Shown: piece by piece, positions 1 through 64,000 of the stretch | Position numbering within the stretch: the stretch's first letter is position 1 | How the letters are laid out: every line of letters begins with the position of its first letter | DNA from: Neoroseomonas soli | GTDB lineage: Bacteria > Pseudomonadota > Alphaproteobacteria > Acetobacterales > Acetobacteraceae | DNA: 64,000 nt | NCBI RefSeq assembly: GCF_018129065.1 | Contig: NZ_JAAEDM010000001.1 | Span: forward strand, 62,001-126,000 | Direction: 5' to 3' | The notes under the pieces: generated by a model | What the model saw: only the letters and a program-made list of their open reading frames with translations | The model's database searches: none | What the model was told of the DNA's origin: nothing | Translations under genes and position numbers: made by a program

Positions 1-773
1 GGCCCGGTGCCGGTGCGACCATCGGCACCACGGCGGCGGCGCGGTCACCGGCGGATGGCTACACGCTGGTGGTCTAGACGATCAGCGGCATGGCGGTCGG
101 GCAGACGCTCTACCGCGACCGCATCACCTGGGATGCGGACCGCGACTTCGCACATATCGGCATGATCCTGCAGACGCCATGGATGCTGTGCGTGCGTCCG
201 GGCGGCGCGATCCGCGACCTGGCGGGCTGGGTCGCCGCCGCGCGCGGTGGGCACGGGCTGAACTACGGCACCACGGGCGTCGGTTCCGTCGCGCATCTGC
301 TCGGTGTGCAACTCGCAGCCGCCGCGCGGATCACGATGGAGCACGTTCCCTATCGCAGCCTGGCACAATCCAGCGCCGACCTGATGAGCGGCACCATCCC
401 CGGCATCATCGAGAGCCTGACCGCGACGAGCGGCTTCATCCGCGCGGGAACCATGTTGCCCTTGGCGAATTCCTCCGCCGCACGCTCGCCGGGCTTTCCC
501 GATGTGCCGACCTTCAGCGAGTTGGGCTTCCCGGGCGTGGTCGCCGATGGCTGGGCCGGGCTGGCGGCACCGGCTGGCACGCCGCGGCCGGTCCTCGAAG
601 CGCTGGCCCAGGCGATGCGCGCCGCCCAGGCCGAAGCGGCCGTGCGCCAGCGGCTTGAGGAGATGTCGAGCACGCCCGGCCAGCTCTACCTCGATGCGGC
701 GCAGGCTTTCGTGCGCCAGCAGGTCGCGGATTGGGCGCCGGTGGTGCGCGCATCCGGCGCAACGCCAGATTAG
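1..773 (+). pseudogene. Bug-family (TctC) binding protein, interrupted by an in-frame TAG; 5' end outside the window
   Basis: The reading frame ending at 773 encodes the body of a Bug/TctC periplasmic solute-binding protein. Upstream codons read PGAGATIGTTAAARSPADGY followed by TLVV, the usual block just before the middle of a Bug protein. The frame then meets TAG at 75-77 and resumes with TISGMAVGQTLY and a normal C-terminal half to residue SGATPD. The stop splits one continuous homologous frame, so I call it a nonsense-mutated pseudogene; a CAG-to-TAG change would explain it in one step. A restart at the ATG at 90 would give 227 residues without signal peptide or N-terminal lobe. It lies 72 bp before pxpA and may once have served 5-oxoproline or related organic-acid uptake. 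A sequencing error is the alternative. Confidence 0.75.
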
Positions 774-845
774 CAGTCCATCCGCCCTGGCTGTATGGAA
801 GCACATTCTGTTGCCATTGGACTGCCGGACAAGGGATGCCACGCC

Positions 846-1622
846 ATGCCGGAACGGATCATCGATTTCAACGCCGATATGGGCGAAGGGTACGGCCCCT
901 GGCGCATGGGTGACGACGCGGCGATGCTCGACATCGTCACCAGCGCGAGCATTGCCTGCGGCGGCCATGCGAGCGACCCCGAGACGATGTTCCGCACGCT
1001 GACCCAGGCGCGTGAACGCGGCGTGACCGTCGGCGCCCATCCCGGCTACCCGGATCGCGAAGGCTTTGGCCGCCGACGCCTGCCGTATCCACCGGCCGAG
1101 ATCGAACGCTTTGTCGCGGCGCAGATCGGCGCGCTGGTCGGCATCGGCCGTCTGGCCGGTGTGAAGATCGCCTATGTGAAGCCGCATGGCGCGCTCGGCA
1201 ACGTCGCCGCGGAGGACCGCAGCGTCGCCGATGCGATCGCGCGCGCGATCCGCGCCTTCGACGGGCTGGCGGTGCTGGCCATGCCGGGCAGCGAATTTGC
1301 AGCCGCCGCACGTGCCGCGGGACTGACGACCTACGCCGAGATCTTCGCCGATCGCGGCTATACGCCGCAGGGGCAACTTGTCCCGCGCAGCCAGCCCGGT
1401 GCCATGATCGAGAACACCGAGGAAGCCGCCGCGCGGCTGCTGCACTTCCTCGAAACCGGCCGCATGAAGACGGTGGATGGCGGCGAGGTGCCGCTGAACG
1501 CCGTGTCGATCTGCATCCATGGCGACAGCGACCATGCGGTGGCCATGGCGCGCGGCGTGCGGCGCGCGCTGGAGCAGGCGGGTGTCACGCTGAAGCCCTT
1601 CCTGCCGGCCGAACGGATCTGA
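846..1622 (+). CDS. pxpA: 5-oxoprolinase subunit A (LamB/YcsF family)
   Basis: PxpA works with PxpB and PxpC in the ATP-dependent opening of 5-oxoproline (pyroglutamate) to glutamate in the cytoplasm. The 258-residue product starts MPERIIDFNADMGEGYGPW, the characteristic N-terminus of the family, followed by ACGGHASDP, VGAHPGYPD and VKPHGALGN blocks typical of LamB/YcsF proteins; the length is also typical. The ATG at 846 is preferred over the upstream in-frame ATG at 795 because family homology begins there and AAGGGA lies a few bases upstream. The gene is followed after 5 bp by pxpB and then pxpC, the standard order. Family identity is secure; the substrate is inferred from the family. Confidence 0.93.
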   Translation: MPERIIDFNADMGEGYGPWRMGDDAAMLDIVTSASIACGGHASDPETMFRTLTQARERGVTVGAHPGYPDREGFGRRRLPYPPAEIERFVAAQIGALVGIGRLAGVKIAYVKPHGALGNVAAEDRSVADAIARAIRAFDGLAVLAMPGSEFAAAARAAGLTTYAEIFADRGYTPQGQLVPRSQPGAMIENTEEAAARLLHFLETGRMKTVDGGEVPLNAVSICIHGDSDHAVAMARGVRRALEQAGVTLKPFLPAERI

Positions 1623-1627
1623 CTACC

Positions 1628-2320
1628 GTGCCGGCAGGCCCGTTCCCGCGCCTGCGTGCGGCAGGCGACCAGGGACTGCTCGTCGAGTTCGGGGACTCGG
1701 TCGACGTCGCCGTCAGCGAACGCGTCCTTGCCTTCGATGCGGCGCTGCGGGCTCGCCCCTTCCACGGCTTCACCGAGAGCACCCCGTCCTATGCCGCGGT
1801 GCTGGTCGGGTACGATCCCCTGGAGGTCACGCCCAGCGCAGTGCGCGCGCATGTCGAGGCGCTGCTGGCCGAGCCCCATCCGCCGCTGGCCGCCGCCGCG
1901 CTCCACGAACTTCCCGTCTGCTACGAACAGCCCTTCGCGCCCGACCTGGCCGATGTGGCGCAGCGTTGCGGCATGAGCGAGGAGGCGGTGATCGCCGCGC
2001 ACCTCTCGGGCGAATACCGCGTCTTCATGTTCGGCTTCGCGCCGGGCTATGGCTATCTCGGCGGCGTGCCGGAGGCGATCCGCGTGCCGCGCAAGCCGAA
2101 CCCGGTGCGCGCCAGGCCTCCCGGCAGCCTCGCGATCGCAGGGCCGATGTGCCTCGTCACGACGGTGACGGCACCGACCGGCTGGTGGGTGATCGGCCGA
2201 TCACCGGCGCGGATCGTCGATGTGGATCGCGAACGCCAGTTCCTGTTCGAGGTAGGCGACCGGATCCGCTTCCGGCGCATCCGGCGCGACGAATTCGATG
2301 CGTTCGGGAGTGTGCCGTGA
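1628..2320 (+). CDS. pxpB: 5-oxoprolinase subunit B (KipI/allophanate hydrolase subunit 1-like)
   Basis: This 230-residue protein is the PxpB (formerly KipI or allophanate hydrolase subunit 1) partner of the PxpABC 5-oxoprolinase. It has the fold's N-terminal block (RAAGDQGLLVEFGD) and the diagnostic C-terminal block FGFAPGYGYLGG, then a proline-rich VPRKPNPVRARPPG stretch, SLAIAG and GWWVIGRSP. Its TGA stop overlaps the GTG start of pxpC in a GTGA quartet, indicating translational coupling of B and C, which form the amide-cleaving complex. It begins 5 bp after pxpA. Some members of the family were described as kinase inhibitors (KipI in Bacillus), but the gene order here supports the oxoprolinase role. 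Confidence 0.92.
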   Translation: MPAGPFPRLRAAGDQGLLVEFGDSVDVAVSERVLAFDAALRARPFHGFTESTPSYAAVLVGYDPLEVTPSAVRAHVEALLAEPHPPLAAAALHELPVCYEQPFAPDLADVAQRCGMSEEAVIAAHLSGEYRVFMFGFAPGYGYLGGVPEAIRVPRKPNPVRARPPGSLAIAGPMCLVTTVTAPTGWWVIGRSPARIVDVDRERQFLFEVGDRIRFRRIRRDEFDAFGSVP

Positions 2321-3282
2321 CCCGTGCGGTCTTCCTGGTCGAGCACGCCGGCCCGCTGACCACGGTGCAGGACCGCGGCCGCTTCGGCTACCTGCGCTAT
2401 GGCGTGACCGAGGCCGGGCCGATGGATCGCCAGGCCTTCGCCATCGCCCAGGCCGCCCTTGGCAATCCCTTGAATGCAGCGGCGATCGAGACAACGATCG
2501 GCGGCGTCGCGCTCCGGTGCATTGAAGGCGAGGTGACCGTCGCGAGCGCCGGCGGCGGCTTCCATTGCGCCGTGGATGGCCGGCCAGTCGGCGCCTGGGG
2601 CGTGTTCAGCATCCGTGAGGGATCCGTGCTGACGGTACGGCCGGGCTATTGGGGAAGTTGGACGTACCTGGCATTCGCCGGCGACATCGTTGCACCAGCC
2701 TGGCTCGGCAGCCGCGCGACCAACGTGCTGTCGGATTTCGGCGGCCTTCGCTTGCAGGCAGGCCAGCATTTGGAGATCCGTGATGCCGAGCGGCGCCCCG
2801 GCAGAGAACGCGATCTGGTCTTGCCCGTGACGTCGCGACCACGGCAGGAGGTGCGCGTGGTGCTCGGCCCGCAGGACCGCTTCTTCGCGCCGGAGACGAT
2901 ACGGCGCCTGCTGAGCGAGACTTTCACCCTCAGCAACGAATACGACCGCATGGGTGTCAGGTTGCAGGGACCGAAACTGCCGATCGTCGGGACGCTTGAT
3001 ATGCCGTCCGAGGCGTTGCCGCGCGGATCGGTGCAGGTGCCTGGCCATGGCGATCCCATCGTCCTGATGGCCGACCACCAGACGACGGGCGGTTACCCGA
3101 AGATCGCGGTACTGGCCTCGGCGGATCAGGATGGATTTGCCCAGTTGCGAAGTCGCGACCGTGTGACGTTCAGGGCAGTCACCGCAAGCCAAGCCGCGTC
3201 GTCGGCCCGCACGCGTGCTGGGGCCTTACGGCAGTATCTGCAGGCGCTTGGAGTTCGGGAGCAACGATCAGCGGTTCATTGA
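2317..3282 (+). CDS. pxpC: 5-oxoprolinase subunit C (KipA/biotin-dependent carboxyltransferase-like)
   Basis: PxpC pairs with PxpB to complete the 5-oxoprolinase. The 321-residue product starts at the GTG at 2317, overlapping the pxpB stop; the open frame runs further upstream but only inside pxpB. Diagnostic blocks are TTVQDRGRFGY, EAGPMDRQAF with the A-IE motif after it, LGPQDRFF, EYDRMGVRLQG, and the signature ADHQTTGGYPKIAVLASAD near the C-terminus. The family is often mis-named allophanate hydrolase subunit 2 or urea amidolyase-like. It ends the pxpABC unit; about 180 bp without any recognisable gene follow before the tetR promoter. Confidence 0.92.
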   Translation: MTRAVFLVEHAGPLTTVQDRGRFGYLRYGVTEAGPMDRQAFAIAQAALGNPLNAAAIETTIGGVALRCIEGEVTVASAGGGFHCAVDGRPVGAWGVFSIREGSVLTVRPGYWGSWTYLAFAGDIVAPAWLGSRATNVLSDFGGLRLQAGQHLEIRDAERRPGRERDLVLPVTSRPRQEVRVVLGPQDRFFAPETIRRLLSETFTLSNEYDRMGVRLQGPKLPIVGTLDMPSEALPRGSVQVPGHGDPIVLMADHQTTGGYPKIAVLASADQDGFAQLRSRDRVTFRAVTASQAASSARTRAGALRQYLQALGVREQRSAVH

Positions 3283-3465
3283 TGCCGTTGTTCGGCCACG
3301 GAGGCGGCGGACCTCGTGGCCGGTGCGAATGTCTGCTCGACGTGGTCCGCCACATGGCGGGCTGGCCTCCGGGGCAGGGCCGCCGGCACCTGCCCGGTCG
3401 CGCCTTCGCTGTTGCTTGCCGAGAGGCGCTGCGGGCGCCGTGTCCCGGGGCTCGACGGCCGCGGC

Positions 3466-3495
3466 TTGAATTTATCAAGACGAACGGTCTATATT
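3466..3495 (+). promoter_or_regulatory. Sigma-70-type promoter of tetR; transcript probably leaderless
   Basis: TTGAAT (3466-3471) and TATATT (3490-3495) are separated by 18 bp, a good match to the vegetative promoter consensus in otherwise very GC-rich DNA. Transcription would start about seven bases after the -10 box, at or next to the ATG at 3503, and no Shine-Dalgarno-like sequence lies between, so the tetR message is probably leaderless. The operator candidate at 3477-3491 occupies the spacer and touches the -10 box. Confidence 0.6.
3477..3491. promoter_or_regulatory. Candidate TetR operator (NemR-box-like)
   Basis: The 15-bp sequence AAGACGAACGGTCTA contains the inverted repeat AGAC...GTCT with a full right half-site GGTCTA. 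NemR, a TetR-family electrophile sensor, recognises TAGACC-N4-GGTCTA, and the left half here keeps only AGAC. The position between -35 and -10 would let a bound repressor block its own promoter. The assignment is by pattern and family resemblance only. Confidence 0.5.
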
Positions 3496-3502
3496 CTTCG
3501 CC

Positions 3503-4153
3503 ATGGACGCAACCCCCTCCGCCCATGGCCCGCGGCGCCGCGGCCGCCCGCCAAAGGACGGCCGGGCGCATGCCGATACGAAGCAGCGGCTCGTCCAGGC
3601 CGGCGTCGCGATCCTGACGGAGAAGGGATTTGCCGCGGTGGGTCTCGACGAGATCCTCGGTTCCGTCGGCGTGCCGAAAGGGTCCTTCTACTACTACTTC
3701 ACGAGCAAGGATGAGTTCGGCCTCGCGCTGATCGACGCCTATGCCGAATACTTCGCCGCGAAGCTCGATCGCTGGTTGGCCGACGAGACGCGGCCCCCGC
3801 TGCAACGGCTGGGCGACTTCGTGGAAGACGCCAAGGCCGGCATGGCGCGCTTTGGTTTCCGCCGCGGTTGCCTGGTCGGCAATCTCGGCCAGGAGATGGG
3901 CGTGCTGCCGGAGCTTTTCCGCGCGCGGCTGCACGGCGTCTTCCTCGACTGGCAAGCGCGGACCGCGCGCTGCCTCGAAGCGGCGAAAGATGCCGGCGAG
4001 ATCGCGCCCGACGAGGACTGCGCCACGCTCGCCGCCTTCTTCTGGATCGGTTGGGAAGGCGCGGTGCTGCGCGCGAAGCTGGAGCGCAGCCCCGAGGCCC
4101 TCGATGTCTTCGCGCGCGGCTTCTTCGCGGCCCTGCGCCCGCGCCTCCCCTGA
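3503..4153 (+). CDS. TetR-family repressor, NemR/AcuR-like
   Basis: The 216-residue DNA-binding regulator has a basic N-terminus ([11 protein letters not shown]), a TetR helix-turn-helix at about residues 24-70 ([20 protein letters not shown] then [12 protein letters not shown]) and a C-terminal ligand domain containing [14 protein letters not shown]. In NemR a cysteine in this part of the protein senses electrophiles, and the Cys here is a candidate for the same role. It is followed after 25 bp by an acuI-like reductase and then an AhpD-like protein, all on one strand, the typical target set of AcuR/NemR-type repressors. Autoregulation is suggested by the operator in its own promoter. The inducer (acrylate, quinones or other enones) is not determined. 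Confidence 0.85.
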
Positions 4154-4178
4154 ACCCCCACACCGTCAGGAGCACCGG

Positions 4179-5171
4179 ATGTTCGACGCCATTCTGATCG
4201 AGAAGACCGAAGACGGCTCGCGCGCCGTCCTGGCGACGGTGGGGGAGGATCGCCTGCCGCCGGGCGACGTGACCGTTCGCGTCGCGTGGTCGACGCTCAA
4301 CTACAAGGACGCGCTCGCCATCACCGGCAAGGCGCCCGTCGTGCGTAGCTTCCCCATGGTCCCGGGGATCGACTTCGCCGGCGTCGTGGAGCAGTCGAGC
4401 GACCCCGCGTACAGGCCCGGCGACAAGGTCGTGCTGAACGGCTGGGGCGTCGGCGAAGCCCATTGGGGCGGGCTGGCCGGGAAGGCACGGGTCAAGGGCG
4501 ACTGGCTCGTCCCGCTGCAACCGCCCTTCACCCTGCGCCAGGCGATGGGGATCGGCACCGCCGGGTACACCGCCATGCTGTGCGTCATGGCGCTGGAACG
4601 GCATGGCGTCACGCCCGATCAGGGCGAGATCCTGGTGACGGGCGCGGCCGGCGGCGTCGGCAGCGTCGCGGTCGCCGTGCTGGCGAAGCTGGGCTACCAG
4701 GTGGTGGCGATGACCGGGCGCCCGGAGGAAACCGGCTATCTCACCGCGCTCGGGGCCAGGGAGATCATCGACCGCGCGACGTACACGCAGCCCGGCAAGC
4801 CGCTCGCGAGGGAGCGCTGGGCCGGTGCCGTGGATGTGGTCGGCGGCCATGTCCTCGCGAATGTCTGCGCGGCGATGAAGTATCGCGGCACGGTCGCCGC
4901 CTGCGGGCTGGCCGGCGGGATGACGCTGCCCACGACGGTCGCGCCCTTCATTCTCCGCGGCGTGACGCTGGCGGGCGTGGACAGCGTGATGTGTCCGCGG
5001 CCTGAACGCCTCGAAGCCTGGCGCCGTCTAGCCCGTGACCTCGATCCCGCGACGCTGGAGGGGCTCACCACGGAGGTCGCGATGGCGGATGTCATCCCTG
5101 CCGCCGAACGGCTGGTCGCCGGGCAGATCCGCGGCCGCATCATCGTCCCGGTCGGCCCGGACGCCGCCTGA
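4179..5171 (+). CDS. acuI: Acrylyl-CoA reductase/quinone oxidoreductase (AcuI/YhdH family)
   Basis: A medium-chain (MDR) NADPH-dependent reductase of 330 residues that reduces activated C=C bonds, acrylyl-CoA in characterised AcuI proteins. The N-terminal GroES-like part has [16 protein letters not shown] and [13 protein letters not shown]; the nucleotide-binding part has [20 protein letters not shown] at about residues 149-168. The Zn ligands of alcohol dehydrogenases are absent, as expected for this subfamily. The ATG at 4179 follows CAGGAG and begins the conserved N-terminus MFDAILIEK. It lies between the TetR regulator and an AhpD-like gene, so reactive-carbonyl or acrylate detoxification is a plausible role; plain quinone reduction is the alternative. 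Confidence 0.82.
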
Positions 5172-5210
5172 ACGCCCGCCCGACCCTCGATCCTCATCCC
5201 AGGTGACCTG

Positions 5211-5789
5211 ATGTCCGCGCAGACCGAGCCCCCGATCAGCCGCTTTCCCGTCCCCACCCTGGCGGAGATGCCCGACGATATCCGCGAGCGCCTGCTCGCG
5301 GTGCAGGAGAAGTCCGGGTTCATCCCCAATGTCTTTCTTGTCCTGGCGCACCGGCCCGAGGAATTCCGCGCCTTCATGGCCTATCACGATGCCCTGATGG
5401 ACAAGCCCGGTGCGCTCACCAAGGCCGAGCGCGAGATGATCGTGGTGACGACCAGCAACGCGAACCAGTGCCAGTATTGCGTGGTGGCGCATGGCGCCAT
5501 CCTGCGCATCCGGGCGAAGAACCCGCTGATCGCCGACCAGGTCGCCATCAACTACCGCAAGGCCGACGTCACGCCGCGGCAGAAGGCCATGCTGGACTTC
5601 GCGATGAAGGTCGCGTTCGAGGCCTATGCCGTGAACGACGACGACCACGACACCATGGCGCGGCATGGCTTCAATCCCGAGGATGTCTGGGACATCGCCG
5701 CCATTGCGGCCTTCTTCGGCATGTCGAACCGACTGGCCAACATCACCAGCATGCGGCCGAACGAGGAATTCTACTCCATGGGGCGGTAG
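5211..5789 (+). CDS. AhpD-like peroxidase-related protein (carboxymuconolactone decarboxylase fold)
   Basis: The 192-residue protein carries the AhpD-like motif NQCQYCVVAHG near residues 83-93 (CxxC followed by His), the redox-active pair of alkylhydroperoxidase-type enzymes. The rest (FRAFMAYHDALMDKPGALTK, MSNRLANITSMRPNEEFYSM) matches the family often labelled peroxidase-related enzyme or carboxymuconolactone decarboxylase-like. It sits 39 bp after acuI with its own AGGTGA ribosome-binding site, so it is most likely the last gene of the tetR-acuI unit and helps cope with peroxides or electrophiles. A strong hairpin starts at its stop codon. The actual reductant and substrate are unknown. 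Confidence 0.8.
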   Translation: MSAQTEPPISRFPVPTLAEMPDDIRERLLAVQEKSGFIPNVFLVLAHRPEEFRAFMAYHDALMDKPGALTKAEREMIVVTTSNANQCQYCVVAHGAILRIRAKNPLIADQVAINYRKADVTPRQKAMLDFAMKVAFEAYAVNDDDHDTMARHGFNPEDVWDIAAIAAFFGMSNRLANITSMRPNEEFYSMGR

Positions 5790-5812
5790 CCCGCGCGACG
5801 CATGGCGCGGGC
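5789..5812. terminator. Bidirectional terminator-like hairpin between convergent genes
   Basis: An 8-bp perfect inverted repeat, GCCCGCGC (5789-5796) and GCGCGGGC (5805-5812), with an 8-base loop sits exactly between the stop codon of the AhpD-like gene and the stop of the convergent araC-type gene at 5815. There is no T-run, so it would work as a GC-only hairpin or RNA-stability element; its placement supports termination from both sides. Confidence 0.5.
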
Positions 5813-5814
5813 GG

Positions 5815-6642
5815 TCACGACGAGCGACGATGGAACGTCGGCGACGCCCGCGCATCCGGGTCTGCAGACCGCCCACGCATGTAGCCCTGCGGACTGCGCC
5901 CCATATCGGTGCGGAAGGCGTAGACGAAGGCCGAGGTCGATCCGTAGCCGAGTTCCATTGCCGTCTGCGTCACGCTGAGCCCACCGCCCAGCAGCTCGAT
6001 CGCCTTGAACATCCGCAGGCGCCGCCGCCAGGACCTGAGGCTCATGCCCAGCTCGGCCTCGAAGCGCCGTGCCAAGGTGCGGCCTGACATGCCGAGGTCG
6101 CGGCCCCATTCCTCCGGTCCCCGCGGATCGGCAGGGTCGGCGTAGAGCGTCTGGCACAGTTCCACCAGGGATCCGTCGCGCGGCCAGGGCAGGGCACCCG
6201 GCAAGGGGCGCGCGCGCCGCAACTGGTCCAGGATGAGCGTCGTGACACGCCCCGCATAGCCATCGCCGTCGTCCTGCCCCTCGATCTCCGCGGCCTCGAT
6301 GATCAGCGCCTGCAGCAGGGGCGGGACACCGAAAACGGTCGGACTTGCCGGCAGGCCCTCACCCGCTTCGTCGGCGATCCACAGGCTGCGGAACTCCGCA
6401 CCGAGCAGCGATCCGACGCGGTGCCGCAACCCTGTCGGCAGCCAGACGGCCTGCTCGGGCGAGATGACGAAGGACTGCCCCTCCACTGCCACCGTCAGCA
6501 CGCCCGAGATCGCATAGACGACCTGGTGCCAGGCATGGGCGTGTTCGGGAAAATAGTGCCGAGGCGGGATGGACTGCGCGCGGACCGTCATGGGACGGGG
6601 CGGCAAGATCCCAGGCGGCGCGGCAATGGTCCCCCAGCGCAT
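5815..6642 (-). CDS. AraC-family transcriptional regulator
   Basis: The 275-residue regulator has an N-terminal cupin sensor domain (PRHYFPEHAHAWHQVVYAIS then GVLTVAVEGQSFVISPEQAV) and a C-terminal AraC DNA-binding domain with two helix-turn-helices (ARRFEAELGMSLRSWRRRLR, QTAMELGYGSTSAFVYAFR, TDMGRSPQGYMRG). It is transcribed away from the TPR-MFS genes that start at 6753, the usual layout for a local activator of the neighbouring operon. The first Met (at 6642) gives a short extension before the cupin; an internal Met, 19 residues in, is possible. It resembles AraC regulators of MFS exporters; no effector can be named. Confidence 0.85.
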   Translation of the reverse strand: MRWGTIAAPPGILPPRPMTVRAQSIPPRHYFPEHAHAWHQVVYAISGVLTVAVEGQSFVISPEQAVWLPTGLRHRVGSLLGAEFRSLWIADEAGEGLPASPTVFGVPPLLQALIIEAAEIEGQDDGDGYAGRVTTLILDQLRRARPLPGALPWPRDGSLVELCQTLYADPADPRGPEEWGRDLGMSGRTLARRFEAELGMSLRSWRRRLRMFKAIELLGGGLSVTQTAMELGYGSTSAFVYAFRTDMGRSPQGYMRGRSADPDARASPTFHRRSS

Positions 6643-6655
6643 GGGTGTGCTCCAA

Positions 6656-6677
6656 TTTGTCGTTTATTCTACACAAA
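6656..6677. promoter_or_regulatory. Weak inverted repeat in the araC/TPR divergent region
   Basis: TTTGT (6656-6660) and ACAAA (6673-6677) form a short inverted repeat with a 12-bp AT-rich spacer in the only AT-rich patch of the 110-bp divergent interval. It could be a regulator site or part of the promoters. No convincing -35/-10 pair could be chosen for either direction. Confidence 0.25.
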
Positions 6678-6752
6678 CTGGCAACCCGTCGAAAGACAGC
6701 CAAGCGGTGATCCTCTAAACGAATCCCTCATTCCCACGACGAGGGTTCCGCC

Positions 6753-8072
6753 ATGGTCCGCCTGGACAGCCGCGGCCTGCCGCTTTCGGCGACATCGGAC
6801 CTCGCGGCCGAACGCTACCGGGAAGGGGTGGACCTGCTGCTGTCCGCCTGGCCGGGCGCGGATGTGGCGTTCGACGCGGCCATCGCGGCCGATCCGGACT
6901 TCGCCCTCGCGCATGCGGCGCGGGCACGCCTGCATGCCATCCGGGTCGAGATGCCGGCCGCCCACGCGCGCATCGCGACGGCCGCGGAGATCGTCGCCCG
7001 GCACGGCACCGAGCGCGAGCGCAGCCATGTCGACATCCTTTCCCTCACCATCCACGGCCAATCGACGCAGGCCCTGCAACGGGCGGTCGCCCATGCGGAT
7101 GCCTGGCCACGCGACGCGGTGATCCTCGGCCTGCCGCTCGGCGCCTTCGGGCTCTTTGCCTTTTCCGGGATGGCGGATCACGACCAGGCACGGGTCGATC
7201 TCTGCGAGCGCCACGCGCGGCATTTCGATGCCGAGGACTGGTGGTTCCTGAATTATCGCGGCTGGTCGCATGCCGAGAACGGCGCCGTCGCCCATGGGCG
7301 CGACCTGACGCAGCGGTCGCACGAGTTGCGCCGGACCAACGCGAACGCCGTCCACGCGCTGTCGCACGCCATGTTCGAGGATGGGTCCGGCGAGGATGCC
7401 GACCGCCTCATATCGGGCTGGCTGCCGGAATACGACCGCCGTGGCACGCTCCACGGCCACATCGCCTGGCATGCCTCCCTCGCCGCGCTGGAACAGGGCG
7501 ACACGGCGAGGGCGCTGGCCGTCTACGAGGCGCATGTGCAGCCTTCCGTCTCGGCCGGGCTGCCGCTCAACGTGGTGACCGATACCGTCTCCTTCCTGTG
7601 GCGGATGCGCGCATACGGGCGCGAGGTGCCGGCGGGGCTGTGGGAGGCGGCGGCCGCCTATGCGGCGCCGCTCTACACCAAGGCCGGCTTCCCTTTCGCC
7701 GATATCCACATGGCCATGCTCGACGCCGCGACCGGCGACGCGGCGGCGGTGGAGCGCCGCGCCGCCGCGCTGACCGCCCTGGTCGAGGCAGGCACCCTCG
7801 CCGCCGGGCCGGTGGTGCCGGCCATCTGCCGCGCCGCCCTCGCCTTCGCCGAGGCGGATTTCGCCGGCTGCGTCCGCCTGCTCGAACCGCTCGCGGCCGA
7901 GGCCGTGCGCATCGGCGGCAGCGGCGCGCAGCGCGAGATCGTGCAGGACACGTTGCTCGTCGCCCTGATGCGCAGCGGACAGGCCGGCAAGGCCCGTGAC
8001 CTGCTCGACCGCCGCCTGCACCGCCGCCCCTCGCCGCGCGACGCGGCCTGGCGCGCCCAACTCGCAGCCTGA
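6753..8072 (+). CDS. Tetratricopeptide-repeat protein, TTC38-like
   Basis: The 439-residue soluble protein has no signal peptide or membrane segment. It is built of helical hairpins with TPR-like character (FDAAIAADPDFALAHAARAR, HASLAALEQGDTARALAVYE), and its overall pattern, including RGWSHAENGAVAHGR, NANAVHALSHAMFEDG and HGHIAWHASLAALEQG, matches bacterial homologues of eukaryotic TTC38, whose biochemical function is not established. It begins at an ATG after an upstream purine-rich patch and is followed after 12 bp by an MFS transporter, so the two are probably co-transcribed and controlled by the divergent AraC regulator. The conserved His-rich repeats could indicate an enzyme rather than a scaffold. 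Confidence 0.7.
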   Translation: MVRLDSRGLPLSATSDLAAERYREGVDLLLSAWPGADVAFDAAIAADPDFALAHAARARLHAIRVEMPAAHARIATAAEIVARHGTERERSHVDILSLTIHGQSTQALQRAVAHADAWPRDAVILGLPLGAFGLFAFSGMADHDQARVDLCERHARHFDAEDWWFLNYRGWSHAENGAVAHGRDLTQRSHELRRTNANAVHALSHAMFEDGSGEDADRLISGWLPEYDRRGTLHGHIAWHASLAALEQGDTARALAVYEAHVQPSVSAGLPLNVVTDTVSFLWRMRAYGREVPAGLWEAAAAYAAPLYTKAGFPFADIHMAMLDAATGDAAAVERRAAALTALVEAGTLAAGPVVPAICRAALAFAEADFAGCVRLLEPLAAEAVRIGGSGAQREIVQDTLLVALMRSGQAGKARDLLDRRLHRRPSPRDAAWRAQLAA

Positions 8073-8084
8073 GGCGCACCGACC

Positions 8085-9308
8085 ATGTCACACGCCGGAG
8101 CAACGGCCGGACTCCTGCCCGTGAGCGAGCGCCGCCACGAAGCCGGCAACGTTGCCCGCCTCGCGATCGGGCAGGCGCTCGCCGGCGCGAACTCCACCGT
8201 CGTCTACGCGACGGGCGCGATCGTCGGGAACATGCTCGCGCCCGACAAGGCGCTGGCGACGCTGCCCATCTCCATCTTCGTGGTCGGCATGGCGGCCTGC
8301 ACCCTGCCGGCCGGGGCGATCGCGCGGCGTCACGGCCGCCGCGCCGCCTTCCTCGCCGGGACCGGCTGCGGCGTGCTCGTCGGGCTGATCTCGGCGCTCG
8401 CGGTGCTGTTGGGGTCATTCTGGCTGTTCTGCCTCGGCACCTTCTTCGGCGGCGCCTATGCGGCGGTGGTGCTGTCGTTCCGCTTCGCGGCGGCGGATGG
8501 CGTGCCGGCAGCGCGACGCCCGCGTGCGCTGTCGCTGGTCATGGCGGGCGGCGTCTTCGCCGGGGTGATCGGGCCTCAGCTCGTCACCCACACGATGTAT
8601 CTGTGGATGCCGCATCTCTTCGCCGCGACCTTCCTGGCGCAGGCCGGGGTGGCGGCGCTGTGCGCCCTGGTGCTGCTCGGCGTTCGCCTGCCCATGCCGA
8701 GCGCCGCCGAGATGGCGGCCGGCCGACCGCTTTCCGTCATCGCGCGCCAGCCGCGCTTCATCACGGCGGTGATCTGCGGGGTCGTCTCCTACCTGCTGAT
8801 GAACTTCCTGATGACGGCGGCGCCGCTCGCCATGCGGCTCTGCGGGCTGTCGCAAGAATCGGCCAATCTCGGCCTGCAATGGCACGTCATCGCCATGTAT
8901 GCGCCGAGCTTCTTCACCGGGCGGCTGATCACCCGCTTCGGTGCGCCGCGCGTGGTCACCGCCGGGCTGGCGCTGATCGCTGCCTCCGCTGTGACGGGAC
9001 TGTTCGGCCAGGATGTCGGGCACTTCTGGGGGAGCCTGATCCTGCTCGGGCTCGGCTGGAATTTCGGCTTCGTGGGCGCCTCGGCGCTCGTGCTGGAATG
9101 CCACCGGCCGGAGGAGCGGACGCGGGTACAGTCGCTCAACGACTTCATCGTCTTCGGGACGATGGCGCTGGGCTCCTTCGCCTCGGGCGGCCTCCTGACA
9201 GTCTATGGCTGGGACACGGTGCTGTGGGTGTCCTTCGCGCCGCTGGGCCTCGCCGTCGCTGCGCTGGCGATGACCAGCGCCGCGCGCCGTGCCGGGGCGG
9301 CGGCCTGA
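8085..9308 (+). CDS. MFS transporter (drug/metabolite exporter type)
   Basis: The 407-residue inner-membrane protein has roughly twelve hydrophobic helices. The loop after helix 2 carries the major-facilitator-type signature [15 protein letters not shown], and the second half begins after a basic loop near PLSVIARQPRFITAV. Such YfkF/NepI-like MFS proteins usually export small organic molecules. It lies between the TPR gene (12 bp gap) and an amine-oxidase remnant that starts one base after its stop. The neighbouring AraC regulator is the probable controller. Substrate unknown. Confidence 0.85.
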   Translation: MSHAGATAGLLPVSERRHEAGNVARLAIGQALAGANSTVVYATGAIVGNMLAPDKALATLPISIFVVGMAACTLPAGAIARRHGRRAAFLAGTGCGVLVGLISALAVLLGSFWLFCLGTFFGGAYAAVVLSFRFAAADGVPAARRPRALSLVMAGGVFAGVIGPQLVTHTMYLWMPHLFAATFLAQAGVAALCALVLLGVRLPMPSAAEMAAGRPLSVIARQPRFITAVICGVVSYLLMNFLMTAAPLAMRLCGLSQESANLGLQWHVIAMYAPSFFTGRLITRFGAPRVVTAGLALIAASAVTGLFGQDVGHFWGSLILLGLGWNFGFVGASALVLECHRPEERTRVQSLNDFIVFGTMALGSFASGGLLTVYGWDTVLWVSFAPLGLAVAALAMTSAARRAGAAA

Positions 9309-9309
9309 G

Positions 9310-9861
9310 ATGGCCGCGACCATCCTGCCAATTGCCATCATCGGCGGTGGCCTCGCCGGGCTTCATGCCGAACGGTTGCTGGAGGCCGCGGGCGTCGGCT
9401 TCCGCCTGTTCGAGGCGCGCGACCGCCTGGGCGGCCGCATCCTCTCGGCCGATGCCGCCGGGCGGCCCGCCGAGGACGGGTTCGACCTCGGCCCCTCCTG
9501 GTTCTGGCCCGGGATGCACCCGGCCATGGCGGCGACGGTGGCGGAGCTCGGCCTCACTGCCTTCCCGCAGCACGACGAGGGCGACGTGCTGGTCGAGCGC
9601 CTGCCGAACTGTCCGCCGCAACGCTATGGCGGCTTTCGACAGGAACCGCGCAGGCGGGACGGGGGGGCGCCGGTGCGTGCCCTGGCCGCCGGCCTGCCGG
9701 ACGGCTGCATCCGGCTGGGTGCACGGGTAACGCACATCGGCCTCGACGGCGACCATGGCCATTCCGACCGCGCCGGGCTTCGGCATGGCGCTGAGGAAGG
9801 ACGCCGAGGCCGGCATGGAGATCGCCGAGGTCAGGCTGGCCTGACCGCGACGCGCCTTTGA
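9310..9861 (+). pseudogene. Truncated FAD-dependent amine oxidase
   Basis: The N-terminus is a clean FAD-binding Rossmann fold of the monoamine-oxidase superfamily: IIGGGLAGLHAERLL and FEARDRLGGRIL, then FDLGPSWFWPGMHP and GARVTHIGLDGD. After about residue 151 the sequence becomes low-complexity, unlike any oxidase, and the frame stops at 183 residues; intact relatives are roughly twice as long. The segment EPRRRDGGAPVRAL also looks as if a few codons are missing. A second frame (9755-9844) after the break reads MAIPTAPGFGMALRKDAEAG, which could be the tail of a different, deleted gene. It is therefore the 5' stub of an oxidase at a deletion junction. Its start is coupled to the MFS stop. Confidence 0.7.
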
Positions 9862-9906
9862 TGCGAAGGCACCGGCATCGCGGCCCCGCCGCCAAGCCGG
9901 CCTGCG

Positions 9907-12216
9907 TCAACGGGCCTGCGGCGGATCGAAGGCGCGGATCGGCGGCAGGTTGCCGGTGAACCGCTCCACCTCCACCACCGTGAGCTGCCCTGTGCAGCCC
10001 TGGGCGAGCGCCGAGGTCCCGGCATCCCGCGTCAGCACGTTCGGATTGCCGTGCACGCAGAGCGGACGGTCATCCTCGGGATCCTCCGGATCGTACCAGG
10101 CGCCGGTGGCAAGCTGCACGACGCCGGGGCGGATCTCCGGGGTCAGTCGCACCGCGGCGAGGCAGGCGCCACGGTCGTTGAACAGGCGGATCACGTCGCC
10201 ATCGGCAATGCCACGCGCCGCCGCGTCCGCGGGATGCATGGAGGCGACCTCCCGGCCGCGCCGTTTCGATCCGATGCTGTGGTCGCCGAAGTCGAGCTGG
10301 CTATGCAGCCGTGTCGCAGGCTGGTTGGCGACGAGGTGCAGCGGCGTGCCGGCGCCGGGGATCTCGTCGGGCGGCAGCCAGGCCGGGTGGCCGGGGCAGC
10401 TTGCCTCACCGAAGCCGGCGATGGTCTCGGAGAAGATCTCGATCCGCCCGCTCGGCGTCGGCAGCGGATTGGCCTCCGGGTCCTCGCGGAAGGCGCGCCA
10501 GGGGCCGCCATCGTCCGGTCCCTGCGGCAGGCGCAGCGTTCCGGCGGCCCAGAATTCCTCGAAGTCGGGCGCCGGCAGGCCCTGATCGCGCAGGCCCTGC
10601 TGCGTGCGCGCATAGAGGTGATGGAGCCACTCGCGGCTCGTGCGGCCTTCGGTGAAGGCCTCCGCCACGCCGAGACGCCCGCTGAGGCCGGCGAAGATGT
10701 CGTAGTCGTCCCGCGCCTCGCCATAGGGCTCCGCGATGCGGTGCATCGCCACCATCAGTGGATCATGCGAGCTGTAGCCGATGTCCTCCCGCTCCAGCGT
10801 CATCGTCGCAGGCAGGACGATGTCGGCGTGGCGTGCGGTGGCGGTCCAGGCCAGTTCGTGCACGACCAGCGTGTCGACGCGCGCGAAGGCCTGGCGCAGC
10901 CGGTTGAGGTCCTGGTGGTGGTGGAAGGGGTTGCCGCCCGCCCAGTAGACCAGCCGGATGTCGGGGTAGGTGCGGGTCTGGCCGTTGTAGCGGTATTGCG
11001 TGCCGGGGTTGAGCAGCATGTCGGCGATGCGGGCGACCGGGATGTAGTTGCCGTGCCGGTTGCGCCCCTGCGACAGGGTCGGGCCGGGCACGGCATTGGC
11101 GCGGCGGCCATAGTAGCCGATGGCGCCCAGCGCATACCCATAGCCGCCGCCGGGCAGGCCGATCTGGCCGAGCGCCGCGGCCAGCACGGCACCCATCCAA
11201 ACGGGCTGCTCGCCATGCTCCGCCCGCTGCAGGGCGTGCGCCACGGTCACGAGCACGCGGCGGCCGTGCAGGCGGCGGGCAAGCGTCCGGATCGCCTCCG
11301 CGGCGACGCCGGTGATGGGCGCCGCCCACTTGGCGTCCTTCGACTGGCCATCGGCCTCGCCGAGCAGGTAGCGCTCAAAGACCGGCCAGCCGGTGGTGAA
11401 GCGGTCGAGGAATGCCTGGTCGTGCAGCCCCTCGGTGACCAGCGTGTGCACGAGCGCGAGCATCAGCGCGGTGTCGGTGCCGGGGATGTTGGCGATCCAC
11501 TCGGCGCCGACTTCTTCCGGCAGGTCGCCGCGCAGCGGGCTGACGAGGACGAAGTCGCAGCCGCGCTCGCGCGCCGCCTGCATGGCGCCGCGCTCGACAT
11601 GCTCGCTGATGCCGCCGCCCGCGACCATGGAGTTCTTCAGCGCCATGCCGCCGAAGGCCAGGACCATCTCGCTGTGCTGCGCCACCTGCTCCCAGGTGAC
11701 GTTGTGCTTCGTCAGCTCCTCGTAGTTGCCGAGGATGTGCGGGACGATCACCGAGGCCGCGCCGGAGCTGTAGCTGTTGACCGAGGCGACGTAGCCGCCG
11801 AAGGCGCTGTTCAGGAAGCGGTGGATCTGGCTCTGGGCGTGGTGGAAGCGCCCGGCGCTGGCCCAGCCGTAGGAGCCGCCGAAGACCGCGCCCGGCCCGT
11901 GGCTGTCCCGGATGCGGCGCAGTTCCCCACCCAACAGGTCCAGCACGGCGTCCCAAGGCATGGGGACGAACTCGTCCCGGCCACGTCGGCGATCCGGACC
12001 CGGGCCGCGTTCGAGCCAGCCGCGGCGCACCATCGGCTGGGCAATGCGCGCGGGATGCCGCAGCGCGGAGGGAAAGTTCTGGATGATGTCATTCGGGTCC
12101 GGATCGCCCGGATGCGGGCGGACCAGGAGTTCGCCATCGCGAAGCGCGGCAGAGAAGACACCCCAGTGCGAGCTGTGCGGATGAAATTCAGTGGTCGCTG
12201 CGATCTCGGCGCTCAT
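9907..12216 (-). CDS. Molybdopterin-dependent S/N-oxide reductase (BisC-like), cytoplasmic
   Basis: This 769-residue molybdoenzyme of the DMSO-reductase family contains GGSYGWASAGRFHHAQSQIH (about residues 112-131), the segment holding the serine that ligates molybdenum in TMAO/DMSO/biotin-sulfoxide reductases, then YWAGGNPFHHHQDLNRL, HELAWTATARHADIVLPATM for the pterin ligands, and a C-terminal dinucleotide-binding domain. There is no twin-arginine leader and no N-terminal Fe-S cysteine motif, which fits BisC (soluble, about 770 residues) rather than TorA or DmsA. The open frame extends 65 codons upstream, but homology starts with the Met at 12216. No dedicated electron-donor or chaperone gene is adjacent. 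Likely substrates are biotin or methionine sulfoxide or DMSO-like compounds, by family. Confidence 0.82.
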   Translation of the reverse strand: MSAEIAATTEFHPHSSHWGVFSAALRDGELLVRPHPGDPDPNDIIQNFPSALRHPARIAQPMVRRGWLERGPGPDRRRGRDEFVPMPWDAVLDLLGGELRRIRDSHGPGAVFGGSYGWASAGRFHHAQSQIHRFLNSAFGGYVASVNSYSSGAASVIVPHILGNYEELTKHNVTWEQVAQHSEMVLAFGGMALKNSMVAGGGISEHVERGAMQAARERGCDFVLVSPLRGDLPEEVGAEWIANIPGTDTALMLALVHTLVTEGLHDQAFLDRFTTGWPVFERYLLGEADGQSKDAKWAAPITGVAAEAIRTLARRLHGRRVLVTVAHALQRAEHGEQPVWMGAVLAAALGQIGLPGGGYGYALGAIGYYGRRANAVPGPTLSQGRNRHGNYIPVARIADMLLNPGTQYRYNGQTRTYPDIRLVYWAGGNPFHHHQDLNRLRQAFARVDTLVVHELAWTATARHADIVLPATMTLEREDIGYSSHDPLMVAMHRIAEPYGEARDDYDIFAGLSGRLGVAEAFTEGRTSREWLHHLYARTQQGLRDQGLPAPDFEEFWAAGTLRLPQGPDDGGPWRAFREDPEANPLPTPSGRIEIFSETIAGFGEASCPGHPAWLPPDEIPGAGTPLHLVANQPATRLHSQLDFGDHSIGSKRRGREVASMHPADAAARGIADGDVIRLFNDRGACLAAVRLTPEIRPGVVQLATGAWYDPEDPEDDRPLCVHGNPNVLTRDAGTSALAQGCTGQLTVVEVERFTGNLPPIRAFDPPQAR

Positions 12217-12280
12217 GCGATGGCCTCTGCACCTGATTGGATGGATGCGCGCCGGTCGAGCGTCGCGGCGCGCCTCCATC

Positions 12281-12472
<192 letters not shown>

Positions 12473-12508
12473 TCATCTGCTTGTTCACAGACGGCGGCCT
12501 GAGTCGGG

Positions 12509-13483
12509 TCAGGACGGGCGCAGACCGGCGAGTTGTGCCGCGCGGCGGGCGGTCTCGAGTTCCTGCCCGAGGAAGGCCGCGAAGCCGTCCGGCGTGCGCT
12601 GCGCGGGCGCGCTCGGCACGGCACCGACCTCCGCGATGCGGGAGAGTACGGCGGCGTCCTGCAGCGTTGCGAGGAAGGCACGGCTGAGCGCCGCCGTCAC
12701 CTCCGCCGGCACGCCGGCCGTGGCGAGCAGCCCGCCATAGCTGCCTGCGGTGAAGCCGGGCAGCCCGGCCTCGATGAAGGTCTGCACGCCGGGCAGGAGG
12801 GGTGAGCGTTCCGTCACGGCCAGGGCGACGATCGGCGCCGTGCCGTCGCGATGCTGCGGCAGGGCGGAGGGCAGTTCCACCATGCCGGCATTGACCGTCC
12901 CGTTGATCAGGTCCGGGATCATGGCGCTGCCGCCGCGATAGGGTACGTGCGTAGCCCGCACATTCGCCCCGGCCATGACCAGTTCCAGGGCGAGATGCGC
13001 GGCGCTGCCGCTGCCCGGCGTCGCGACCGTCACCTGTCCCGGCCGCGCGCGCATCAGCGCCAGCAGATCCGTGAGCGAGCGCGCCGGCGTGTTGGCGCTC
13101 ACCTGACAGATCATCGGTAGGATGCCGACCAGGCCGATAGGGCGAAAGTCGCGCTGGACATCGTAGGGGATGTTGGCCTGCAGCACCGGGTTCGCTGTGA
13201 GCGGCCCACCGGCGCCGAAAAGCAGCGTGTAGCCATCCGGCGTCGCCTTCGCGACGAACTCCGCGCCGACGCTGCCGCCCGCGCCAGTGCGGTTCTCGAC
13301 GACCATCGGCCGGCCGAGCCGCTCGGCCATCGACGTTGTGAGGATGCGCGCGAGGATGTCGGTATTCCCGCCCGCGGCGAAGGGCACGACCACGCGGATG
13401 GGGCGGTCAGGATAGGCCGCGTAGGCGGGCCGGTGCAGCGCGGTGAGCGCCGGCGTGGCGAGCAGCAGGCGACGCGACAGCAT
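12509..13483 (-). CDS. Bug-family (TctC) periplasmic solute-binding protein
   Basis: The 324-residue exported binding protein starts MLSRRLLLATPALTALHRPA, a twin-arginine-type leader, and the mature part begins YPDRPIRVVVPFAAGGNTD, the Bug signature strand and ligand loop. ATPDGYTLLFGAGG and VPYRGGSAMIPDLINGTVN are further family blocks. The start at 13483 is preceded by GGGGGGAGGA, an excellent ribosome-binding site. Bug proteins capture organic acids, amides or aromatic carboxylates for tripartite TctAB transporters or act as sensors; no tctA or tctB gene is present in the window. It precedes the SDR stub and the BisC-like gene on the same strand and is divergent from an aldo/keto reductase. 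Confidence 0.9.
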   Translation of the reverse strand: MLSRRLLLATPALTALHRPAYAAYPDRPIRVVVPFAAGGNTDILARILTTSMAERLGRPMVVENRTGAGGSVGAEFVAKATPDGYTLLFGAGGPLTANPVLQANIPYDVQRDFRPIGLVGILPMICQVSANTPARSLTDLLALMRARPGQVTVATPGSGSAAHLALELVMAGANVRATHVPYRGGSAMIPDLINGTVNAGMVELPSALPQHRDGTAPIVALAVTERSPLLPGVQTFIEAGLPGFTAGSYGGLLATAGVPAEVTAALSRAFLATLQDAAVLSRIAEVGAVPSAPAQRTPDGFAAFLGQELETARRAAQLAGLRPS

Positions 13484-13616
13484 GGATGGTCCTCCCCCCG
13501 GCATCTGCGACCGTTCACCGCAGCCTTGCATCGCGGGGGCCGCGCGGCAATGGCGCGCGCTTGTCGCGCGTGCGCGCCTGACGCAGCATCGGGGCCGGCG
13601 GAGGGGGCGGGAACCC

Positions 13617-14594
13617 ATGGAACAGCGGCGACTGGGGCGGACCGGGATCATGGTCTCGATCCTGGGCTACGGGTGCGGCGCGATCGGCGGGCTCATGGTC
13701 AAGGGCACGGCGGCCGAACAGGACCGCGCCATCGGCCGCGCCATCGACCAGGGCATCACTTATTTCGACACCGCCGCCGCCTATGGCGAAGGCGTGTCGG
13801 AGACAAACCTCGGTCGCGCGCTCAGGGCACTGGGGGCGAAGGTCACGGTCGGCACCAAGGTGCGCATTCGCGGCGAGCAGCGCGGGGATATCGGCAGCGC
13901 CATCGTCGCGTCCGTGGAGGCGAGCCTCGCGCGGCTCGGCTGCGACAGCGTCGATATCCTGCACCTGCACGAACCCATCACGCGCGACGGCGCGGCGCCG
14001 AGCTTCACCGCCGATGCCATCCTGAACGAGGCAGTGCCGGTGCTGCAGCGCCTGCGCGACCAGGGAAAGTTCCGCCACTACGGCATCACCGGCCTTGGTG
14101 ATGCGGGCGAGATCCGCCGCGTGCTGGAGCAGGGCGGCTTCTCGACGGCGCAGATGCCCTACAACATCCTGAACCCGAGCGGCATCGCGCCGCGGCCGGC
14201 GGGATCGGCCATGCCGGATCTTGGCGGCTGCATCCGGCACGCGGCGTCGATCGATGTCGGCGTGATGGCGATCCGCATCCTTGCCGGCGGCGCGCTGAGC
14301 GGGAGCGAGGCGCGAAGCCTGCTCGGGGTGCCGTCGGTGGCACCGATAGCCTCAGGTGCCTCCTATTCCGACGATGTCGCCGCGGCGCGGCGGCTGCTGC
14401 CGGTGATCGAGGCCGGTCACGCCGTCGATCTGGTGGAACTCGCGCTGCGCTACGCAGCGATGCCACAAGAAATCCCGACAGTGCTGATCGGCACGTCGAG
14501 CGTCAGGGAGCTCGACCACGCGGTCGCGGCGATCAACAAGGGGCCGCTCGCGCCGGAGGCACTCGGGATGATTGCCGCGATCCAGGCGGGGTAG
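13617..14594 (+). CDS. Aldo/keto reductase
   Basis: This 325-residue NADPH-dependent oxidoreductase of the AKR superfamily (TIM barrel) starts MEQRRLGRTGIMVSILGYGC after GGAGG. The catalytic tetrad is visible: Asp in ITYFDTAAAYG, Tyr in the same block, Lys in VTVGTKVRIRG and His in DILHLHEPI. It reduces aldehydes or ketones or oxidises alcohols; the substrate is not predictable. It is divergent from the Bug gene with 133 bp between them. Its stop codon at 14592-14594 lies directly next to the end of an IS481 fragment (14596), so the insertion came to rest at the very end of the gene, possibly replacing a few original C-terminal codons. Confidence 0.85.
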   Translation: MEQRRLGRTGIMVSILGYGCGAIGGLMVKGTAAEQDRAIGRAIDQGITYFDTAAAYGEGVSETNLGRALRALGAKVTVGTKVRIRGEQRGDIGSAIVASVEASLARLGCDSVDILHLHEPITRDGAAPSFTADAILNEAVPVLQRLRDQGKFRHYGITGLGDAGEIRRVLEQGGFSTAQMPYNILNPSGIAPRPAGSAMPDLGGCIRHAASIDVGVMAIRILAGGALSGSEARSLLGVPSVAPIASGASYSDDVAAARRLLPVIEAGHAVDLVELALRYAAMPQEIPTVLIGTSSVRELDHAVAAINKGPLAPEALGMIAAIQAG

Positions 14595-14595
14595 G

Positions 14596-14880
14596 TGTCT
14601 AGTCCCGGCATCTTCCGGTGCGGATTCAGGATGAACCGATCGGGTTCATCTGCCCATGCCTTGCAGATGAACTCGTAGGGGGTGAGGCCACGCAGGCGCT
14701 TGAGGCGGCGGGCGACATTGTGGGCGGCGACGAAGTCATCGAGGTGTCGCCGGAACTGGTCGTGGCTGTCGTAGTGGAAGCGTTTGACGGTGGCGTCCTT
14801 GATGGTGCGGTTCATCCGCTCGACCTGGCCGTTGGTCCAGGGATGCTTGATGCGGGTGAAGCGGTGCTCGATGCGCGTGG
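14596..14880 (-). mobile_element. IS481-family transposase, C-terminal fragment
   Basis: The minus-strand frame reads IEHRFTRIKHPWTNGQVERM, then NRTIKDATVKRFHYDSHDQF, then a block containing RRLKRLRGLTPYEFICKAW, and ends RKMPGLDT, the C-terminal third of an IS481-family DDE transposase with the terminal catalytic Glu in GQVER. The normal stop after the last residues is lost and the frame runs into the aldo/keto reductase. The plus-strand end TGTCTAG at 14596 is a plausible element terminus. Upstream (above about 14880) transposase homology ends abruptly. No copy of the N-terminal part exists nearby, so it is an inactive remnant. Confidence 0.8.
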
Positions 14881-14900
14881 CGCGAAGTCGAGCTCGGTTC

Positions 14901-15120
14901 GTCTCGCCCAGGCGCAACGCCCGCGATGGCGCTGTAGCGCTGAACTCGCCACGGATCGCTGCACGACCGCCGACCGCTTCTTCGGCGAGGCCGCCGCCAG
15001 ATAACATTGCCGACGGACGCGATCAGCCGCGATGCCGGGCTGTCAGGCCGCCTCGACGGCCAGGCCCGCGGCCTCCCACTTCTCGGCGGCGAGCCCGATG
15101 GCCAGGTGCGTCTTTCCGGC
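14901..15120. repeat. 220-bp direct repeat, copy 1 (second copy at 44041-44260)
   Basis: Aligning by eye without gaps to 44041-44260 gives about 186 identical positions of 220 (about 85%), including exact runs such as TGAACTCGCC and GAGCCCGATGGCCAGGTGCG. The segment covers the end of an IstB-like frame and sequence beyond it, and is best read as the shared terminal part of an IS21-type element present as two diverged copies 29 kb apart in the same orientation. Confidence 0.8.
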
Positions 15121-15150
15121 CAGATATGCGAGACCAATGCGCCAGTCGTA
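15043..15150 (-). mobile_element. IstB-like (IS21 helper ATPase) fragment
   Basis: The minus-strand frame contains LAGKTHLAIGLAAEKWEAAG then LAVEAA and a stop. GKTHLAIGLA is the Walker A region of IstB, the ATP-binding helper of IS21-family transposition, but the protein ends about 20 residues later and the sequence upstream is not IstB. The second copy at 44217-44420 keeps a longer N-terminal part. The remaining DNA from 15150 to 15283 and from 15455 to 15563 contains nothing I recognise. Confidence 0.55.
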
Positions 15151-15283
15151 CCTGAGCGGCACCAGTCGCACGGCTTCCGCCGGCCGAATGCCGGTCCTGT
15201 CTCTCTCCGGGCCACTTCGACATGTACGGGTGGGGGCAACAGTCCTGCAGCGCGCGATGGCCCGGGGACGACGTACCTCGCCT

Positions 15284-15454
15284 GTGAATAAGCGCCGAAC
15301 CAAGACCATGCCGGAATTCGGGCGACAGCTTTGATAACGCGCAGGAAAGCAACGCAGGAGGGGGTCCGGATCGGCGTCGGTCGGGACCCCATCAAATAAC
15401 CAATTTAGATAACACAATCAGTGAATTGCGGGCGCCTTCGGAAGGGGGCTGATA
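15284..15454. repeat. Repeated non-coding segment related to 28033-28122
   Basis: Two blocks recur in the scar at 28 kb: GTGAATAAGCGCCGAACC (15284) against GTGAGTAAGCACCGAACC, and CAATCAGTGAATTGCGGGCG (15415) against CAATCAGCGAGTTGCGGGCG, the latter followed in both copies by CCTT and a purine-rich GGAAGGGGG or GGGGAGGAG patch and a possible start codon. CGGGACCCC also recurs at equivalent spacing before block 2. It looks like the left end plus leader of a mobile element, type unassigned. About 80 bp are extra between the blocks here. Confidence 0.5.
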
Positions 15455-15563
15455 TGGCGCTCATTCACGATCACCGGGCAGGAATTGGTGGCGGACGGAG
15501 GATGGGACGTCTGGGTCCTCTTCCTGGCGGCAGCCGCGTCCGTGGCCGACCAGCGTGGAGGAG

Positions 15564-17153
15564 TTACTCGCGCTCTGCCACGTCGCCGTATCCACCCCCT
15601 CCGCTGGTGTGAAGAATGACACGGTCGCCCTTTCGCACGGTCAGGTTCGCCTTGCCGCGCAACTCCTCCTCGCTCTCATCCCGTCGTTTCAAGAGGCATT
15701 TGAACGGCGCGCCCGGCTTTCCGCCCGCCATGCCATAGGGCGGAATGACGCGGCGTTCGAACATCGTCGTCAGGGACATTTCCTCCGCCAGCAGGATGTA
15801 TTCGCGGACAATGCCGTCGCCGCCGCGAAACCGTCCCGCGCCGCCCGAACCGCGCCGCAGCGCCTGGTACCCGATGCGTATCGGGAACTCGGCCTCGACA
15901 ACCTCGGCCGGCGTGTTGTTGGTGTTCGTCAGATGGACGCGCGTCGCCGCCGAGCCGGAACGGTTGAAGCGTGCACCTTCTCCGCCGCCATGCGGCTCGT
16001 AGAGCGTCTTCCAAGCCCCGTCGCGCCCAGCGCCGCCGAAGATAAGAAGGCCCGCGGTCGTCGAGCCCCCGGCCGAGAGCCGTTCGGGAATTGCCTTCTC
16101 AAAGGCGCGGAAGATGGCATCCACCGCGCGCTGCGACGTTTCGTGATTGCCGCCGACCAGCGGCTTCTCGGGCGGCGGCTGGAGGAGGGATCCCGGGCGC
16201 GTGGTGATCATCAGTGGCCGGTAGCAGCCGCCATTCGGCTGGATCTCCGGCCCGGCGATGGCCTTCATGGCATAGTAGACCGCCGCCGCCGTGACATAGG
16301 GTGTCGTGTTCAGCGGGCCCGCCAGCGCGTCGTCGGTCGCCGAAAAATCGAAGGTCGCCCGCTCGCCCTCCACGGTGATGCGCACGCGAACGGCTGCCGG
16401 CGCGCCGCCCGGCCCGTCATCGTCGAGGAAATCCTCGCCCTCGAACACGCCCTGCGGCAGGGAGGCGATCGCCGCGCGCATCGCAGATTCGGAACGGTCA
16501 TGCAGCGCGTCCATCGCCGCCTCGATCGTCGCCGTGCCGTGCGCCGCGCAGAGCGCCAGCAGGCGCTGGTCGGCCGCGCGGGTCGCGGCGACCTGCGCGA
16601 GAAGGTCGCCCTCGCGCTCCATCGGCCCGCGGACATTGTGCATGATGACGGCGAGCTTCTCCTCGTCCACGCCGTCCGCCGTCACCACGCGCAGCGGCGG
16701 GATGCGCAGCCCCTCCTGGAAGGATTCCGTCGCGCTGGCGAGATACGAGCCGGGCCAGCCGCCGCCGATATCCGCCCAATGCGCCAGGCTGACCGCGAAG
16801 GCGACCAGCCGCCCTTCGGCGAAGATGGGCCGGATCGCCTTCACGTCCGGCAGGTGGTTGCCGCCCATCTCGGGCAGGTTGGTGAACCAGACGTCGCCCG
16901 GCCGCAGCCGTTCCGCGGGCACGCGCTGCAGGAAGGCGCCGACGGTGAACGACATCACGCCGAGATGCACGGGGATGTCGCGCCCCTGCGCGACGAGCTG
17001 CCCGCGCGCGTCCGTCAGCGCCGAGGACAGGTCGCCCGCCTCGCGCAGCAGCGGCGAGCGCGCCGCGCGCATCACGACGAAGGACATCTCCTCAGCGATC
17101 GCGGTCAGCGCGTGGCGGAGGACTTCGAGCTGGAAGGGATCGGGCGCGACCAT
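15564..17153 (-). CDS. hyuB: Hydantoinase B/oxoprolinase-family subunit
   Basis: The 529-residue HyuB-type subunit works with HyuA in ATP-dependent hydrolysis of hydantoins, N-methylhydantoin or 5-oxoproline. It starts MVAPDPFQLEVLRHALTAIA then EEMSFVVMRAARSPLLREAG, the family N-terminus, with DVWFTNLPEMGGNHLPDVK, EGDLLAQVAATRAADQRL and a C-terminal RGKANLTVRKGDRV typical of the B chain. The ATG at 17153 lies two bases after the hyuA stop, so A and B are translationally coupled; an extra 20 codons of open frame upstream overlap hyuA and are not used. It is the last gene before the insertion-sequence scar. Cytoplasmic; exact substrate unknown. Confidence 0.88.
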   Translation of the reverse strand: MVAPDPFQLEVLRHALTAIAEEMSFVVMRAARSPLLREAGDLSSALTDARGQLVAQGRDIPVHLGVMSFTVGAFLQRVPAERLRPGDVWFTNLPEMGGNHLPDVKAIRPIFAEGRLVAFAVSLAHWADIGGGWPGSYLASATESFQEGLRIPPLRVVTADGVDEEKLAVIMHNVRGPMEREGDLLAQVAATRAADQRLLALCAAHGTATIEAAMDALHDRSESAMRAAIASLPQGVFEGEDFLDDDGPGGAPAAVRVRITVEGERATFDFSATDDALAGPLNTTPYVTAAAVYYAMKAIAGPEIQPNGGCYRPLMITTRPGSLLQPPPEKPLVGGNHETSQRAVDAIFRAFEKAIPERLSAGGSTTAGLLIFGGAGRDGAWKTLYEPHGGGEGARFNRSGSAATRVHLTNTNNTPAEVVEAEFPIRIGYQALRRGSGGAGRFRGGDGIVREYILLAEEMSLTTMFERRVIPPYGMAGGKPGAPFKCLLKRRDESEEELRGKANLTVRKGDRVILHTSGGGGYGDVAERE

Positions 17154-17155
17154 GC

Positions 17156-19162
17156 TTACGCGGCCTCCTCGGTCAGAAGGATGTTGCCTCGTTCGTCGGG
17201 TGCCGCCTGCCATCCCGGCGGGATGACGGTGGTGGACCAGTCGTCCTCGACGATCGCCGGGCCATGGATGACGTCGCCGAGCGACAGCACCGCGCGGTCA
17301 TAGCGTGGCGTCGGCACCGGCTCGCCCGGCGCGAACCAGCAGGGGTCCGTCGCGAAGGGCCGTGCCGGCGCCGCGCTGGCCGGCGCGCCGGGGATGCGCG
17401 CCTTGCGTGGCGCGCGGACGCGCACACGCAGCCCGAGCAGCTCCCACGCCTCGCCGGAGGCGAAGCCGAACAACGCCTCGTGCCGGGCCTCGAAGGCGGC
17501 GGCGAGGTCCTCCGCGGTGCCGATGCCGGTCATCGCGACGTCCACGGCATAGGATTGCCCGCGGTAGCGGATCAGCGCCGTCTCCTCGACGACCAGCGCC
17601 TCGGGCGCGTGGCCCTGTTCGAGCAGCGGCGCCTGCAGTTCCTCGGCAAGCGCCTGGCGCACGGAGGCGAGGCGGAAGGTGTCGAAGGAATCCCCGGGCA
17701 GGCGCAGCGTGCGCTGGCGGGTGTAGCTCGTCTCCGCCGCCACGCAGCCCAGCGCCGAGAAGGCGGAGGAGAAGGCCGGCACCAGCACCCGCGACATGCC
17801 GTAGGACCGCGCCAGCCCCACCGCATGCATCGGTCCCATGCCGCCGAAGGCGAGCAGCGTCGCCCCGCGCCCGTCCACGCCGCGCTCGACCGTGATCTTG
17901 TTCAACGCGCGGGCCATCGTCGCATCGGCCACGCGCAGCACGCCGAGCGCGAGTTCCACCACCGGTACGCCGAGTGTCGCCGCGAGCGGCGCGAACACGG
18001 CTTCCGCCTTCGCGCGGTCCAGCGTGATCTCGCCGCCCAGCTTCCGCCGCGGGTTCAGGTAGCCGAGGATCGCATTCGCATCGCACACCGTCGGCTGTGC
18101 GCCGCCGCGGCCGTAGCAGGCCGGCCCGGGCTCGGCGCCCGCGCTCTGCGGGCCGATGCTGAGGCCGCCAGGCCCGTGCCGCACGATCGACCCGCCGCCG
18201 GCGCCGATGGATTCGATCGCGACCATCGGCTGTCGCAGCGGCTGGTCCGCAAGCTTCGCATCCGCCGTGATCTCCGCCTGGCCGTCGAGAATGAGCGCGA
18301 CATCCGTCGTCGTCCCGCCCATGTCGAAGGAGAGGACGGCCTGTTCCCCGACGTCGCGCGCCACGGCAGCCGCGGCCGCCACGCCGGCCGCCGGCCCGGA
18401 CAGCGCCATGACGAGCGGACGCTCCGAGGCCGCCTCCGGCGAGGCCATCCCGCCCGCCGAATGCATCACCGAAAGGCGCGTCTCCGCCGGCAGCGTGGCG
18501 CGCAGCTTCGCCAGGTATTCCGCGGCGAGCGGCATCACCGCGGCGTTCAGCACCGTCGCGATGGTTCGCTCGTATTCGCGCGCCTCCGGGTTGATGACGT
18601 GAGACAGCGACAGATAGGGCACGCGTCCCTTCAACCTCTCGGCAATTGCCTCTTCATGCGCCGGATTGGCATAGGCATGCAGCAGGGCGATCGCGACGCT
18701 GCGCGCGCCGCTCGCCACCGCGCGCTCCGCGGCCTCCTTCGCCTGCCCGGGCGCGAGCGGTGCAAGTTCCGTCCCGTCATGCAGCATCCGCCCGCCGGCG
18801 GCGATGCGCCGCTCGCGCGGCACCAGCGGAGCCGGCTTCGGCGGCACGTCGAGGCGGTAGAGGTCGCGCCGGCTCTGCCGCCCGATCTCGATGATGTCCT
18901 CGAAGCCCTCGGTCGCGATGAGCGCCACAGGCTCGAGTCGCCCTTCCACGATGGCATTGGTCACGCGTGTCGTGCCGTGGATGAGCTCCTGCACCTCATC
19001 CGGCCGCAGCCCCACCGCGCCGAGCGCGGCGGTGATGCTGCCGACCGGGTCCGCGGCGCGGGATGGCACCTTTGCGCTGCGCGGCGTCTCGCTCCCGTCA
19101 TGCACCGCGACGATGTCGGTGAAGGTGCCTCCGATGTCGATGCCGACGCGCCAGCCCGCCAT
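17156..19162 (-). CDS. hyuA: Hydantoinase A/oxoprolinase-family subunit
   Basis: The 668-residue ATP-binding subunit of a hydantoinase/oxoprolinase begins MAGWRVGIDIGGTFTDIVAV, the actin-like phosphate-binding motif of the family, and carries the second phosphate motif LSFDMGGTTTDVALILDG in the middle, then ESIGAGGGSIVRHG and AGAEPGPACYGRGG. Length and motifs match HyuA/N-methylhydantoinase A; acetone-carboxylase beta chains are more distant relatives. The start at 19162 is chosen because homology begins there, 19 codons into the open frame. It is divergent from the OYE-Liv operon starting at 19280, so the two transcription units share a 117-bp control region and probably serve the same imported compound. 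Confidence 0.88.
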   Translation of the reverse strand: MAGWRVGIDIGGTFTDIVAVHDGSETPRSAKVPSRAADPVGSITAALGAVGLRPDEVQELIHGTTRVTNAIVEGRLEPVALIATEGFEDIIEIGRQSRRDLYRLDVPPKPAPLVPRERRIAAGGRMLHDGTELAPLAPGQAKEAAERAVASGARSVAIALLHAYANPAHEEAIAERLKGRVPYLSLSHVINPEAREYERTIATVLNAAVMPLAAEYLAKLRATLPAETRLSVMHSAGGMASPEAASERPLVMALSGPAAGVAAAAAVARDVGEQAVLSFDMGGTTTDVALILDGQAEITADAKLADQPLRQPMVAIESIGAGGGSIVRHGPGGLSIGPQSAGAEPGPACYGRGGAQPTVCDANAILGYLNPRRKLGGEITLDRAKAEAVFAPLAATLGVPVVELALGVLRVADATMARALNKITVERGVDGRGATLLAFGGMGPMHAVGLARSYGMSRVLVPAFSSAFSALGCVAAETSYTRQRTLRLPGDSFDTFRLASVRQALAEELQAPLLEQGHAPEALVVEETALIRYRGQSYAVDVAMTGIGTAEDLAAAFEARHEALFGFASGEAWELLGLRVRVRAPRKARIPGAPASAAPARPFATDPCWFAPGEPVPTPRYDRAVLSLGDVIHGPAIVEDDWSTTVIPPGWQAAPDERGNILLTEEAA

Positions 19163-19224
19163 GCAGCCCTCGCTTCTCGCTGGGGCGAAAGCCTGCAACA
19201 GCACGCTCGCTTCGAACACCCCCC

Positions 19225-19254
19225 TTTACAGATCGCGCCGACGGGTTCTGGAAT
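19225..19254 (+). promoter_or_regulatory. Possible promoter of the OYE-Liv operon
   Basis: TTTACA (19225-19230) and TGGAAT (19249-19254) with an 18-bp spacer give the best vegetative-type promoter match in the hyuA/OYE interval. It would place the transcription start near 19262 and makes the ATG at 19253 unusable, agreeing with a start at 19280. The -10 box is imperfect. Confidence 0.3.
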
Positions 19255-19279
19255 GGATGCGGCAACGAGGGTTTGGCGC

Positions 19280-20461
19280 ATGCTTCCCGTCGCCGGGAAC
19301 ACGGCAAGCGTAGTCCAGCCGGCATCGCGGAACGGCGACACGTTGCCGCTTTGCCTCTCGCCCTTTTCGCTGCGCGGTGTCGCCTTCGCCAACCGTCTCG
19401 TTGTCTCGCCGATGGCGCAGTACATGTGCACGGACGGCATGCCGGGCGACTGGCACGCGACGCATCTCGGCATGCATGCGCTGGGCGGGGCAGGGCTGGT
19501 CGTCGCCGAGATGACCTGCGTCTCGCCCGAGGCGCGAATCACGCCAGGCTGCCCTGGGCTGTGGAACGACGCACAGACCGCGGCGTGGCGTAGGATCACG
19601 GATGCCGTGCATGCGCACACGCCCGCGCGCATCGGCGTGCAGATCGGCCATGCCGGCCGCAAGGGCTCCACGCGGCCCTTGTGGGAGGGCTTCTCGAAGC
19701 CGCTTGCCGAGGGCAACTGGCCGATTCTCGCGCCGTCGCCCATTCCCTGGTCCGAGGCCAACCAGGTGCCGCGCGAGGCGACCGCCGAGGACCTCGCCGC
19801 GATCGCCGCGCAGCACGCCGCGGCCGCACGCCGCGCCTTGCTGGCCGGCTTCGATCTCATCGAGCTGCACTTCGCACACGGCTACCTCGTCTCCTCCTTC
19901 CTCTCGCCGCTGTCGAACCGTCGTGTCGACGGCTTCGGTGGCAGCCTGGCGAATCGTCTTCGCTTCCCCTTGATGGTCCTCCGTGCGGTGCGCGCTTCCG
20001 TGCCGGACGCGATGCCCGTCACGGCGCGCCTTTCCTGCAGCGACTGGATCGAGGGCGGCTTCACGCCCGACGACGCCGTGCAGGTTGCGATCGCGCTGCG
20101 CGACGCCGGGTGCGACCTCATCGTCGCCTCGTCCGGCCAGACCGATCCGCAGTCCAGGCCGACGGCGGGAGCCATGTGGCAGGTGCCCTTCGCGGGCCGG
20201 ATCCGGGCGGAAGCGGCGGTCGCCACCATGGCGGTCGGCGGCGTCACCGAACCGTCCCACGCCGAGGGCATCGTCGCGGAGGACGCTGCCGACATGGTCG
20301 CCGTCGGGCGTGCCGCTCTCTACGACCCCTGGTGGGCAAGGCACTGGTCGCACGCGCTCGGCGCGCCGCTGCCCTGGCCACTCCCCTACGCCTATGGCGG
20401 GCATTTCGCCCGCCGCCATGTCCTCGTCCATCGCCACGCCGAAGGGAGACCACGGTCATGA
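19280..20461 (+). CDS. Old-yellow-enzyme-type NADH:flavin oxidoreductase (YqjM/XenA class)
   Basis: The 393-residue FMN-dependent ene-reductase of the TIM-barrel OYE family has LSPFSLRGVAFANRLVVSPM followed by AQYMCTDGMPGDWH, the XenA/YqjM-type N-terminus with the active-site Cys in QYMC, IGVQIGHAGRKGS, AARRALLAGFDLIELHFAHG, SPLSNRRVDGFGGSLANRL and the FMN-phosphate block MVAVGRAALYDPWW. The ATG at 19280 has GAGGG eight bases upstream and is preferred over 19253. Its stop overlaps the next gene's start (ATGA). As first gene of an operon with a Liv transporter and acyl-CoA enzymes, it probably reduces an unsaturated intermediate. Natural substrate unknown. Confidence 0.87.
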   Translation: MLPVAGNTASVVQPASRNGDTLPLCLSPFSLRGVAFANRLVVSPMAQYMCTDGMPGDWHATHLGMHALGGAGLVVAEMTCVSPEARITPGCPGLWNDAQTAAWRRITDAVHAHTPARIGVQIGHAGRKGSTRPLWEGFSKPLAEGNWPILAPSPIPWSEANQVPREATAEDLAAIAAQHAAAARRALLAGFDLIELHFAHGYLVSSFLSPLSNRRVDGFGGSLANRLRFPLMVLRAVRASVPDAMPVTARLSCSDWIEGGFTPDDAVQVAIALRDAGCDLIVASSGQTDPQSRPTAGAMWQVPFAGRIRAEAAVATMAVGGVTEPSHAEGIVAEDAADMVAVGRAALYDPWWARHWSHALGAPLPWPLPYAYGGHFARRHVLVHRHAEGRPRS

Positions 20462-21666
20462 TCACGCGTCGCGAGCTCGCAGCCGGCGCCGCCGGCATCG
20501 CCCTCGTCACCGCCGGCACGCGGGAGGCCGCGGCGCAAGACCGCACCGGTGTCACCGACAACGTCTTGAAGATCGGCGTGCTCGGCAGTCTCACCGGCGT
20601 GCAGGCCGTGTTCGGGCAGGGCAACCTCTCCGGGGTACAGATAGTCTTCGACGAGGTGAACGCCGCCGGCGGTATCCACGGACGGCGCCTTGAGATTGCT
20701 TCGGTGGACGACGAGAGCACGCCCGCACGGTCCATCGCCGGCTTCCGCCGCCTGGTGGACGACGAACGTGTCTTCGCCGTGATCGGCCCATCGGCCAGCG
20801 CCATCGGCCAGGCGATGGAACCGACGCTGCGCGCGGCCTCGGCCGTGCCGGTGCTGATCTCGATCTTCTCGAGCCCCGCAGCGACCGAACCGTACAAGAA
20901 CAACGTCTTCCGCACCGGGCCGCTGAATGATCGGCTGCAGGGCAAGGCGCTTGCGGACTTCGCGCTGGACGTACTGCACGGCCAGAAGGTCGCCCTGGCG
21001 CAGCAGACCGACGAATACGGCCGCCGCGGCGGGCAGAGCCTGACCGAGCAGATGCGCGCGCGCAGCAAGCCCCTCGTCGCGACCGAGGTCTTCAACCTGA
21101 CGGACACCGACTTCACTGCGCAGCTCCTGCGCATGAAGCAGGCCGAGCCGGACGTCATCGTGATCTACGGTTTTCCCGCCCCCGCCGCGACCATCACGCG
21201 ACAGGCGCGGCAGCTCGGCCTGACGGCGAAGATCATCGGCTCGAATGCGACGTCCAACCGCACCTATCCCGCGACCGTCGGGCCCGCCGCAGTCGGGGTG
21301 ATGAACGTCATCACGCTTGCCGACCTCCCGGAACGGCCGACAGATCCGCGCATGCAGGCCTATGTCCAGAAGTTCACCGCACGCTTCCCGGACCTCGCGC
21401 GGCAGAACCGCCCGGACCTCGGCGACTGCCTGGGCTACAATGGCGCGATGGTCTTTGCCGAGGGGCTGCGGAAGGCCGGTCGCGATCTCTCGCGCGAGGG
21501 CTTCATCCGCGCCATGGAGAGCATCTCGAACTTCGAGACCGGCGTCGGCCTGCCCACGACCTTCGGCCCGAACCGCCGCGAGGGCAACCTGCAGGCCCGC
21601 GTGCTGGAATTCCAGCCCGACCTGACGCGCAAGCTGATCGAGCAGCGGCTGCAGGCGCAACCCTGA
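20458..21666 (+). CDS. Branched-chain amino acid-type ABC transporter substrate-binding protein
   Basis: The 402-residue periplasmic LivK-class binding protein has an N-terminus MITRRELAAGAAGIALVTAG carrying a twin-arginine-like leader ending near REAAAQ. The mature protein begins with KIGVLGSLTGVQAVFGQGNL and has GVQIVFDEVNAAGGIHGRRL, VIGPSASAIGQAM and DVIVIYGFPAPAATI, typical of the LivJ/LivK superfamily used for amino acids, amides and aromatic acids. It overlaps the OYE gene by four bases. The matching permeases and ATPases (LivHMGF) follow after three enzyme genes, giving a complete ABC importer split by its catabolic genes. Confidence 0.88.
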   Translation: MITRRELAAGAAGIALVTAGTREAAAQDRTGVTDNVLKIGVLGSLTGVQAVFGQGNLSGVQIVFDEVNAAGGIHGRRLEIASVDDESTPARSIAGFRRLVDDERVFAVIGPSASAIGQAMEPTLRAASAVPVLISIFSSPAATEPYKNNVFRTGPLNDRLQGKALADFALDVLHGQKVALAQQTDEYGRRGGQSLTEQMRARSKPLVATEVFNLTDTDFTAQLLRMKQAEPDVIVIYGFPAPAATITRQARQLGLTAKIIGSNATSNRTYPATVGPAAVGVMNVITLADLPERPTDPRMQAYVQKFTARFPDLARQNRPDLGDCLGYNGAMVFAEGLRKAGRDLSREGFIRAMESISNFETGVGLPTTFGPNRREGNLQARVLEFQPDLTRKLIEQRLQAQP

Positions 21667-21671
21667 CCGCC

Positions 21672-22136
21672 ATGACCGAGGCGCGGCAGCTCTACATCGA
21701 GGACTTCGCGCCGGGGCAGGCCTTCCCCGGCGCGCGCTCGACCTGTGCGGTCAAGGACTTCCTCGACTTCGCCCGCATCACGGGCGATGCGCACCCGATC
21801 CACTACGATGCCGACTATGCCGCGAAGACGCGCTTCGGCCGGCCGCTCGCGCACGGTCTGCTCGTCGCCGGCTACAGCGCGCTCGGCGCGACGAAGCTCT
21901 CCACGATGCTGGAGGAGAGCATGGTCGCGATGCTGGAGGTCACCTTCCGCTACAGGAAGCCCGTCTTTGCCGACGACGTGCTGACCAGCCATTTCGAGGT
22001 CGCCGAGGTTTCGCGCGATCCCACCAAGGACACGGGAAGGATCCGCTTCAAGGTCACGCTGACCAACCAGACGGGCGAGACCGTAGTCGAAGGCAGCCAC
22101 CTCTATCTCTTGCGCGCCAGGGGCAAGTCGGCATGA
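21672..22136 (+). CDS. MaoC-like (R)-specific enoyl-CoA hydratase
   Basis: This 154-residue single-hotdog protein has the hydratase signature DFARITGDAHPIHYDADYA followed by AKTRFGRPLAHGLLVAGYSA; the Asp and His in GDAHPIH are the catalytic pair of MaoC/PhaJ enzymes. It should add water across the double bond of an enoyl-CoA. It sits 5 bp after the binding-protein gene and overlaps the following acyl-CoA ligase by four bases (ATGA), so it is embedded in the operon and probably acts on the CoA ester that ligase makes. Confidence 0.87.
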   Translation: MTEARQLYIEDFAPGQAFPGARSTCAVKDFLDFARITGDAHPIHYDADYAAKTRFGRPLAHGLLVAGYSALGATKLSTMLEESMVAMLEVTFRYRKPVFADDVLTSHFEVAEVSRDPTKDTGRIRFKVTLTNQTGETVVEGSHLYLLRARGKSA

Positions 22137-23776
22137 GCGAGGCGGCGGCGATATGGGCCGGCATCGTCGGGGAACTGGGTTGGACCGGCCGTCCGGCGGT
22201 GAACCTGGCCGAGACGCTGGTGGACCGCCACGCGACATCCGCGCGTGTCGCGCTGCACTGGGAGGGTCGCGACGGCACGCAGCGCGCCTTCACCTTCGCC
22301 GAACTTTCCGAGGCCTCCGCGCGGCACGCGGACATGCTGCGCAGCCTCGGCATCACGGCCGGCGACCGCGTCGCCTGCATCCTGCCGCGTGTGCCCGAAG
22401 CGATCGTCGCTATGCTCGGCGCCTTCCGCATCGGCGCGATACACTTGCCGATCTTCTCGGGCTTCGGCGCCGAGGCGACGGCGCGCCGCGTCAGCGATGC
22501 CGGCGCGCGCGTCGTCGTCACCCACGCCGATGTGCGAGCCCGCTTGCCGCAGATCTGGCCATATCCCGTCACGGTGGTGACGGTGCCGCGCGCGGATGGC
22601 ACCGGCGTCCCCGCGGGGGATGTGGACCACCGCGCTGCACTCGCCGCGGCGTCGGCGGATGTCCCACCCGTGCTCCGCCTGCGGACCGATCCAGCAGTGC
22701 TTCTCTTCACCTCTGGCTCCACCGGCCCGCCCAAGGCGGTGGCCATCGCGACCAATTTTCCGGCCGCGATCTGGCCCGCGATCTGCTACGCGGGCGATCT
22801 TCGCTCCGGCGACGTGTTCTGGCCCACCGGGGACCCCGGCTGGGGCTACGGCCTCGTCTGCTACGCTGTCGCGCTGGCGGCGGGCGAGGCGGTGCACATG
22901 TGGGAAGCCAACCCGACGCCGGAGACGACGCTCGGCTTCCTGGCACGCCACCGCATCACCGTGCTCGGAACGGTGCCGACCCTGCTGCGCGGGCTGATGG
23001 CACTGGGCGAGGGCAGCGTGCGCCGCCCGGACATCGCCGTGCGCAGCATCATGAGTTGCGGCGAGCCGCTTAACGCCGAATGCGTCACCTTCTTCCGCCG
23101 CGTCTGGGGCGTCACGCCCCTCGATCAGTTCGGTTCGTCGGAACACGGCCTGCCGATCGGCAACCGCTTCGTGGATCGTGACGCCGTGCGGCCCGGTTCC
23201 ATGGGCAAGCCGTTGCCCGGTCAGCGCATCGCCATCGTGGACGAGGCCGGCGCGGTGCAGCCAGGCGGGACGCCCGGCCTGATTGCGACAATGCCGCCGC
23301 CTGACGGCATCTATGCGCTGGGCTACTGGAACAACCCGGAAGCGGAGGCTGCGCTGCGGCGCCAAGGCTGGATCGTCACCGGCGACATCGGGCACGAGGA
23401 CGCTGATGGCTACTACTGGTTCGAAGGCCGGATGGACGACGTGATCAAGTCTGCCGGCTACCGCGTCGGCCCGTTCGAGGTCGAGAGCGCGTTGCTCACC
23501 CACTCCGCGGTCGCGGAGGCCGCCGTGATAGGCAAGCCAGACGCCGCGCGCGGACAGCTGGTCAAGGCCTTCGTGGTGCTGAAGCCAGGTTTCGCCGACA
23601 GCCAGGCGCTACGCGAGGAACTGGTCTCTGCGGCGCGGCGCGAGGTCGGCGCCCATGCCTTCCCGCGCGAGATCGAGATCGTCACGGACCTGCCCAAGAC
23701 CACTACGGGCAAGATCCAGCGCTTCGTACTGCGCCAACAGGAAGTCGCAAGCCAGACAGGAAGCAGGACGCCATGA
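22133..23776 (+). CDS. AMP-dependent acyl-CoA synthetase/ligase
   Basis: The 547-residue ANL-superfamily ligase forms an acyl-adenylate and then the CoA thioester. Visible core motifs are VLLFTSGSTGPPKAVAI (phosphate loop), DQFGSSEHGLPIGNR, GYWNNPEAEAALRRQGWIV, TGDIGHEDADGYYWFEGRMD with DVIKSAGYRVGPFEVES, and the C-terminal lysine block LPKTTTGKIQRFVL. It is closest to the acetyl/medium-chain (AcsA/ACSM) type. The acid probably enters through the Liv transporter of the same operon, but cannot be named. Start overlaps the MaoC stop; end overlaps the Rid gene. Confidence 0.9.
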   Translation: MSEAAAIWAGIVGELGWTGRPAVNLAETLVDRHATSARVALHWEGRDGTQRAFTFAELSEASARHADMLRSLGITAGDRVACILPRVPEAIVAMLGAFRIGAIHLPIFSGFGAEATARRVSDAGARVVVTHADVRARLPQIWPYPVTVVTVPRADGTGVPAGDVDHRAALAAASADVPPVLRLRTDPAVLLFTSGSTGPPKAVAIATNFPAAIWPAICYAGDLRSGDVFWPTGDPGWGYGLVCYAVALAAGEAVHMWEANPTPETTLGFLARHRITVLGTVPTLLRGLMALGEGSVRRPDIAVRSIMSCGEPLNAECVTFFRRVWGVTPLDQFGSSEHGLPIGNRFVDRDAVRPGSMGKPLPGQRIAIVDEAGAVQPGGTPGLIATMPPPDGIYALGYWNNPEAEAALRRQGWIVTGDIGHEDADGYYWFEGRMDDVIKSAGYRVGPFEVESALLTHSAVAEAAVIGKPDAARGQLVKAFVVLKPGFADSQALREELVSAARREVGAHAFPREIEIVTDLPKTTTGKIQRFVLRQQEVASQTGSRTP

Positions 23777-24171
23777 ACCGCTACGAAGCCATCATGCCCG
23801 GCCCCTGGTCGGACAAGCTTACTTTCTCGCCCGCGATCCGCGTGGGCATGCTGCTCTTCATCAGCGGCACGACGGCAACCGACGAGAACCGCAACATCGT
23901 CGGCGTCGGCGACATCGCCGAGCAGACGCGTCAGATTTTCCGGAAGTGGGAGCCGATCCTGAAGGCCGCGGGGGCCACCTTCGACAACGTCGTCGAGACC
24001 ACGGACTACTACCTGACCCTGGAAGGCTATTCGCAAACGGCCGACGTGCGTCGCGAGTTCTTCCGCCATCCCTTTCCGGCCGCGACCGGTGTGCAGGTTG
24101 CGGGGCTGATCCGGCCGGAGGCGCTGATCGAGATCAAGGGCATCGCCGTCCTCGACGCCGTCCGCGGCTGA
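23773..24171 (+). CDS. Rid (YjgF/UK114)-family protein lacking the RidA arginine
   Basis: The 132-residue member of the YjgF/YER057c/UK114 family has the fold's core blocks MLLFISGTTATDENRNIVG, FRKWEPILKAAGATFDNVVE and TDYYLTLEGY. Where RidA deaminases have the essential Arg (RSCVEVA), this protein reads ATGVQVAGL, so it lacks the residue needed for 2-imino-acid hydrolysis and belongs to one of the other Rid subgroups, often found in catabolic operons with untested activity. It overlaps the ligase by four bases and precedes livH by 10 bp. A hydrolytic or isomerising step on a pathway intermediate is possible. Confidence 0.85.
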   Translation: MNRYEAIMPGPWSDKLTFSPAIRVGMLLFISGTTATDENRNIVGVGDIAEQTRQIFRKWEPILKAAGATFDNVVETTDYYLTLEGYSQTADVRREFFRHPFPAATGVQVAGLIRPEALIEIKGIAVLDAVRG

Positions 24172-24181
24172 AGGCGCGGGC

Positions 24182-25048
24182 GTGTTCGGCCAGATCCTCG
24201 TCTCCGGCATCACCGCCGGTGCAGTCTATGCGCTTGTGGCGCTCGGCTTCGTCGTGCTGCACCGAGGCACACGCGTGGTGCATTTCGGACTTGGCGACCA
24301 GATGACGATGAGCGCCTATCTCGTGGTCATCGCCCAGGTTTTCTTGGACGCACCCTTCGCGGTTGCGATCCTGTTTTCGCTTGTGCTTTCGGCAGGATTT
24401 GGCGTTGCGATCGAACGCGGCGTGATGCGGCCGCTGCGGCGCGCCCCGCTTCTCGTCATGGTGATCGCGACCCTCGCGATTGGTGCCGCACTTCGCGAGG
24501 GGCTGCGTGCCTCCATGGGCCCGCTGCCCTGGCCAGTGCCCTTCCTACTGACGCCGGCGCCGTTCACCCTGGGGGGGCTCGTGCTCGTTCCGGCTAACCT
24601 CGCCGTGGTCGGCGTGGCGTTGGCTGTGATGCTCAGCCTGTTTGTGGCGCTGCGCTTCACGCGCTTCGGTCGCGCCATCGTGGCAGTGTATGAGAACCCG
24701 ACAGGCGCGGCCATCGTGGGCATTTCCGTGCCCAGTGTTCACGCGCGTCTGTGGGGCCTCTCCTCAGTGCTGGCCGCCATCGCCGGGATCCTGGTTGCGC
24801 CGCTGATCACGCTTTCGCCCGACATGGGCACCATCGGGATCAAAGGGTTTGCCGCAGCAATCCTCGGCGGCTTCAACAGCCTGCCGGGCGCCATCGCAGG
24901 CGGCATTCTGCTTGGCATCGCGGAGACCGCGGCCGGTGTCTACGTTTCTACGGCAATGAAGGACATCATCTCCTACGCATTGCTCATCGGCTGCGTGCTC
25001 CTCTTGCCCCAGGGTCTCTTCGGCAGGGCGGAGCCGAGGAAGGTATGA
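24182..25048 (+). CDS. livH: Branched-chain amino acid-type ABC permease (LivH class)
   Basis: The 288-residue inner-membrane permease has about eight hydrophobic helices. It begins at GTG 24182 with MFGQILVSGITAGAVYALVA, the typical LivH start, and holds ERGVMRPLRRAPLLVMVIAT and the cytoplasmic coupling block ENPTGAAIVGISVPSVHARL near residues 165-190. The C-terminal half GFAAAILGGFNSLPGAIAGG is also diagnostic. It ends in an ATGA overlap with livM. Together with LivM, LivG, LivF and the binding protein it forms a complete importer. Confidence 0.9.
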   Translation: MFGQILVSGITAGAVYALVALGFVVLHRGTRVVHFGLGDQMTMSAYLVVIAQVFLDAPFAVAILFSLVLSAGFGVAIERGVMRPLRRAPLLVMVIATLAIGAALREGLRASMGPLPWPVPFLLTPAPFTLGGLVLVPANLAVVGVALAVMLSLFVALRFTRFGRAIVAVYENPTGAAIVGISVPSVHARLWGLSSVLAAIAGILVAPLITLSPDMGTIGIKGFAAAILGGFNSLPGAIAGGILLGIAETAAGVYVSTAMKDIISYALLIGCVLLLPQGLFGRAEPRKV

Positions 25049-25965
25049 TCGCGCGCCTCCTGATCTTCGCCGCCGCCGCAGCACTCGTCGCGCTACCCTT
25101 CTTCGCGCCCTCGCACATAGTCTTCCTTGTGGCGATGATCGGTTCGACTTCCGTGATGGTCGCTGGCCTGACCATCGTCGTGGGCTTCACCGGCCAGATT
25201 TCCATCGCCCAGGCGAGCTTCGCGGCCATTGGTGCCTATGGAACGGCGCAACTTGCCACCATGGCCGGCCTCCCACACTGGATCGGCCTGCCGGCCATCG
25301 CGCTGGTCGCGGCCGTGGTGGGCTACCTCTTCGGGCTGCTGTCGCTACGCGTCGCCGACCACTACCTGGCGCTCGCCACCATGGCACTCTGCGCCATCGT
25401 GCAGCTCCTGCTGATCCACCTCGAGGACTGGACCGGCGGCGCCGTCGGCCTGGCTGTGCCGCCGCTTGCAGTCGGCACGCGGATGTTGACGCGCCCCACC
25501 GAACTCTACGCTGTCATCATGCCCTGCGTGGCGCTGACAGTCTGGTTCCTGCATGCTCTCTCCACTTCCCGCCTGGGCCGCGCCTTCGCCGCGCTGCGGA
25601 TGAGCGAGGTTGCCGCCGCCGCCATCGGCATACCGGTGCTGCACTACAAATCACTGGCGTTCGCCCTTTCGGCCTTCTTCGGCGCCTTCGGTGGCGGCCT
25701 GTTCGCCTTGCAGACGACCTATCTCGACCCTGCACAATTCGGGATCCTGGAATCGGTGCGCCTCATCGCCATAGCGGTGATAGGCGGCGTGCTGAACCCC
25801 TTCGGTCCGCTCATCGGTTCTGCCGTGTTCGTGCTGCTCCCCGAGGCGATGGGGGCGCTCGGCCGCTACATGTCACTGGTCTTTTCGCTGCTGCTACTTC
25901 TGTTCGTCGTCGTCTCGCCCCAAGGCATCGCCGGGCTTCCCGCCCGCTTGAGGGCGCGGCGATGA
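25045..25965 (+). CDS. livM: Branched-chain amino acid-type ABC permease (LivM class)
   Basis: The 306-residue polytopic membrane protein starts MIARLLIFAAAAALVALPFF. It has the LivM family block VGFTGQISIAQASFAAIGAY, SLRVADHYLALATMALCAIV and the coupling-loop region GRAFAALRMSEVAAAAIGIP, followed by LAFALSAFFGAFGGGLFALQ. The start at 25045 follows GAGGAAGGT and overlaps the livH stop (ATGA); the stop likewise overlaps livG, so stoichiometric expression through coupling is expected. Pairs with LivH to form the translocation pore. Confidence 0.9.
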   Translation: MIARLLIFAAAAALVALPFFAPSHIVFLVAMIGSTSVMVAGLTIVVGFTGQISIAQASFAAIGAYGTAQLATMAGLPHWIGLPAIALVAAVVGYLFGLLSLRVADHYLALATMALCAIVQLLLIHLEDWTGGAVGLAVPPLAVGTRMLTRPTELYAVIMPCVALTVWFLHALSTSRLGRAFAALRMSEVAAAAIGIPVLHYKSLAFALSAFFGAFGGGLFALQTTYLDPAQFGILESVRLIAIAVIGGVLNPFGPLIGSAVFVLLPEAMGALGRYMSLVFSLLLLLFVVVSPQGIAGLPARLRARR

Positions 25966-26741
25966 GCGCGGCCGCTCTCAAGATCGAGTCGCTCGGTATA
26001 CGATTCGGCGGGCTCCTTGCGCTGGACGAGGTCTCGATCGATATCGCGCCACGTTCCATCCACGCAGTCATTGGCCCAAATGGCGCCGGCAAGTCCACGC
26101 TGGTGAATCTCGTCACCGGGATCTACGCGCCGACGACCGGGCGCGTGATACTCGATGGTGAGGTCCTGACCGGCCTGCCGACCCATCGCATCGCCGCACG
26201 AGGTGTCGCGCGGACCTTCCAGAACACGGAGCTCTTCACCGAGCTTTCGGCACGCGAGAACGTCCTGATCGGTCTGCATCGCCATCTCGGCTACGGCCTG
26301 CTGGCGAGCACGTTGCGCCTGCCCAGTTTCTACCGGGCTGAACGCGATGCGGCGCGCCGCGCGGACGAGCTTCTTGCCCTGGTCGGGCTCGAGGCGCAGG
26401 GCGGCACTGCTGCCGGTGACCTTGCACTCGGTCAGCAGCGCCGGCTCGAGTTGGCCCGTGCATTGGCCGTCGGGCCTCGCCTGCTGCTGCTCGATGAGCC
26501 CGCGGCCGGATTGCGGGCGGCGGAGGCGGAGGGCCTCTCCTCCGTGTTGCTTCGCCTGCGTGATGAGCTCGGCCTTACGCTGCTGCTGATTGATCACGTC
26601 ATGCGCGTGGTGATGGGCGTCTCGGAACGGATCACCGTGTTGAATTATGGCCGCAAGCTCGCCGAGGGTACGCCGGAGGAGGTGCGCCGCAACCCGGACG
26701 TTATCGCCGCCTATCTTGGAGGTTCCCCGCATGGCGCTTGA
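25962..26741 (+). CDS. livG: Branched-chain amino acid-type ABC ATPase (LivG class)
   Basis: This 259-residue cytoplasmic ATPase has Walker A VIGPNGAGKSTLVNLV, the LivG-specific RTFQNTELFTELSARENVLI, signature DLALGQQRRLELARALA, Walker B LLLLDEPAAGL and a switch His in LLLIDHVMRVVMG. The signature begins LALGQQ rather than LSYGQQ, within the variation of this subfamily. It overlaps livM by four bases and livF by eleven. Energises the importer with LivF. Confidence 0.9.
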   Translation: MSAAALKIESLGIRFGGLLALDEVSIDIAPRSIHAVIGPNGAGKSTLVNLVTGIYAPTTGRVILDGEVLTGLPTHRIAARGVARTFQNTELFTELSARENVLIGLHRHLGYGLLASTLRLPSFYRAERDAARRADELLALVGLEAQGGTAAGDLALGQQRRLELARALAVGPRLLLLDEPAAGLRAAEAEGLSSVLLRLRDELGLTLLLIDHVMRVVMGVSERITVLNYGRKLAEGTPEEVRRNPDVIAAYLGGSPHGA

Positions 26742-27435
26742 GGTCGCCGGGCTGGAAGCCGGCTACGGCGGCGCCCGCGTCGTGCAGGGCATATCGTTCG
26801 CCGTCCCCGAAGGTAGCATCGTCACCCTGCTTGGTCCGAACGGAGCCGGAAAATCGACGACGCTCCGTTCCATCGCGGGTCTATTGAAGCCCAACCGCGG
26901 CATCGTCACGCTGGATGGCGATCGGCTCGATGGCCTGACCGCGGATGCCGTGGTCCGACGCGGGCTGGCATTGGTTCCCGAGCGGCGTGAACTCTTCCCG
27001 TCGCTTTCCGTCGCCGAGAACCTCGCCCTTGGGGCTTATACGCGCAGGGACCGCGCCGGGATCGCCGCTGATCTCGAGATGGTCTTCACCCTGTTCCCGC
27101 GCCTGAAGGAACGCCGCCAACAGCACGCGCGGACACTCTCGGGCGGCGAACAGCAGATGCTTGCCATTGGCCGTGGCCTGATGTCCCACCCGCGCTATCT
27201 GCTGCTGGACGAGCCCTCCCTTGGTCTCGCTCCGCTGCTTATCGCCGAGATCTTCCGCAAGCTCACCGAGATCCGTGCGGGCGGCACGGCGATCCTGCTC
27301 GTCGAGCAGAACGCCTCGGCTGCGCTCGACGTCGCCGATCATGGCTATGTGCTCGAAACCGGAGTGATCCAGCTCGAAGGCAACGCTGCGTCGCTCGCCG
27401 CCGACGAAGCGGTGCGCGAGACCTATCTCCGCTGA
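26731..27435 (+). CDS. livF: Branched-chain amino acid-type ABC ATPase (LivF class)
   Basis: The 234-residue ATPase starts MALEVAGLEAGYGGARVVQG at 26731, where GGAGG lies eight bases upstream inside the end of livG; the open frame continues upstream only as overlap. It shows Walker A LLGPNGAGKSTTLRSI, Q-loop region LVPERRELFPSLSVAENLAL, signature ARTLSGGEQQMLAIGRGLM and Walker B LLLDEPSLGLAPL, all typical LivF. It is the last gene of the nine-gene operon; IS-derived DNA begins shortly after its stop, and no terminator hairpin is evident. Confidence 0.9.
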   Translation: MALEVAGLEAGYGGARVVQGISFAVPEGSIVTLLGPNGAGKSTTLRSIAGLLKPNRGIVTLDGDRLDGLTADAVVRRGLALVPERRELFPSLSVAENLALGAYTRRDRAGIAADLEMVFTLFPRLKERRQQHARTLSGGEQQMLAIGRGLMSHPRYLLLDEPSLGLAPLLIAEIFRKLTEIRAGGTAILLVEQNASAALDVADHGYVLETGVIQLEGNAASLAADEAVRETYLR

Positions 27436-27689
27436 CGGTGCCGTGATGATCACCTCGGCTGCCAATAGGCTCTTACATCGCGGCGGCCTGCCGATACCGA
27501 TCCGCCGCCACTGCCGGGTTCAAGGTCCTTTCCGAGCTATGGGCCTCATGATCGTGTTCGGGACGGGCGCCGCAAGGTCCGCGACGAAGTCCGGAGTTCC
27601 GGCTTCAGCCGATTGACCGAGGTCGCCGACACTACCGTCCCGACAGAGACAAACCGGCGCCGCCAGGCGGCGGGCCGGATCCCGGACGC

Positions 27690-28025
27690 TCAGGCGGCCA
27701 TCTGGCGCCGCCACTCGAAGCTCGTGCCGTCCGTCCGGATGCAGTGCAGGATGACGGCGAACTTTCTGGCCACCGTCACCTTCGCCTTTTTCGCACCCAC
27801 CCGCTCCATCAGCCGGGTGCCCCAGGCTTTTTGGCTCGATCAACGCGCCGTGCGGTGCCGCAGGACGCTTGCCGCCTCGAACCGGTAGGCCCGCGGCAGG
27901 CGGTCCCCCACTTCGAGGTGTGCCCATTGTAGTCCTGCTCGCCCGATTGATGCCGCCACGGGGTCAGCCCCAGATACGCACCGACGCTCTCCGCCGCACG
28001 GAACCGCGTGGGGCCGTCGATGGCG
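27690..28025 (-). mobile_element. Decayed IS110-family transposase, C-terminal part
   Basis: The minus strand from about 28025 reads [20 protein letters not shown] then [20 protein letters not shown] in one frame, and after a frameshift [20 protein letters not shown] then [20 protein letters not shown] and RRQMAA with a stop at 27690. These are the conserved C-terminal blocks of IS110/IS116/IS902 transposases. The middle is scrambled and the catalytic N-terminus is missing, so it is dead. DNA from 27436 to 27690 is probably the rest of the element's 3' region; I see no gene there. Confidence 0.75.
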
Positions 28026-28032
28026 TGTCGGC

Positions 28033-28122
28033 GTGAGTAAGCACCGAACCGGGACCCCGCCTGATAGACAATTCAGGCAATTCAATCAGCGAGTTGCGGG
28101 CGCCTTGGGGAGGAGACGTGAT
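28033..28122. repeat. Repeated non-coding segment related to 15284-15454
   Basis: GTGAGTAAGCACCGAACCGG (28033) and CAATCAGCGAGTTGCGGGCG (28083) correspond to the blocks described at 15284 and 15415, here separated by only about 30 bp. It begins a few bases after the IS110 homology stops, suggesting a second element inserted into, or recombined with, the IS110 copy. GGGGAGGAGACGTG after block 2 looks like a ribosome-binding site plus GTG start, but the following frame soon ends. Nothing else recognisable lies in 28123-28310. Confidence 0.5.
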
Positions 28123-28310
28123 TCGGTGCATGCTCACACCAGGTCGAGGAACTCGACCTTGCCTCCCGAATCGACGGCCCATGTCGCGCGAGGCGATTGC
28201 TTGATGATCCGGCCGCTGCCCCGTTAGCCTAGCTGCGAGATGGACCCGTCTTCTCGCCTGGCGCCGTGCCTCCCGGTCGGAACCCCTGACGGTTCGTAGG
28301 ACCGCCTGCA

Positions 28311-29276
28311 ATGAAGCTCAGCCAGATCGAGTACTTCGTCGTCCTTGCGGAGGAGCTCCATTTCGGGCGCGCAGCCGACCGGCTTCATCGATCCCAGCCG
28401 CCGCTGAGCCGGCAGATCCGCTTGTTGGAAGACGAGCTCGGCGTCGCGCTCTTCGCGCGCAATGCACAGCGCGTCACGCTGACCGAGGCCGGACAAACCT
28501 TCCTGCATGAGATACGTCCGGTCCTTGCGCGGATCCGTCATGCTGCCATCGCGGCGCAGCGCGCAGCCACGGGTGATCTTGGGCAGATCATCGTTGGCGT
28601 GACGGGCTCTGCGATGTTCGGCATCGTCCCGGCCATCCTCAGGACCTTCCGCCGCACCCATCCAGGCGTTTCCGTCGACCTGCGCCAGAGTCCGAAGGGC
28701 GAGCAGGTGAACGCGCTGAAACAACGCCGCCTGACCATCGGCTTCGTCCGCTCACTGACACATGACGACGAGCTCGCGCACGATCTGCTTCTCGAAGAAC
28801 CGTTGGTTGTCGCGCTGAGCCGGGAGAACGAGCTGGCTGCGCAGCCGACGCTTCGGCTCTCGGACCTGGCTGCGCAGGGCTTCGTCCTCTACCGCGGGCA
28901 GTCCTCGCCGAGCGTCGCCGACCAGATCGTCCATTTCTGCCAGCAGGCCGGCTTCAGCCCACGGGTCGTACAAGAAGCGGAGGACATGCAGTCCGCCGCG
29001 GCACTCGCCTCGCTCGACATGGGCGTCACGCTCGTCGCGGCATCGTTGCAGCAGATGCAGTTGCGGGACCTGGTCTACCGGCCGCTCTCGGGCGCGGGGC
29101 CGCAGCCGGTAACGCGGCTCTATGCCGTGTACCGGCGTGACGACCCATCCCCCGCGCTGCGCGCCTTTCGCCGGATCTGTGAGGAACAGGCGGCCGCGAG
29201 TGGCGGCGTGCCTACTGCGCCTGAAGCCCCAGCTGCTGGATCACCGCGGTCCAGGTCGCGCGGTCGCGCCCGATGA
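28311..29276 (+). CDS. LysR-family transcriptional regulator (CatR/BenM-like)
   Basis: The 321-residue LysR-type regulator has an N-terminal winged helix MKLSQIEYFVVLAEELHFGR then AADRLHRSQPPLSRQIRLLE and a C-terminal effector-binding domain (GDLGQIIVGVTGSAMFGIVP, SVDLRQSPKGEQVNALKQRR), most like the aromatic-acid responsive CatR/BenM/CbnR group. The last 25 residues are low-complexity and read through the 3' end of the convergent Bug gene, overlapping it by 65 bp, so the original C-terminus may have been shorter. The gene sits directly after an IS scar and no divergent target is adjacent; the Bug/acyl-CoA synthetase genes downstream are its nearest candidates. Confidence 0.87.
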   Translation: MKLSQIEYFVVLAEELHFGRAADRLHRSQPPLSRQIRLLEDELGVALFARNAQRVTLTEAGQTFLHEIRPVLARIRHAAIAAQRAATGDLGQIIVGVTGSAMFGIVPAILRTFRRTHPGVSVDLRQSPKGEQVNALKQRRLTIGFVRSLTHDDELAHDLLLEEPLVVALSRENELAAQPTLRLSDLAAQGFVLYRGQSSPSVADQIVHFCQQAGFSPRVVQEAEDMQSAAALASLDMGVTLVAASLQQMQLRDLVYRPLSGAGPQPVTRLYAVYRRDDPSPALRAFRRICEEQAAASGGVPTAPEAPAAGSPRSRSRGRAR

Positions 29277-30198
29277 TCGCACCGAGCGCGTCGGCATCGC
29301 CTTCCATCGGCTCGCACCTGATTGCCGCGAAGCGTTCCCGCAACTCGGCCTGCTTCAGTGCCTCGTGGACCGCGGCCCCGACCTTGCGCCGGCCTTCCTC
29401 GGGCATCCCGCGCGGGGCGAGCATTGCGTACCACCAATCCACCGCGTAGCCGGGGACGCCGGCTTCGGCGATCGTCGGCAGGTCGGGCTGGAGCGCGCTG
29501 CGCCGCGAGGTCGTGACGGCAAGCGCGCGGAGCTTGCCGGCCGCCACATGCGGCGCGACCGACGTGGCGCTGTCGAACATCGCGTCGAGCCGCCCCGCAA
29601 CGAGATCCGTCACGGCGGGCCCGGAACCGCGATAGGGCACATGCGTCATCTCGATCCCGCTGCGTGCGCAGAACAGCGCCGCGCAGAGGTGCAGCGACGT
29701 GCCTGAGCCCGCCGAGCCATAGGTCAGCCGCCCCGGCTGCCGCCGTGCGGCAGCGACGAGGTCCGCCACGCTCCTGTATGGCGAAGACGCCGGCACGACG
29801 AGCACATTGGCGACGGTCCCCACGGGTGCCACGGGCAGGAAATCCCCGTAGGGATCGTAAGGCAGGCGCGGATTCAAGGCCGCGAGCACCACATGCGTCA
29901 GCGCCGTCATGAGCAGCGTATGCCCGTCCCGCGCCTGCGACGCCGCCTCGGTGCCCAGCAGACCGCCGGCGCCGGAGCGGTTCTCCACCACCACGGGCTG
30001 TCCGATGGCGCGCTCGATCGGCGGCGCGATCAGCCGCGTCATGGCGTCGATCGCACCGCCGGGGGGAAAGGGAACGATGATCCGCACGCCGCGATCGGGC
30101 CAGGATTGCGCCCGCGCCACCGCCGGCGCGCCGAGGATGGCGACGCCGGCCGCCAACAGCGTGCGCCTCGGCAAGCCAAGGCGATCATTGTCGTTCAT
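29212..30198 (-). CDS. Bug-family (TctC) periplasmic solute-binding protein
   Basis: This 328-residue binding protein has a twin-arginine leader LPRRTLLAAGVAILGAPAVA and mature start SWPDRGVRIIVPFPPGGAID. QPVVVENRSGAGGLLGTEAA, HVPYRGSGPAVTDLVAGRLD and PDLPTIAEAGVPGYAVDWWY are standard Bug blocks. The ATG at 30198 follows GGAGGAAA; a further in-frame Met lies seven codons upstream but overlaps that ribosome-binding site. It is the last gene of a minus-strand group with an ADP-forming acyl-CoA synthetase (24 bp away) and an SDR, suggesting uptake of the acid that the synthetase activates. No TctAB permease nearby. Confidence 0.9.
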   Translation of the reverse strand: MNDNDRLGLPRRTLLAAGVAILGAPAVARAQSWPDRGVRIIVPFPPGGAIDAMTRLIAPPIERAIGQPVVVENRSGAGGLLGTEAASQARDGHTLLMTALTHVVLAALNPRLPYDPYGDFLPVAPVGTVANVLVVPASSPYRSVADLVAAARRQPGRLTYGSAGSGTSLHLCAALFCARSGIEMTHVPYRGSGPAVTDLVAGRLDAMFDSATSVAPHVAAGKLRALAVTTSRRSALQPDLPTIAEAGVPGYAVDWWYAMLAPRGMPEEGRRKVGAAVHEALKQAELRERFAAIRCEPMEGDADALGAIIGRDRATWTAVIQQLGLQAQ

Positions 30199-30222
30199 TC
30201 TTGTTTCCTCCTTCACCAACGC

Positions 30223-32385
30223 TCAGCCGCCTCGGATGACGAGCGCATCGACCGCCACGCCGCCGTCCTTGCCGAGGATCACGGGGTTCACGTCGATCTC
30301 CGCGATGTCGGAAGACAGATCGGCGATCATCTCCGACACGCGGGCGACCAGCACGCAGAAGCCGTCGATGTCGCACGGCGGAGCGCCCCGTGCGCCATCG
30401 AGCACGCGCCGCATCCGCAGCCCGTCGAGGGCGAGACGCACCTCGGCCGGCGTGACCGGTGCGAGGCGGATGGCGACGTCGCCCATCACCTCCACCAGCG
30501 TGCCGCCGAAGCCGAAGACCACGAGCGGGCCGAACTGCGCATCCTGGCGTGCGCCGACGATCATCTCGATCCCCTGCGGCACCATCCGCTGCACGACGAC
30601 GCCGGCGACGCCCGGCTGATCGTGCACCGCATGGGTTATGGCGTCATAGGCCGCACCGACCGCATCCTCGTCCCGCAGATCGAGCTTCACGCCGCCGATG
30701 TCGGACTTATGCCGGATCTCGGCGGCCTCGACCTTGGCGACGACGGGGAAGCCGATCTCGCGCGCGGCGGCGATGGCCTGCTCCCGTGTCGTGCACAGCC
30801 GTTCTCCGACAACGGGAATGCCGTAGAGCGCCAGCAGCGCCTTGGATTCGCGCTCGGTGAGGGAGGCGCCGGGTGGATGCGCGGCCAGAAGCCGGTGCGA
30901 CGGCCCGGCGGCCGCATCCGGCGCGTGCTCCCGCGGCCTCGCCTCCAGCACCGGGCGTTTCCGCGCCTGGTCGAACCAAAGGCGATACGCGTTCATGCAC
31001 CGGTCGAGCGAACGGAAGACGGACAGCGTCGTGCTGCCGTCATAGACATGCGCGCCGGGCCCTTCATACCACTCGTTCATCCAGACGAGGGTCAGCGGCT
31101 TGTCCAACTCGCCGGCCAGGGCGCTCATCCCGTGGGCGCGCGTGACCGCCGCCTGGCCATGCGCCGAGGGCATCAGCACGGCCACGCTCGCGAAGCCGGG
31201 ATCCTGCGCGAAGCTGCGCACGCATTCGGCATAGAGCGCTTCGTCGCGGATCGACTCCGCCGTGATGTCGGCGGGATTGGCGACGGTGGCGAAGCCGGGC
31301 AGGCGCTGCCGCAGCGCCTCGACGGTCGCGGCGCCGGGCTGCGGCATGGCGAGGCCGTGGCGCTCCGCCTTGTCGGCCGCCATGACGACAGAGCCGCCGG
31401 AACCGGAGAGGATGCCGACGCCCGCGCCTTTCGGCCGCCCCGCGCGGGAGAAGAACAGCGCCGTCTCGAGCAGGCCTTCGAACTGATCCACCTCGATGAC
31501 GCCGGTGCGCTCGAAGACGGCGCGGAAGGATGCCGCGTCGCCGGCCAGCATGCCCGAGTGCGAGAGTGCGGCCCGGCCGCCCGCGGCGGTGACGCCGACC
31601 TTGTAGGCGATGACGGGCTTTCCCGCGCGGAACGCACGGTCGAAGGCTTCGAGCAGGCGGGGGCCACTCGGCACGCTCTCGAACAGGCAGGCGATAGCCT
31701 TGGTATCGGGATCCTCCACCATGAAGGTGATGAGGTCCGCGATGTCCACGTCGCAGGAATTACCTGTCGAGATGAGCCGGCTGAAGCCGACGCCGCGATG
31801 CATCGCCTGGAACACCACGTAGCCCAGCGCGCCGCTCTGCCCGACGAGGCCGATGCCACCGGGCACCATCGGAAGGTCGCGCACGCTCGGCAGGATGTTG
31901 CAGGCCGCGCCGGAACGGACCGCGACGATCCCGGTGCAGTTGGGGCCGAGGATGCGCATGCCTGTCTCGGCCGCCAGGGCGCCGATGCGCCGCTGCATCG
32001 CCGCTCCTTCCGCCGTGCCGATCTCGGCGAAGCCGGAGGAGAAGACGATCGCACTGGGCGTGCCGATCTCCGCGGCCTGGCGCAACACGCCTTCCACCTG
32101 CGCGCCGGGCACCGCAATGCCCACGCAATCCGGCCGTTCCGGCAGGTCGGCGAGGCTGCGGTAACACGGCAGCTCGCCGATCCGATCGTATTGCGGATTG
32201 ATGGGCAGGATGGTGCCGTCGTAGTGCCGCGTCAGGTTCGTGAGGACATTGCCGCCGAAGGAGCCGGGGCGCGGCGAGGCGCCGACGATCGCGATGCGGC
32301 GGGGATCGAGCAGCGGCAGCAGCGAGGCCGCGTCATAGACGCCGCGGGCGGGGCCGGGGCTGGTGATTGCGCCGTCCATGGGCAT
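30223..32385 (-). CDS. ADP-forming acetate/acyl-CoA ligase-family protein (fused CoA-binding and ATP-grasp domains)
   Basis: The 720-residue single-chain acyl-CoA synthetase (NDP-forming) of the Acd/PatZ-without-acetyltransferase type starts with a CoA-binding Rossmann domain (PRRIAIVGASPRPGSFGGNV, IVFSSGFAEIG, GPNCTGIV), then a succinyl-CoA-ligase-like domain with the phosphorylatable His region (ALSHSGMLAGDAASF) and a C-terminal ATP-grasp domain (LYGIPVVGERLCTTREQAIA, FPVVAKVEAAEIRHKSDIGG). It makes an acyl-CoA from acid, ATP and CoA, releasing ADP. The ATG at 32385 touches the SDR stop (TGATG), so the two are coupled; a second Met two codons later is also possible. Substrate unknown, possibly the ligand of the adjacent Bug protein. 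Confidence 0.85.
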   Translation of the reverse strand: MPMDGAITSPGPARGVYDAASLLPLLDPRRIAIVGASPRPGSFGGNVLTNLTRHYDGTILPINPQYDRIGELPCYRSLADLPERPDCVGIAVPGAQVEGVLRQAAEIGTPSAIVFSSGFAEIGTAEGAAMQRRIGALAAETGMRILGPNCTGIVAVRSGAACNILPSVRDLPMVPGGIGLVGQSGALGYVVFQAMHRGVGFSRLISTGNSCDVDIADLITFMVEDPDTKAIACLFESVPSGPRLLEAFDRAFRAGKPVIAYKVGVTAAGGRAALSHSGMLAGDAASFRAVFERTGVIEVDQFEGLLETALFFSRAGRPKGAGVGILSGSGGSVVMAADKAERHGLAMPQPGAATVEALRQRLPGFATVANPADITAESIRDEALYAECVRSFAQDPGFASVAVLMPSAHGQAAVTRAHGMSALAGELDKPLTLVWMNEWYEGPGAHVYDGSTTLSVFRSLDRCMNAYRLWFDQARKRPVLEARPREHAPDAAAGPSHRLLAAHPPGASLTERESKALLALYGIPVVGERLCTTREQAIAAAREIGFPVVAKVEAAEIRHKSDIGGVKLDLRDEDAVGAAYDAITHAVHDQPGVAGVVVQRMVPQGIEMIVGARQDAQFGPLVVFGFGGTLVEVMGDVAIRLAPVTPAEVRLALDGLRMRRVLDGARGAPPCDIDGFCVLVARVSEMIADLSSDIAEIDVNPVILGKDGGVAVDALVIRGG

Positions 32386-33215
32386 CACGTCCAGGACCGC
32401 TTCAGCCAGCGCCCGCCATCCACCGTCATGTCGCATCCGGTGATGAAGTCGCCCGCCGGCGATGCGAGGAACGCGCAGCTCAGCCCGATGTCGTCCGTCT
32501 CCCCGAAGTGGCCGAGCGCCATGCGATTGAGTTCCTTCTCGCCTTCGCCGCGGGCCTCGTAGAGCCGGCGCAGCCCTTCGGTGCCCTCGATGGGACCGGG
32601 AAGGACGTTGTTCACGCGGATGCCGTGCGGGCCCCATTCGACCGCCAGGCTGCGCGTGAGCGCGGTGACGCCCGCCTTCGCCGAGGCGGCATGCGCCGCG
32701 CCCGGCCAGCCCGAGGAGACCTGCGCGAGCGAGATGTTGATGATGCGGCCGCCATAGGGCGAGGCCTTCAGCGCCTTGAAGGCCGTGTGGCAGAAGTTGA
32801 AGGTGCCGTTGAGGTCGATGTCCACCACGGCGCGCCAGCCGTTCGGGGTCATCTCCTCGAACGGACAGTTGAAGTTGCCTGCGGCGTTGTTGACCAGCAC
32901 GTCGAGGCGGCCGAACTCCGCGACGGTCCGCTCGATCACGCCCTGGGTTGCGGCGTAGTCCCGCACATCGGACGCGATGGTGAGGATGCGCGCACCCGAT
33001 GGCGCGAGCCGCTCGGCGGCTTCCTCGAGCTTGTCGGGGCGGCGGCCGGTCAGCACGAGGTTCGCGCCGAGGTCGGCGAAGACGTCCGCGATCCCCAGCC
33101 CGATGCCACTGCTGCCGCCGGTGATCAGGGCGACCCGGCCGGCGAGGGCGTCTCTGCTGAAGACCTGCCGCTTCGGGTGGGCCGCCTCGGCCGACACCCG
33201 TGTCATTGAAGTCAT
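32385..33215 (-). CDS. SDR oxidoreductase resembling 2,4-dienoyl-CoA reductase
   Basis: The 276-residue NADPH-type short-chain dehydrogenase has a cofactor motif ALITGGSSGIGLGIADVFAD and NNAAGNF. In the active site the usual YxxxK is AHAASAKAGVTALTRSLAVE: Lys is kept but the Tyr four residues before it is Ala. This AxxxK pattern with HA-SAKAGV is typical of DECR-type 2,4-dienoyl-CoA reductases, as are NFNCPFEEMTPNGWRAVVDI and EWGPHGIRVNNVLPGPIEGT. It probably reduces a polyunsaturated acyl-CoA produced by the co-transcribed synthetase. The ATG at 33215 has GGGGAA upstream; an alternative Met lies three codons on. Confidence 0.85.
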   Translation of the reverse strand: MTSMTRVSAEAAHPKRQVFSRDALAGRVALITGGSSGIGLGIADVFADLGANLVLTGRRPDKLEEAAERLAPSGARILTIASDVRDYAATQGVIERTVAEFGRLDVLVNNAAGNFNCPFEEMTPNGWRAVVDIDLNGTFNFCHTAFKALKASPYGGRIINISLAQVSSGWPGAAHAASAKAGVTALTRSLAVEWGPHGIRVNNVLPGPIEGTEGLRRLYEARGEGEKELNRMALGHFGETDDIGLSCAFLASPAGDFITGCDMTVDGGRWLKRSWT

Positions 33216-33484
33216 CTGCGTTTCCCCGTTTACGGCACTTTGCGCCTTCGCCCTTGATGACGAGGCGACGCCGTCCCTCCTACCGAACGGACCGCACGGG
33301 ACGCCAATCCATATCGGGTATCGCTCAATACCCATCCGGCGTGCAGGACCTGTCCGGCTATGCCCGGGGGCCGCCTCTGGGCCGCGCTACGGGCCCGCGA
33401 CATTGCGGCGCTAGCGCCTTGGCTGGTTGAAGCAGGCGGGAGCCAGCTCGCGTCTTTCGGCAAGGGCATCAGCGCAGACCTGGC

Positions 33485-33512
33485 CGCCGCCAGGGCGGCG
33501 CCTAATCAGGCG
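33485..33512. terminator. Hairpin cluster at the 3' end of the iclR-type gene
   Basis: CGCCGC (33485-33490) pairs with GCGGCG (33495-33500), and overlapping it CGCCT (33499-33503) pairs with AGGCG (33508-33512) across the stop codon of the minus-strand gene ending at 33506. The two stems are mutually exclusive. They may terminate or stabilise the transcript. The 33216-33484 stretch before it holds no recognisable gene. Confidence 0.3.
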
Positions 33513-34306
33513 TCCTCGAGTTGCCGCGACAGGATCGTCGCTTCGGAAGCGACCTCGGCGCCGATGACGCCGTGCCCGATACGACGCAGTTGCTCGCTCA
33601 CGCCAAGCACGACCAGCCCGTGCGACATCCGGCCGCGCGGCATCACCGGAGCGGTGATGATGGTCACGCCGGCGATGTAGCGGCCCTCGTCCACCGCGTA
33701 TCCCGCCAGCCGCGTCGCCTCGACGTCCGCGCGCCATTCCGCGGGCGTCGGCGGGTTATCCCATCGCACGGTACGGAAGCGCGTCTCGATCTCGCCCCAG
33801 GGATAGCCCCCGAAGGCTGCGATGCACCTGCCGCTGGCGCTCACCAGCGCAGGGTAGCGACTGCCGACATCGGCCTGGAGCCGCAAGGCTTGGCCGGGCC
33901 GCGAGATCGCGACGACGACGATGTGCTCGAGGCTCGCCACCTCGATGCCGATGGCGGTGACGCCGTGCCGGCCCGACAGCCTATCGAGGACCGGCTGGAC
34001 GAGGTTGCTGAAGGGATCCCGCCGCAGCATGCCGCGCGCCAGGGCGACGATGCCGCTCGACAGCGCGTAGCGCTTCGTCTCCGGGTCGAAGGAGACGAGT
34101 TCCTCCGCCACCAACGCCCGCAGGATGTGCAGGCAGGTGCTCGGCACCAGTCGGAGCGATCGCGCGATCGCATGAACGCCGAGCGGCGCTTGGCTGCGGG
34201 AGAGGAGACGCAGGATCGCCGCTGCGCGCGCAACGGCGGGCACCTGCCGAATCACCGCCGCGCGTTCCGACGATGCGGAAGAAGGCTTCGACTCTGGATG
34301 ACGCAT
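33506..34306 (-). CDS. IclR-family transcriptional regulator
   Basis: The 266-residue regulator has an N-terminal winged helix (VARAAAILRLLSRSQAPLGV, HAIARSLRLVPSTCLHILRA) and the IclR effector domain (GRHGVTAIGIEVASLEHIVV, RYPALVSASGRCIAAFGGYP, GYAVDEGRYIAGVTIITAPV). I place the start at 34306 because a strong -10 box (34318-34313, minus strand) lies six bases upstream, so earlier in-frame Met codons would be inside or before the promoter; the transcript appears leaderless. It is divergent from the acyl-CoA ligase operon at 34402 and an operator with three half-sites lies between them, so it very likely controls that operon and itself. Confidence 0.88.
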   Translation of the reverse strand: MRHPESKPSSASSERAAVIRQVPAVARAAAILRLLSRSQAPLGVHAIARSLRLVPSTCLHILRALVAEELVSFDPETKRYALSSGIVALARGMLRRDPFSNLVQPVLDRLSGRHGVTAIGIEVASLEHIVVVAISRPGQALRLQADVGSRYPALVSASGRCIAAFGGYPWGEIETRFRTVRWDNPPTPAEWRADVEATRLAGYAVDEGRYIAGVTIITAPVMPRGRMSHGLVVLGVSEQLRRIGHGVIGAEVASEATILSRQLEDA

Positions 34307-34343
34307 GTTGTCCATATACAACACATGATCGTATTTGACAACA
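34306..34343. promoter_or_regulatory. Candidate IclR operator: palindrome plus a third half-site
   Basis: TGTTGT (34306-34311) and ACAACA (34318-34323) form a perfect inverted repeat with a 6-bp centre; a third half-site ACAACA (34338-34343) follows in direct orientation exactly 20 bp after the second. PcaU and PobR, IclR-family activators, use the same architecture of one palindrome and one directly repeated half-site. The sites overlap the iclR -10 and start codon and the shared -35 region, suiting repression of iclR and control of the ligase operon. Confidence 0.65.
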
Positions 34344-34363
34344 CGAACTGATGCGCGAATAAC
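34313..34363. promoter_or_regulatory. Overlapping divergent promoters of iclR and the ligase operon
   Basis: Plus strand: TTGACA (34335-34340), 17 bp, AATAAC (34358-34363), leading to the ligase ATG at 34402. Minus strand: TTGTCA (34341-34336), 17 bp, TATATG (34318-34313), leading to the iclR ATG at 34306. The two -35 boxes occupy the same seven base pairs (TTGACAA), so only one polymerase can bind at a time. Both spacers are optimal. Confidence 0.6.
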
Positions 34364-34401
34364 TTCTGCCAGGCGGCGACAGCCCCCTGGGGACACGTCC
34401 G

Positions 34402-35964
34402 ATGACACGGCTGACCGACAGCACCGACTACGCCTTCGCGCAGGCGAACTTCTCGCCCGAGCGGCTCTGGGAGTTCTTCGACGGGGATCGGGCGTCGCTG
34501 AACATTGCCCATGAATGCATCGACCGGCACGCGACCGACGACCGCAGGCTCGCGGTGCGCGTGGCGCATGCCGACGGCCGCGACGAAGCCATCACCTTCC
34601 GGGAGATCGCGGATTGGTCCTCCCGCTTCGCGCATTGGCTGGCGGCGCGCGGTGTCGCGCCGGGCGACCGCGTCGCGGTGATGCTCGACCCGTCCCTGCC
34701 GTTCTACGCGGCGATGTTCGGGGCCATGAAGGGCGGCGCGATCGCGGTCCCGCTCTTCACGCTGTTCGGGCCGGAAGGCGTGCGCCTGCGCGTCGCCGAC
34801 TGCACGCCGCGCGTGCTGATCACGAGCGCGGAGAAGGCCGCCTCCGCCGCCGGCATTCCGGGCGTCGAGGTCGTCGTGGCGGATGCGTCCTGGCTCGAGG
34901 CTCTCTCGACCTTCCCGACGTCCTGGACGGTCGCGACGCGCGCCGACGACATGGCGCTATTCCAGTACACCTCGGGAACCACGCGCGAACTGCCCGCGGC
35001 GGTGAAGCACACCCACCGCGCGATCGTCGTCCTGATGCTGGCGGCTCTCTACGGCACCGGCATCCGTCCGGGCGACGAGTTCTTCTGCCCATCGTCGCCG
35101 GCCTGGGGGCATGGCCTCGCCCATGGCACGCTGGCGCCGCTCGCCCTCGGCGTGACCACCGGGACCTATGCCGGCAAGTTCGATCCGGTCCGGCTGATGC
35201 GGGCGATGCAGGATTTCGGCATCACGAACCTGTCTGCCGCGGCGACCCACTACCGGATGATGCGGACCAGCGGCCGCGCCTCCGACTTCCGCTTCGCCAT
35301 CAGGAAGCTGTCCTACACGGGCGAGCCGATCGACGGCGAGACCCTGCGCTTCGTCGACGCGACCTTCGGCGTGCCCGCCTGCAGCATGTACGGCACCACC
35401 GAGGTCGGCGTCGTCCTGGTGAACTACCCGGGGGCGACCGACTTCCCGGTGAAGCCGGGCTCGCTCGGCAAGGCCGTGCCCGGCCTGCGGCTGGAGGTCC
35501 AGCGCGCCGACGGCACGCCCTGCGCCCCCGGCGAGACCGGGGAGATCAAGGTCTGGCGCCGCGGCGAATGGGTGCCGACCAAGGATCTCGGCCGCATCGA
35601 CGAGGATGGCTACTTCTACCACGGGGGTCGGGCGGACGACGTCATCATCTCCGCCGGCTGGACCATGAGCGCGGTCGAGATCGAGGACGTGCTCCTCAAG
35701 CATCCCGACGTGCGCGAGGCCGCGGCGATCGGCGTGCCCGACCAAGTGCGTGGCCAAGTGGTGAAGGCCTTCATCGTCAGCGACCGCCCGGGCGACGAGG
35801 CCTTCACGCGCGAGCTGCAGGACTTCACCCGTGAACGGCTGAGCCAGCACGAATACCCCCGCCAGGTCGCCGTCGTCGCCGAGCTGCCGAAGACCCCCGC
35901 CGGAAAGATCAACCGCAAGGTGCTGCGCGACGCCGAGGCAGCGCGCGCGCCGGCTGCTGCCTAG
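34402..35964 (+). CDS. AMP-dependent acyl-CoA synthetase/ligase (benzoate-CoA-ligase-like class)
   Basis: The 520-residue ANL ligase has a phosphate loop MALFQYTSGTTRELPAAVKH, the motif CSMYGTTEVGVVLVNYPGAT, KDLGRIDEDGYFYHGGRADD with VIISAGWTMSAVEIEDVLLK, and the C-terminal LPKTPAGKINRKVLRDAEAA with its catalytic Lys. The Thr-Arg-Glu-Leu in the loop departs from the common TG-PK sequence. Related proteins activate aromatic, cyclic or branched acids. As first gene behind an IclR-controlled promoter it likely commits an imported acid to the pathway encoded by the following dehydratase, CoA transferase and carboxylase genes. Confidence 0.87.
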   Translation: MTRLTDSTDYAFAQANFSPERLWEFFDGDRASLNIAHECIDRHATDDRRLAVRVAHADGRDEAITFREIADWSSRFAHWLAARGVAPGDRVAVMLDPSLPFYAAMFGAMKGGAIAVPLFTLFGPEGVRLRVADCTPRVLITSAEKAASAAGIPGVEVVVADASWLEALSTFPTSWTVATRADDMALFQYTSGTTRELPAAVKHTHRAIVVLMLAALYGTGIRPGDEFFCPSSPAWGHGLAHGTLAPLALGVTTGTYAGKFDPVRLMRAMQDFGITNLSAAATHYRMMRTSGRASDFRFAIRKLSYTGEPIDGETLRFVDATFGVPACSMYGTTEVGVVLVNYPGATDFPVKPGSLGKAVPGLRLEVQRADGTPCAPGETGEIKVWRRGEWVPTKDLGRIDEDGYFYHGGRADDVIISAGWTMSAVEIEDVLLKHPDVREAAAIGVPDQVRGQVVKAFIVSDRPGDEAFTRELQDFTRERLSQHEYPRQVAVVAELPKTPAGKINRKVLRDAEAARAPAAA

Positions 35965-35991
35965 ACAATCAGGACCAGGAGAGGACACGCC

Positions 35992-37146
35992 ATGCCCGAC
36001 ACCAACATGCCAGAGCCGTCCAACCGGCTCTTCCCGAAGATCACCGACCAGGCCCTGGACGACCTCCGTTCACGCATCGGCAAGCGCATCGAGAACACCA
36101 TCGAGCCCTGGTGCCACGAGGCGACGCGCGACAACATCCGGCACTACGCGCATGGCATCGGTGACGACAACCCGCTGTGGTGCGACCCCGAATACGCGGA
36201 AAGGAGCATCCACGGCGGCGTCGTCGCGCTGCCGAGCTTCCTCTTCACCACCAGCCGCATCATCTCCGGCTATGTCGGCGGCCTCCCGGGCGTGCACGCC
36301 ATGTGGTCGGGCGCAGACTGGCGCTGGCACCGCTGGGTGCGCCGCAACGAGCGGATCACGACCCAGGCCCATCTGGCGGAACTGGTCGAGCACGAGACCG
36401 CCTTCGCCGGCCGTGCGATCCGTCAGGTCTATCACGTCGATTTCTACGGCGAGAACGGCGACAAGGTCGCCGATGCGGAGAGCTGGTGCTTCCGCACCGA
36501 CCGCGACGCGGCGCGCGAGACCGGCACCAAGTACAAGGACGTGAAGGCGAAGCCGCAGCGGCGCTACACCGACGAGGAACTCGCCAAGGTCTGGCGCCTC
36601 TATTCCGAAGAGCGTCCGCGCGGCGACACGCCCCGCTACTTCGAGGACGTGCAGGTCGGCGACACCCTGCCGACCATGCCGAAGGGCCCGATGACGGTCA
36701 CCGGCTTCATCGCCTACGCGCAAGGCTGGGGCGGCCTCTACATCCGCGCCAACCGCCTGGCCTGGAAGCAGGTGCAGGCGCATCCGGGTCTCGGCATCCG
36801 CAACCGCTTCAACATCCCGGACTGCCCCGAGCGCGTGCACTGGGAACCGGAAATGGCGCTGATGGTGGGCGCGCCCGGTGCCTATGACTACGGCCCCGAG
36901 CGCTGCTCCTGGCTCACGCACCACATGACCGACTGGATGGGTGACCACGGCTTCCTTGTGCGCGCCACCAGCAAGCTGCGCCGCCACAATCCGGAGGGCG
37001 ACCTGCTCTTCATCGACGGCAAGGTGACCGGCAAGCGCGTGGAGAACGGCCGCCACCTGATCGATATCGAGCAGGAGGCGCGCAACCAGGACGGCGAGCT
37101 TTCCGTGGTCGGGGAAGGCACCGTCGCGCTGCCATCGCGCGCCTAG
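35992..37146 (+). CDS. Double-hotdog acyl-CoA dehydratase (FAS1-like/MaoC domains)
   Basis: The 384-residue protein has two hotdog halves. The first carries the MaoC-type catalytic sequence IRHYAHGIGDDNPLWCDPEY (Asp, with Trp in place of the usual His), and the second begins RYFEDVQVGDTLPTMPKGPM then TVTGFIAYAQGWGGLYIRAN. Such FAS1-like dehydratase-domain proteins of about 380 residues hydrate or dehydrate CoA esters in catabolic clusters. It starts 28 bp after the ligase behind a GGAGAGG ribosome-binding site. The replaced His leaves the exact reaction open. Confidence 0.78.
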   Translation: MPDTNMPEPSNRLFPKITDQALDDLRSRIGKRIENTIEPWCHEATRDNIRHYAHGIGDDNPLWCDPEYAERSIHGGVVALPSFLFTTSRIISGYVGGLPGVHAMWSGADWRWHRWVRRNERITTQAHLAELVEHETAFAGRAIRQVYHVDFYGENGDKVADAESWCFRTDRDAARETGTKYKDVKAKPQRRYTDEELAKVWRLYSEERPRGDTPRYFEDVQVGDTLPTMPKGPMTVTGFIAYAQGWGGLYIRANRLAWKQVQAHPGLGIRNRFNIPDCPERVHWEPEMALMVGAPGAYDYGPERCSWLTHHMTDWMGDHGFLVRATSKLRRHNPEGDLLFIDGKVTGKRVENGRHLIDIEQEARNQDGELSVVGEGTVALPSRA

Positions 37147-37173
37147 CGGCAGCGGCCAGGGAGGATCCGGATC

Positions 37174-38142
37174 ATGAAAAGACGAACGATCATGCTGGGC
37201 GCCGCCCCGGCGGTCCTGGCAGCGCGCTCGGCACGGGGGCAGGACGGCTTTCCGACCCGCACGGTCCGGATCCTCGTCCCGGTCGCGCCCGGCGGGATCA
37301 CCGATGCGCTCGCGCGCCTCGTCGCGACGGGACTGCAACAGCGCCTCGGCCAGACCGTGGTGGTGGAGAACCGTCCCGGCGGCAACGGGATCGTCGCCTC
37401 CGAGGCCGTGGTGCGGTCCGAGCCCGACGGGCACACGATGGTGCTGGTGATCGCCGCCCACGCCATCAATCCGAGCCTGACGCCCAACCTGCCCATCCGG
37501 CCACTGGAGGACCTGGCGCCGGTCACGCAGGTGGCCGGCATTCCGCTCGTGCTCGTCACCTCCGCGGCGCTTCCGCCGCGGACCCTGGCGGAGTTCGTCG
37601 CCTATGCGCGGGCGGCGCCGGAGCCATTGCTCTACGCCTCCTCCGGCGCGGGTTCCGGCGCGCATATCGCGGGCGAGATGTTCGCCCGCGCCATCGGCGC
37701 ACCGATGCAGAACGTCATCTACCGGGGTACGGCGCAGTCGCTTCCGGATCTCTTCAGCGGTCGCGTCGCGATGATCCTCGACACCGTGCAGACGATGCTG
37801 CCGCATATCCGCGAGGGCCGGTTGCGCGGCCTGGCCATCTGCGCCGACCAGCGCTGGCCCGCCGCCTCCGACATCCCCACCACCGACGAGGCCGGCCTGC
37901 CCGGATTTCGTGCCGGCTCCTGGGCCGGGCTTCTGGCCCCCACGCGCACGCCGCGCGTGGTGCTGGACCGCGTCCAGCGCGAGACCGCAGATGTGCTGCG
38001 CCAGCCAGAGACGCAGCAACGCTTCCTGGACTACGGCGTGGTGCCCGTCGGCAGCACGCCGCAGGCCTTTGATGCCTTCATCCGCACCGAGGCCGAACGC
38101 TATCGCCGGGTGATCCGCGAGGCGGGCATCCGCGCCGACTGA
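37174..38142 (+). CDS. Bug-family (TctC) periplasmic solute-binding protein
   Basis: The 322-residue binding protein has a leader MKRRTIMLGAAPAVLAARSA (arginine pair at the start), mature DGFPTRTVRILVPVAPGGIT, then VENRPGGNGIVASEAVVRSE, PDGHTMVLVIAAHAINPSLT and PTTDEAGLPGFRAGSWAGLL. It lies 28 bp after the double-hotdog gene in the IclR-controlled operon and 52 bp before a second Bug gene, so this operon encodes two different receptors, perhaps for two related acids or for uptake and sensing. No membrane partner in the window. Confidence 0.9.
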   Translation: MKRRTIMLGAAPAVLAARSARGQDGFPTRTVRILVPVAPGGITDALARLVATGLQQRLGQTVVVENRPGGNGIVASEAVVRSEPDGHTMVLVIAAHAINPSLTPNLPIRPLEDLAPVTQVAGIPLVLVTSAALPPRTLAEFVAYARAAPEPLLYASSGAGSGAHIAGEMFARAIGAPMQNVIYRGTAQSLPDLFSGRVAMILDTVQTMLPHIREGRLRGLAICADQRWPAASDIPTTDEAGLPGFRAGSWAGLLAPTRTPRVVLDRVQRETADVLRQPETQQRFLDYGVVPVGSTPQAFDAFIRTEAERYRRVIREAGIRAD

Positions 38143-38193
38143 CCACACCACGCACCGCGGTCAACGCGGGCGTGCAGAGAGGAGGAACCGCCC

Positions 38194-39150
38194 ATGCGGC
38201 GAAGGACAGTGCTCGGATTGCCTGCGCTTCTTGCCTCGGCCATGCCCGCCGCGGCGCAGTCCTGGCCGGCACGTCCGGTCAGGATCGTCGTGCCCTACCC
38301 CGCGGGGCAGGGCACCGACATCTTCGGGCGGCGCTTCGCCGAATACTACCAGCGCCGCTTCGGCCAGCCCTTCGTGGTGGAGAACCGCGCGGGCGCGGGC
38401 GGCAACATCGGCTCGGCGGTCGTCGCGCGCGCCGAGCCGGACGGCTACACCCTGTTGTGGGGCACCAATGCGACGCATGCGGCGAACGAGTTCATGTTCG
38501 CTTCGCTCGGCTACGATCCCAGCGCGGACTTCGCTCCGATCGCGGCGATCCTCAGCCTGGGCATGCTGCTCTACACCGGGCAGGAATCCCCCATCCGCTC
38601 GCTCGCCGACCTCCTCGCGGCTGCGCGCGCGCGGCCTGGCCAGATCTCGATCGGCGTGCCGAGCACGACCTCCCGCGTCGCGGCCGAGATCCTCCGCCGC
38701 GCTGCCGGCGTCGCGATCCAGCAGGTTCCCTACAATGGCAGCGCCCAGGCCCTGACCGGCGCGCTGCGGGGTGACGTGCAGGCCGTGGTCGATACCATCG
38801 CGAGCTCGCTCGGCACCTTGCAGGGTGGGCGCATTCGGCCGCTCGGCGTCTCGCTTGGCCGGCGTTCGGGCTCGCTTCCCGACGTTCCGACCTTCCGCGA
38901 GCAGGGCGTCGATGCGGAGGTGACCGCCTGGAACGCCTTCTTCGCGCCGAAGGGCACGCCGGCCGGGATCGTCGGCGCGCTGAACGAGGCCTCCAACGCC
39001 GCGCTCACCGACCCCGCGCTGCGGGCGGGCGTGATCGCCGCAGGCGCCGAGCCGCTTGGCGGCACGCCCGAGGATCTCGTCACGCTGATGCGCGTCGATC
39101 GCGAGAAGTGGAAGCCGGTCATCGAGAGCCTCGGCCTGCGGGCCAGTTGA
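38194..39150 (+). CDS. Bug-family (TctC) periplasmic solute-binding protein
   Basis: The 318-residue binding protein has a leader MRRRTVLGLPALLASAMPAA with a twin-arginine start, then QSWPARPVRIVVPYPAGQGT. The ligand-loop glycine pair GG of most Bugs is GQ here (PAGQGTD), a departure seen in some subgroups that may alter specificity. VENRAGAGGNIGSAVVARAE, PDGYTLLWGTNATHAANEF and VPTFREQGVDAEVTAWNAFF follow. It is tandem with the previous Bug gene but clearly diverged from it in sequence, so not a recent duplication. The CoA transferase starts 9 bp downstream. Confidence 0.9.
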   Translation: MRRRTVLGLPALLASAMPAAAQSWPARPVRIVVPYPAGQGTDIFGRRFAEYYQRRFGQPFVVENRAGAGGNIGSAVVARAEPDGYTLLWGTNATHAANEFMFASLGYDPSADFAPIAAILSLGMLLYTGQESPIRSLADLLAAARARPGQISIGVPSTTSRVAAEILRRAAGVAIQQVPYNGSAQALTGALRGDVQAVVDTIASSLGTLQGGRIRPLGVSLGRRSGSLPDVPTFREQGVDAEVTAWNAFFAPKGTPAGIVGALNEASNAALTDPALRAGVIAAGAEPLGGTPEDLVTLMRVDREKWKPVIESLGLRAS

Positions 39151-39159
39151 GGTGCATCG

Positions 39160-40383
39160 GTGAGCGAACCCGCCAAGCCCTGGGGCGGCCCGCTTGCCGG
39201 CCTGCGCGTCATCGACCTGACGCGCGTGCTGGCGGGGCCGCTCGCGGCGCAGTTCCTTGGCGACCTCGGCGCCGAGATCCTGAAGGTCGAGCCGCCCGGC
39301 AAGGGTGACGAGACCCGGGGCTTCGCGCCGTTCGTCGGCGGCGAGAGCCACTACTTCCTCGGCCTCAACCGCGGCAAGCGAAGCCTGGTGCTGGACCTGC
39401 GCAAGCCGGAGGGCGCCGACATCCTGCGCCGGCTCGTCGCCACGGCCGACGTGCTGGTCGAGAACTTCCGGCCCGGGGTGATGGAGCGCCTCGGCCTTGG
39501 CGCCGAGGCGCTGATGGCGCTGAACCCACGTCTGATCTACTGCGCCATCAGCGGCTTCGGCATGACCGGCCCGCTGCGCGACAAGCCGTCCTTCGACATC
39601 GTGACCCAGGCGCTGACGGGTGTCCTGAGCGTCAATGGAGAGCCCGGCCACCCGCCGGCCAAGCTCGGCCTGCCGATCGGCGACATGTCGGGCGGGATCT
39701 TCGGCGCGATCGCGATCCTGTCCGCCCTGCACGAACGCACGACGACGGGCCGCGGGCGGCTGATCGACGTCAGCCTTTACGACGGCACCATGTCGCTGCT
39801 GGGCTATCTCTCCCAGCTCGCCTTCCTGAGCGGGGAGGATCCGCGGCCGATGGGCTCCGCGCATCCGAGCGTCGTGCCCTATGACGGCTTTCCCGCACGC
39901 GACGGAACCATCATCATCGCCTGCCTCGCCGACGGCTTCTGGCCGAAGCTGTGCAACGCGCTGGGCTGTTCCGAGATGGGCGCCGACCCGCGCTACGCGA
40001 CCATGGCGCTGCGCCGCGAGCACCGCGCCGAAATCGAACCGCGCATCGCCGCCATCACCGCGACGCGCACGGTCGCGGAATGGCGGCGCCTGCTCGAGCA
40101 GCACGACGTCCCGCACGCGCCGGTGCTCGGCGTGACTGCCGCGCTGTCCCATCCCCACGCCGCGGCCCGCGAGATGGTGGTGGAAGTGGAGCACCCGGCT
40201 GCGGGCCCGCTGCGCATGCTCGGCCGGCCGATCAAGTTCCCCGGCGAGCGGCAGGCGCCGCTCGAGCCGCCGCCCATGCTCGGGCAGCACACCGTGGAGG
40301 TGCTGCGGCGCGAGCTAGGCCTCACCGAGGAACAGGTGGAGAAGCTGCGGGGCCTCGGCGTCATCCACGGCCCCGCCGCCTGA
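39160..40383 (+). CDS. CaiB/BaiF (class III) CoA transferase
   Basis: The 407-residue class III CoA transferase starts at GTG 39160, then [20 protein letters not shown] and [20 protein letters not shown], the family N-terminus. The catalytic Asp is in the block [40 protein letters not shown] and SDMSGGIF-like [20 protein letters not shown] complete the fold. It moves CoA between an acyl-CoA (often succinyl-CoA) and a free acid. Within this operon it gives a second way, besides the ligase, to activate an imported acid, or it recycles CoA from a late intermediate. Confidence 0.9.
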
Positions 40384-40396
40384 CAGGAATTCTTCG

Positions 40397-42004
<1,608 letters not shown>

Positions 42005-42012
42005 GGGGCGCC

Positions 42013-44028
42013 ATGTTCCGCAAGATCCTGATCGCCAACCGCGGCGAGATCGCCTGTCGCGTCATCGCCACCGCGCGGCGTCTCGGCATCGCCACGGTCG
42101 CGGTGTATTCGGAGGCCGATGCCGGTGCGCGGCACACGCGCCTCGCCGACGAGGCCTGGCCCATCGGCCCCGCCCCGGCGCGCGAGAGCTACCTCTCCAT
42201 CCCGAAGATCATCGACGTTGCGCGCCGTTCGGGCGCTGAGGCAATCCATCCCGGCTACGGCTTCCTGTCCGAGAACGCCACCTTCGCCGAGGCCTGCGCC
42301 GAGGCCGGCATCGTCTTCATCGGCCCGCCGCCCGCCGCGATCCGGGCCATGGGGTCGAAGGCGGAATCGAAGGCGCTGATGGAACGGTCCGGCGTCCCCC
42401 TGGTGCCGGGCTACCATGGCGAAGCGCAGGATCCCGCCCTGCTGGCGGATGCCGCGGCACGGATCGGCTTTCCCGTGCTGATCAAGGCGAGTGCGGGTGG
42501 CGGCGGCAAGGGCATGCGTGTCGTCGACACTCCGGATGACTTCGCTGCGGCGCTGGAAGGCGCGCGGCGGGAGGCCCTCGCCTCCTTCGGCGACGATCGC
42601 GTGCTGATCGAGAAGTATCTCACCCGGCCGCGCCACATCGAGATCCAGGTCTTCGCGGACGGCCACGGCAACACCGTCTCGCTGTTCGAGCGGGACTGCT
42701 CCATCCAACGCCGCCATCAGAAGGTGCTGGAGGAAGCGCCCGCGCCAGGCATGGATCCGGCGCGCCGGCAGGTGATGGGCGAGGCCGCCGTGGCGGCGGC
42801 ACGCGCCGTCGGCTATGTCGGCGCCGGCACGGTCGAGTTCATCGCTGAAGGCGACGCCTTCTACTTCATGGAGATGAACACCCGCCTGCAGGTCGAGCAT
42901 CCGGTCACCGAGATGGTCACGGGCCTCGACCTGGTGGAATGGCAGTTCCGCGTGGCGGCCGGCGAGCCCCTGCCGCTGCCACCGGAGCGCCTCGCGATCC
43001 GCGGCCATGCCATCGAGGCGCGCGTCTATGCCGAGGACCCGGGCCGCGACTTCCTCCCCTCCACCGGACGTCTCACGCATCTGCGCCAGCCGCGCGAGAC
43101 GCCCGGCGAGGTGCGGGTCGACACCGGCGTGCGCCAGGGCGATGCGATCACGCCGCATTACGATCCGATGATCGCCAAGCTGATCGTCTGGGGCGCAGAC
43201 CGTCCCGCCGCGCTGCGGCGCCTTGCGGCTGCGCTCGCGGAGTACGAGGTCGTCGGCGTGGAGACGAATCTCGGCCTGCTGCGCGCCATCGCCGCGCATC
43301 CTGCTTTCGGTGCCGCGGAACTCGACACGGGCTTCATCGCGCGCCATGGCGCGCAGCTTCTGCCGGACGCGCAACCCTCGTCGCCCGATGAATCGGTCGT
43401 GCTGTCTGCCGCTGCGCTGGCCGCCGTGCGCGAGCAGGACGCGGCGATCCAGGCCGCGGCACGCGCCAGCGGCGATCCCTGGTCGCCCTGGGCCGCCGTG
43501 GACGCCTGGCGCATGAACGGCGACGGCTACCAGGATCTCCATTTCCGTCGCGGCGACGGCACCACCGTCGCGCTACGAACGCATCCTCTGCCGGATGGCG
43601 GCTTCCGCGTGGACCTGCCGGCCGGTCCGGTCACCGCCAGACTGGACGACGATGCCGACGGCCTGCTGCTGACGATGGACGGCGTGTCGCGGCGGCTCAG
43701 CGTGACGCGCCGCGGCGACGCGATCGCCGTCATCATCGCCGGGCGCAACCACGCGCTGACGCAGGTGGATCCACTGGCGCCACCGCGCGTCGAGGCTGCC
43801 GGCGGCGACCGCGTCACGGCGCCGATCCCCGCGCGGGTGACGCGCATCCTCGTCGCTCCCGGCGACAGCGTTCCGAAGAACGCGCCGCTGCTGGTCATCG
43901 AGGCGATGAAGATGGAACTGACACTCCGCGCACCAATGGAGGGGACCATCGCGCGGGTACTCCATGCCGTCGGCGAGATGGTCGAGGAAGGGACCGAGCT
44001 GGTGACCTTCGCAGCGGCCGCTGACTGA
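42013..44028 (+). CDS. mccA: Acyl-CoA carboxylase, biotin carboxylase/biotin carrier subunit (methylcrotonyl-CoA carboxylase alpha-like)
   Basis: The 671-residue alpha chain combines biotin carboxylase and carrier. The carboxylase part shows MFRKILIANRGEIACRVIAT, IHPGYGFLSENATFAEACAE, the ATP-binding LIKASAGGGGKGMRVVDTPD, ERDCSIQRRHQKVLEEAPAP and FMEMNTRLQVEHPVTEMVTG. The C-terminus carries the biotinylation motif VIEAMKMELTLRAPMEG near residue 633. A middle domain of about 110 residues links to the beta chain, as in MCC. The start at 42013 is after GAGGGGCG. It ends the operon; an IstB scar with the repeat copy begins 12 bp downstream. Confidence 0.9.
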   Translation: MFRKILIANRGEIACRVIATARRLGIATVAVYSEADAGARHTRLADEAWPIGPAPARESYLSIPKIIDVARRSGAEAIHPGYGFLSENATFAEACAEAGIVFIGPPPAAIRAMGSKAESKALMERSGVPLVPGYHGEAQDPALLADAAARIGFPVLIKASAGGGGKGMRVVDTPDDFAAALEGARREALASFGDDRVLIEKYLTRPRHIEIQVFADGHGNTVSLFERDCSIQRRHQKVLEEAPAPGMDPARRQVMGEAAVAAARAVGYVGAGTVEFIAEGDAFYFMEMNTRLQVEHPVTEMVTGLDLVEWQFRVAAGEPLPLPPERLAIRGHAIEARVYAEDPGRDFLPSTGRLTHLRQPRETPGEVRVDTGVRQGDAITPHYDPMIAKLIVWGADRPAALRRLAAALAEYEVVGVETNLGLLRAIAAHPAFGAAELDTGFIARHGAQLLPDAQPSSPDESVVLSAAALAAVREQDAAIQAAARASGDPWSPWAAVDAWRMNGDGYQDLHFRRGDGTTVALRTHPLPDGGFRVDLPAGPVTARLDDDADGLLLTMDGVSRRLSVTRRGDAIAVIIAGRNHALTQVDPLAPPRVEAAGGDRVTAPIPARVTRILVAPGDSVPKNAPLLVIEAMKMELTLRAPMEGTIARVLHAVGEMVEEGTELVTFAAAAD

Positions 44029-44040
44029 TTTCATCGAGGT

Positions 44041-44260
44041 CGGCTCGCCTGGACGCATCGCCCGCGATGGCGCCGCAGCGCTGAACTCGCCACGGATGGC
44101 TGCATGACGGCCGTCCGCCTCTTTGGCGAGGCCGACACCAGATGACATCGCCAACGGAGGCGACCAGCCGCGATGCCGGGGCGTCAGGCCGCCTCGACGG
44201 CCGGGCCCGTCGCCTTTCATCCCTCGACGGCGAGCCCGATGGCCAGGTGCGTCTTGCCGC
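44041..44260. repeat. 220-bp direct repeat, copy 2 (first copy at 14901-15120)
   Basis: Same orientation as copy 1, about 85% identical without gaps. Here it begins only 12 bp after mccA and runs into a longer IstB-like fragment, showing that the repeat is the terminal part of an IS21-type element. Differences are scattered, so the copies diverged before or after separate insertions rather than by a recent duplication. Confidence 0.8.
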
Positions 44261-44420
44261 GGCCGGGCCGACCGAGGACGTGGACGACCTCGTGGCGGTC
44301 GATGAAGTCGAACCCGGCAAGCGTCTTGATGTTCAGCAGTCGGCTCATCTTGAGGGCTGGCCGCCCCTGACCAACCAACACCTCCGCCTGCCGCAGCTTC
44401 GCGACGATCCCCTCCGGCAT
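44217..44420 (-). mobile_element. IstB-like (IS21 helper ATPase) fragment with internal deletions
   Basis: The minus-strand frame starts MPEGIVAKLRQAEVLVGQG, contains MSRLLNIKTLAGFDFIDR and VVHVLGRPGRGKTHLAIGLA, and stops after VEG. RLLNIKTLAGFDF and the P-loop GRPGRGKTHLA belong to IstB, but the roughly 30-60 residues that should separate them are missing and everything after the P-loop is lost. It is a decayed copy. The remaining 44421-44576 holds only the leader of the next Bug gene and no recognisable feature besides its ribosome-binding site. Confidence 0.65.
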
Positions 44421-44576
44421 GTGCGTCTACCTCCGCGCCATCCTCAACCTCATCAAGCGATCTCCGGACCGGATCACCGGTGGACCGCTTCTACGGGGCC
44501 AGGACCAGCCCTGGTTGCCGTCGGGGTCGTCTCGCGACAGGGTGTGGCCAAGAGCCAATCGCCGGGGAGGACAAGA

Positions 44577-45551
44577 GTGACGGGGATCGGACGACGCGGG
44601 ACGTTGAGCGTCATGCTTGCCATGCCTGCGATGCGCGCGGCGGCACAGCCTGCCTGGCCGGATCGACCCGTGCGGCTCATCGTGCCCTTCCCGCCGGGCG
44701 GTTCAAACGACATCGTCGCGAGGTTCCTTGCGGAAGCGCTGGGCAACCGCCTGGGCCAGCCCTTCCTCGTGGAGAACCGCGGCGGCGCGGGCGGCAACAT
44801 CGGCGCCGACGCGGTCGCGAAGGCGGCGCCGGATGGCCATACGCTGCTCGTCAGCGCGCCACCCGCCCTTGTCATCAACGAGCACCTCTACCGCAGCATG
44901 CCCTTCAGTCCCGAGCGGGACCTGATGCCCGTCGCGCTCGTCGCCTCAGTGCCGATCGTGCTCATCGTGCCGGCCGACAGTCCTGCGCGCAGCCTGGGGG
45001 ATCTCATCGCCATGGCGCGGCGCGAGCCGAGCCGGCTCTCCTTCGGCTCCTCGTCGATCGGCGGCACGAATCACCTCGCGGGCGAGTTGCTGAAGAGCAT
45101 GGCCGGCATCGATATCGTGCATGTGCCCTACCGCGGGGCGGCGCCGGCCATGACGGACCTCATCGCGGGTCGCCTGCAGCTCTATTTCGACAACATGCCC
45201 GGCGTTCTGCCGCAGGTGCGTGACGGACGCGTGCGCGCGCTGGCGGTCGCAGGCTCGCAACGCGCTGCCGCGATGCCCGATCTGCCGACCATGGCCGAAG
45301 CGGGCCTGCCGGGCTTCGAGGCATCGTCCTGGTTCGGCATGGCCGCCCCGGCCGGCACCGCGCGGGCGCTGGTCGCCCGCATCAACGGCGCGGTGCTGGC
45401 CGCGTTGGCCGAACCCGCGTTGCGCGAGCGACTTGCCGGCGCGGGAGCCGAGCCCGGCACGCTCGACGCCGAGGGATTCGCGCGCTTCGTCGCCGCCGAA
45501 CGCGATCGCTGGGGCCGTGTCGTGCGTGCCTCGGGCGCCCGCGCGGATTAG
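44577..45551 (+). CDS. Bug-family (TctC) periplasmic solute-binding protein
   Basis: The 324-residue binding protein starts at GTG 44577 behind GGGGAGGACAAGA, a very strong ribosome-binding site; the longer open frame upstream is IS debris. Leader TGIGRRGTLSVMLAMPAMRA, mature AWPDRPVRLIVPFPPGGSND, then VENRGGAGGNIGADAVAKAA, PDGHTLLVSAPPALVINEHL and HVPYRGAAPAMTDLIAGRLQ. Its TAG stop overlaps the stop of the convergent alpha/beta-hydrolase gene (TTAG), so the two transcripts are complementary at their ends. Ligand unknown. Confidence 0.9.
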   Translation: MTGIGRRGTLSVMLAMPAMRAAAQPAWPDRPVRLIVPFPPGGSNDIVARFLAEALGNRLGQPFLVENRGGAGGNIGADAVAKAAPDGHTLLVSAPPALVINEHLYRSMPFSPERDLMPVALVASVPIVLIVPADSPARSLGDLIAMARREPSRLSFGSSSIGGTNHLAGELLKSMAGIDIVHVPYRGAAPAMTDLIAGRLQLYFDNMPGVLPQVRDGRVRALAVAGSQRAAAMPDLPTMAEAGLPGFEASSWFGMAAPAGTARALVARINGAVLAALAEPALRERLAGAGAEPGTLDAEGFARFVAAERDRWGRVVRASGARAD

Positions 45552-46348
45552 GCGGCGAACAGAAACTCCCGCACCAGCGCCGCCGTCTCGTCCGGGTCCG
45601 AGGCGGCGACGTGGTAGCTGTCATTCTCCAGCACCACGAGATCCGATTGCGGTATGCGCTCCTGCCAGGCGCGGACCGTCTCGACCGAGCCGAGGCCGCT
45701 GCCCGTCGTGGTGACGACGAGCGTCGGCGCGACGATGCGATCCACTTCCGCCGTCACGTCGACGCCCGGCACCATCTGCAGGAAGCCTTCCAGCGTCGAG
45801 GCCGCGGTGCGGCCCATCATCTGCGCCCACCATTCGAGCTGTGCGGGCGTCATGCGGCTGCCCATCCGGCCCGCATTGGTCGCGCGCACCCAGGCGAGCA
45901 CGCCGTCCCGCGCGATCTGCTCCCGCCAGGACGGCGTCCGGCTGATCATGTCCCGCAGCGAGGCAGGCGCACCGAGCACGGCGAGCCGGTCCACCAGCGA
46001 CGGATGCCGCGCCGCGACGGCGAGTGCGATGGTGCCGCCGATCTTGCCGCCCACGAGGTGGACCTTCGCCACGCCGAGCGCGGCGATAACCTTCACCACG
46101 TCCTCGATTAGCGTGTCGAAGCGCCAGGGGTGATCGGCGGGCAGGGCGGGGCTCGCGCCATAGCCCCTCAGGTCGAGACGCGCGACCCGCGCGTGGCGCG
46201 ACAGCGCCGGGACGAAGGCGCGGAACGCCTCCCCGCACTCGGCAAGGCCATGGATCATGAGGACGGTTGGCGCCTGCACCCAGGGATCGGTGAAGTTGTC
46301 CAGGCTGACATGGACCTGGATCCCCGGTGCAGTCTCGATCATCGGCAT
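45548..46348 (-). CDS. Alpha/beta-hydrolase-fold protein without the nucleophilic serine
   Basis: The 266-residue protein has the fold's oxyanion block TVLMIHGLAECGEAFRAFVP and ARLDLRGYGASPALPADHPW. The nucleophile elbow, GxSxG in true hydrolases, is HLVGGKIGGTIALAVAARHP, with Lys in place of Ser, and the usual acidic residue is absent from the segment PTLVVTTTGSGLGSVE; a His near the end (NDSYHVAASD) remains. It therefore cannot use the standard Ser-His-Asp mechanism and may catalyse a non-hydrolytic reaction or bind a ligand. It lies 13 bp after an SDR on the same strand. The start at 46348 gives MPMIETAPG; a second Met is two codons later. Confidence 0.8.
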   Translation of the reverse strand: MPMIETAPGIQVHVSLDNFTDPWVQAPTVLMIHGLAECGEAFRAFVPALSRHARVARLDLRGYGASPALPADHPWRFDTLIEDVVKVIAALGVAKVHLVGGKIGGTIALAVAARHPSLVDRLAVLGAPASLRDMISRTPSWREQIARDGVLAWVRATNAGRMGSRMTPAQLEWWAQMMGRTAASTLEGFLQMVPGVDVTAEVDRIVAPTLVVTTTGSGLGSVETVRAWQERIPQSDLVVLENDSYHVAASDPDETAALVREFLFAA

Positions 46349-46361
46349 GCAGCGTCGTCCT

Positions 46362-47150
46362 TCAGATGCAGCGCGTTCCGCCACCATCGATATCGATGTT
46401 CGTGCCGGTGATGAAGCCCGCCCGGTCGGAACACAGGAAGGCGACGAGCCCGGAGCATTCCTCGGGTGTGCCGAGCCGGCCGAGCGCCACGGTCGCGATC
46501 GCCGCCGCGTTCTCCTGCGCGGCGCTGCGGCCCATGTCCGCGGCTCCCTGTGCGACGACCGCATCCCAGCGCGGCGTCGCGATCGGGCCGGGATTGATGC
46601 CGGTGACGAGCACGTTGTCCGGCGCGCATTCGGCGGCCAGCGCCAGGGTGAAGGAAAGCAGCGAGGCATTGACGGCGCTGCCGGTGATGTAGTTCGGCCG
46701 CGGCTGGTGGCCGGATCGGCCGATGATGTTGATGACGCGCCCCCATTTCCGCTGCCGCATCGCCGGCGTCAGGATGCGTGCGCAGCGCATGTAGCCCATC
46801 AGCTTCAGATTGATGGACTTCATCCAGGTCTCGTCCGGCGTGTCGCCGATACGCCCCATCGGCGTTGCGCCGGCATTGTTCACCAGGATGTCCACGTGCC
46901 CGAGCACCGCCTGGGCCCTGGTCATCGCGGCGTCGAGCTGCGCGGCATCGGTCAGGTCGGCCGGTACGGGGACACAGCGGGCATTGGTCTCGCGCGCGAT
47001 CTCCGCCGCCGCCACCTCCAGCCTTGCGGCGTCGCGCCCGACGATCGCGACCGAGACGCCTTCCTGTGCCAGTTCCCGCGCGATCGCGCGCCCGATGCCG
47101 AGCGAGCCGCCGGTGACGATCGCGGTCTTTCCCCTGAGGCCGAGTTCCAT
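46362..47150 (-). CDS. SDR-family oxidoreductase with atypical active site
   Basis: The 262-residue short-chain dehydrogenase has a cofactor-binding GKTAIVTGGSLGIGRAIARE and NNAGATPMGRIGDTPDETWM, with a C-terminal GFITGTNIDIDGGGTRCI. The active-site region reads IIGRSGHQPRPNYITGSAVN: the Tyr is kept but the Lys four residues later is Ser. A known subset of FabG-like SDRs shows this loss, so it may act differently from classical dehydrogenases. It is the first gene of a two-gene unit with the serine-less hydrolase-fold protein, and divergent from a Bug gene; two odd active sites in one operon suggest an unusual pathway. Confidence 0.83.
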   Translation of the reverse strand: MELGLRGKTAIVTGGSLGIGRAIARELAQEGVSVAIVGRDAARLEVAAAEIARETNARCVPVPADLTDAAQLDAAMTRAQAVLGHVDILVNNAGATPMGRIGDTPDETWMKSINLKLMGYMRCARILTPAMRQRKWGRVINIIGRSGHQPRPNYITGSAVNASLLSFTLALAAECAPDNVLVTGINPGPIATPRWDAVVAQGAADMGRSAAQENAAAIATVALGRLGTPEECSGLVAFLCSDRAGFITGTNIDIDGGGTRCI

Positions 47151-47194
47151 GCGCGTTTCCCCCGTCTTGTTCCCGCGCCACTCCCGCGCGTCAG

Positions 47195-47206
47195 GACAGC
47201 GCTGTC
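47195..47206. promoter_or_regulatory. Perfect 12-bp palindrome in a divergent promoter region
   Basis: GACAGCGCTGTC is a perfect palindrome located 45 bp upstream of the SDR gene and 97 bp upstream of the Bug gene, which are divergently transcribed. On the minus strand it extends a TTGACA sequence. It could be a regulator-binding site for both units; chance occurrence in GC-rich DNA is not negligible. Confidence 0.3.
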
Positions 47207-47302
47207 AATCGGCTGCATTGCCGCGGCGACCCTCATGGACCTACCGTGGCGCTTGAAGACCGGGCCCATCCGAGGCGCCGGCGCGAGGGAGTTGGAGACG
47301 CC

Positions 47303-48289
47303 ATGACCCGCAAGTCCGTCGGCGTTCGCGTTGGCCGCCGCACCGCCCTCGGCCTCACGGCCGTACTCGTTTCCGCACCCGTGCGCGCGCAGGCTTGGCC
47401 GATGCGGCCCGTGCGCCTGGTGGTACCCTTCCCGCCGGGCGGGCCGGCGGACGCGATCGGGCGCATCCTGGGCGAAAGGCTCGCGGAGATCTGGGGCCAG
47501 CCGGTCATCATCGACAATCGCGGCGGCGCCGGCGGCAACATAGGCGCGGATGTCGTCGCGAAATCCGCGCCCGACGGGCACACGCTGCTGCTCGCCGCAT
47601 CGTCGCATGTGCAGGGCGCGGCACTCTACCGCCGCCTCGCCTTCGACCCGATCCAGGATTTCGCGCCGATCACGCAGGTGGCCTACTACAGCCTGGTCGT
47701 CGTCGTTCATCCCTCGGTCCCTGCGAACAACCTGCAGGAATTCGAGGCGCTGCTTCGCGCCAATCCCGGCCAGGTGACCATGACCTCGGCCGGCGTCGGC
47801 ACGCCCACGCACCTGACGGCGGAACTCTTTCGCCTCCGGGCCGGGGTGCAGTTCACCCACGTTCCCTTCCAGGGCGCGGCGCCGGCGCATACGGCGCTGC
47901 TCGCCGGCCAGGTGCAGGCGATGTTCCACAACCCGGTTCTTGCCGTCCCTGCGGTGCAGGCGGGGCGGCTGCGTGCTATCGCCACCACGGGGGCCAGGCG
48001 TGCCGCGGCGCTGCCGGACACGCCGACGCTGGCCGAATCGGGCTATCCAGGCTTCGACGCCGGCACCTGGTATGCGGTGCTCGGGCCTGCCGGCGTGCCA
48101 GCGCCGGTGGTGGCGAAGATCGACGCCGACATGCGCCGCGTCGTGGCGCTCCCCGCGGTGCGCGAGCGCTTTTCCACCCAGTCGCTCGAGACGCGCGACC
48201 TCGGGCCTGAGCCGCTGGCCGCCCTCATGCGGGCCGAACTGACGAGTTGGGGCGCGCTGATCCAGCGCCTTGGCATCCGCCAGGACTGA
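47303..48289 (+). CDS. Bug-family (TctC) periplasmic solute-binding protein
   Basis: The 328-residue binding protein has a leader VGRRTALGLTAVLVSAPVRA with arginine pair, mature AQAWPMRPVRLVVPFPPGGP, then DNRGGAGGNIGADVVAKSAP, DGHTLLLAASSHVQGAALYR and HVPFQGAAPAHTALLAGQVQ. Start at 47303 after GTTGGAGA. It is divergent from the SDR/hydrolase-fold pair and convergent, with a 9-bp gap, to a second alpha/beta hydrolase gene, so it sits in the middle of what seems to be one small functional cluster. Ligand unknown. Confidence 0.9.
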   Translation: MTRKSVGVRVGRRTALGLTAVLVSAPVRAQAWPMRPVRLVVPFPPGGPADAIGRILGERLAEIWGQPVIIDNRGGAGGNIGADVVAKSAPDGHTLLLAASSHVQGAALYRRLAFDPIQDFAPITQVAYYSLVVVVHPSVPANNLQEFEALLRANPGQVTMTSAGVGTPTHLTAELFRLRAGVQFTHVPFQGAAPAHTALLAGQVQAMFHNPVLAVPAVQAGRLRAIATTGARRAAALPDTPTLAESGYPGFDAGTWYAVLGPAGVPAPVVAKIDADMRRVVALPAVRERFSTQSLETRDLGPEPLAALMRAELTSWGALIQRLGIRQD

Positions 48290-48298
48290 CCGTGCGCG

Positions 48299-49141
48299 TC
48301 ACTCCCGGTTGGCAACGCCGTCCACCTCGCCGCAGAAATGCAGCAGGGACGTCGCGCAGGCGGCCGGCATCAGCACCTGGATCGCGTGGAAGCGCGTGGG
48401 CAGGTTGATCACGCGGATGCCCGGGATGCCGGCGCGGATCTGCGCTTCCTCGTGTCCGGTCACCACACCCGCGGTGGGATAGAGCCCGAGGGTCGGCACC
48501 TTCACCCCCGGCAGGTAGGTCGACACGTCCACCGTCGCCGCGACGCGCGAGAGCGCGACCAGCACCTCGACCTCCGACTTGCCCATCTCCTCCGCGTACC
48601 AGCGCACCAGGGCAGGGTCGGCCTCGGGCGGGAAGCGCGTCGCGACGTTCACTGCCTCCGACCATCCCTTGCTGCCCATGATGCGCAAGGCGTCCTGCCA
48701 GGAGGCGTGCCCGCAGGCAAAGGCCTGCTGCGTCGCCTTGGGGATCGTCACCGGCGCGGCGAGCAGCGTCAGGCTGCGCAGCCGCTCGGGAATCGTGGCG
48801 CCCATCACGATGCCGAGGATGCCACCCAGGGACTCGCCGCAGTAATGCACCGGCGCGCCGCCGCCGACATGGTCCATGACCGCGACCAGGTCCTCGAGGA
48901 AGCCCTCGACGTGGATGCCCTGGTGCGGGTCGAAGTCGAGCGGCGATTGCCCGAGCCCGCGGAGGTCCGGGCAGGCGATACGATAAAAGCGCGACAGGTA
49001 GGGGATCCACGACCGCCAGAAGACCCCCGACCGCCCATAGCCGTGCTGGAGCACAAGCCAGGGCGCGTCCCGCCACGGGTCGGTGTGGTCGTGGACGGCG
49101 ACGTGCAGCGTCGGCCGGCCGGGGCGGGTGATCACTGGCAT
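48299..49141 (-). CDS. Alpha/beta hydrolase
   Basis: This 280-residue hydrolase-fold protein has oxyanion block WLVLQHGYGRSGVFWRSWIP, ACPDLRGLGQSPLDFDPHQG and a canonical nucleophile elbow HYCGESLGGILGIVMGATIP (Ser in GESLG). The catalytic His is probably in LPTRFHAIQVLMP; the acidic residue is unclear in the segment PTLGLYPTAGVVTGHEEAQ. The start at 49141 (MPVITR) is preferred because GGAGGAAGG lies just upstream, inside the five codons of a longer frame. Unlike the homologue at 45548-46348 it keeps the serine, so esters, lactones or C-C bonds are possible substrates. Confidence 0.82.
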   Translation of the reverse strand: MPVITRPGRPTLHVAVHDHTDPWRDAPWLVLQHGYGRSGVFWRSWIPYLSRFYRIACPDLRGLGQSPLDFDPHQGIHVEGFLEDLVAVMDHVGGGAPVHYCGESLGGILGIVMGATIPERLRSLTLLAAPVTIPKATQQAFACGHASWQDALRIMGSKGWSEAVNVATRFPPEADPALVRWYAEEMGKSEVEVLVALSRVAATVDVSTYLPGVKVPTLGLYPTAGVVTGHEEAQIRAGIPGIRVINLPTRFHAIQVLMPAACATSLLHFCGEVDGVANRE

Positions 49142-49211
49142 GGCGCCTTCCTCCATTTGCTTGCCGCGACGCTATCGCGCCTTCGCTGACCGCGTGAGTC
49201 CCCCCCGAATA

Positions 49212-49437
49212 GGCGCGTTGGTCGTGTCCCCGGTAGTGGTTGTCAGCCGTCGGTTTGGGTTGTCGCGGAAGGTGGTGCGGAAGGTCCTGCGCTCGGGGGC
49301 GACGGAGTTCCGCTATGAACGCGGCGAGCAGCCGGGGCCCAAGCTTGGTGCGTAGCACGGCGAGTTGGATCGCCTGCTCACGGAGGATGCCGGTCGGGCG
49401 AGCCGTGAACGGCTGACGCTGGTGCGCGTGTTCGAGG
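49212..49437 (+). mobile_element. IS21-family transposase (IstA) N-terminal fragment
   Basis: The plus-strand frame reads RRFGLSRKVVRKVLRSGATE then FRYERGEQPGPKLGA, a TAG at 49353-49355, then HGELDRLLTEDAGRASRERL and TLVRVFEALR. This is the N-terminal helix-turn-helix part of an IstA transposase in which a Trp codon has become a stop. The remainder of the element is absent. It continues in frame into an unrelated ATPase tail. Confidence 0.65.
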
Positions 49438-49688
49438 CGCTGCGCGTGGCGGCCGTCGAAGCCCATGCCGCGCAGGCCGAGCCATTCCCCTTCATCGCCG
49501 ACGACCTGCTGGTCCAATTCGATGATCGTCGTACCGATGCGGCGCTGGCTCTGCTGGGTCGATCAGGCCGAACCACTCAGGTCATCCTGTTCACGCACCA
49601 TGCCCACGTCGTCGACATGGCCCGGCGGCAGGCTACAGCTGCCATTCTCACCATGCCCGGCCACATCAGCCGGTGCGAATGTGCGTAG
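49438..49688 (+). pseudogene. C-terminal tail of a large SMC/YhaN-like ATPase
   Basis: The frame continues VAAVEAHAAQAEPFPFIADD then LLVQFDDRRTDAALALLGRS and GRTTQVILFTHHAHVVDMA, the Walker B and D-loop region at the extreme C-terminus of large AAA/SbcC-like ATPases of the YhaN type. Only about 65 residues of a protein normally near 1000 remain; the partner yhaO-type nuclease gene is not present. It is joined in frame to the istA fragment, an IS-mediated deletion junction. Confidence 0.6.
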
Positions 49689-49714
49689 ACGCGCGAGGAG
49701 TTGAGCCGCCGCGC

Positions 49715-50644
49715 TCAGTAGCCGGAACGGCGGTCCACGAGTCCGACCAGCGGTTCCCCGCGCCGGTGCCGCTGCAGATTGGCGATCACCGCCTCCACCG
49801 CCGTCTCCGGTTGCGTCATGCTGGCGACGTGCGGCGTCAGCCAGATGCGCGGATGGCTCCAGAAGGGGTGGTCCGGCGGCAGCGGCTCGGGATCGGTGAC
49901 GTCCAGCATCGCCGCGGACAGCTGCCCGGACTCCAATGCCGCGAGCAGATCCTTCGCGACCAGGTGAGGCCCCCGCGCGACATTGACGATGCCCGCACCG
50001 CGCGGCAAGGCGGCGAACAACTGCTGGTCGAGGATGCCGCGCGTTTCCGGCGTCAGCGGCAGCAGGCAGACCAGGATGTCGCAGCCAGCGAGGAAACCCG
50101 GCAACGCATCCTGGCCCGCGTGACAGTCCACGCCCTCGATCCGGTGTGGGGAGCGACTCCATCCGGACAACGCGAAGCCGAAGCGAGCGAGTTGCGCGAG
50201 CACCGCCTGCCCGAGCACGCCGAGCCCCATCACCCCGACGCGCCGCGCCGCGGCCGGGTGGACGCGGATCGCTTCCCAGCGCTGCGCGCGCTGCTGTTCG
50301 CGGTAGCGCGGGAAGTCACGGTGCAGCGCCAGCACCGAGGCCGTGACGTATTCGACCATCCCGCCGGTGATGCCGTCCTCGATCATCCGCACCACCGGCA
50401 GCCCGGGCGGAAGGCTGCCGAAGTCGAACTGATCCACCCCGGCGCCGACGGAGAAGAGGATCTCGAGGTTGGGGAAGGTCTCCATCACGTTCGGCGGCGG
50501 CTGCCAGGCCGCGAGGTAGCGCACGGTGGCCGGATCGCCGGTCTCCGGCCAGACGTGGAAACCCACCTCCGGCATGCGTTCGGCGAACAGGCGCGCCCAG
50601 ACTGCGCCGCGCACGGGGTCGGCCTTGTAGACGAAGCCCACCAT
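49715..50644 (-). CDS. D-isomer-specific 2-hydroxyacid dehydrogenase (GhrA-like glyoxylate/hydroxypyruvate reductase)
   Basis: The 309-residue NAD(P)-dependent dehydrogenase has a Rossmann motif RRVGVMGLGVLGQAVLAQLA, catalytic Arg in AGIVNVARGPHLVAKDLLAA, Glu in LDVTDPEPLPPDHPFWSHPR and His in IWLTPHVASMTQPETAVEAV. It resembles GhrA, which reduces glyoxylate and hydroxypyruvate. It is the last gene of the 14-kb minus-strand array, 11 bp after a DadA-like oxidase, so it probably handles the 2-oxoacid released by that enzyme. Start at 50644, MVGFVYKADP. Confidence 0.88.
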   Translation of the reverse strand: MVGFVYKADPVRGAVWARLFAERMPEVGFHVWPETGDPATVRYLAAWQPPPNVMETFPNLEILFSVGAGVDQFDFGSLPPGLPVVRMIEDGITGGMVEYVTASVLALHRDFPRYREQQRAQRWEAIRVHPAAARRVGVMGLGVLGQAVLAQLARFGFALSGWSRSPHRIEGVDCHAGQDALPGFLAGCDILVCLLPLTPETRGILDQQLFAALPRGAGIVNVARGPHLVAKDLLAALESGQLSAAMLDVTDPEPLPPDHPFWSHPRIWLTPHVASMTQPETAVEAVIANLQRHRRGEPLVGLVDRRSGY

Positions 50645-50655
50645 GATCGCCCCGG

Positions 50656-51984
50656 CTAGAGCCGGCCCTCGGGTGCGAGGCGACGCCCCTCGAACAGCCG
50701 AGCGTAGCGGAAGGGATGCGGGTCCACGACCGGCGCGTCGCCGGTCACGACATCGGCGGCCAGGCGCCCCGCACCGGGGCCGATGCCGAAGCCGTGGCCG
50801 GAGAAGCCGGTGGCGAGGAAGAACCCCGGCATCGCATCCACGGCGGAGATGACCGGGACCGCATCCGGCGTGGAATCGATGGTCCCGCCCCAGGCCTCGG
50901 CCACGTCGATGCCCGTGCCCTCCGGATAGGAGGCGCGCAACGCGCCGAGCGCACGTTGCACCAGTTCGGGGTCAGGTGTCGGGTCGATCACGCGCGTCTT
51001 CTCGAATGGCGTGACGCTGTCGAAGGACCAGCGGGCGCCCGTGACCAGCGCATCGAGGAACGGCTTGCCGATGCGGATCTTGAGGTTGCCGCGCCGCTGC
51101 CGGTAGGTCGGCAGGAAATCGAGCGCGTAGCGGAAGTTGTCGGGCGTCAGATCCACCGTGCCGGTGCCGGCCAGCGCCACCGTGTAGCCGCCATCGAGCC
51201 GCCGCCGCACGCAATAGGATGCGGTGCCGACCGCGCCGTCGGTCAGGTCTGGCCCGGGCACGGTGCGGAAGGCGGTGGCGCGCACGAAGGCCTGCGGCAG
51301 GCGGATGCCGTGGCGGCGGCAAAACAGCGAGGACCAGGCGCCGCCGGCCAGCACCACCGCCTGGGTGCGGATGCGGCCCTTCTCCGTCACCACCGCGTCC
51401 ACGGCGCCGCCGCGCGTCTCGATGCCGCGCGCGGCGCAGCCTTGGTGCAGGCTGACGCCGAGGCGCCTGGCTGCCGTGGCGATGGCCGGCGCCGCCATGG
51501 AGGGTTCGGCGCGCCCGTCATTGGGCGTGTGCAGCCCGCCCACCCAGCGTTCGACGTTGCCCGGCAGCATCTCGCTCGCCTCGGCGCCGGACAGGACGCG
51601 GCTGCGCACCTGATGCTCGCGCGCGATCTCGGCCCAGCGTTCCCAGGTCGCCATCTCCTCCGGGTCCTTGGTCACCCGCAGGACGCCGGTGCGCCGGAAG
51701 CCGGTGTCGCCGCCGATCTCGCTCTGCAGCGTGTCCCACATCTCGAGGCTTACGCGCGCGATCGGAATTTCGTGCGGGTCGCGGCCCTGCTGACGGCACC
51801 AGCCCCAGTTGCGGCTCGACTGCTCGGCGCTGACGTGCCCCTTGTCCACGAGGGCGACGGAACGGCCCTTCTTCACCAGTTCGTAGGCGGCGCAGACGCC
51901 GATGATGCCGGCGCCGATGACGACGACGTCGACGGCCTCGGGCAGGCGATCGTCACTCGGTATCCGGTCGACCGGAGGCGACAT
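50656..51984 (-). CDS. FAD-dependent amino-acid/amine oxidoreductase (DadA/SoxB-like)
   Basis: The 442-residue flavoprotein has a dinucleotide motif [20 protein letters not shown] near residue 18, followed by [20 protein letters not shown] and a C-terminal [20 protein letters not shown] typical of the DAAO/GlyOx family. It should oxidise the C-N bond of an amino acid or secondary amine to an imine. Its only plausible start lies 112 bp inside the 3' end of the preceding ATPase gene, an unusually long overlap. It is placed after a full OppABCDF set, suggesting that it acts on the imported compound. Confidence 0.86.
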
Positions 51985-53015
51985 CGGCAGGTTTCCTTGC
52001 TCGGCGCCGTCAGGGCGCCATGGCGGGGGGCCTGCAGGGCGATATCGTCGCGGATGCAGGCGGAAAGGTGGCCGGGCGCGACCTCACGCAGCGGCGGCAC
52101 GGCGGCGCGGCAGGCCTCGGTCGCGTAGCGGCAGCGTGTGCTGAAGGCGCAGCCCGGCGGCGGGTCGATTGGGCTCGGGATGTCGCCGGCGAGGATGATG
52201 CGCTGGCGTTCCACCGTCGGGTCCGGGATCGGCGCGGCGGACAGCAGCGCCTCGGTGTAGGGGTGGCGCGGGCGGGCGAAGAGGACGCGCGTCTCCGCCA
52301 CCTCGACCAGCCGGCCGAGATACATCACCGCAATGCGGTCAGAGATGTGCCCCACCACCGCGAGGTCGTGCGCGACAAAGAGGATGGTGAGGCCGAGCAG
52401 GTCCTTCAGTTCCAGCAGCAGGTTCACCACCTGCGCCTGGATCGAGACGTCGAGCGCGGACACCGGTTCGTCCGCCACCAGGAAGTCGGGCCGCAGGATC
52501 AGCGCGCGCGCGATGCCGACGCGCTGGCGCTGGCCACCGGAGAGCTCATGCGGGTAGCGCGTCGCATGGTGCGGCAGCAGGCCGACGAGTTGCAGCGCGG
52601 CCTCCACCTTGGCCCGGCGCGCCGCGATACCGCCGGGTTCGTCGTGGATGATCAGCGGTGTCGAGACGATCCGCTCCACCGTCATTCGCGGGTTGAGCGA
52701 GGCGAAGGGATCCTGGAAGACGAGCTGCATGCGCCGGCGCAGCGGGCGCAACTGGCGCCGCGACAGCCGCGTGATGTCCTGCCCGTCGAAGGTGATGCTG
52801 CCCGAGGTCGGCGCGGTCAGCCGCAGCACCGTGCGCCCGACCGTCGTCTTGCCCGAGCCGCTCTCGCCGACCAGGCTCAGGATCTCCCCGCGCCGCATGC
52901 TGAAGGAGATGCCGTCCACCGCCTTCACCTGCTGGCGGTGCCGCGAGAACAGCGAGGAGCCGAGGGGGAACCACTTGCGGAGGTCCCGTACCTCCAGGAT
53001 CGGCCGTTCCGTCAT
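51873..53015 (-). CDS. Oligopeptide/dipeptide-type ABC ATPase (OppF/DppF class), with 3' extension
   Basis: The 380-residue ATPase has Walker [22 protein letters not shown]-loop [20 protein letters not shown], signature [20 protein letters not shown], Walker [21 protein letters not shown] and the C-terminal Fe-S/peptide block [20 protein letters not shown]. After about residue 338 the sequence is an arginine- and serine-rich tail of about 42 residues that overlaps the next gene in another frame; typical OppF proteins end before this. A lost stop or small frameshift is likely. Start overlaps the OppD stop (ATGA). Confidence 0.87.
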
Positions 53016-54022
53016 GGCGTCAGCTCACGCCAGCGCACGCAGCGCACCAGGCGCGCCTCGCCCGCGGATTCGAGTTCCGGCAGCCGGGCATCGCAAAGGC
53101 CGGCCACGTGATCGCCGCAGCGGGGGTGGAAGCCGCAGCCCTCGGGCATGTGCAGCGGGTCCGGCACATTGCCGGGGATGGCCGGTAGCGGGCCGGCACG
53201 CCGGCCGGCGAGGTCGAGGCGCGGCACTGACCGCAGCAGTCCCACCGTATAGGGCATCAGCGGGCGCGCGAAGAGCGGGCGGACATCCGCCTGTTCCACC
53301 ACCCGGCCGCCATACATCACCATCACGCGGTCCGCGATCTCCGCCACCACGCCGAGATTGTGGGTGATGAACACCACCGCCATGCCGGTGCGTTCCTGCA
53401 GGCGCCGCAGCAGGTCGAGGATCTGCGCCTGGATGGTGACGTCGAGCGCGGTGGTGGGTTCGTCCGCGATCAGCACGGCAGGCTCGCAGGACAGCGCCAT
53501 GGCGATCATGACGCGCTGGCGCATGCCGCCGGACAGGTGGTGGGGGTAGCTCGCCAGCCGCTGCCGCGGCGCGGGAATGCCGACAAGGTCGAGAAGCCGC
53601 ACCACTTCCTCGGTCGCCGCACGGCGATCGAGCCCGCGGTGCAGGCGGATCGCCTCCGCGATCTGCTCGCCCACCGGCTTCACCGGGTTGAGCGAGGTCA
53701 TCGGTTCCTGGAAGACCATGGCGATGGCATCGCCGCGGACGCCGCGCATCTCCGGCTCGGGCAGGGTCAGCACGTCGAGCATGCGGCCGTCCTTGCCCCG
53801 CAGGCCGACGCGACCGGTGACGGTGACGGCCGCACCCGGCGGCAGCAGCCGCATCAGCGCAAGGCTGGTGACGGACTTGCCCGACCCGCTCTCGCCCACC
53901 ACGGCCAGCGTCTCACCGGGGCGGACCGCGAAGGAGACGCCGGAGACGGCCGCGATCTCCCCGCCGCGCGTGCGGAAGCGGACGCTGAGATCCTCGACCT
54001 GGAGCACCGGCGCGGCGGTCAT
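53012..54022 (-). CDS. Oligopeptide/dipeptide-type ABC ATPase (OppD/DppD class)
   Basis: The 336-residue ATPase has [21 protein letters not shown]-loop [20 protein letters not shown], signature [20 protein letters not shown], Walker [21 protein letters not shown], and the DppD C-terminal cysteine block [20 protein letters not shown]. The start at 54022 overlaps the permease stop (ATGA), as does its own stop with the OppF start. Functions as one half of the heterodimeric motor of the transporter with the 51873-53015 product. Confidence 0.89.
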
Positions 54023-54887
54023 CGCCCATCCATCCGCGGGTCCAGCGCGTCGCGAAGCCCGTCGCCGAGGAAGTTGAAGCTGGTCACGGCCAGGGTGATC
54101 GCGATGCCCGGCAGGATCGCCAGCCAGGGCGCGCTGGTCAGGTAGATCTGGGCGTTGTTCAGCATGTTCCCCCAGCTCGGAACCGGGGGCTGGATGCCGT
54201 AGCCGAGGAAGCTGACATAGGATTCCAGCAGGATGGCGCGCGCCACGTTGAGCGTCGCGGCCACCACGATCGGTGCGACGGCGTTGGGCACCAGTTCGCG
54301 CAGGATGATGTAGCGGTCTGTCGCGCCGAGAACCTCGGCCGCCACGGCGAAGTCGCGTTCGCGCAGGGACCGGATCTGGCCTTCCACGATGCGCGCGACA
54401 TCCATCCAGGCGGTCGCGGCGATCAGCAGCGTGATCGAGGTAAGGCCCGGTTCCACCAGCGCGGCGAGGGCCAGCAGCAGGAAGATGGCCGGGAAGCACA
54501 GCACGGCATCCACGAAGCGCATCAGCGCCGTGCCGACGAGGCCGCCGTAATAGCCTGCGACGGCACCGACAAGGATGCCGACCGCCATGCCGATGGCCAT
54601 CGCGACGAAGCCGACCAGCAGCGACACGCGCCCGCCCATCAGGATGCGCGCGAGCATGTCGCGCCCCAGCTCATCCGTTCCCAGGATGTGTGCACCGCCG
54701 AACGGCGCGGCGAAGCGCTGCATGATGTCGATGTAGGTGTCGTCGAAGGGCAGGAGGAAGGGCCCGAGAAAACAGGCGAGCGTCAGTGTCGCGATCGTCA
54801 CCGCCCCGAACATCGCGAGGCGATGGCGGCGGAAGCGTTCCAGGACCCTAAGGCCGGCGGTGGGTGCTGCGGCAGGGGCGGCGGCGC

Positions 54888-54891
<4 letters not shown>
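54019..54891 (-). CDS. Oligopeptide/dipeptide-type ABC permease (OppC/DppC class)
   Basis: The 290-residue inner-membrane permease starts MSAAAPAAAPTAGLRVLERF followed by the first membrane segment. FGGAHILGTDELGRDMLARI is the conserved N-terminal OppC block; GDARMVLAGLTSITLLIAAT-like helices follow, and the coupling block reads EVLGATDRYIILRELVPNAV. The C-terminus YGIQPPVPSWGNMLNNAQIY and FNFLGDGLRDALDPR is diagnostic. ATGA overlaps on both sides show tight coupling in the operon. Confidence 0.89.
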
Positions 54892-55838
<947 letters not shown>

Positions 55839-55842
55839 GCCG

Positions 55843-57561
55843 TCACGCTGCGCGGGCCCAGTACCATTCCCGGATGTTCCAGCAGTTGGAGGACGTGTTG
55901 ATGTTCGGCTTGTAGCCGATCAGGCCCTCCTTCGTGCCTTCGGCGACGGCGTACTGGAACAGCGGCAGGATGGCGAGGTCGTCGCGAATGATGCCCTGGA
56001 TCCGCGCATAGGTGGCGCGCCGCGCCGCCTGGTCGAACTGCGTCGCGCCCTGCACCAGCAGCGCGTCCACCTCGGGGTTGGCATACTGGATGTTGTTGTT
56101 GCCGCGCCCGCCCTTGGCCGGGATGCCGCCGCTGTGGAAGCGCGGCGTCACGTCCGGGTCGCTGCCGAGCATGAAGTTCACCCCGACCATCACGGAATTG
56201 AAGCGCGACTGCTGCCAGAACTCGCCCCAGATGACGGCCGCGGGCATGTTGTTGATGCGCATCGCCGCGCCGATCGTGCGCCAGTCCTGCATCAGAAGCT
56301 GCTGCGCCTGTTCGCGCACCGGGTTGCCGGTGGTGGTCGAGTTCGCGAATTCCAGCCGCACGCCGTTCTTGGCGCGGATGCCGTCCGACCCGCGCTGCCA
56401 TCCCGCCGCGTCGAGCAGCGCGTTGGCCGCCGCCGGGTCGTGCCGATGCGCCGGGAGGTCGGGGTTGAACGCCCAGGACTCGCGCGGGATGAAGGATTCC
56501 GTCGGCGTCGGCAGGCCGTAGTAGATCGCGTCGATGATGGCGCGCTTGTTCATCCCCATGTAGAGCGCCTGCCGCACCTGCTTGTCGGCGAGCGGGCCGA
56601 ACTCCAGGTTCGGCGAGATGCTCTCGACCGAGGCGGTCGGCGACAGGTGGATGGTGCGTCCGCGCAGCGTCCTCGCCTCGCGCACGAAGGGCGGGCTGAT
56701 GCCTTGGATGCCGGTGTAGTCCACCTGGCCCGTGCGGAACTGCGTGTAGAGCACGGTCAGGTCCGGGATGTACTTGAACACCACGCGCTCGAGGAACGGA
56801 CCGCGCCCGTGATAGGAGGTGTGCGCCGTCAGCGTGATGTTGTCGCCCGGCGTGCGCGAGCCCCAGCGGAACGGGCCGGTGCCGACCGGCGCGGTGTTGA
56901 ACGGCGCGGTGTTCGGGTCGCTCGCCGCACCGAGCACATGCTTCGGCACGATGAAGGTCAGCGACAGGATGGACAGGTAGGGGGCGTAGGCCCGTTCCAT
57001 CCTCCAGGTGATCTCGTCCGGTGCAGTGACGGTGATGTCCTGAAGCAGGTTGTGGCCGACGCGCGTGCGCGCCCGGAAGGACGTGTTGTTGATGAGGTCG
57101 AACGTGTACTTCACGTCCTCGGCGGTGAAGGGCGTTCCGTCATGCCACTTCACGCCCGGGCGCAGGCGCACCTTCCAGGTCAGGCCATCGGCCGAGATGC
57201 CGCCATTGGCGACCGTCGGGATCTCGCGCGCCAGGTCCGGGACGAATTTGCCGTCCGGATCGATGAACCACAGCGGGCTGAACAGGTTCCACCAGACGCC
57301 CTGGTCCACCTCGATGGCCGGCATCAGCGGGTTGAAGACCGTCGGTTCCTGGGAGAGGCCGACGATGACCTGGCCGCGCGGCCGGTCCGGTGCGGGCGGC
57401 GTGCGCTGCGGCTGCTGCGCCGAGGTCCCGCGCGGCAGCGCCGCAGCGAGGCCCGCGGCTCCGGTCGCGAGGAGGGTCCGGCGCCGCGACAGGCTGCCGG
57501 TGCCCTCCGTGGGCGATGCGCTGAAGGCTTCCTCGCCGATCCTGCCCGGTGCTTTGGTCAC
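55843..57561 (-). CDS. Peptide/opine-type ABC transporter substrate-binding protein (family 5)
   Basis: The 572-residue periplasmic protein of the OppA/DppA (SBP_bac_5) family has the mature region GQVIVGLSQEPTVFNPLMPA, GLTWKVRLRPGVKWHDGTPF, TAEDVKYTFDLINNTSFRAR and DPDVTPRFHSGGIPAKGGRG. A twin-arginine leader SLSRRRTLLATGAAGLAAAL lies about 23 residues after the chosen start. I select GTG 57561 because GGGGAGGA precedes it; a longer frame from 57678 adds 39 residues without support. First gene of the OppABCDF set; 190 bp with no recognised gene separate it from the amidohydrolase upstream. Confidence 0.86.
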   Translation of the reverse strand: MTKAPGRIGEEAFSASPTEGTGSLSRRRTLLATGAAGLAAALPRGTSAQQPQRTPPAPDRPRGQVIVGLSQEPTVFNPLMPAIEVDQGVWWNLFSPLWFIDPDGKFVPDLAREIPTVANGGISADGLTWKVRLRPGVKWHDGTPFTAEDVKYTFDLINNTSFRARTRVGHNLLQDITVTAPDEITWRMERAYAPYLSILSLTFIVPKHVLGAASDPNTAPFNTAPVGTGPFRWGSRTPGDNITLTAHTSYHGRGPFLERVVFKYIPDLTVLYTQFRTGQVDYTGIQGISPPFVREARTLRGRTIHLSPTASVESISPNLEFGPLADKQVRQALYMGMNKRAIIDAIYYGLPTPTESFIPRESWAFNPDLPAHRHDPAAANALLDAAGWQRGSDGIRAKNGVRLEFANSTTTGNPVREQAQQLLMQDWRTIGAAMRINNMPAAVIWGEFWQQSRFNSVMVGVNFMLGSDPDVTPRFHSGGIPAKGGRGNNNIQYANPEVDALLVQGATQFDQAARRATYARIQGIIRDDLAILPLFQYAVAEGTKEGLIGYKPNINTSSNCWNIREWYWARAA

Positions 57562-57751
57562 CTTCGCGTCCTCCCCTGCTGCCGGCGCTTGTGCCGGGCT
57601 TGTTGATGTTAGGCGCGCGACCGGCGCCGGCAAGCTGAATCGATCCCGGTGCGCGCCCTTCTTCGACCGTTCCTGCACGGCGCTGCATGCCCGCTGCGCA
57701 GGTCACGCAGCGCGAGCCTGCCGGAAAGGCAGACCCGCGTCCGCTGCGTCG

Positions 57752-58627
57752 CTACGCCGCAGACCGCGAGCATGCGTAAGCCGCAAGCTGTCGCGCGAGT
57801 TCCGTGAGATGCGCGCGCACCGTCTCGAGTTCCGGCCGACGGGTGCGCGCGGCCTCATCCATGTAGAGGCTGCGGTTCATCTCGATCTGCAGGCTGTGGA
57901 TGCCGTTCTGCGGATTGCCGTGCTTGCGCACGCATTCGGCGCCGATGAAGTGCTTGTTGTTCGTCACGTTGTACCCGAATCCGCGCAGCACGGATCCGAC
58001 CAGGTCCACGACCTCCGCGCCGCAGGTCGTGCCGTTGCGGTCGCCGAGGTCGAAGTCCGACCTGCGCTGCCCCGCATCCGCCTGCCCGGCCGCCGCGATC
58101 GCCGGCATGCTGTGGCAGCTCATGTGCAGCGCGATGCCGTGGCGCTCCCGCTGCGCGTTCAGCAGCCGCGCCAGTTCGTTGTGGTACGGCCAGTAGTAGT
58201 CGTCGAGGCGCGCGCGCACCTCCGCCACGGGCAGCTTGCCCGAATAGAGGCGCGTCGTGCCGGCGCAGACCATCGGGATCAGGCCGATGCCCATCTTTGT
58301 CTTCGCGCCCGGCTGCAGCGCCGCCGGCCATTCGCCCTCGATCGCCTCGGGATCGATGTCGAGTTCGTGCCGGTTGGCGTCGATGAAGACATTGGGGAAG
58401 CAGGCATAGAGCCAGGTCGCGCCGGCGTCCGGGACATTCCCGTAGACCTCCTCGACATACATCGAGATCGACCGCTGCACGTCGGCCATCGGCGCGGTGG
58501 CGCGGAAGGCGCGGGGATACTCCGCACCGCTGCGCGGAATGTCGAAGACCACCGGCGCGGCATCGGCGACGGGGTCGCGCCTCAGAAAGACCCCGGGTCG
58601 GACATGCATCAGCATCGTGTTCTCCAT
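57752..58627 (-). CDS. N-formylglutamate amidohydrolase family protein
   Basis: The 291-residue zinc-dependent amidohydrolase of the N-formylglutamate deformylase (HutG-like) family has the conserved early block PVVFDIPRSGAEYPRAFRAT and later blocks FPNVFIDANRHELDIDPEAI, RLYSGKLPVAEVRARLDDYY, HGIALHMSCHSMPA (metal/His region) and SLQIEMNRSLYMDEAARTRR. It would release glutamate (or a related amino acid) from an N-formyl derivative. No other hut genes are present, so histidine breakdown is not indicated; in this array the enzyme more likely removes an N-formyl group formed by oxidation of an imported N-substituted amino acid. Confidence 0.87.
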   Translation of the reverse strand: MENTMLMHVRPGVFLRRDPVADAAPVVFDIPRSGAEYPRAFRATAPMADVQRSISMYVEEVYGNVPDAGATWLYACFPNVFIDANRHELDIDPEAIEGEWPAALQPGAKTKMGIGLIPMVCAGTTRLYSGKLPVAEVRARLDDYYWPYHNELARLLNAQRERHGIALHMSCHSMPAIAAAGQADAGQRRSDFDLGDRNGTTCGAEVVDLVGSVLRGFGYNVTNNKHFIGAECVRKHGNPQNGIHSLQIEMNRSLYMDEAARTRRPELETVRAHLTELARQLAAYACSRSAA

Positions 58628-58652
58628 GCGTCGTTCGCGCGGGGGCTGACCC

Positions 58653-59771
58653 TCACGCGGCAGGTGCCTTGAACCGGTCCACGCGAAAGGCCTCGAGCGG
58701 AATGTCGGTGCGCCCGTCGACCACGAGTTCCGCCATGATGGCGCCGATCGCCGGGCCGAGCTGGAAGCCGTGGCCGGAGAATCCGAAGGCGTGGAACAGG
58801 CCGGGCGTGGTGCGGCTCGGCCCGATTACCGGGATGACGTCGGGCATCCTGCCGTCGATGCCGGTCCAGGAGCGGATGACCTGCACCCCGGCCAGGGAGG
58901 GGATGACCTCCACCGCCAGCCCCATCGTGCGGAAGGAGATTTCCGGCAGCGGCCTGGACCAGGGAACGGACGGATCGGATTCACCCCGCCCGCCGCCCAT
59001 GATGACGTTCCCGCGCGGGATCTGGCGCAGGTAGAGATTGCCGCCCACGACGCCGAGGTTGGGCTCGATGAAGTAGGGCACCGGCTCGGTGACGAGCATG
59101 TTCGGGCTCAGCGCCTCGATCGGCACCGGTTCGCCGAAAGCCTCCGCGACCCGGCCGCCCCAGAAGCCCGCCATGTTCAGCAGGGCAGGGGCGGTGAATG
59201 CCTCCCCGGCCGCGGTGCGCAGGTGGAAGCGCGCGCCGTCATGCGCGTGGGCGACGACCTCGTGATGCTCGCGGATGTCCGCGCCGGCGGCACGCGCGGC
59301 ATTGGCCAGCGCGGGCGCGAGCAGGCGCGGGTTGGCCGCGCCGTCCTCCGGTGCGAAGGATCCCGCCACCACCTGCGGCCCGAGCCATGGGTATTCCCGG
59401 TGGATCGCGTTGCGCCCGACCATGCGCAGCGGCAGGTCATGCTGCTTCGCGACATCGAGATAGGCGATGAGGTCCGCCTCCTCCGCCTCGTTGCGCGCGA
59501 GCTTCAGGTGGCCGGTGATGCTGAATTCCGCATCGGTGCCGACAAGGTCCTTCAGCCGCCCCCAGAGTTCGCGCGAGCGCCTCGCGATCGGCAGTTCCGC
59601 CGGGTGCCGCCCTTGCTGCCGCACGCCGCCGTAGTTCACGCCCGAGGCCTGGCCGCCGACCAGGCCGCGTTCCAGCAGCACGACACGCAGGCCCCGCTGC
59701 GCCAGGTGCAGCGCGGCCGAGCAGCCCGCCCCGCCGCCGCCCTGGATCAGCACGTCGCAGGCGATGGTCAT
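58653..59771 (-). CDS. FAD-dependent oxidase subunit (HcnC/OoxB/DadA-like)
   Basis: The 372-residue flavoprotein has DVLIQGGGGAGCSAALHLAQ at the N-terminus, then GQASGVNYGGVRQQGRHPAE, GLAVEVIPSLAGVQVIRSWT and a C-terminal AFGFSGHGFQLGPAIGAIMA, the DAAO-type amine oxidase pattern. Length and gene order match the catalytic beta subunit of HcnABC, octopine/nopaline oxidase and D-hydroxyproline dehydrogenase complexes. It overlaps the next subunit gene by four bases (ATGA). It would oxidise an imino acid or opine; the substrate is not readable. Confidence 0.86.
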   Translation of the reverse strand: MTIACDVLIQGGGGAGCSAALHLAQRGLRVVLLERGLVGGQASGVNYGGVRQQGRHPAELPIARRSRELWGRLKDLVGTDAEFSITGHLKLARNEAEEADLIAYLDVAKQHDLPLRMVGRNAIHREYPWLGPQVVAGSFAPEDGAANPRLLAPALANAARAAGADIREHHEVVAHAHDGARFHLRTAAGEAFTAPALLNMAGFWGGRVAEAFGEPVPIEALSPNMLVTEPVPYFIEPNLGVVGGNLYLRQIPRGNVIMGGGRGESDPSVPWSRPLPEISFRTMGLAVEVIPSLAGVQVIRSWTGIDGRMPDVIPVIGPSRTTPGLFHAFGFSGHGFQLGPAIGAIMAELVVDGRTDIPLEAFRVDRFKAPAA

Positions 59772-61150
59772 GGCGCGTCTCCCGCGGCGGGGATCGGGAT
59801 CGGCTTCACCGGTGGCTGTCCGCGCAGCCGGCCGATCGCCGTCACGTCGCAGCCGAGTTCCGCCGCCAGCACTTCCGCCGCGGCGACGCCGCAGACACGG
59901 CCCTGGCAGCGGCCCATGCCGACGCGGGTGAAGGCCTTGGCGCGGTTCATCTCTGGCGCCGGGCCGGTCGCGGCCTCGGCGCGCGCGGCGGCGCGCAGCT
60001 CGCCGGTGCGCAGGCCCTCGCAACGGCACAGGATCGTGTCGTCGGCGATGCCCCTCGCCAAGTGTGACGGGAACGGAAAGGCACGCTCGAGCGCCGCGCG
60101 GAAGCGCGCCTGCGCGGCGAGCTTCCGGTCCAGCGGGACGGTTTCGATCGGATCGACGCGATGCCCGGCATCCTCGAGCAGCGCGAGCGCGGCGCGGGCG
60201 CCGGCGATCTCGGCCACCTCCGCCCCGCCGATCCCGGCGCCGTCACCGGCGAGGTAGATGCCCCGGACCGGTGTCCGGCCGGCGGCGTCGCGCTCGGGCA
60301 CCCAGTTCGCCTGCAACGGGTCGTGGCGGAACGGCACGCGCGCGAGGTCGGCGAGTTGCGCTTCCGGTTTCAGCCCCCAGCCCATGCCGGCCGCGTCGCA
60401 GGCCACGCGGTGCTCGCGGCCGGAGGCATCGCGCCATGCGACGCCCGTCACGCCGCCGGCATCGCCCTCGATGGCCAGCGGTGCGATGCCCTCCGCGATA
60501 CGGATGCCGCGCCGCCGCAGCCAGGCGATGTAATAGAGCCCCTTGACGAAGGTTGCGCCGCCGCGCAGCAGACCAGGCGTCGCGCGGGCCTTGGTGGCGA
60601 AGGGAGTGGTGTCGAGCACCGCCGCCACCTCCGCCCCCGCCTTGGCATACTGGTATGCCACAAGCCACAGCAGCGGCCCGGTGCCGAGGAACACCACGCG
60701 CCCCCCGATGCCGCAGCCCTGAGTCTTGAGCGCGATCTGCGCAGCGCCCAGCGTCGTCACGCCGGGCCGCGTCCAGCCCGGCACGGGAATCACGCGGTCC
60801 ATCGCGCCGGTGCAGAGGATGGCGGCGTCGTAATCCACCCCGGCCTGCCGCCCGCGATGCAGCGTGTGCAACTGCCGCGCTTCGGGTCGGATGTGCCAGA
60901 CCAGCGTCTCCGGCCGCCAGTCGCTGCGCGGCTTGAGCGCGTCGAGCGCCGTGTGCAGCGCCGTCGCGCGCCGGGCCTCGAAGCCGTAGAGCGTGCGCGC
61001 GTCGCGGTTCACCCCGGGCGGCGGGCGCTGGTAGATGCGGCCGCCGCCATCCGGCGCCTCGTCGATCCACACGGGCGAAAGGCCCGCCGCCACCAGCCGT
61101 TCGACCGCGCGCACCCCGGCGGGACCGGCACCGACCACCGCGACCTTCAT
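59768..61150 (-). CDS. FAD/Fe-S oxidoreductase subunit (HcnB/OoxA-like)
   Basis: The 460-residue protein has an N-terminal FAD motif MKVAVVGAGPAGVRAVERLV, a second nucleotide motif GGRVVFLGTGPLLWLVAYQY, GIYLAGDGAGIGGAEVAEIA, and a C-terminal BFD-like [2Fe-2S] domain with ILCRCEGLRTGEL and FTRVGMGRCQGRVCG holding four Cys. This is the alpha-subunit architecture of HcnB, OoxA and D-hydroxyproline dehydrogenase. It overlaps the flanking subunit genes by four bases each, supporting a heterotrimer with the 58653-59771 and 61147-61422 products. Confidence 0.88.
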   Translation of the reverse strand: MKVAVVGAGPAGVRAVERLVAAGLSPVWIDEAPDGGGRIYQRPPPGVNRDARTLYGFEARRATALHTALDALKPRSDWRPETLVWHIRPEARQLHTLHRGRQAGVDYDAAILCTGAMDRVIPVPGWTRPGVTTLGAAQIALKTQGCGIGGRVVFLGTGPLLWLVAYQYAKAGAEVAAVLDTTPFATKARATPGLLRGGATFVKGLYYIAWLRRRGIRIAEGIAPLAIEGDAGGVTGVAWRDASGREHRVACDAAGMGWGLKPEAQLADLARVPFRHDPLQANWVPERDAAGRTPVRGIYLAGDGAGIGGAEVAEIAGARAALALLEDAGHRVDPIETVPLDRKLAAQARFRAALERAFPFPSHLARGIADDTILCRCEGLRTGELRAAARAEAATGPAPEMNRAKAFTRVGMGRCQGRVCGVAAAEVLAAELGCDVTAIGRLRGQPPVKPIPIPAAGDAP

Positions 61151-61422
61151 CCGCGCCGCACCTTCATGCCCTGTCCGGCGAGCGTCGCGCAGGCGCGCAC
61201 CCGGCCCATGCCTTCCACCACCACCCAGCAATCCTGGCAGGCGCCCATCAGGCAGAAGCCCGCGCGCGGGCCATCGCCGAACTCGCTCTCCCGCAGGTGA
61301 CCCGCGCCGCCGGCCAGCAGGGCGGTCAGCAGCGTGTCGCCCTGCTGCGCCTCGATCGGCGTGCCATCCAGCGTCAGGCTGATGCGCGGGCGCGATGCAT
61401 CGCGCAGGCGTGTCAGTTTCAC
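61147..61422 (-). CDS. (2Fe-2S)-binding small subunit (HcnA/OoxX-like)
   Basis: The 91-residue ferredoxin-like protein has RISLTLDGTPIEAQQGDTLL as its beta-grasp start and the cluster motif GFCLMGACQDCWVVVEG with RACATLAGQG, giving four Cys ligands. It starts at GTG 61422, which overlaps the SDR stop (GTGA), and ends in an ATGA overlap with the FAD subunit. The gene order small subunit, FAD/Fe-S subunit, DadA-like subunit is that of HcnABC-type dehydrogenases. Confidence 0.87.
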   Translation of the reverse strand: MKLTRLRDASRPRISLTLDGTPIEAQQGDTLLTALLAGGAGHLRESEFGDGPRAGFCLMGACQDCWVVVEGMGRVRACATLAGQGMKVRRG

Positions 61423-62114
61423 AGCGTGTCCTCGTGCCGGCAGTTGACCAGCAGTTCCGCCACGGTGGCGTTGTTGGGCAGGCGCAGCACGGCCTCGATC
61501 AGCGCGGCGATGTCCTCGGGGCGGGACATGCTGTCGCGCGGAACCTTGGTGACGTGCGCGGTCATGCCGGTGTCGACGAAGCCGGGGCAGACGGCGGTGG
61601 CGCGGATCCCGTGGTCCCAACCCTGGCGGCGCACTTCCTGCGTCAGCGCCATCACGGCGAACTTGCTCATCGCGTAACCGAGGTTGTCGTTGCGCACGCG
61701 CTTGCCGGAGAGGGAGGCGATGTTGACCACCCGGCCTTCCTTCGCCGCCACCAGGTGCGGCCAGGCGGCGCGGATCACCCGCATCGGCCCCTTGGCGTTG
61801 ACGGTCCACATGGCGTCGAAGGCGCTCTCGTCAGGGTCGAGCAGCGTGCCGCGCGGGTTGATGCCGGCGGCATTCACCAGCGCGTCGATGCGACCGTGCC
61901 GGGCGATGGTGGCGGCGACCCAGGCATCCGCGCTGTCGGTCCTGGCGGCGTCGAAGGCATGCCCGGTCAGGGCGGCATGCGCCGGCAGGCGGGACGGGTC
62001 GCGCACGCCGGCGCTCACCGTATAGCCGGCGTCCAGAAGCCGTTCCGCCACTGCGCGGCCGATCCCGCGCGTCGCACCGGAGACCATCACCACGCGCCCC
62101 TGCGGGTCCATCAT
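61419..62114 (-). CDS. SDR-family oxidoreductase (classical YxxxK)
   Basis: The 231-residue short-chain dehydrogenase has VVMVSGATRGIGRAVAERLL, NAAGINPRGT and the intact active site NIASLSGKRVRNDNLGYAMS followed by KFAVMALTQEVRRQGWDHGI (Ser, Tyr, Lys). Start at 62114 (two Met codons in a row) after AGGAGAA. The four-base overlap with the ferredoxin gene shows it belongs to the flavoenzyme unit. It may reduce the carbonyl product released by the oxidase or oxidise a hydroxylated precursor. Confidence 0.87.
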   Translation of the reverse strand: MMDPQGRVVMVSGATRGIGRAVAERLLDAGYTVSAGVRDPSRLPAHAALTGHAFDAARTDSADAWVAATIARHGRIDALVNAAGINPRGTLLDPDESAFDAMWTVNAKGPMRVIRAAWPHLVAAKEGRVVNIASLSGKRVRNDNLGYAMSKFAVMALTQEVRRQGWDHGIRATAVCPGFVDTGMTAHVTKVPRDSMSRPEDIAALIEAVLRLPNNATVAELLVNCRHEDTL

Positions 62115-62136
62115 CGGGCGTTCTCCTGAAGTCCTG

Positions 62137-63122
<986 letters not shown>

Positions 63123-63126
<4 letters not shown>

Positions 63127-64000
63127 GCCATTTCCTCCCAGCGCAGGCAGCGCGAGTGCCGGCCGGACGCGATCTCCACGAGCGCAGGCGCGGCAGTGCG
63201 GCAGGCTTCGGCCGCCATGACGCAACGCGGGGCGAAGCGGCAGCCGGTCGGCATCGCCCAGGGCTGCGGCACGGCGCCGGGGATGGCGGACAGGCGCTCG
63301 GCCTCGCCTTCCGGCATGCTCGCGATCAGCGCGGCGGTGTAGGGGTGGCGCGGCGCAGCGAAGATGTCGGTGACGGGGGCTTCCTCCACCACCTCGCCGG
63401 CGTACATCACCAGCACGCGGTCGGCGATGTCGGACACCACGGCAAGGTTGTGGGTGACAAAGACCATGCCCATTGCGCCCTCGGCGCGCCTGAGTTCGGC
63501 CAGCAGGCCAAGGATCTGCGCCTGCACCGTGACATCGAGCGCCGTGGTCGGCTCGTCCGCCAGCAGCAGGCGCGGATGGTTGGCGATGGCCGCGGCGATC
63601 ATCACGCGCTGGCGCTGCCCTCCCGAGACCTCGTGCGGGTAGGCATCCGCCGCGCGCTCCGGGTCCGGCAGGCCGACCTGGCGCAGCAGGGCGACGACGC
63701 GCGCCTTCACGCCCTGGGTGACGCCGTGGGCGCGCAGGCTTTCACCCACCTGGGCGCCGATGCGCAGCAGCGGGTTCAGGCTGCTCGACGGGTCCTGGAA
63801 GATCATCGCGAGGTCGCGGCCACGCAGGGCGCGCATGTCGGTCTCAGGCATGCGCAGCAGGTCGCGCACCTGCCCGTCCCGGCCGGTGAACAGGATCCGC
63901 CCCGCCACCGGCTTCACGGCGGAGGGCAGGAGGCCCATCACCGCGAGGCCCGTCAGCGTCTTGCCCGAGCCGCTCTCCCCGACGATGGCCAGCGTCTCGC
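63123..64000 (-). CDS. Oligopeptide/dipeptide-type ABC ATPase (OppD/DppD class), second system, partial
   Basis: The frame is open to the window edge. The last visible codons upstream read [20 protein letters not shown], the Walker A motif, so roughly 30-40 N-terminal residues lie outside. Q-loop [20 protein letters not shown], signature [20 protein letters not shown], Walker [21 protein letters not shown] and the C-terminal block [20 protein letters not shown] identify DppD/OppD. Its stop overlaps the OppF start (ATGA). Confidence 0.88.

Follow-up and report, generated by a model that had tools for sequence, protein, structure and literature searches.

Within the 64,000-nucleotide stretch of Neoroseomonas soli DNA analysed here (the window), a set of genes predicted to serve the uptake and activation of an acid ends in a 3-methylcrotonyl-CoA carboxylase (MCC), with no isovaleryl-CoA dehydrogenase (IVD) beside it. 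A domain profile search found all eight genes at the positions and in the families put forward in a sequence-only reading of the locus. An IclR-type regulator (33506–34306, minus strand; HTH_IclR and IclR_C) lies divergent to seven plus-strand genes, which encode an AMP-forming acyl-CoA ligase of the acetate/medium-chain ACS type (34402–35964; AMP-binding and AMP-binding_C), a double-hotdog MaoC/FAS1-like dehydratase (35992–37146; PF13452, FAS1_DH_region), two TctC/Bug receptors (both PF03401; receptor 1 at 37174–38142 and receptor 2, the conserved one, at 38194–39150), a class III (CaiB/BaiF) CoA-transferase (39160–40383; CoA_transf_3, PF02515, over its whole length at 442 bits), the MCC carboxyltransferase (beta) subunit (40397–42004), and the MCC biotin-carboxylase/BCCP (alpha) subunit (42013–44028; Biotin_carb_N/C, BT_MCC_alpha, and Biotin_lipoyl). 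For the last of these the start at 41890 was replaced by the ATG at 42013. The intergenic gaps from the ligase through the carboxyltransferase are 27, 27, 51, 9, and 13 nt, and the genes are therefore read as one operon. Scans of the sequence for sigma-70 promoters (one promoter-like site against a mean of 0.5 in shuffles) and terminators (two against 3.2) gave results at the level of chance.

On its sequence the carboxylase is an MCC, not an enzyme of the geranyl type, and carboxylation of 3-methylcrotonyl-CoA is predicted. MCC is marked by an active-site phenylalanine of the N-domain, immediately preceded by a three-residue insertion, whereas geranyl-CoA carboxylase (GCC) has a glycine at this site and lacks the insertion (Jurado 2015, PMC4673880). 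The MCC phenylalanine corresponds to residue 163 of the window beta subunit, matched by alignment and not by the numbering of Jurado 2015, and in an alignment with a GCC-like protein both the phenylalanine and the insertion are present alike in the window copy and in a further copy on contig C30 of the same genome. The beta subunit aligns ungapped to PaMCC-beta (3u9r; 867 bits) from residue 3 and includes the N-terminal stretch that PCC-beta lacks, and the alpha subunit contains the MCC-alpha BT domain (PF21139, 62 bits against a cut-off of 31). When the eight Carboxyl_trans loci of the genome were compared with the GCC-like query by tblastn, the two MCCs matched at 46% and four others at 25–28%, with the remaining two unmatched.

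The copy on C30 forms a canonical IVD-MCCbeta-MCCalpha locus. That the window MCC is the only one of the genome, the finding named in the sequence-only reading as counting against its proposal, is thereby rejected, and the earlier suggestion of a distinct pathway gains support. The same reading had described the leucine partners as absent, which holds for the window operon (no IVD, AUH, or HMG-CoA lyase (HMGL)) but not for the operons of relatives. The N. eburnea operon (L028) also encodes an AUH-type hydratase, and the operons of two Pseudoroseomonas (L031 and L033) encode both AUH and HMGL, in the order ligase-DH-Bug-CoAT-MCCbeta-AUH-MCCalpha-HMGL. Elsewhere in the family, ordinary leucine operons such as L157 and L158 have the order IVD-MCCbeta-(AUH)-MCCalpha-(HMGL); judged by gene order, the L031/L033 arrangement is a leucine operon with IVD replaced by the upstream module, and the lack of AUH and HMGL genes in the window operon looks like a local loss. 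The HMGL of L031 and L033 scores above the NCBIfam cut-off with HMG-CoA lyases as best PDB matches, and the AUH-type hydratases fall below the cut-offs of their best models. No IVD was found beside the module-joined MCCs. As IVD is absent from the operon while the other partners occur in the operons of relatives, entry would be at 3-methylcrotonyl-CoA.

The probable role of the gene set is to import a leucine-like hydroxy acid and convert it to a normal intermediate of leucine breakdown. For uptake, the Bug receptor would present the carboxylate. The CoA ester would be formed by the AMP ligase, which would prime the process, and by the class III CoA-transferase, which would recycle CoA, and the dehydratase would remove the beta-substituent to give 3-methylcrotonyl-CoA. 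The operon MCC would convert this to 3-methylglutaconyl-CoA, and AUH and HMGL, in the operon in some relatives and elsewhere in N. soli, would yield acetyl-CoA and acetoacetate. Delivery of 3-methylcrotonyl-CoA by the module to the operon MCC appears reasonably likely; that the whole is a catabolic operon, with a front module that makes this intermediate and a back half that carboxylates it, we regard as evenly poised. Gene content, carboxylase type, the second MCC with IVD, the layouts in relatives, and a conserved palindrome are read from the DNA, and from these we infer the substrate, the direction of each reaction, and the regulation. The substrate tentatively favoured is 3-hydroxy-3-methylbutyrate (beta-hydroxyisovalerate), because a ligase and a 3-hydroxyacyl-CoA dehydratase would reach 3-methylcrotonyl-CoA without IVD. 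Slightly more tentative still is the proposal of a new pathway, in which a widespread IclR-controlled module with a tertiary-hydroxyl-removing MaoC-type dehydratase has been wired to a dedicated MCC in Roseomonas relatives. A narrow search of the open-licence literature returned no account of bacterial 3-hydroxy-3-methylbutyrate/3-hydroxyisovalerate breakdown or of this gene set.

The front module (IclR, AMP ligase, dehydratase, class III CoA-transferase, and Bug receptor) is, from its gene neighbourhoods, a stand-alone unit, found in Roseomonas, Bradyrhizobium, Variovorax, Achromobacter, Bordetella, and Rokubacteria. Among the relatives compared (the best 80 of 85 dehydratase matches, overlapping in part with a family sample of 200 genomes), the ligase is present in 79 loci, and an IclR gene and a TctC gene lie no more than 7 kb from the dehydratase in 60 and 53 loci, respectively. 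Receptor 1 looks special to the N. soli locus: it finds its best match in no gene adjoining the dehydratase in these 80 relatives, the sole best match being about 8 kb away in L084. Two receptors were therefore rejected as a defining feature. The best PDB relative of the ligase is 5u2a, with further matches including 4-hydroxybutyrate-CoA ligase and ACSM2A; the CoA-transferase is closest to YfdE and SUGCT in the PDB and, below cut-off in each case, to the NCBIfam models for succinate-glutarate, oxalate, and succinyl-CoA:mesaconate transferases. Plasmids of Comamonas and Pseudosulfitobacter also carry the module, together with a PaaI thioesterase, and plasmids of Sphingobium carry part of it; no neighbouring gene on these six of 35 matching plasmids names the substrate.

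The competitor that survives best, although unlikely, is that module and MCC are neighbours and not partners, the module degrading an unrelated acid with a leucine MCC operon parked behind it, perhaps borrowing its promoter. MCC adjoins the dehydratase module in only six of the 80 loci, all of Roseomonas type, with one further locus truncated by a contig end. The other 74 show no adjoining MCC, and neither do 57 of the 63 loci that are flanked by 4 kb or more on each side. In favour of delivery by the module, a close MCC is encoded in 70 of the 80 module genomes and one more has an MCC cut at a contig end; against it, the nine without a close full MCC, all MAGs by title, include all five Rokubacteria. 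Roseomonas sp. GC11 (L037, G207) has the module alone, its sole MCC lying elsewhere with IVD and AUH, and in G016 the MCC has outlived a decayed module, AUH, and HMGL and so serves something else there, presumably leucine. The operon MCC is the only close one in four of eight Roseomonas-type genomes (G203, G204, G205, and G206), with IVD on another contig than the operon in three of these and not found in G204 at E<=1e-100, which counts in favour of delivery by the module. For the neighbours reading, the presence of IVD in G203, G205, and G206 means that their operon MCC must handle leucine as well, provided that leucine is degraded. Across the family sample, MCC was found in 129 of 200 genomes, comprising 11/11 with the module (at least 60% identity; the dehydratase match of G051 is in two pieces and the MCC of G094 in fragments) and 118/189 without it, a contrast of about 0.007 by hand arithmetic that ignores relatedness and genome size, and as proof this co-occurrence is weak.

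Against mere proximity stand two observations, the first being that MCCs of two lineages occupy the same place. In a tree of 51 MCC pairs (leaving out L183, from the genome of L036, and L186 and L190, which lack a long alpha subunit), with IVD labels assigned by tblastn without an identity floor (L187 on a 33% match), the module-joined MCCs fell into two clades, both also containing unjoined copies. The MCC of L032 groups with the unjoined L168/L169 (support 1.0 for beta and 0.999 for alpha), and the other joined MCCs group with the unjoined L144/L145 (0.907 for beta). In the ligase-DH tree L032 sits among other Pseudoroseomonas modules (0.962). By these trees the joined MCCs belong to two lineages, and the second clade could represent in-place replacement of the MCC rather than a new joining.

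The second observation is that Neoroseomonas retains its second MCC behind a single-copy operator despite having an IVD-linked one. The predicted operator, TGTTGT-N6-ACAACA (34306–34323), lies between iclR and the ligase gene; the iclR start at 34306 is probably to be preferred over a GTG at 34408, because the conserved operator sequence falls within the longer reading. With up to one mismatch the motif matches once in the window against 0.00 expected, and the exact palindrome occurs at one site in the whole genome (G000), giving no second target there that would indicate a wider IclR regulon. The looser TTGT-N5-9-ACAA is found upstream of the ligase in 58/60 loci with an IclR gene as compared with 2/16 without (chance expectation 0.0175 per stretch), four of the 80 loci being left out: L041, with no ligase match, and L038, L066, and L105, which begin too close to a contig end. 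The exact palindrome is present in 10 of 26 genomes, at one site in each, as compared with 2 of 26 for the pattern read backwards; judged from coordinates, the site is at the module in nine of the ten. The exact pattern, absent from the other 16 genomes, misses variants, and a one-base variant is present at the module in L033 and L036. From these data we infer that IclR controls the operon through this single palindrome.

In the dehydratase, the replacement of the usual histidine by tryptophan, as claimed from the sequence, is real but limited to the N-terminal repeat, where D58 is present and W63 occupies the histidine position; the C-terminal repeat keeps His283, and the notion of a degenerate dehydratase was not borne out. 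W63, D277, and His283 are each invariant in 81/81 aligned homologues, and in a second alignment of 38 sequences, including a 42%-identical relative, His283 is invariant and W63 nearly so. The usual hydratase motif is D-x-N-P-x-H. Its Asp and His are thus found in the C-terminal repeat, with a D277-His283 spacing one residue longer, and these two residues we take to be catalytic; His283 aligned weakly to the 'PIHWD' histidine of HadB-type dehydratases (phmmer, E 0.03–0.4). An AlphaFold2 model has the hotdog fold (pTM 0.81, mean pLDDT 76.3), with low confidence at 282–298 and pLDDT <50 around His283, and its best Foldseek matches are 5i7n (E 5.4e-17), 4v12, MeaC (8hgn), and 4e3e. As the nearest folds of the model include mesaconyl- and itaconyl-CoA hydratases, other dehydratase substrates would also fit.

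An improbable variant keeps the same route with another leaving group. The pathway would then start from beta-valine (3-amino-3-methylbutyrate) or from an isovalerate with some other beta-substituent, and the double-hotdog enzyme would be an ammonia lyase or similar. In Pseudomonas sp. SBV1 the beta-valine cluster indeed has the same layout, but its enzymes are of types unlike those of N. soli, and the top fold-search matches are (de)hydratases. Slightly less probable again is that the dehydratase acts after MCC as a hydratase of a dicarboxylyl-CoA, e.g. 3-methylglutaconyl-CoA, with the ligase and CoA-transferase activating 3-methylcrotonate or a related acid. This would suit the presence of MeaC, a mesaconyl-CoA hydratase, and PaIch, an itaconyl-CoA hydratase, among the Foldseek neighbours, the lack of AUH in the window operon, and the resemblance of the CoA-transferase to dicarboxylate CoA-transferases; however, L028, L031, and L033 encode an AUH-type hydratase and the dehydratase in one operon, and most module loci have no MCC. 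The geranyl-type or cyclic enoyl-CoA carboxylase of a terpenoid or alicyclic pathway, as first proposed, is highly improbable: GCC is homologous to MCC, and the top-scoring model for the AUH-type hydratases of relatives, though below its cut-off, is one for gamma-carboxygeranoyl-CoA hydratase, but the phenylalanine and insertion denote MCC, no GCC was among the eight Carboxyl_trans matches, and beta subunits 85–90% identical to the window copy adjoin IVD in other family members.

If the 3-hydroxy-3-methylbutyrate route is correct, it would give a function to a widespread module, explain the two MCCs of some Acetobacteraceae, and make the lower leucine pathway a hub whose front ends can be exchanged; it also singles out one operator and one class of substrate as the first to examine.

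Several known systems share parts of this arrangement. The dehydratase has the double-hotdog fold of the MaoC-type hydratases MeaC (8hgn), PaIch (8huc, 8khg), and 5i7n (Foldseek), but at 11–17% identity and with W63 in its N-terminal repeat. GCC, a gamma-carboxylating biotin enzyme, has the domain plan of the window carboxylase and differs in the glycine and missing insertion. In the carnitine Cai and bile-acid Bai sets a ligase, a class III CoA-transferase, and a dehydratase act together, on other substrates and without a carboxylase. The Liu leucine operon (IVD, MCC, AUH, and HMG-CoA lyase) has orthologous MCC subunits, with AUH and HMGL recurring in the sister loci, whereas N. soli has a ligase, dehydratase, receptor, and CoA-transferase instead of IVD, and an IclR gene and palindrome in front. 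A parallel in layout, and one with experimental support, is the Bva cluster for beta-valine in Pseudomonas sp. SBV1 (BvaA, BvaB1/B2), with ligase, lyase, MCC, hydratase, and HMG-CoA lyase (Otzen 2015, PMC4619459). Its ligase is phenylacetate-CoA-ligase-like and its lyases are of the crotonase type, whereas N. soli, compared with Bva by description, has a ligase matching ACS-type models and structures, a MaoC/FAS1-like dehydratase (PF13452), a class III CoA-transferase, and a Bug receptor; in both, a CoA ligase and a beta-eliminating enzyme adjoin MCC, and the entry point is 3-methylcrotonyl-CoA, in N. soli by prediction.

The cluster at 33506-44028 comprises a divergent IclR gene and seven + strand genes, in the order AMP ligase, MaoC/FAS1-like dehydratase, two Bug receptors, class III CoA-transferase and two biotin carboxylase subunits, which confirms the gene set of the sequence-only reading. 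The genes from the ligase through the carboxyltransferase are separated by gaps of 27, 27, 51, 9, and 13 nt, with the biotin-carboxylase subunit starting at 42013, in a genome of 5.24 Mb (216 contigs, 99.3% complete). Just upstream, a divergent set (29212-33335, - strand) resembles a separate operon for acid activation; it encodes an SDR, an NDP-forming acyl-CoA synthetase (ATP-grasp_5, Succ_CoA_lig) and a further TctC receptor. Five TctC/Bug receptor genes lie within 20 kb (29212-30219, 37174-38142, 38194-39150, 44601-45551, and 47246-48289).

The beta subunit of the carboxylase aligns without gaps to 3-methylcrotonyl-CoA carboxylase (MCC)-beta of Pseudomonas aeruginosa (867 bits). By the rule of Jurado et al. 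(2015; PMC4673880), MCC carries a Phe in the N-domain with a three-residue insertion directly before it, whereas geranyl-CoA carboxylase (GCC) has Gly at this site. Because the numbering in that paper differs from the PDB chain, the site was assigned by aligning the sequences with a GCC-like protein that scores 614 bits against GCC 5ikl; in this alignment both the window protein and a second copy on another contig, C30, carry the insertion and Phe. A search with the GCC-like query found no GCC-like copy among the eight Carboxyl_trans loci of the genome; the two MCCs matched at 46% identity, four loci at 25-28%, and two were unmatched. The geranyl-type option raised previously is thus rejected, and on these residues the carboxylase is assigned as an MCC.

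The suggested check for a second mcc cluster located one on C30, in the usual leucine arrangement of ligase, isovaleryl-CoA dehydrogenase (IVD), MCC-beta and MCC-alpha, with a beta subunit 75% identical to that of the window. MCC-betas 85-90% identical to the window copy adjoin IVD in other Acetobacteraceae, and the window enzyme is therefore an ordinary leucine-type MCC found in an uncommon setting. The family sample contains two further genomes of the genus (G104 and G160), and in each the single close MCC is C30-type and accompanied by IVD. The leucine partners reported absent are indeed missing from the window operon, but IVD is present on C30, a methylglutaconyl-CoA-type hydratase (AUH) in the Neoroseomonas eburnea operon (L028), and both AUH and HMG-CoA lyase (HMGL) in two Pseudoroseomonas operons (L031 and L033); the AUH assignments are matches below the models' cut-offs. 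The HMGL-like gene of the window's genome is on C32 (264.7 bits, cut-off 246), and its closest, putative AUH-like gene, on C26, is 42% identical to that of L031. By eye, the former adjoins a CaiB-type CoA-transferase-like gene (L009:1486-3602).

The front half of the cluster is a stand-alone module. A dehydratase scan of genome contigs, with the best 80 of 85 relatives retained, placed within 7 kb of the dehydratase a ligase at 79 loci, IclR at 60, a TctC receptor at 53, a class III CoA-transferase at 50, and MCC at six; for the 63 of these loci flanked by 4 kb or more on each side, the counts were 63, 54, 46, 43, and 6, respectively. A PaaI-like thioesterase family is present in 24 loci. Among these 80, the best dehydratase matches in named species are those of N. 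eburnea (96%) and N. lacus (91%), and the module is also carried by, among others, Bradyrhizobium, Variovorax, Achromobacter, Bordetella and Rokubacteria. On plasmids of Sphingomonas and Mycobacterium, dehydratase homologues of 61-66% identity (L110, L112) have no directly adjoining ligase gene. A Cupriavidus dehydratase (L113, 37% identical) lies near two CoA-transferases, a CoA ester lyase and a pyruvate carboxylase, and may belong to a different dicarboxylate pathway.

A close MCC (72% identity or more, in some cases fragmented) was found in 70 of the 80 module genomes from the best 80 of 85 relatives, and one further copy is cut at a contig end. The nine without one (G210, G255, G257-G260, G267, G277, G279), which count against the module feeding an MCC, are all MAGs by title and include five Rokubacteria (G255, G257-G260); short MCC fragments occur in G267 (73%) and G279 (64%). 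The nearest rokubacterial carboxylases are 36-42% identical, and those from G255, G257, G258, and G259, on alignment, lack the MCC Phe. Rokubacterial carboxyltransferases at L192:4984-6324 and L193-L195 (~40% identical to MCC) have a three-residue insertion with Ala at the Phe site, and may on sequence form a separate carboxylase subfamily. MCC is common in the family sample as a whole (129/200 genomes), and is found in 11/11 of those with the module at 60% identity or above.

Among the best 80 of 85 relatives, MCC is joined to the module at six loci (L028, L029, L031, L032, L033, L036), all Roseomonas-type, and the window is a further case. At L030 the contig ends 41 residues into an MCC-beta, and in Roseomonas sp. 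GC11 (L037) the module stands alone, with MCC located beside IVD elsewhere. In L028 the AUH sits between the MCC subunits, and with the AUH and HMGL of L031 and L033, the full version of the operon is therefore IclR, divergent from ligase-dehydratase-Bug-CoA-transferase-MCCbeta-AUH-MCCalpha-HMGL. Ordinary family operons read IVD-MCCbeta-AUH-MCCalpha-HMGL (L157, L158), or are shorter. The operon MCC is the sole close MCC in four genomes (G203-G206), and no IVD was found in G204 at E≤1e-100. The P. wenyumeiae IVD lies elsewhere, by eye next to keto-acid oxidoreductase-like and ABC permease genes.

Trees built from 51 MCC pairs divide the joined copies into two clades: L032 groups with L168 and L169 (support 1.0 for beta, 0.999 for alpha), and the remainder with L144 and L145 (0.907 for beta), of which the alpha tree supports a four-member group (L144, L036, L033, L031) and one larger group. 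L144, L145, L168, and L169 have no joined module. A ligase-dehydratase tree of 15 loci instead places L032 among other Pseudoroseomonas modules (0.962), with unjoined modules (L143; L034 and L035; L037) scattered over several positions, so that one line of modules is paired with MCCs of two lines. These trees would fit either two or more joinings, or one joining followed by in-place replacement. At L144:5196-9961 (G016), decayed receptor, CoA-transferase, AUH and HMGL pieces flank full-length MCC genes, indicating that the module can disappear while MCC stays.

A palindrome, TGTTGTCCATATACAACA, at 34306-34323 is the sole match in the window (0.00 expected) and the sole exact site in its genome. 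An exact match occurs once apiece in 10 of the 26 genomes searched, by coordinates at the module in nine of these (the tenth being G248); a control pattern matched in 2/26. The looser TTGT-N5-9-ACAA lies upstream of the ligase at 60 of the 76 loci that could be tested, against a background of 0.0175; these comprise 58/60 with an IclR gene nearby vs 2/16 without. The palindrome, a predicted operator, thus goes hand in hand with the IclR gene.

The dehydratase had been described as atypical, with Trp in place of His. Across 81 aligned sequences the N-repeat does have an invariant W63, along with D58, N60, and P61, but the C-repeat retains an invariant His283, together with D277. One repeat without His is common in fused hydratases. 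When a 42%-identical relative is included, His283 is still invariant, and W63 and D277 nearly so; in phmmer, His283 pairs weakly with the His of HadB-type enzymes (E 0.03-0.4). A structure model (38 sequences, mean pLDDT 76.3 with values below 50 at 282-298, pTM 0.81) resembles the double-hotdog dehydratases 5i7n and 4v12, MeaC, 4e3e and PaIch.

The operon is a real, uncharacterised pathway, partly as proposed, albeit one with a normal MCC and a probable entry at 3-methylcrotonyl-CoA. This compound is the product of IVD and, since the module occupies the position of IVD, it would be expected to supply the same. The ligase and a 3-hydroxyacyl-CoA dehydratase could form it from 3-hydroxy-3-methylbutyrate, and the substrate is probably a beta-substituted isovalerate. 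A comparable plan is seen in the beta-valine cluster, where, as shown by Otzen et al. (2015; PMC4619459), a ligase and a lyase convert beta-valine to 3-methylcrotonyl-CoA beside MCC, hydratase and HMGL genes. As described there, its front enzymes belong to other families than those of the module, and the beta-valine system is thus a parallel to the module-MCC operon rather than a member of it.
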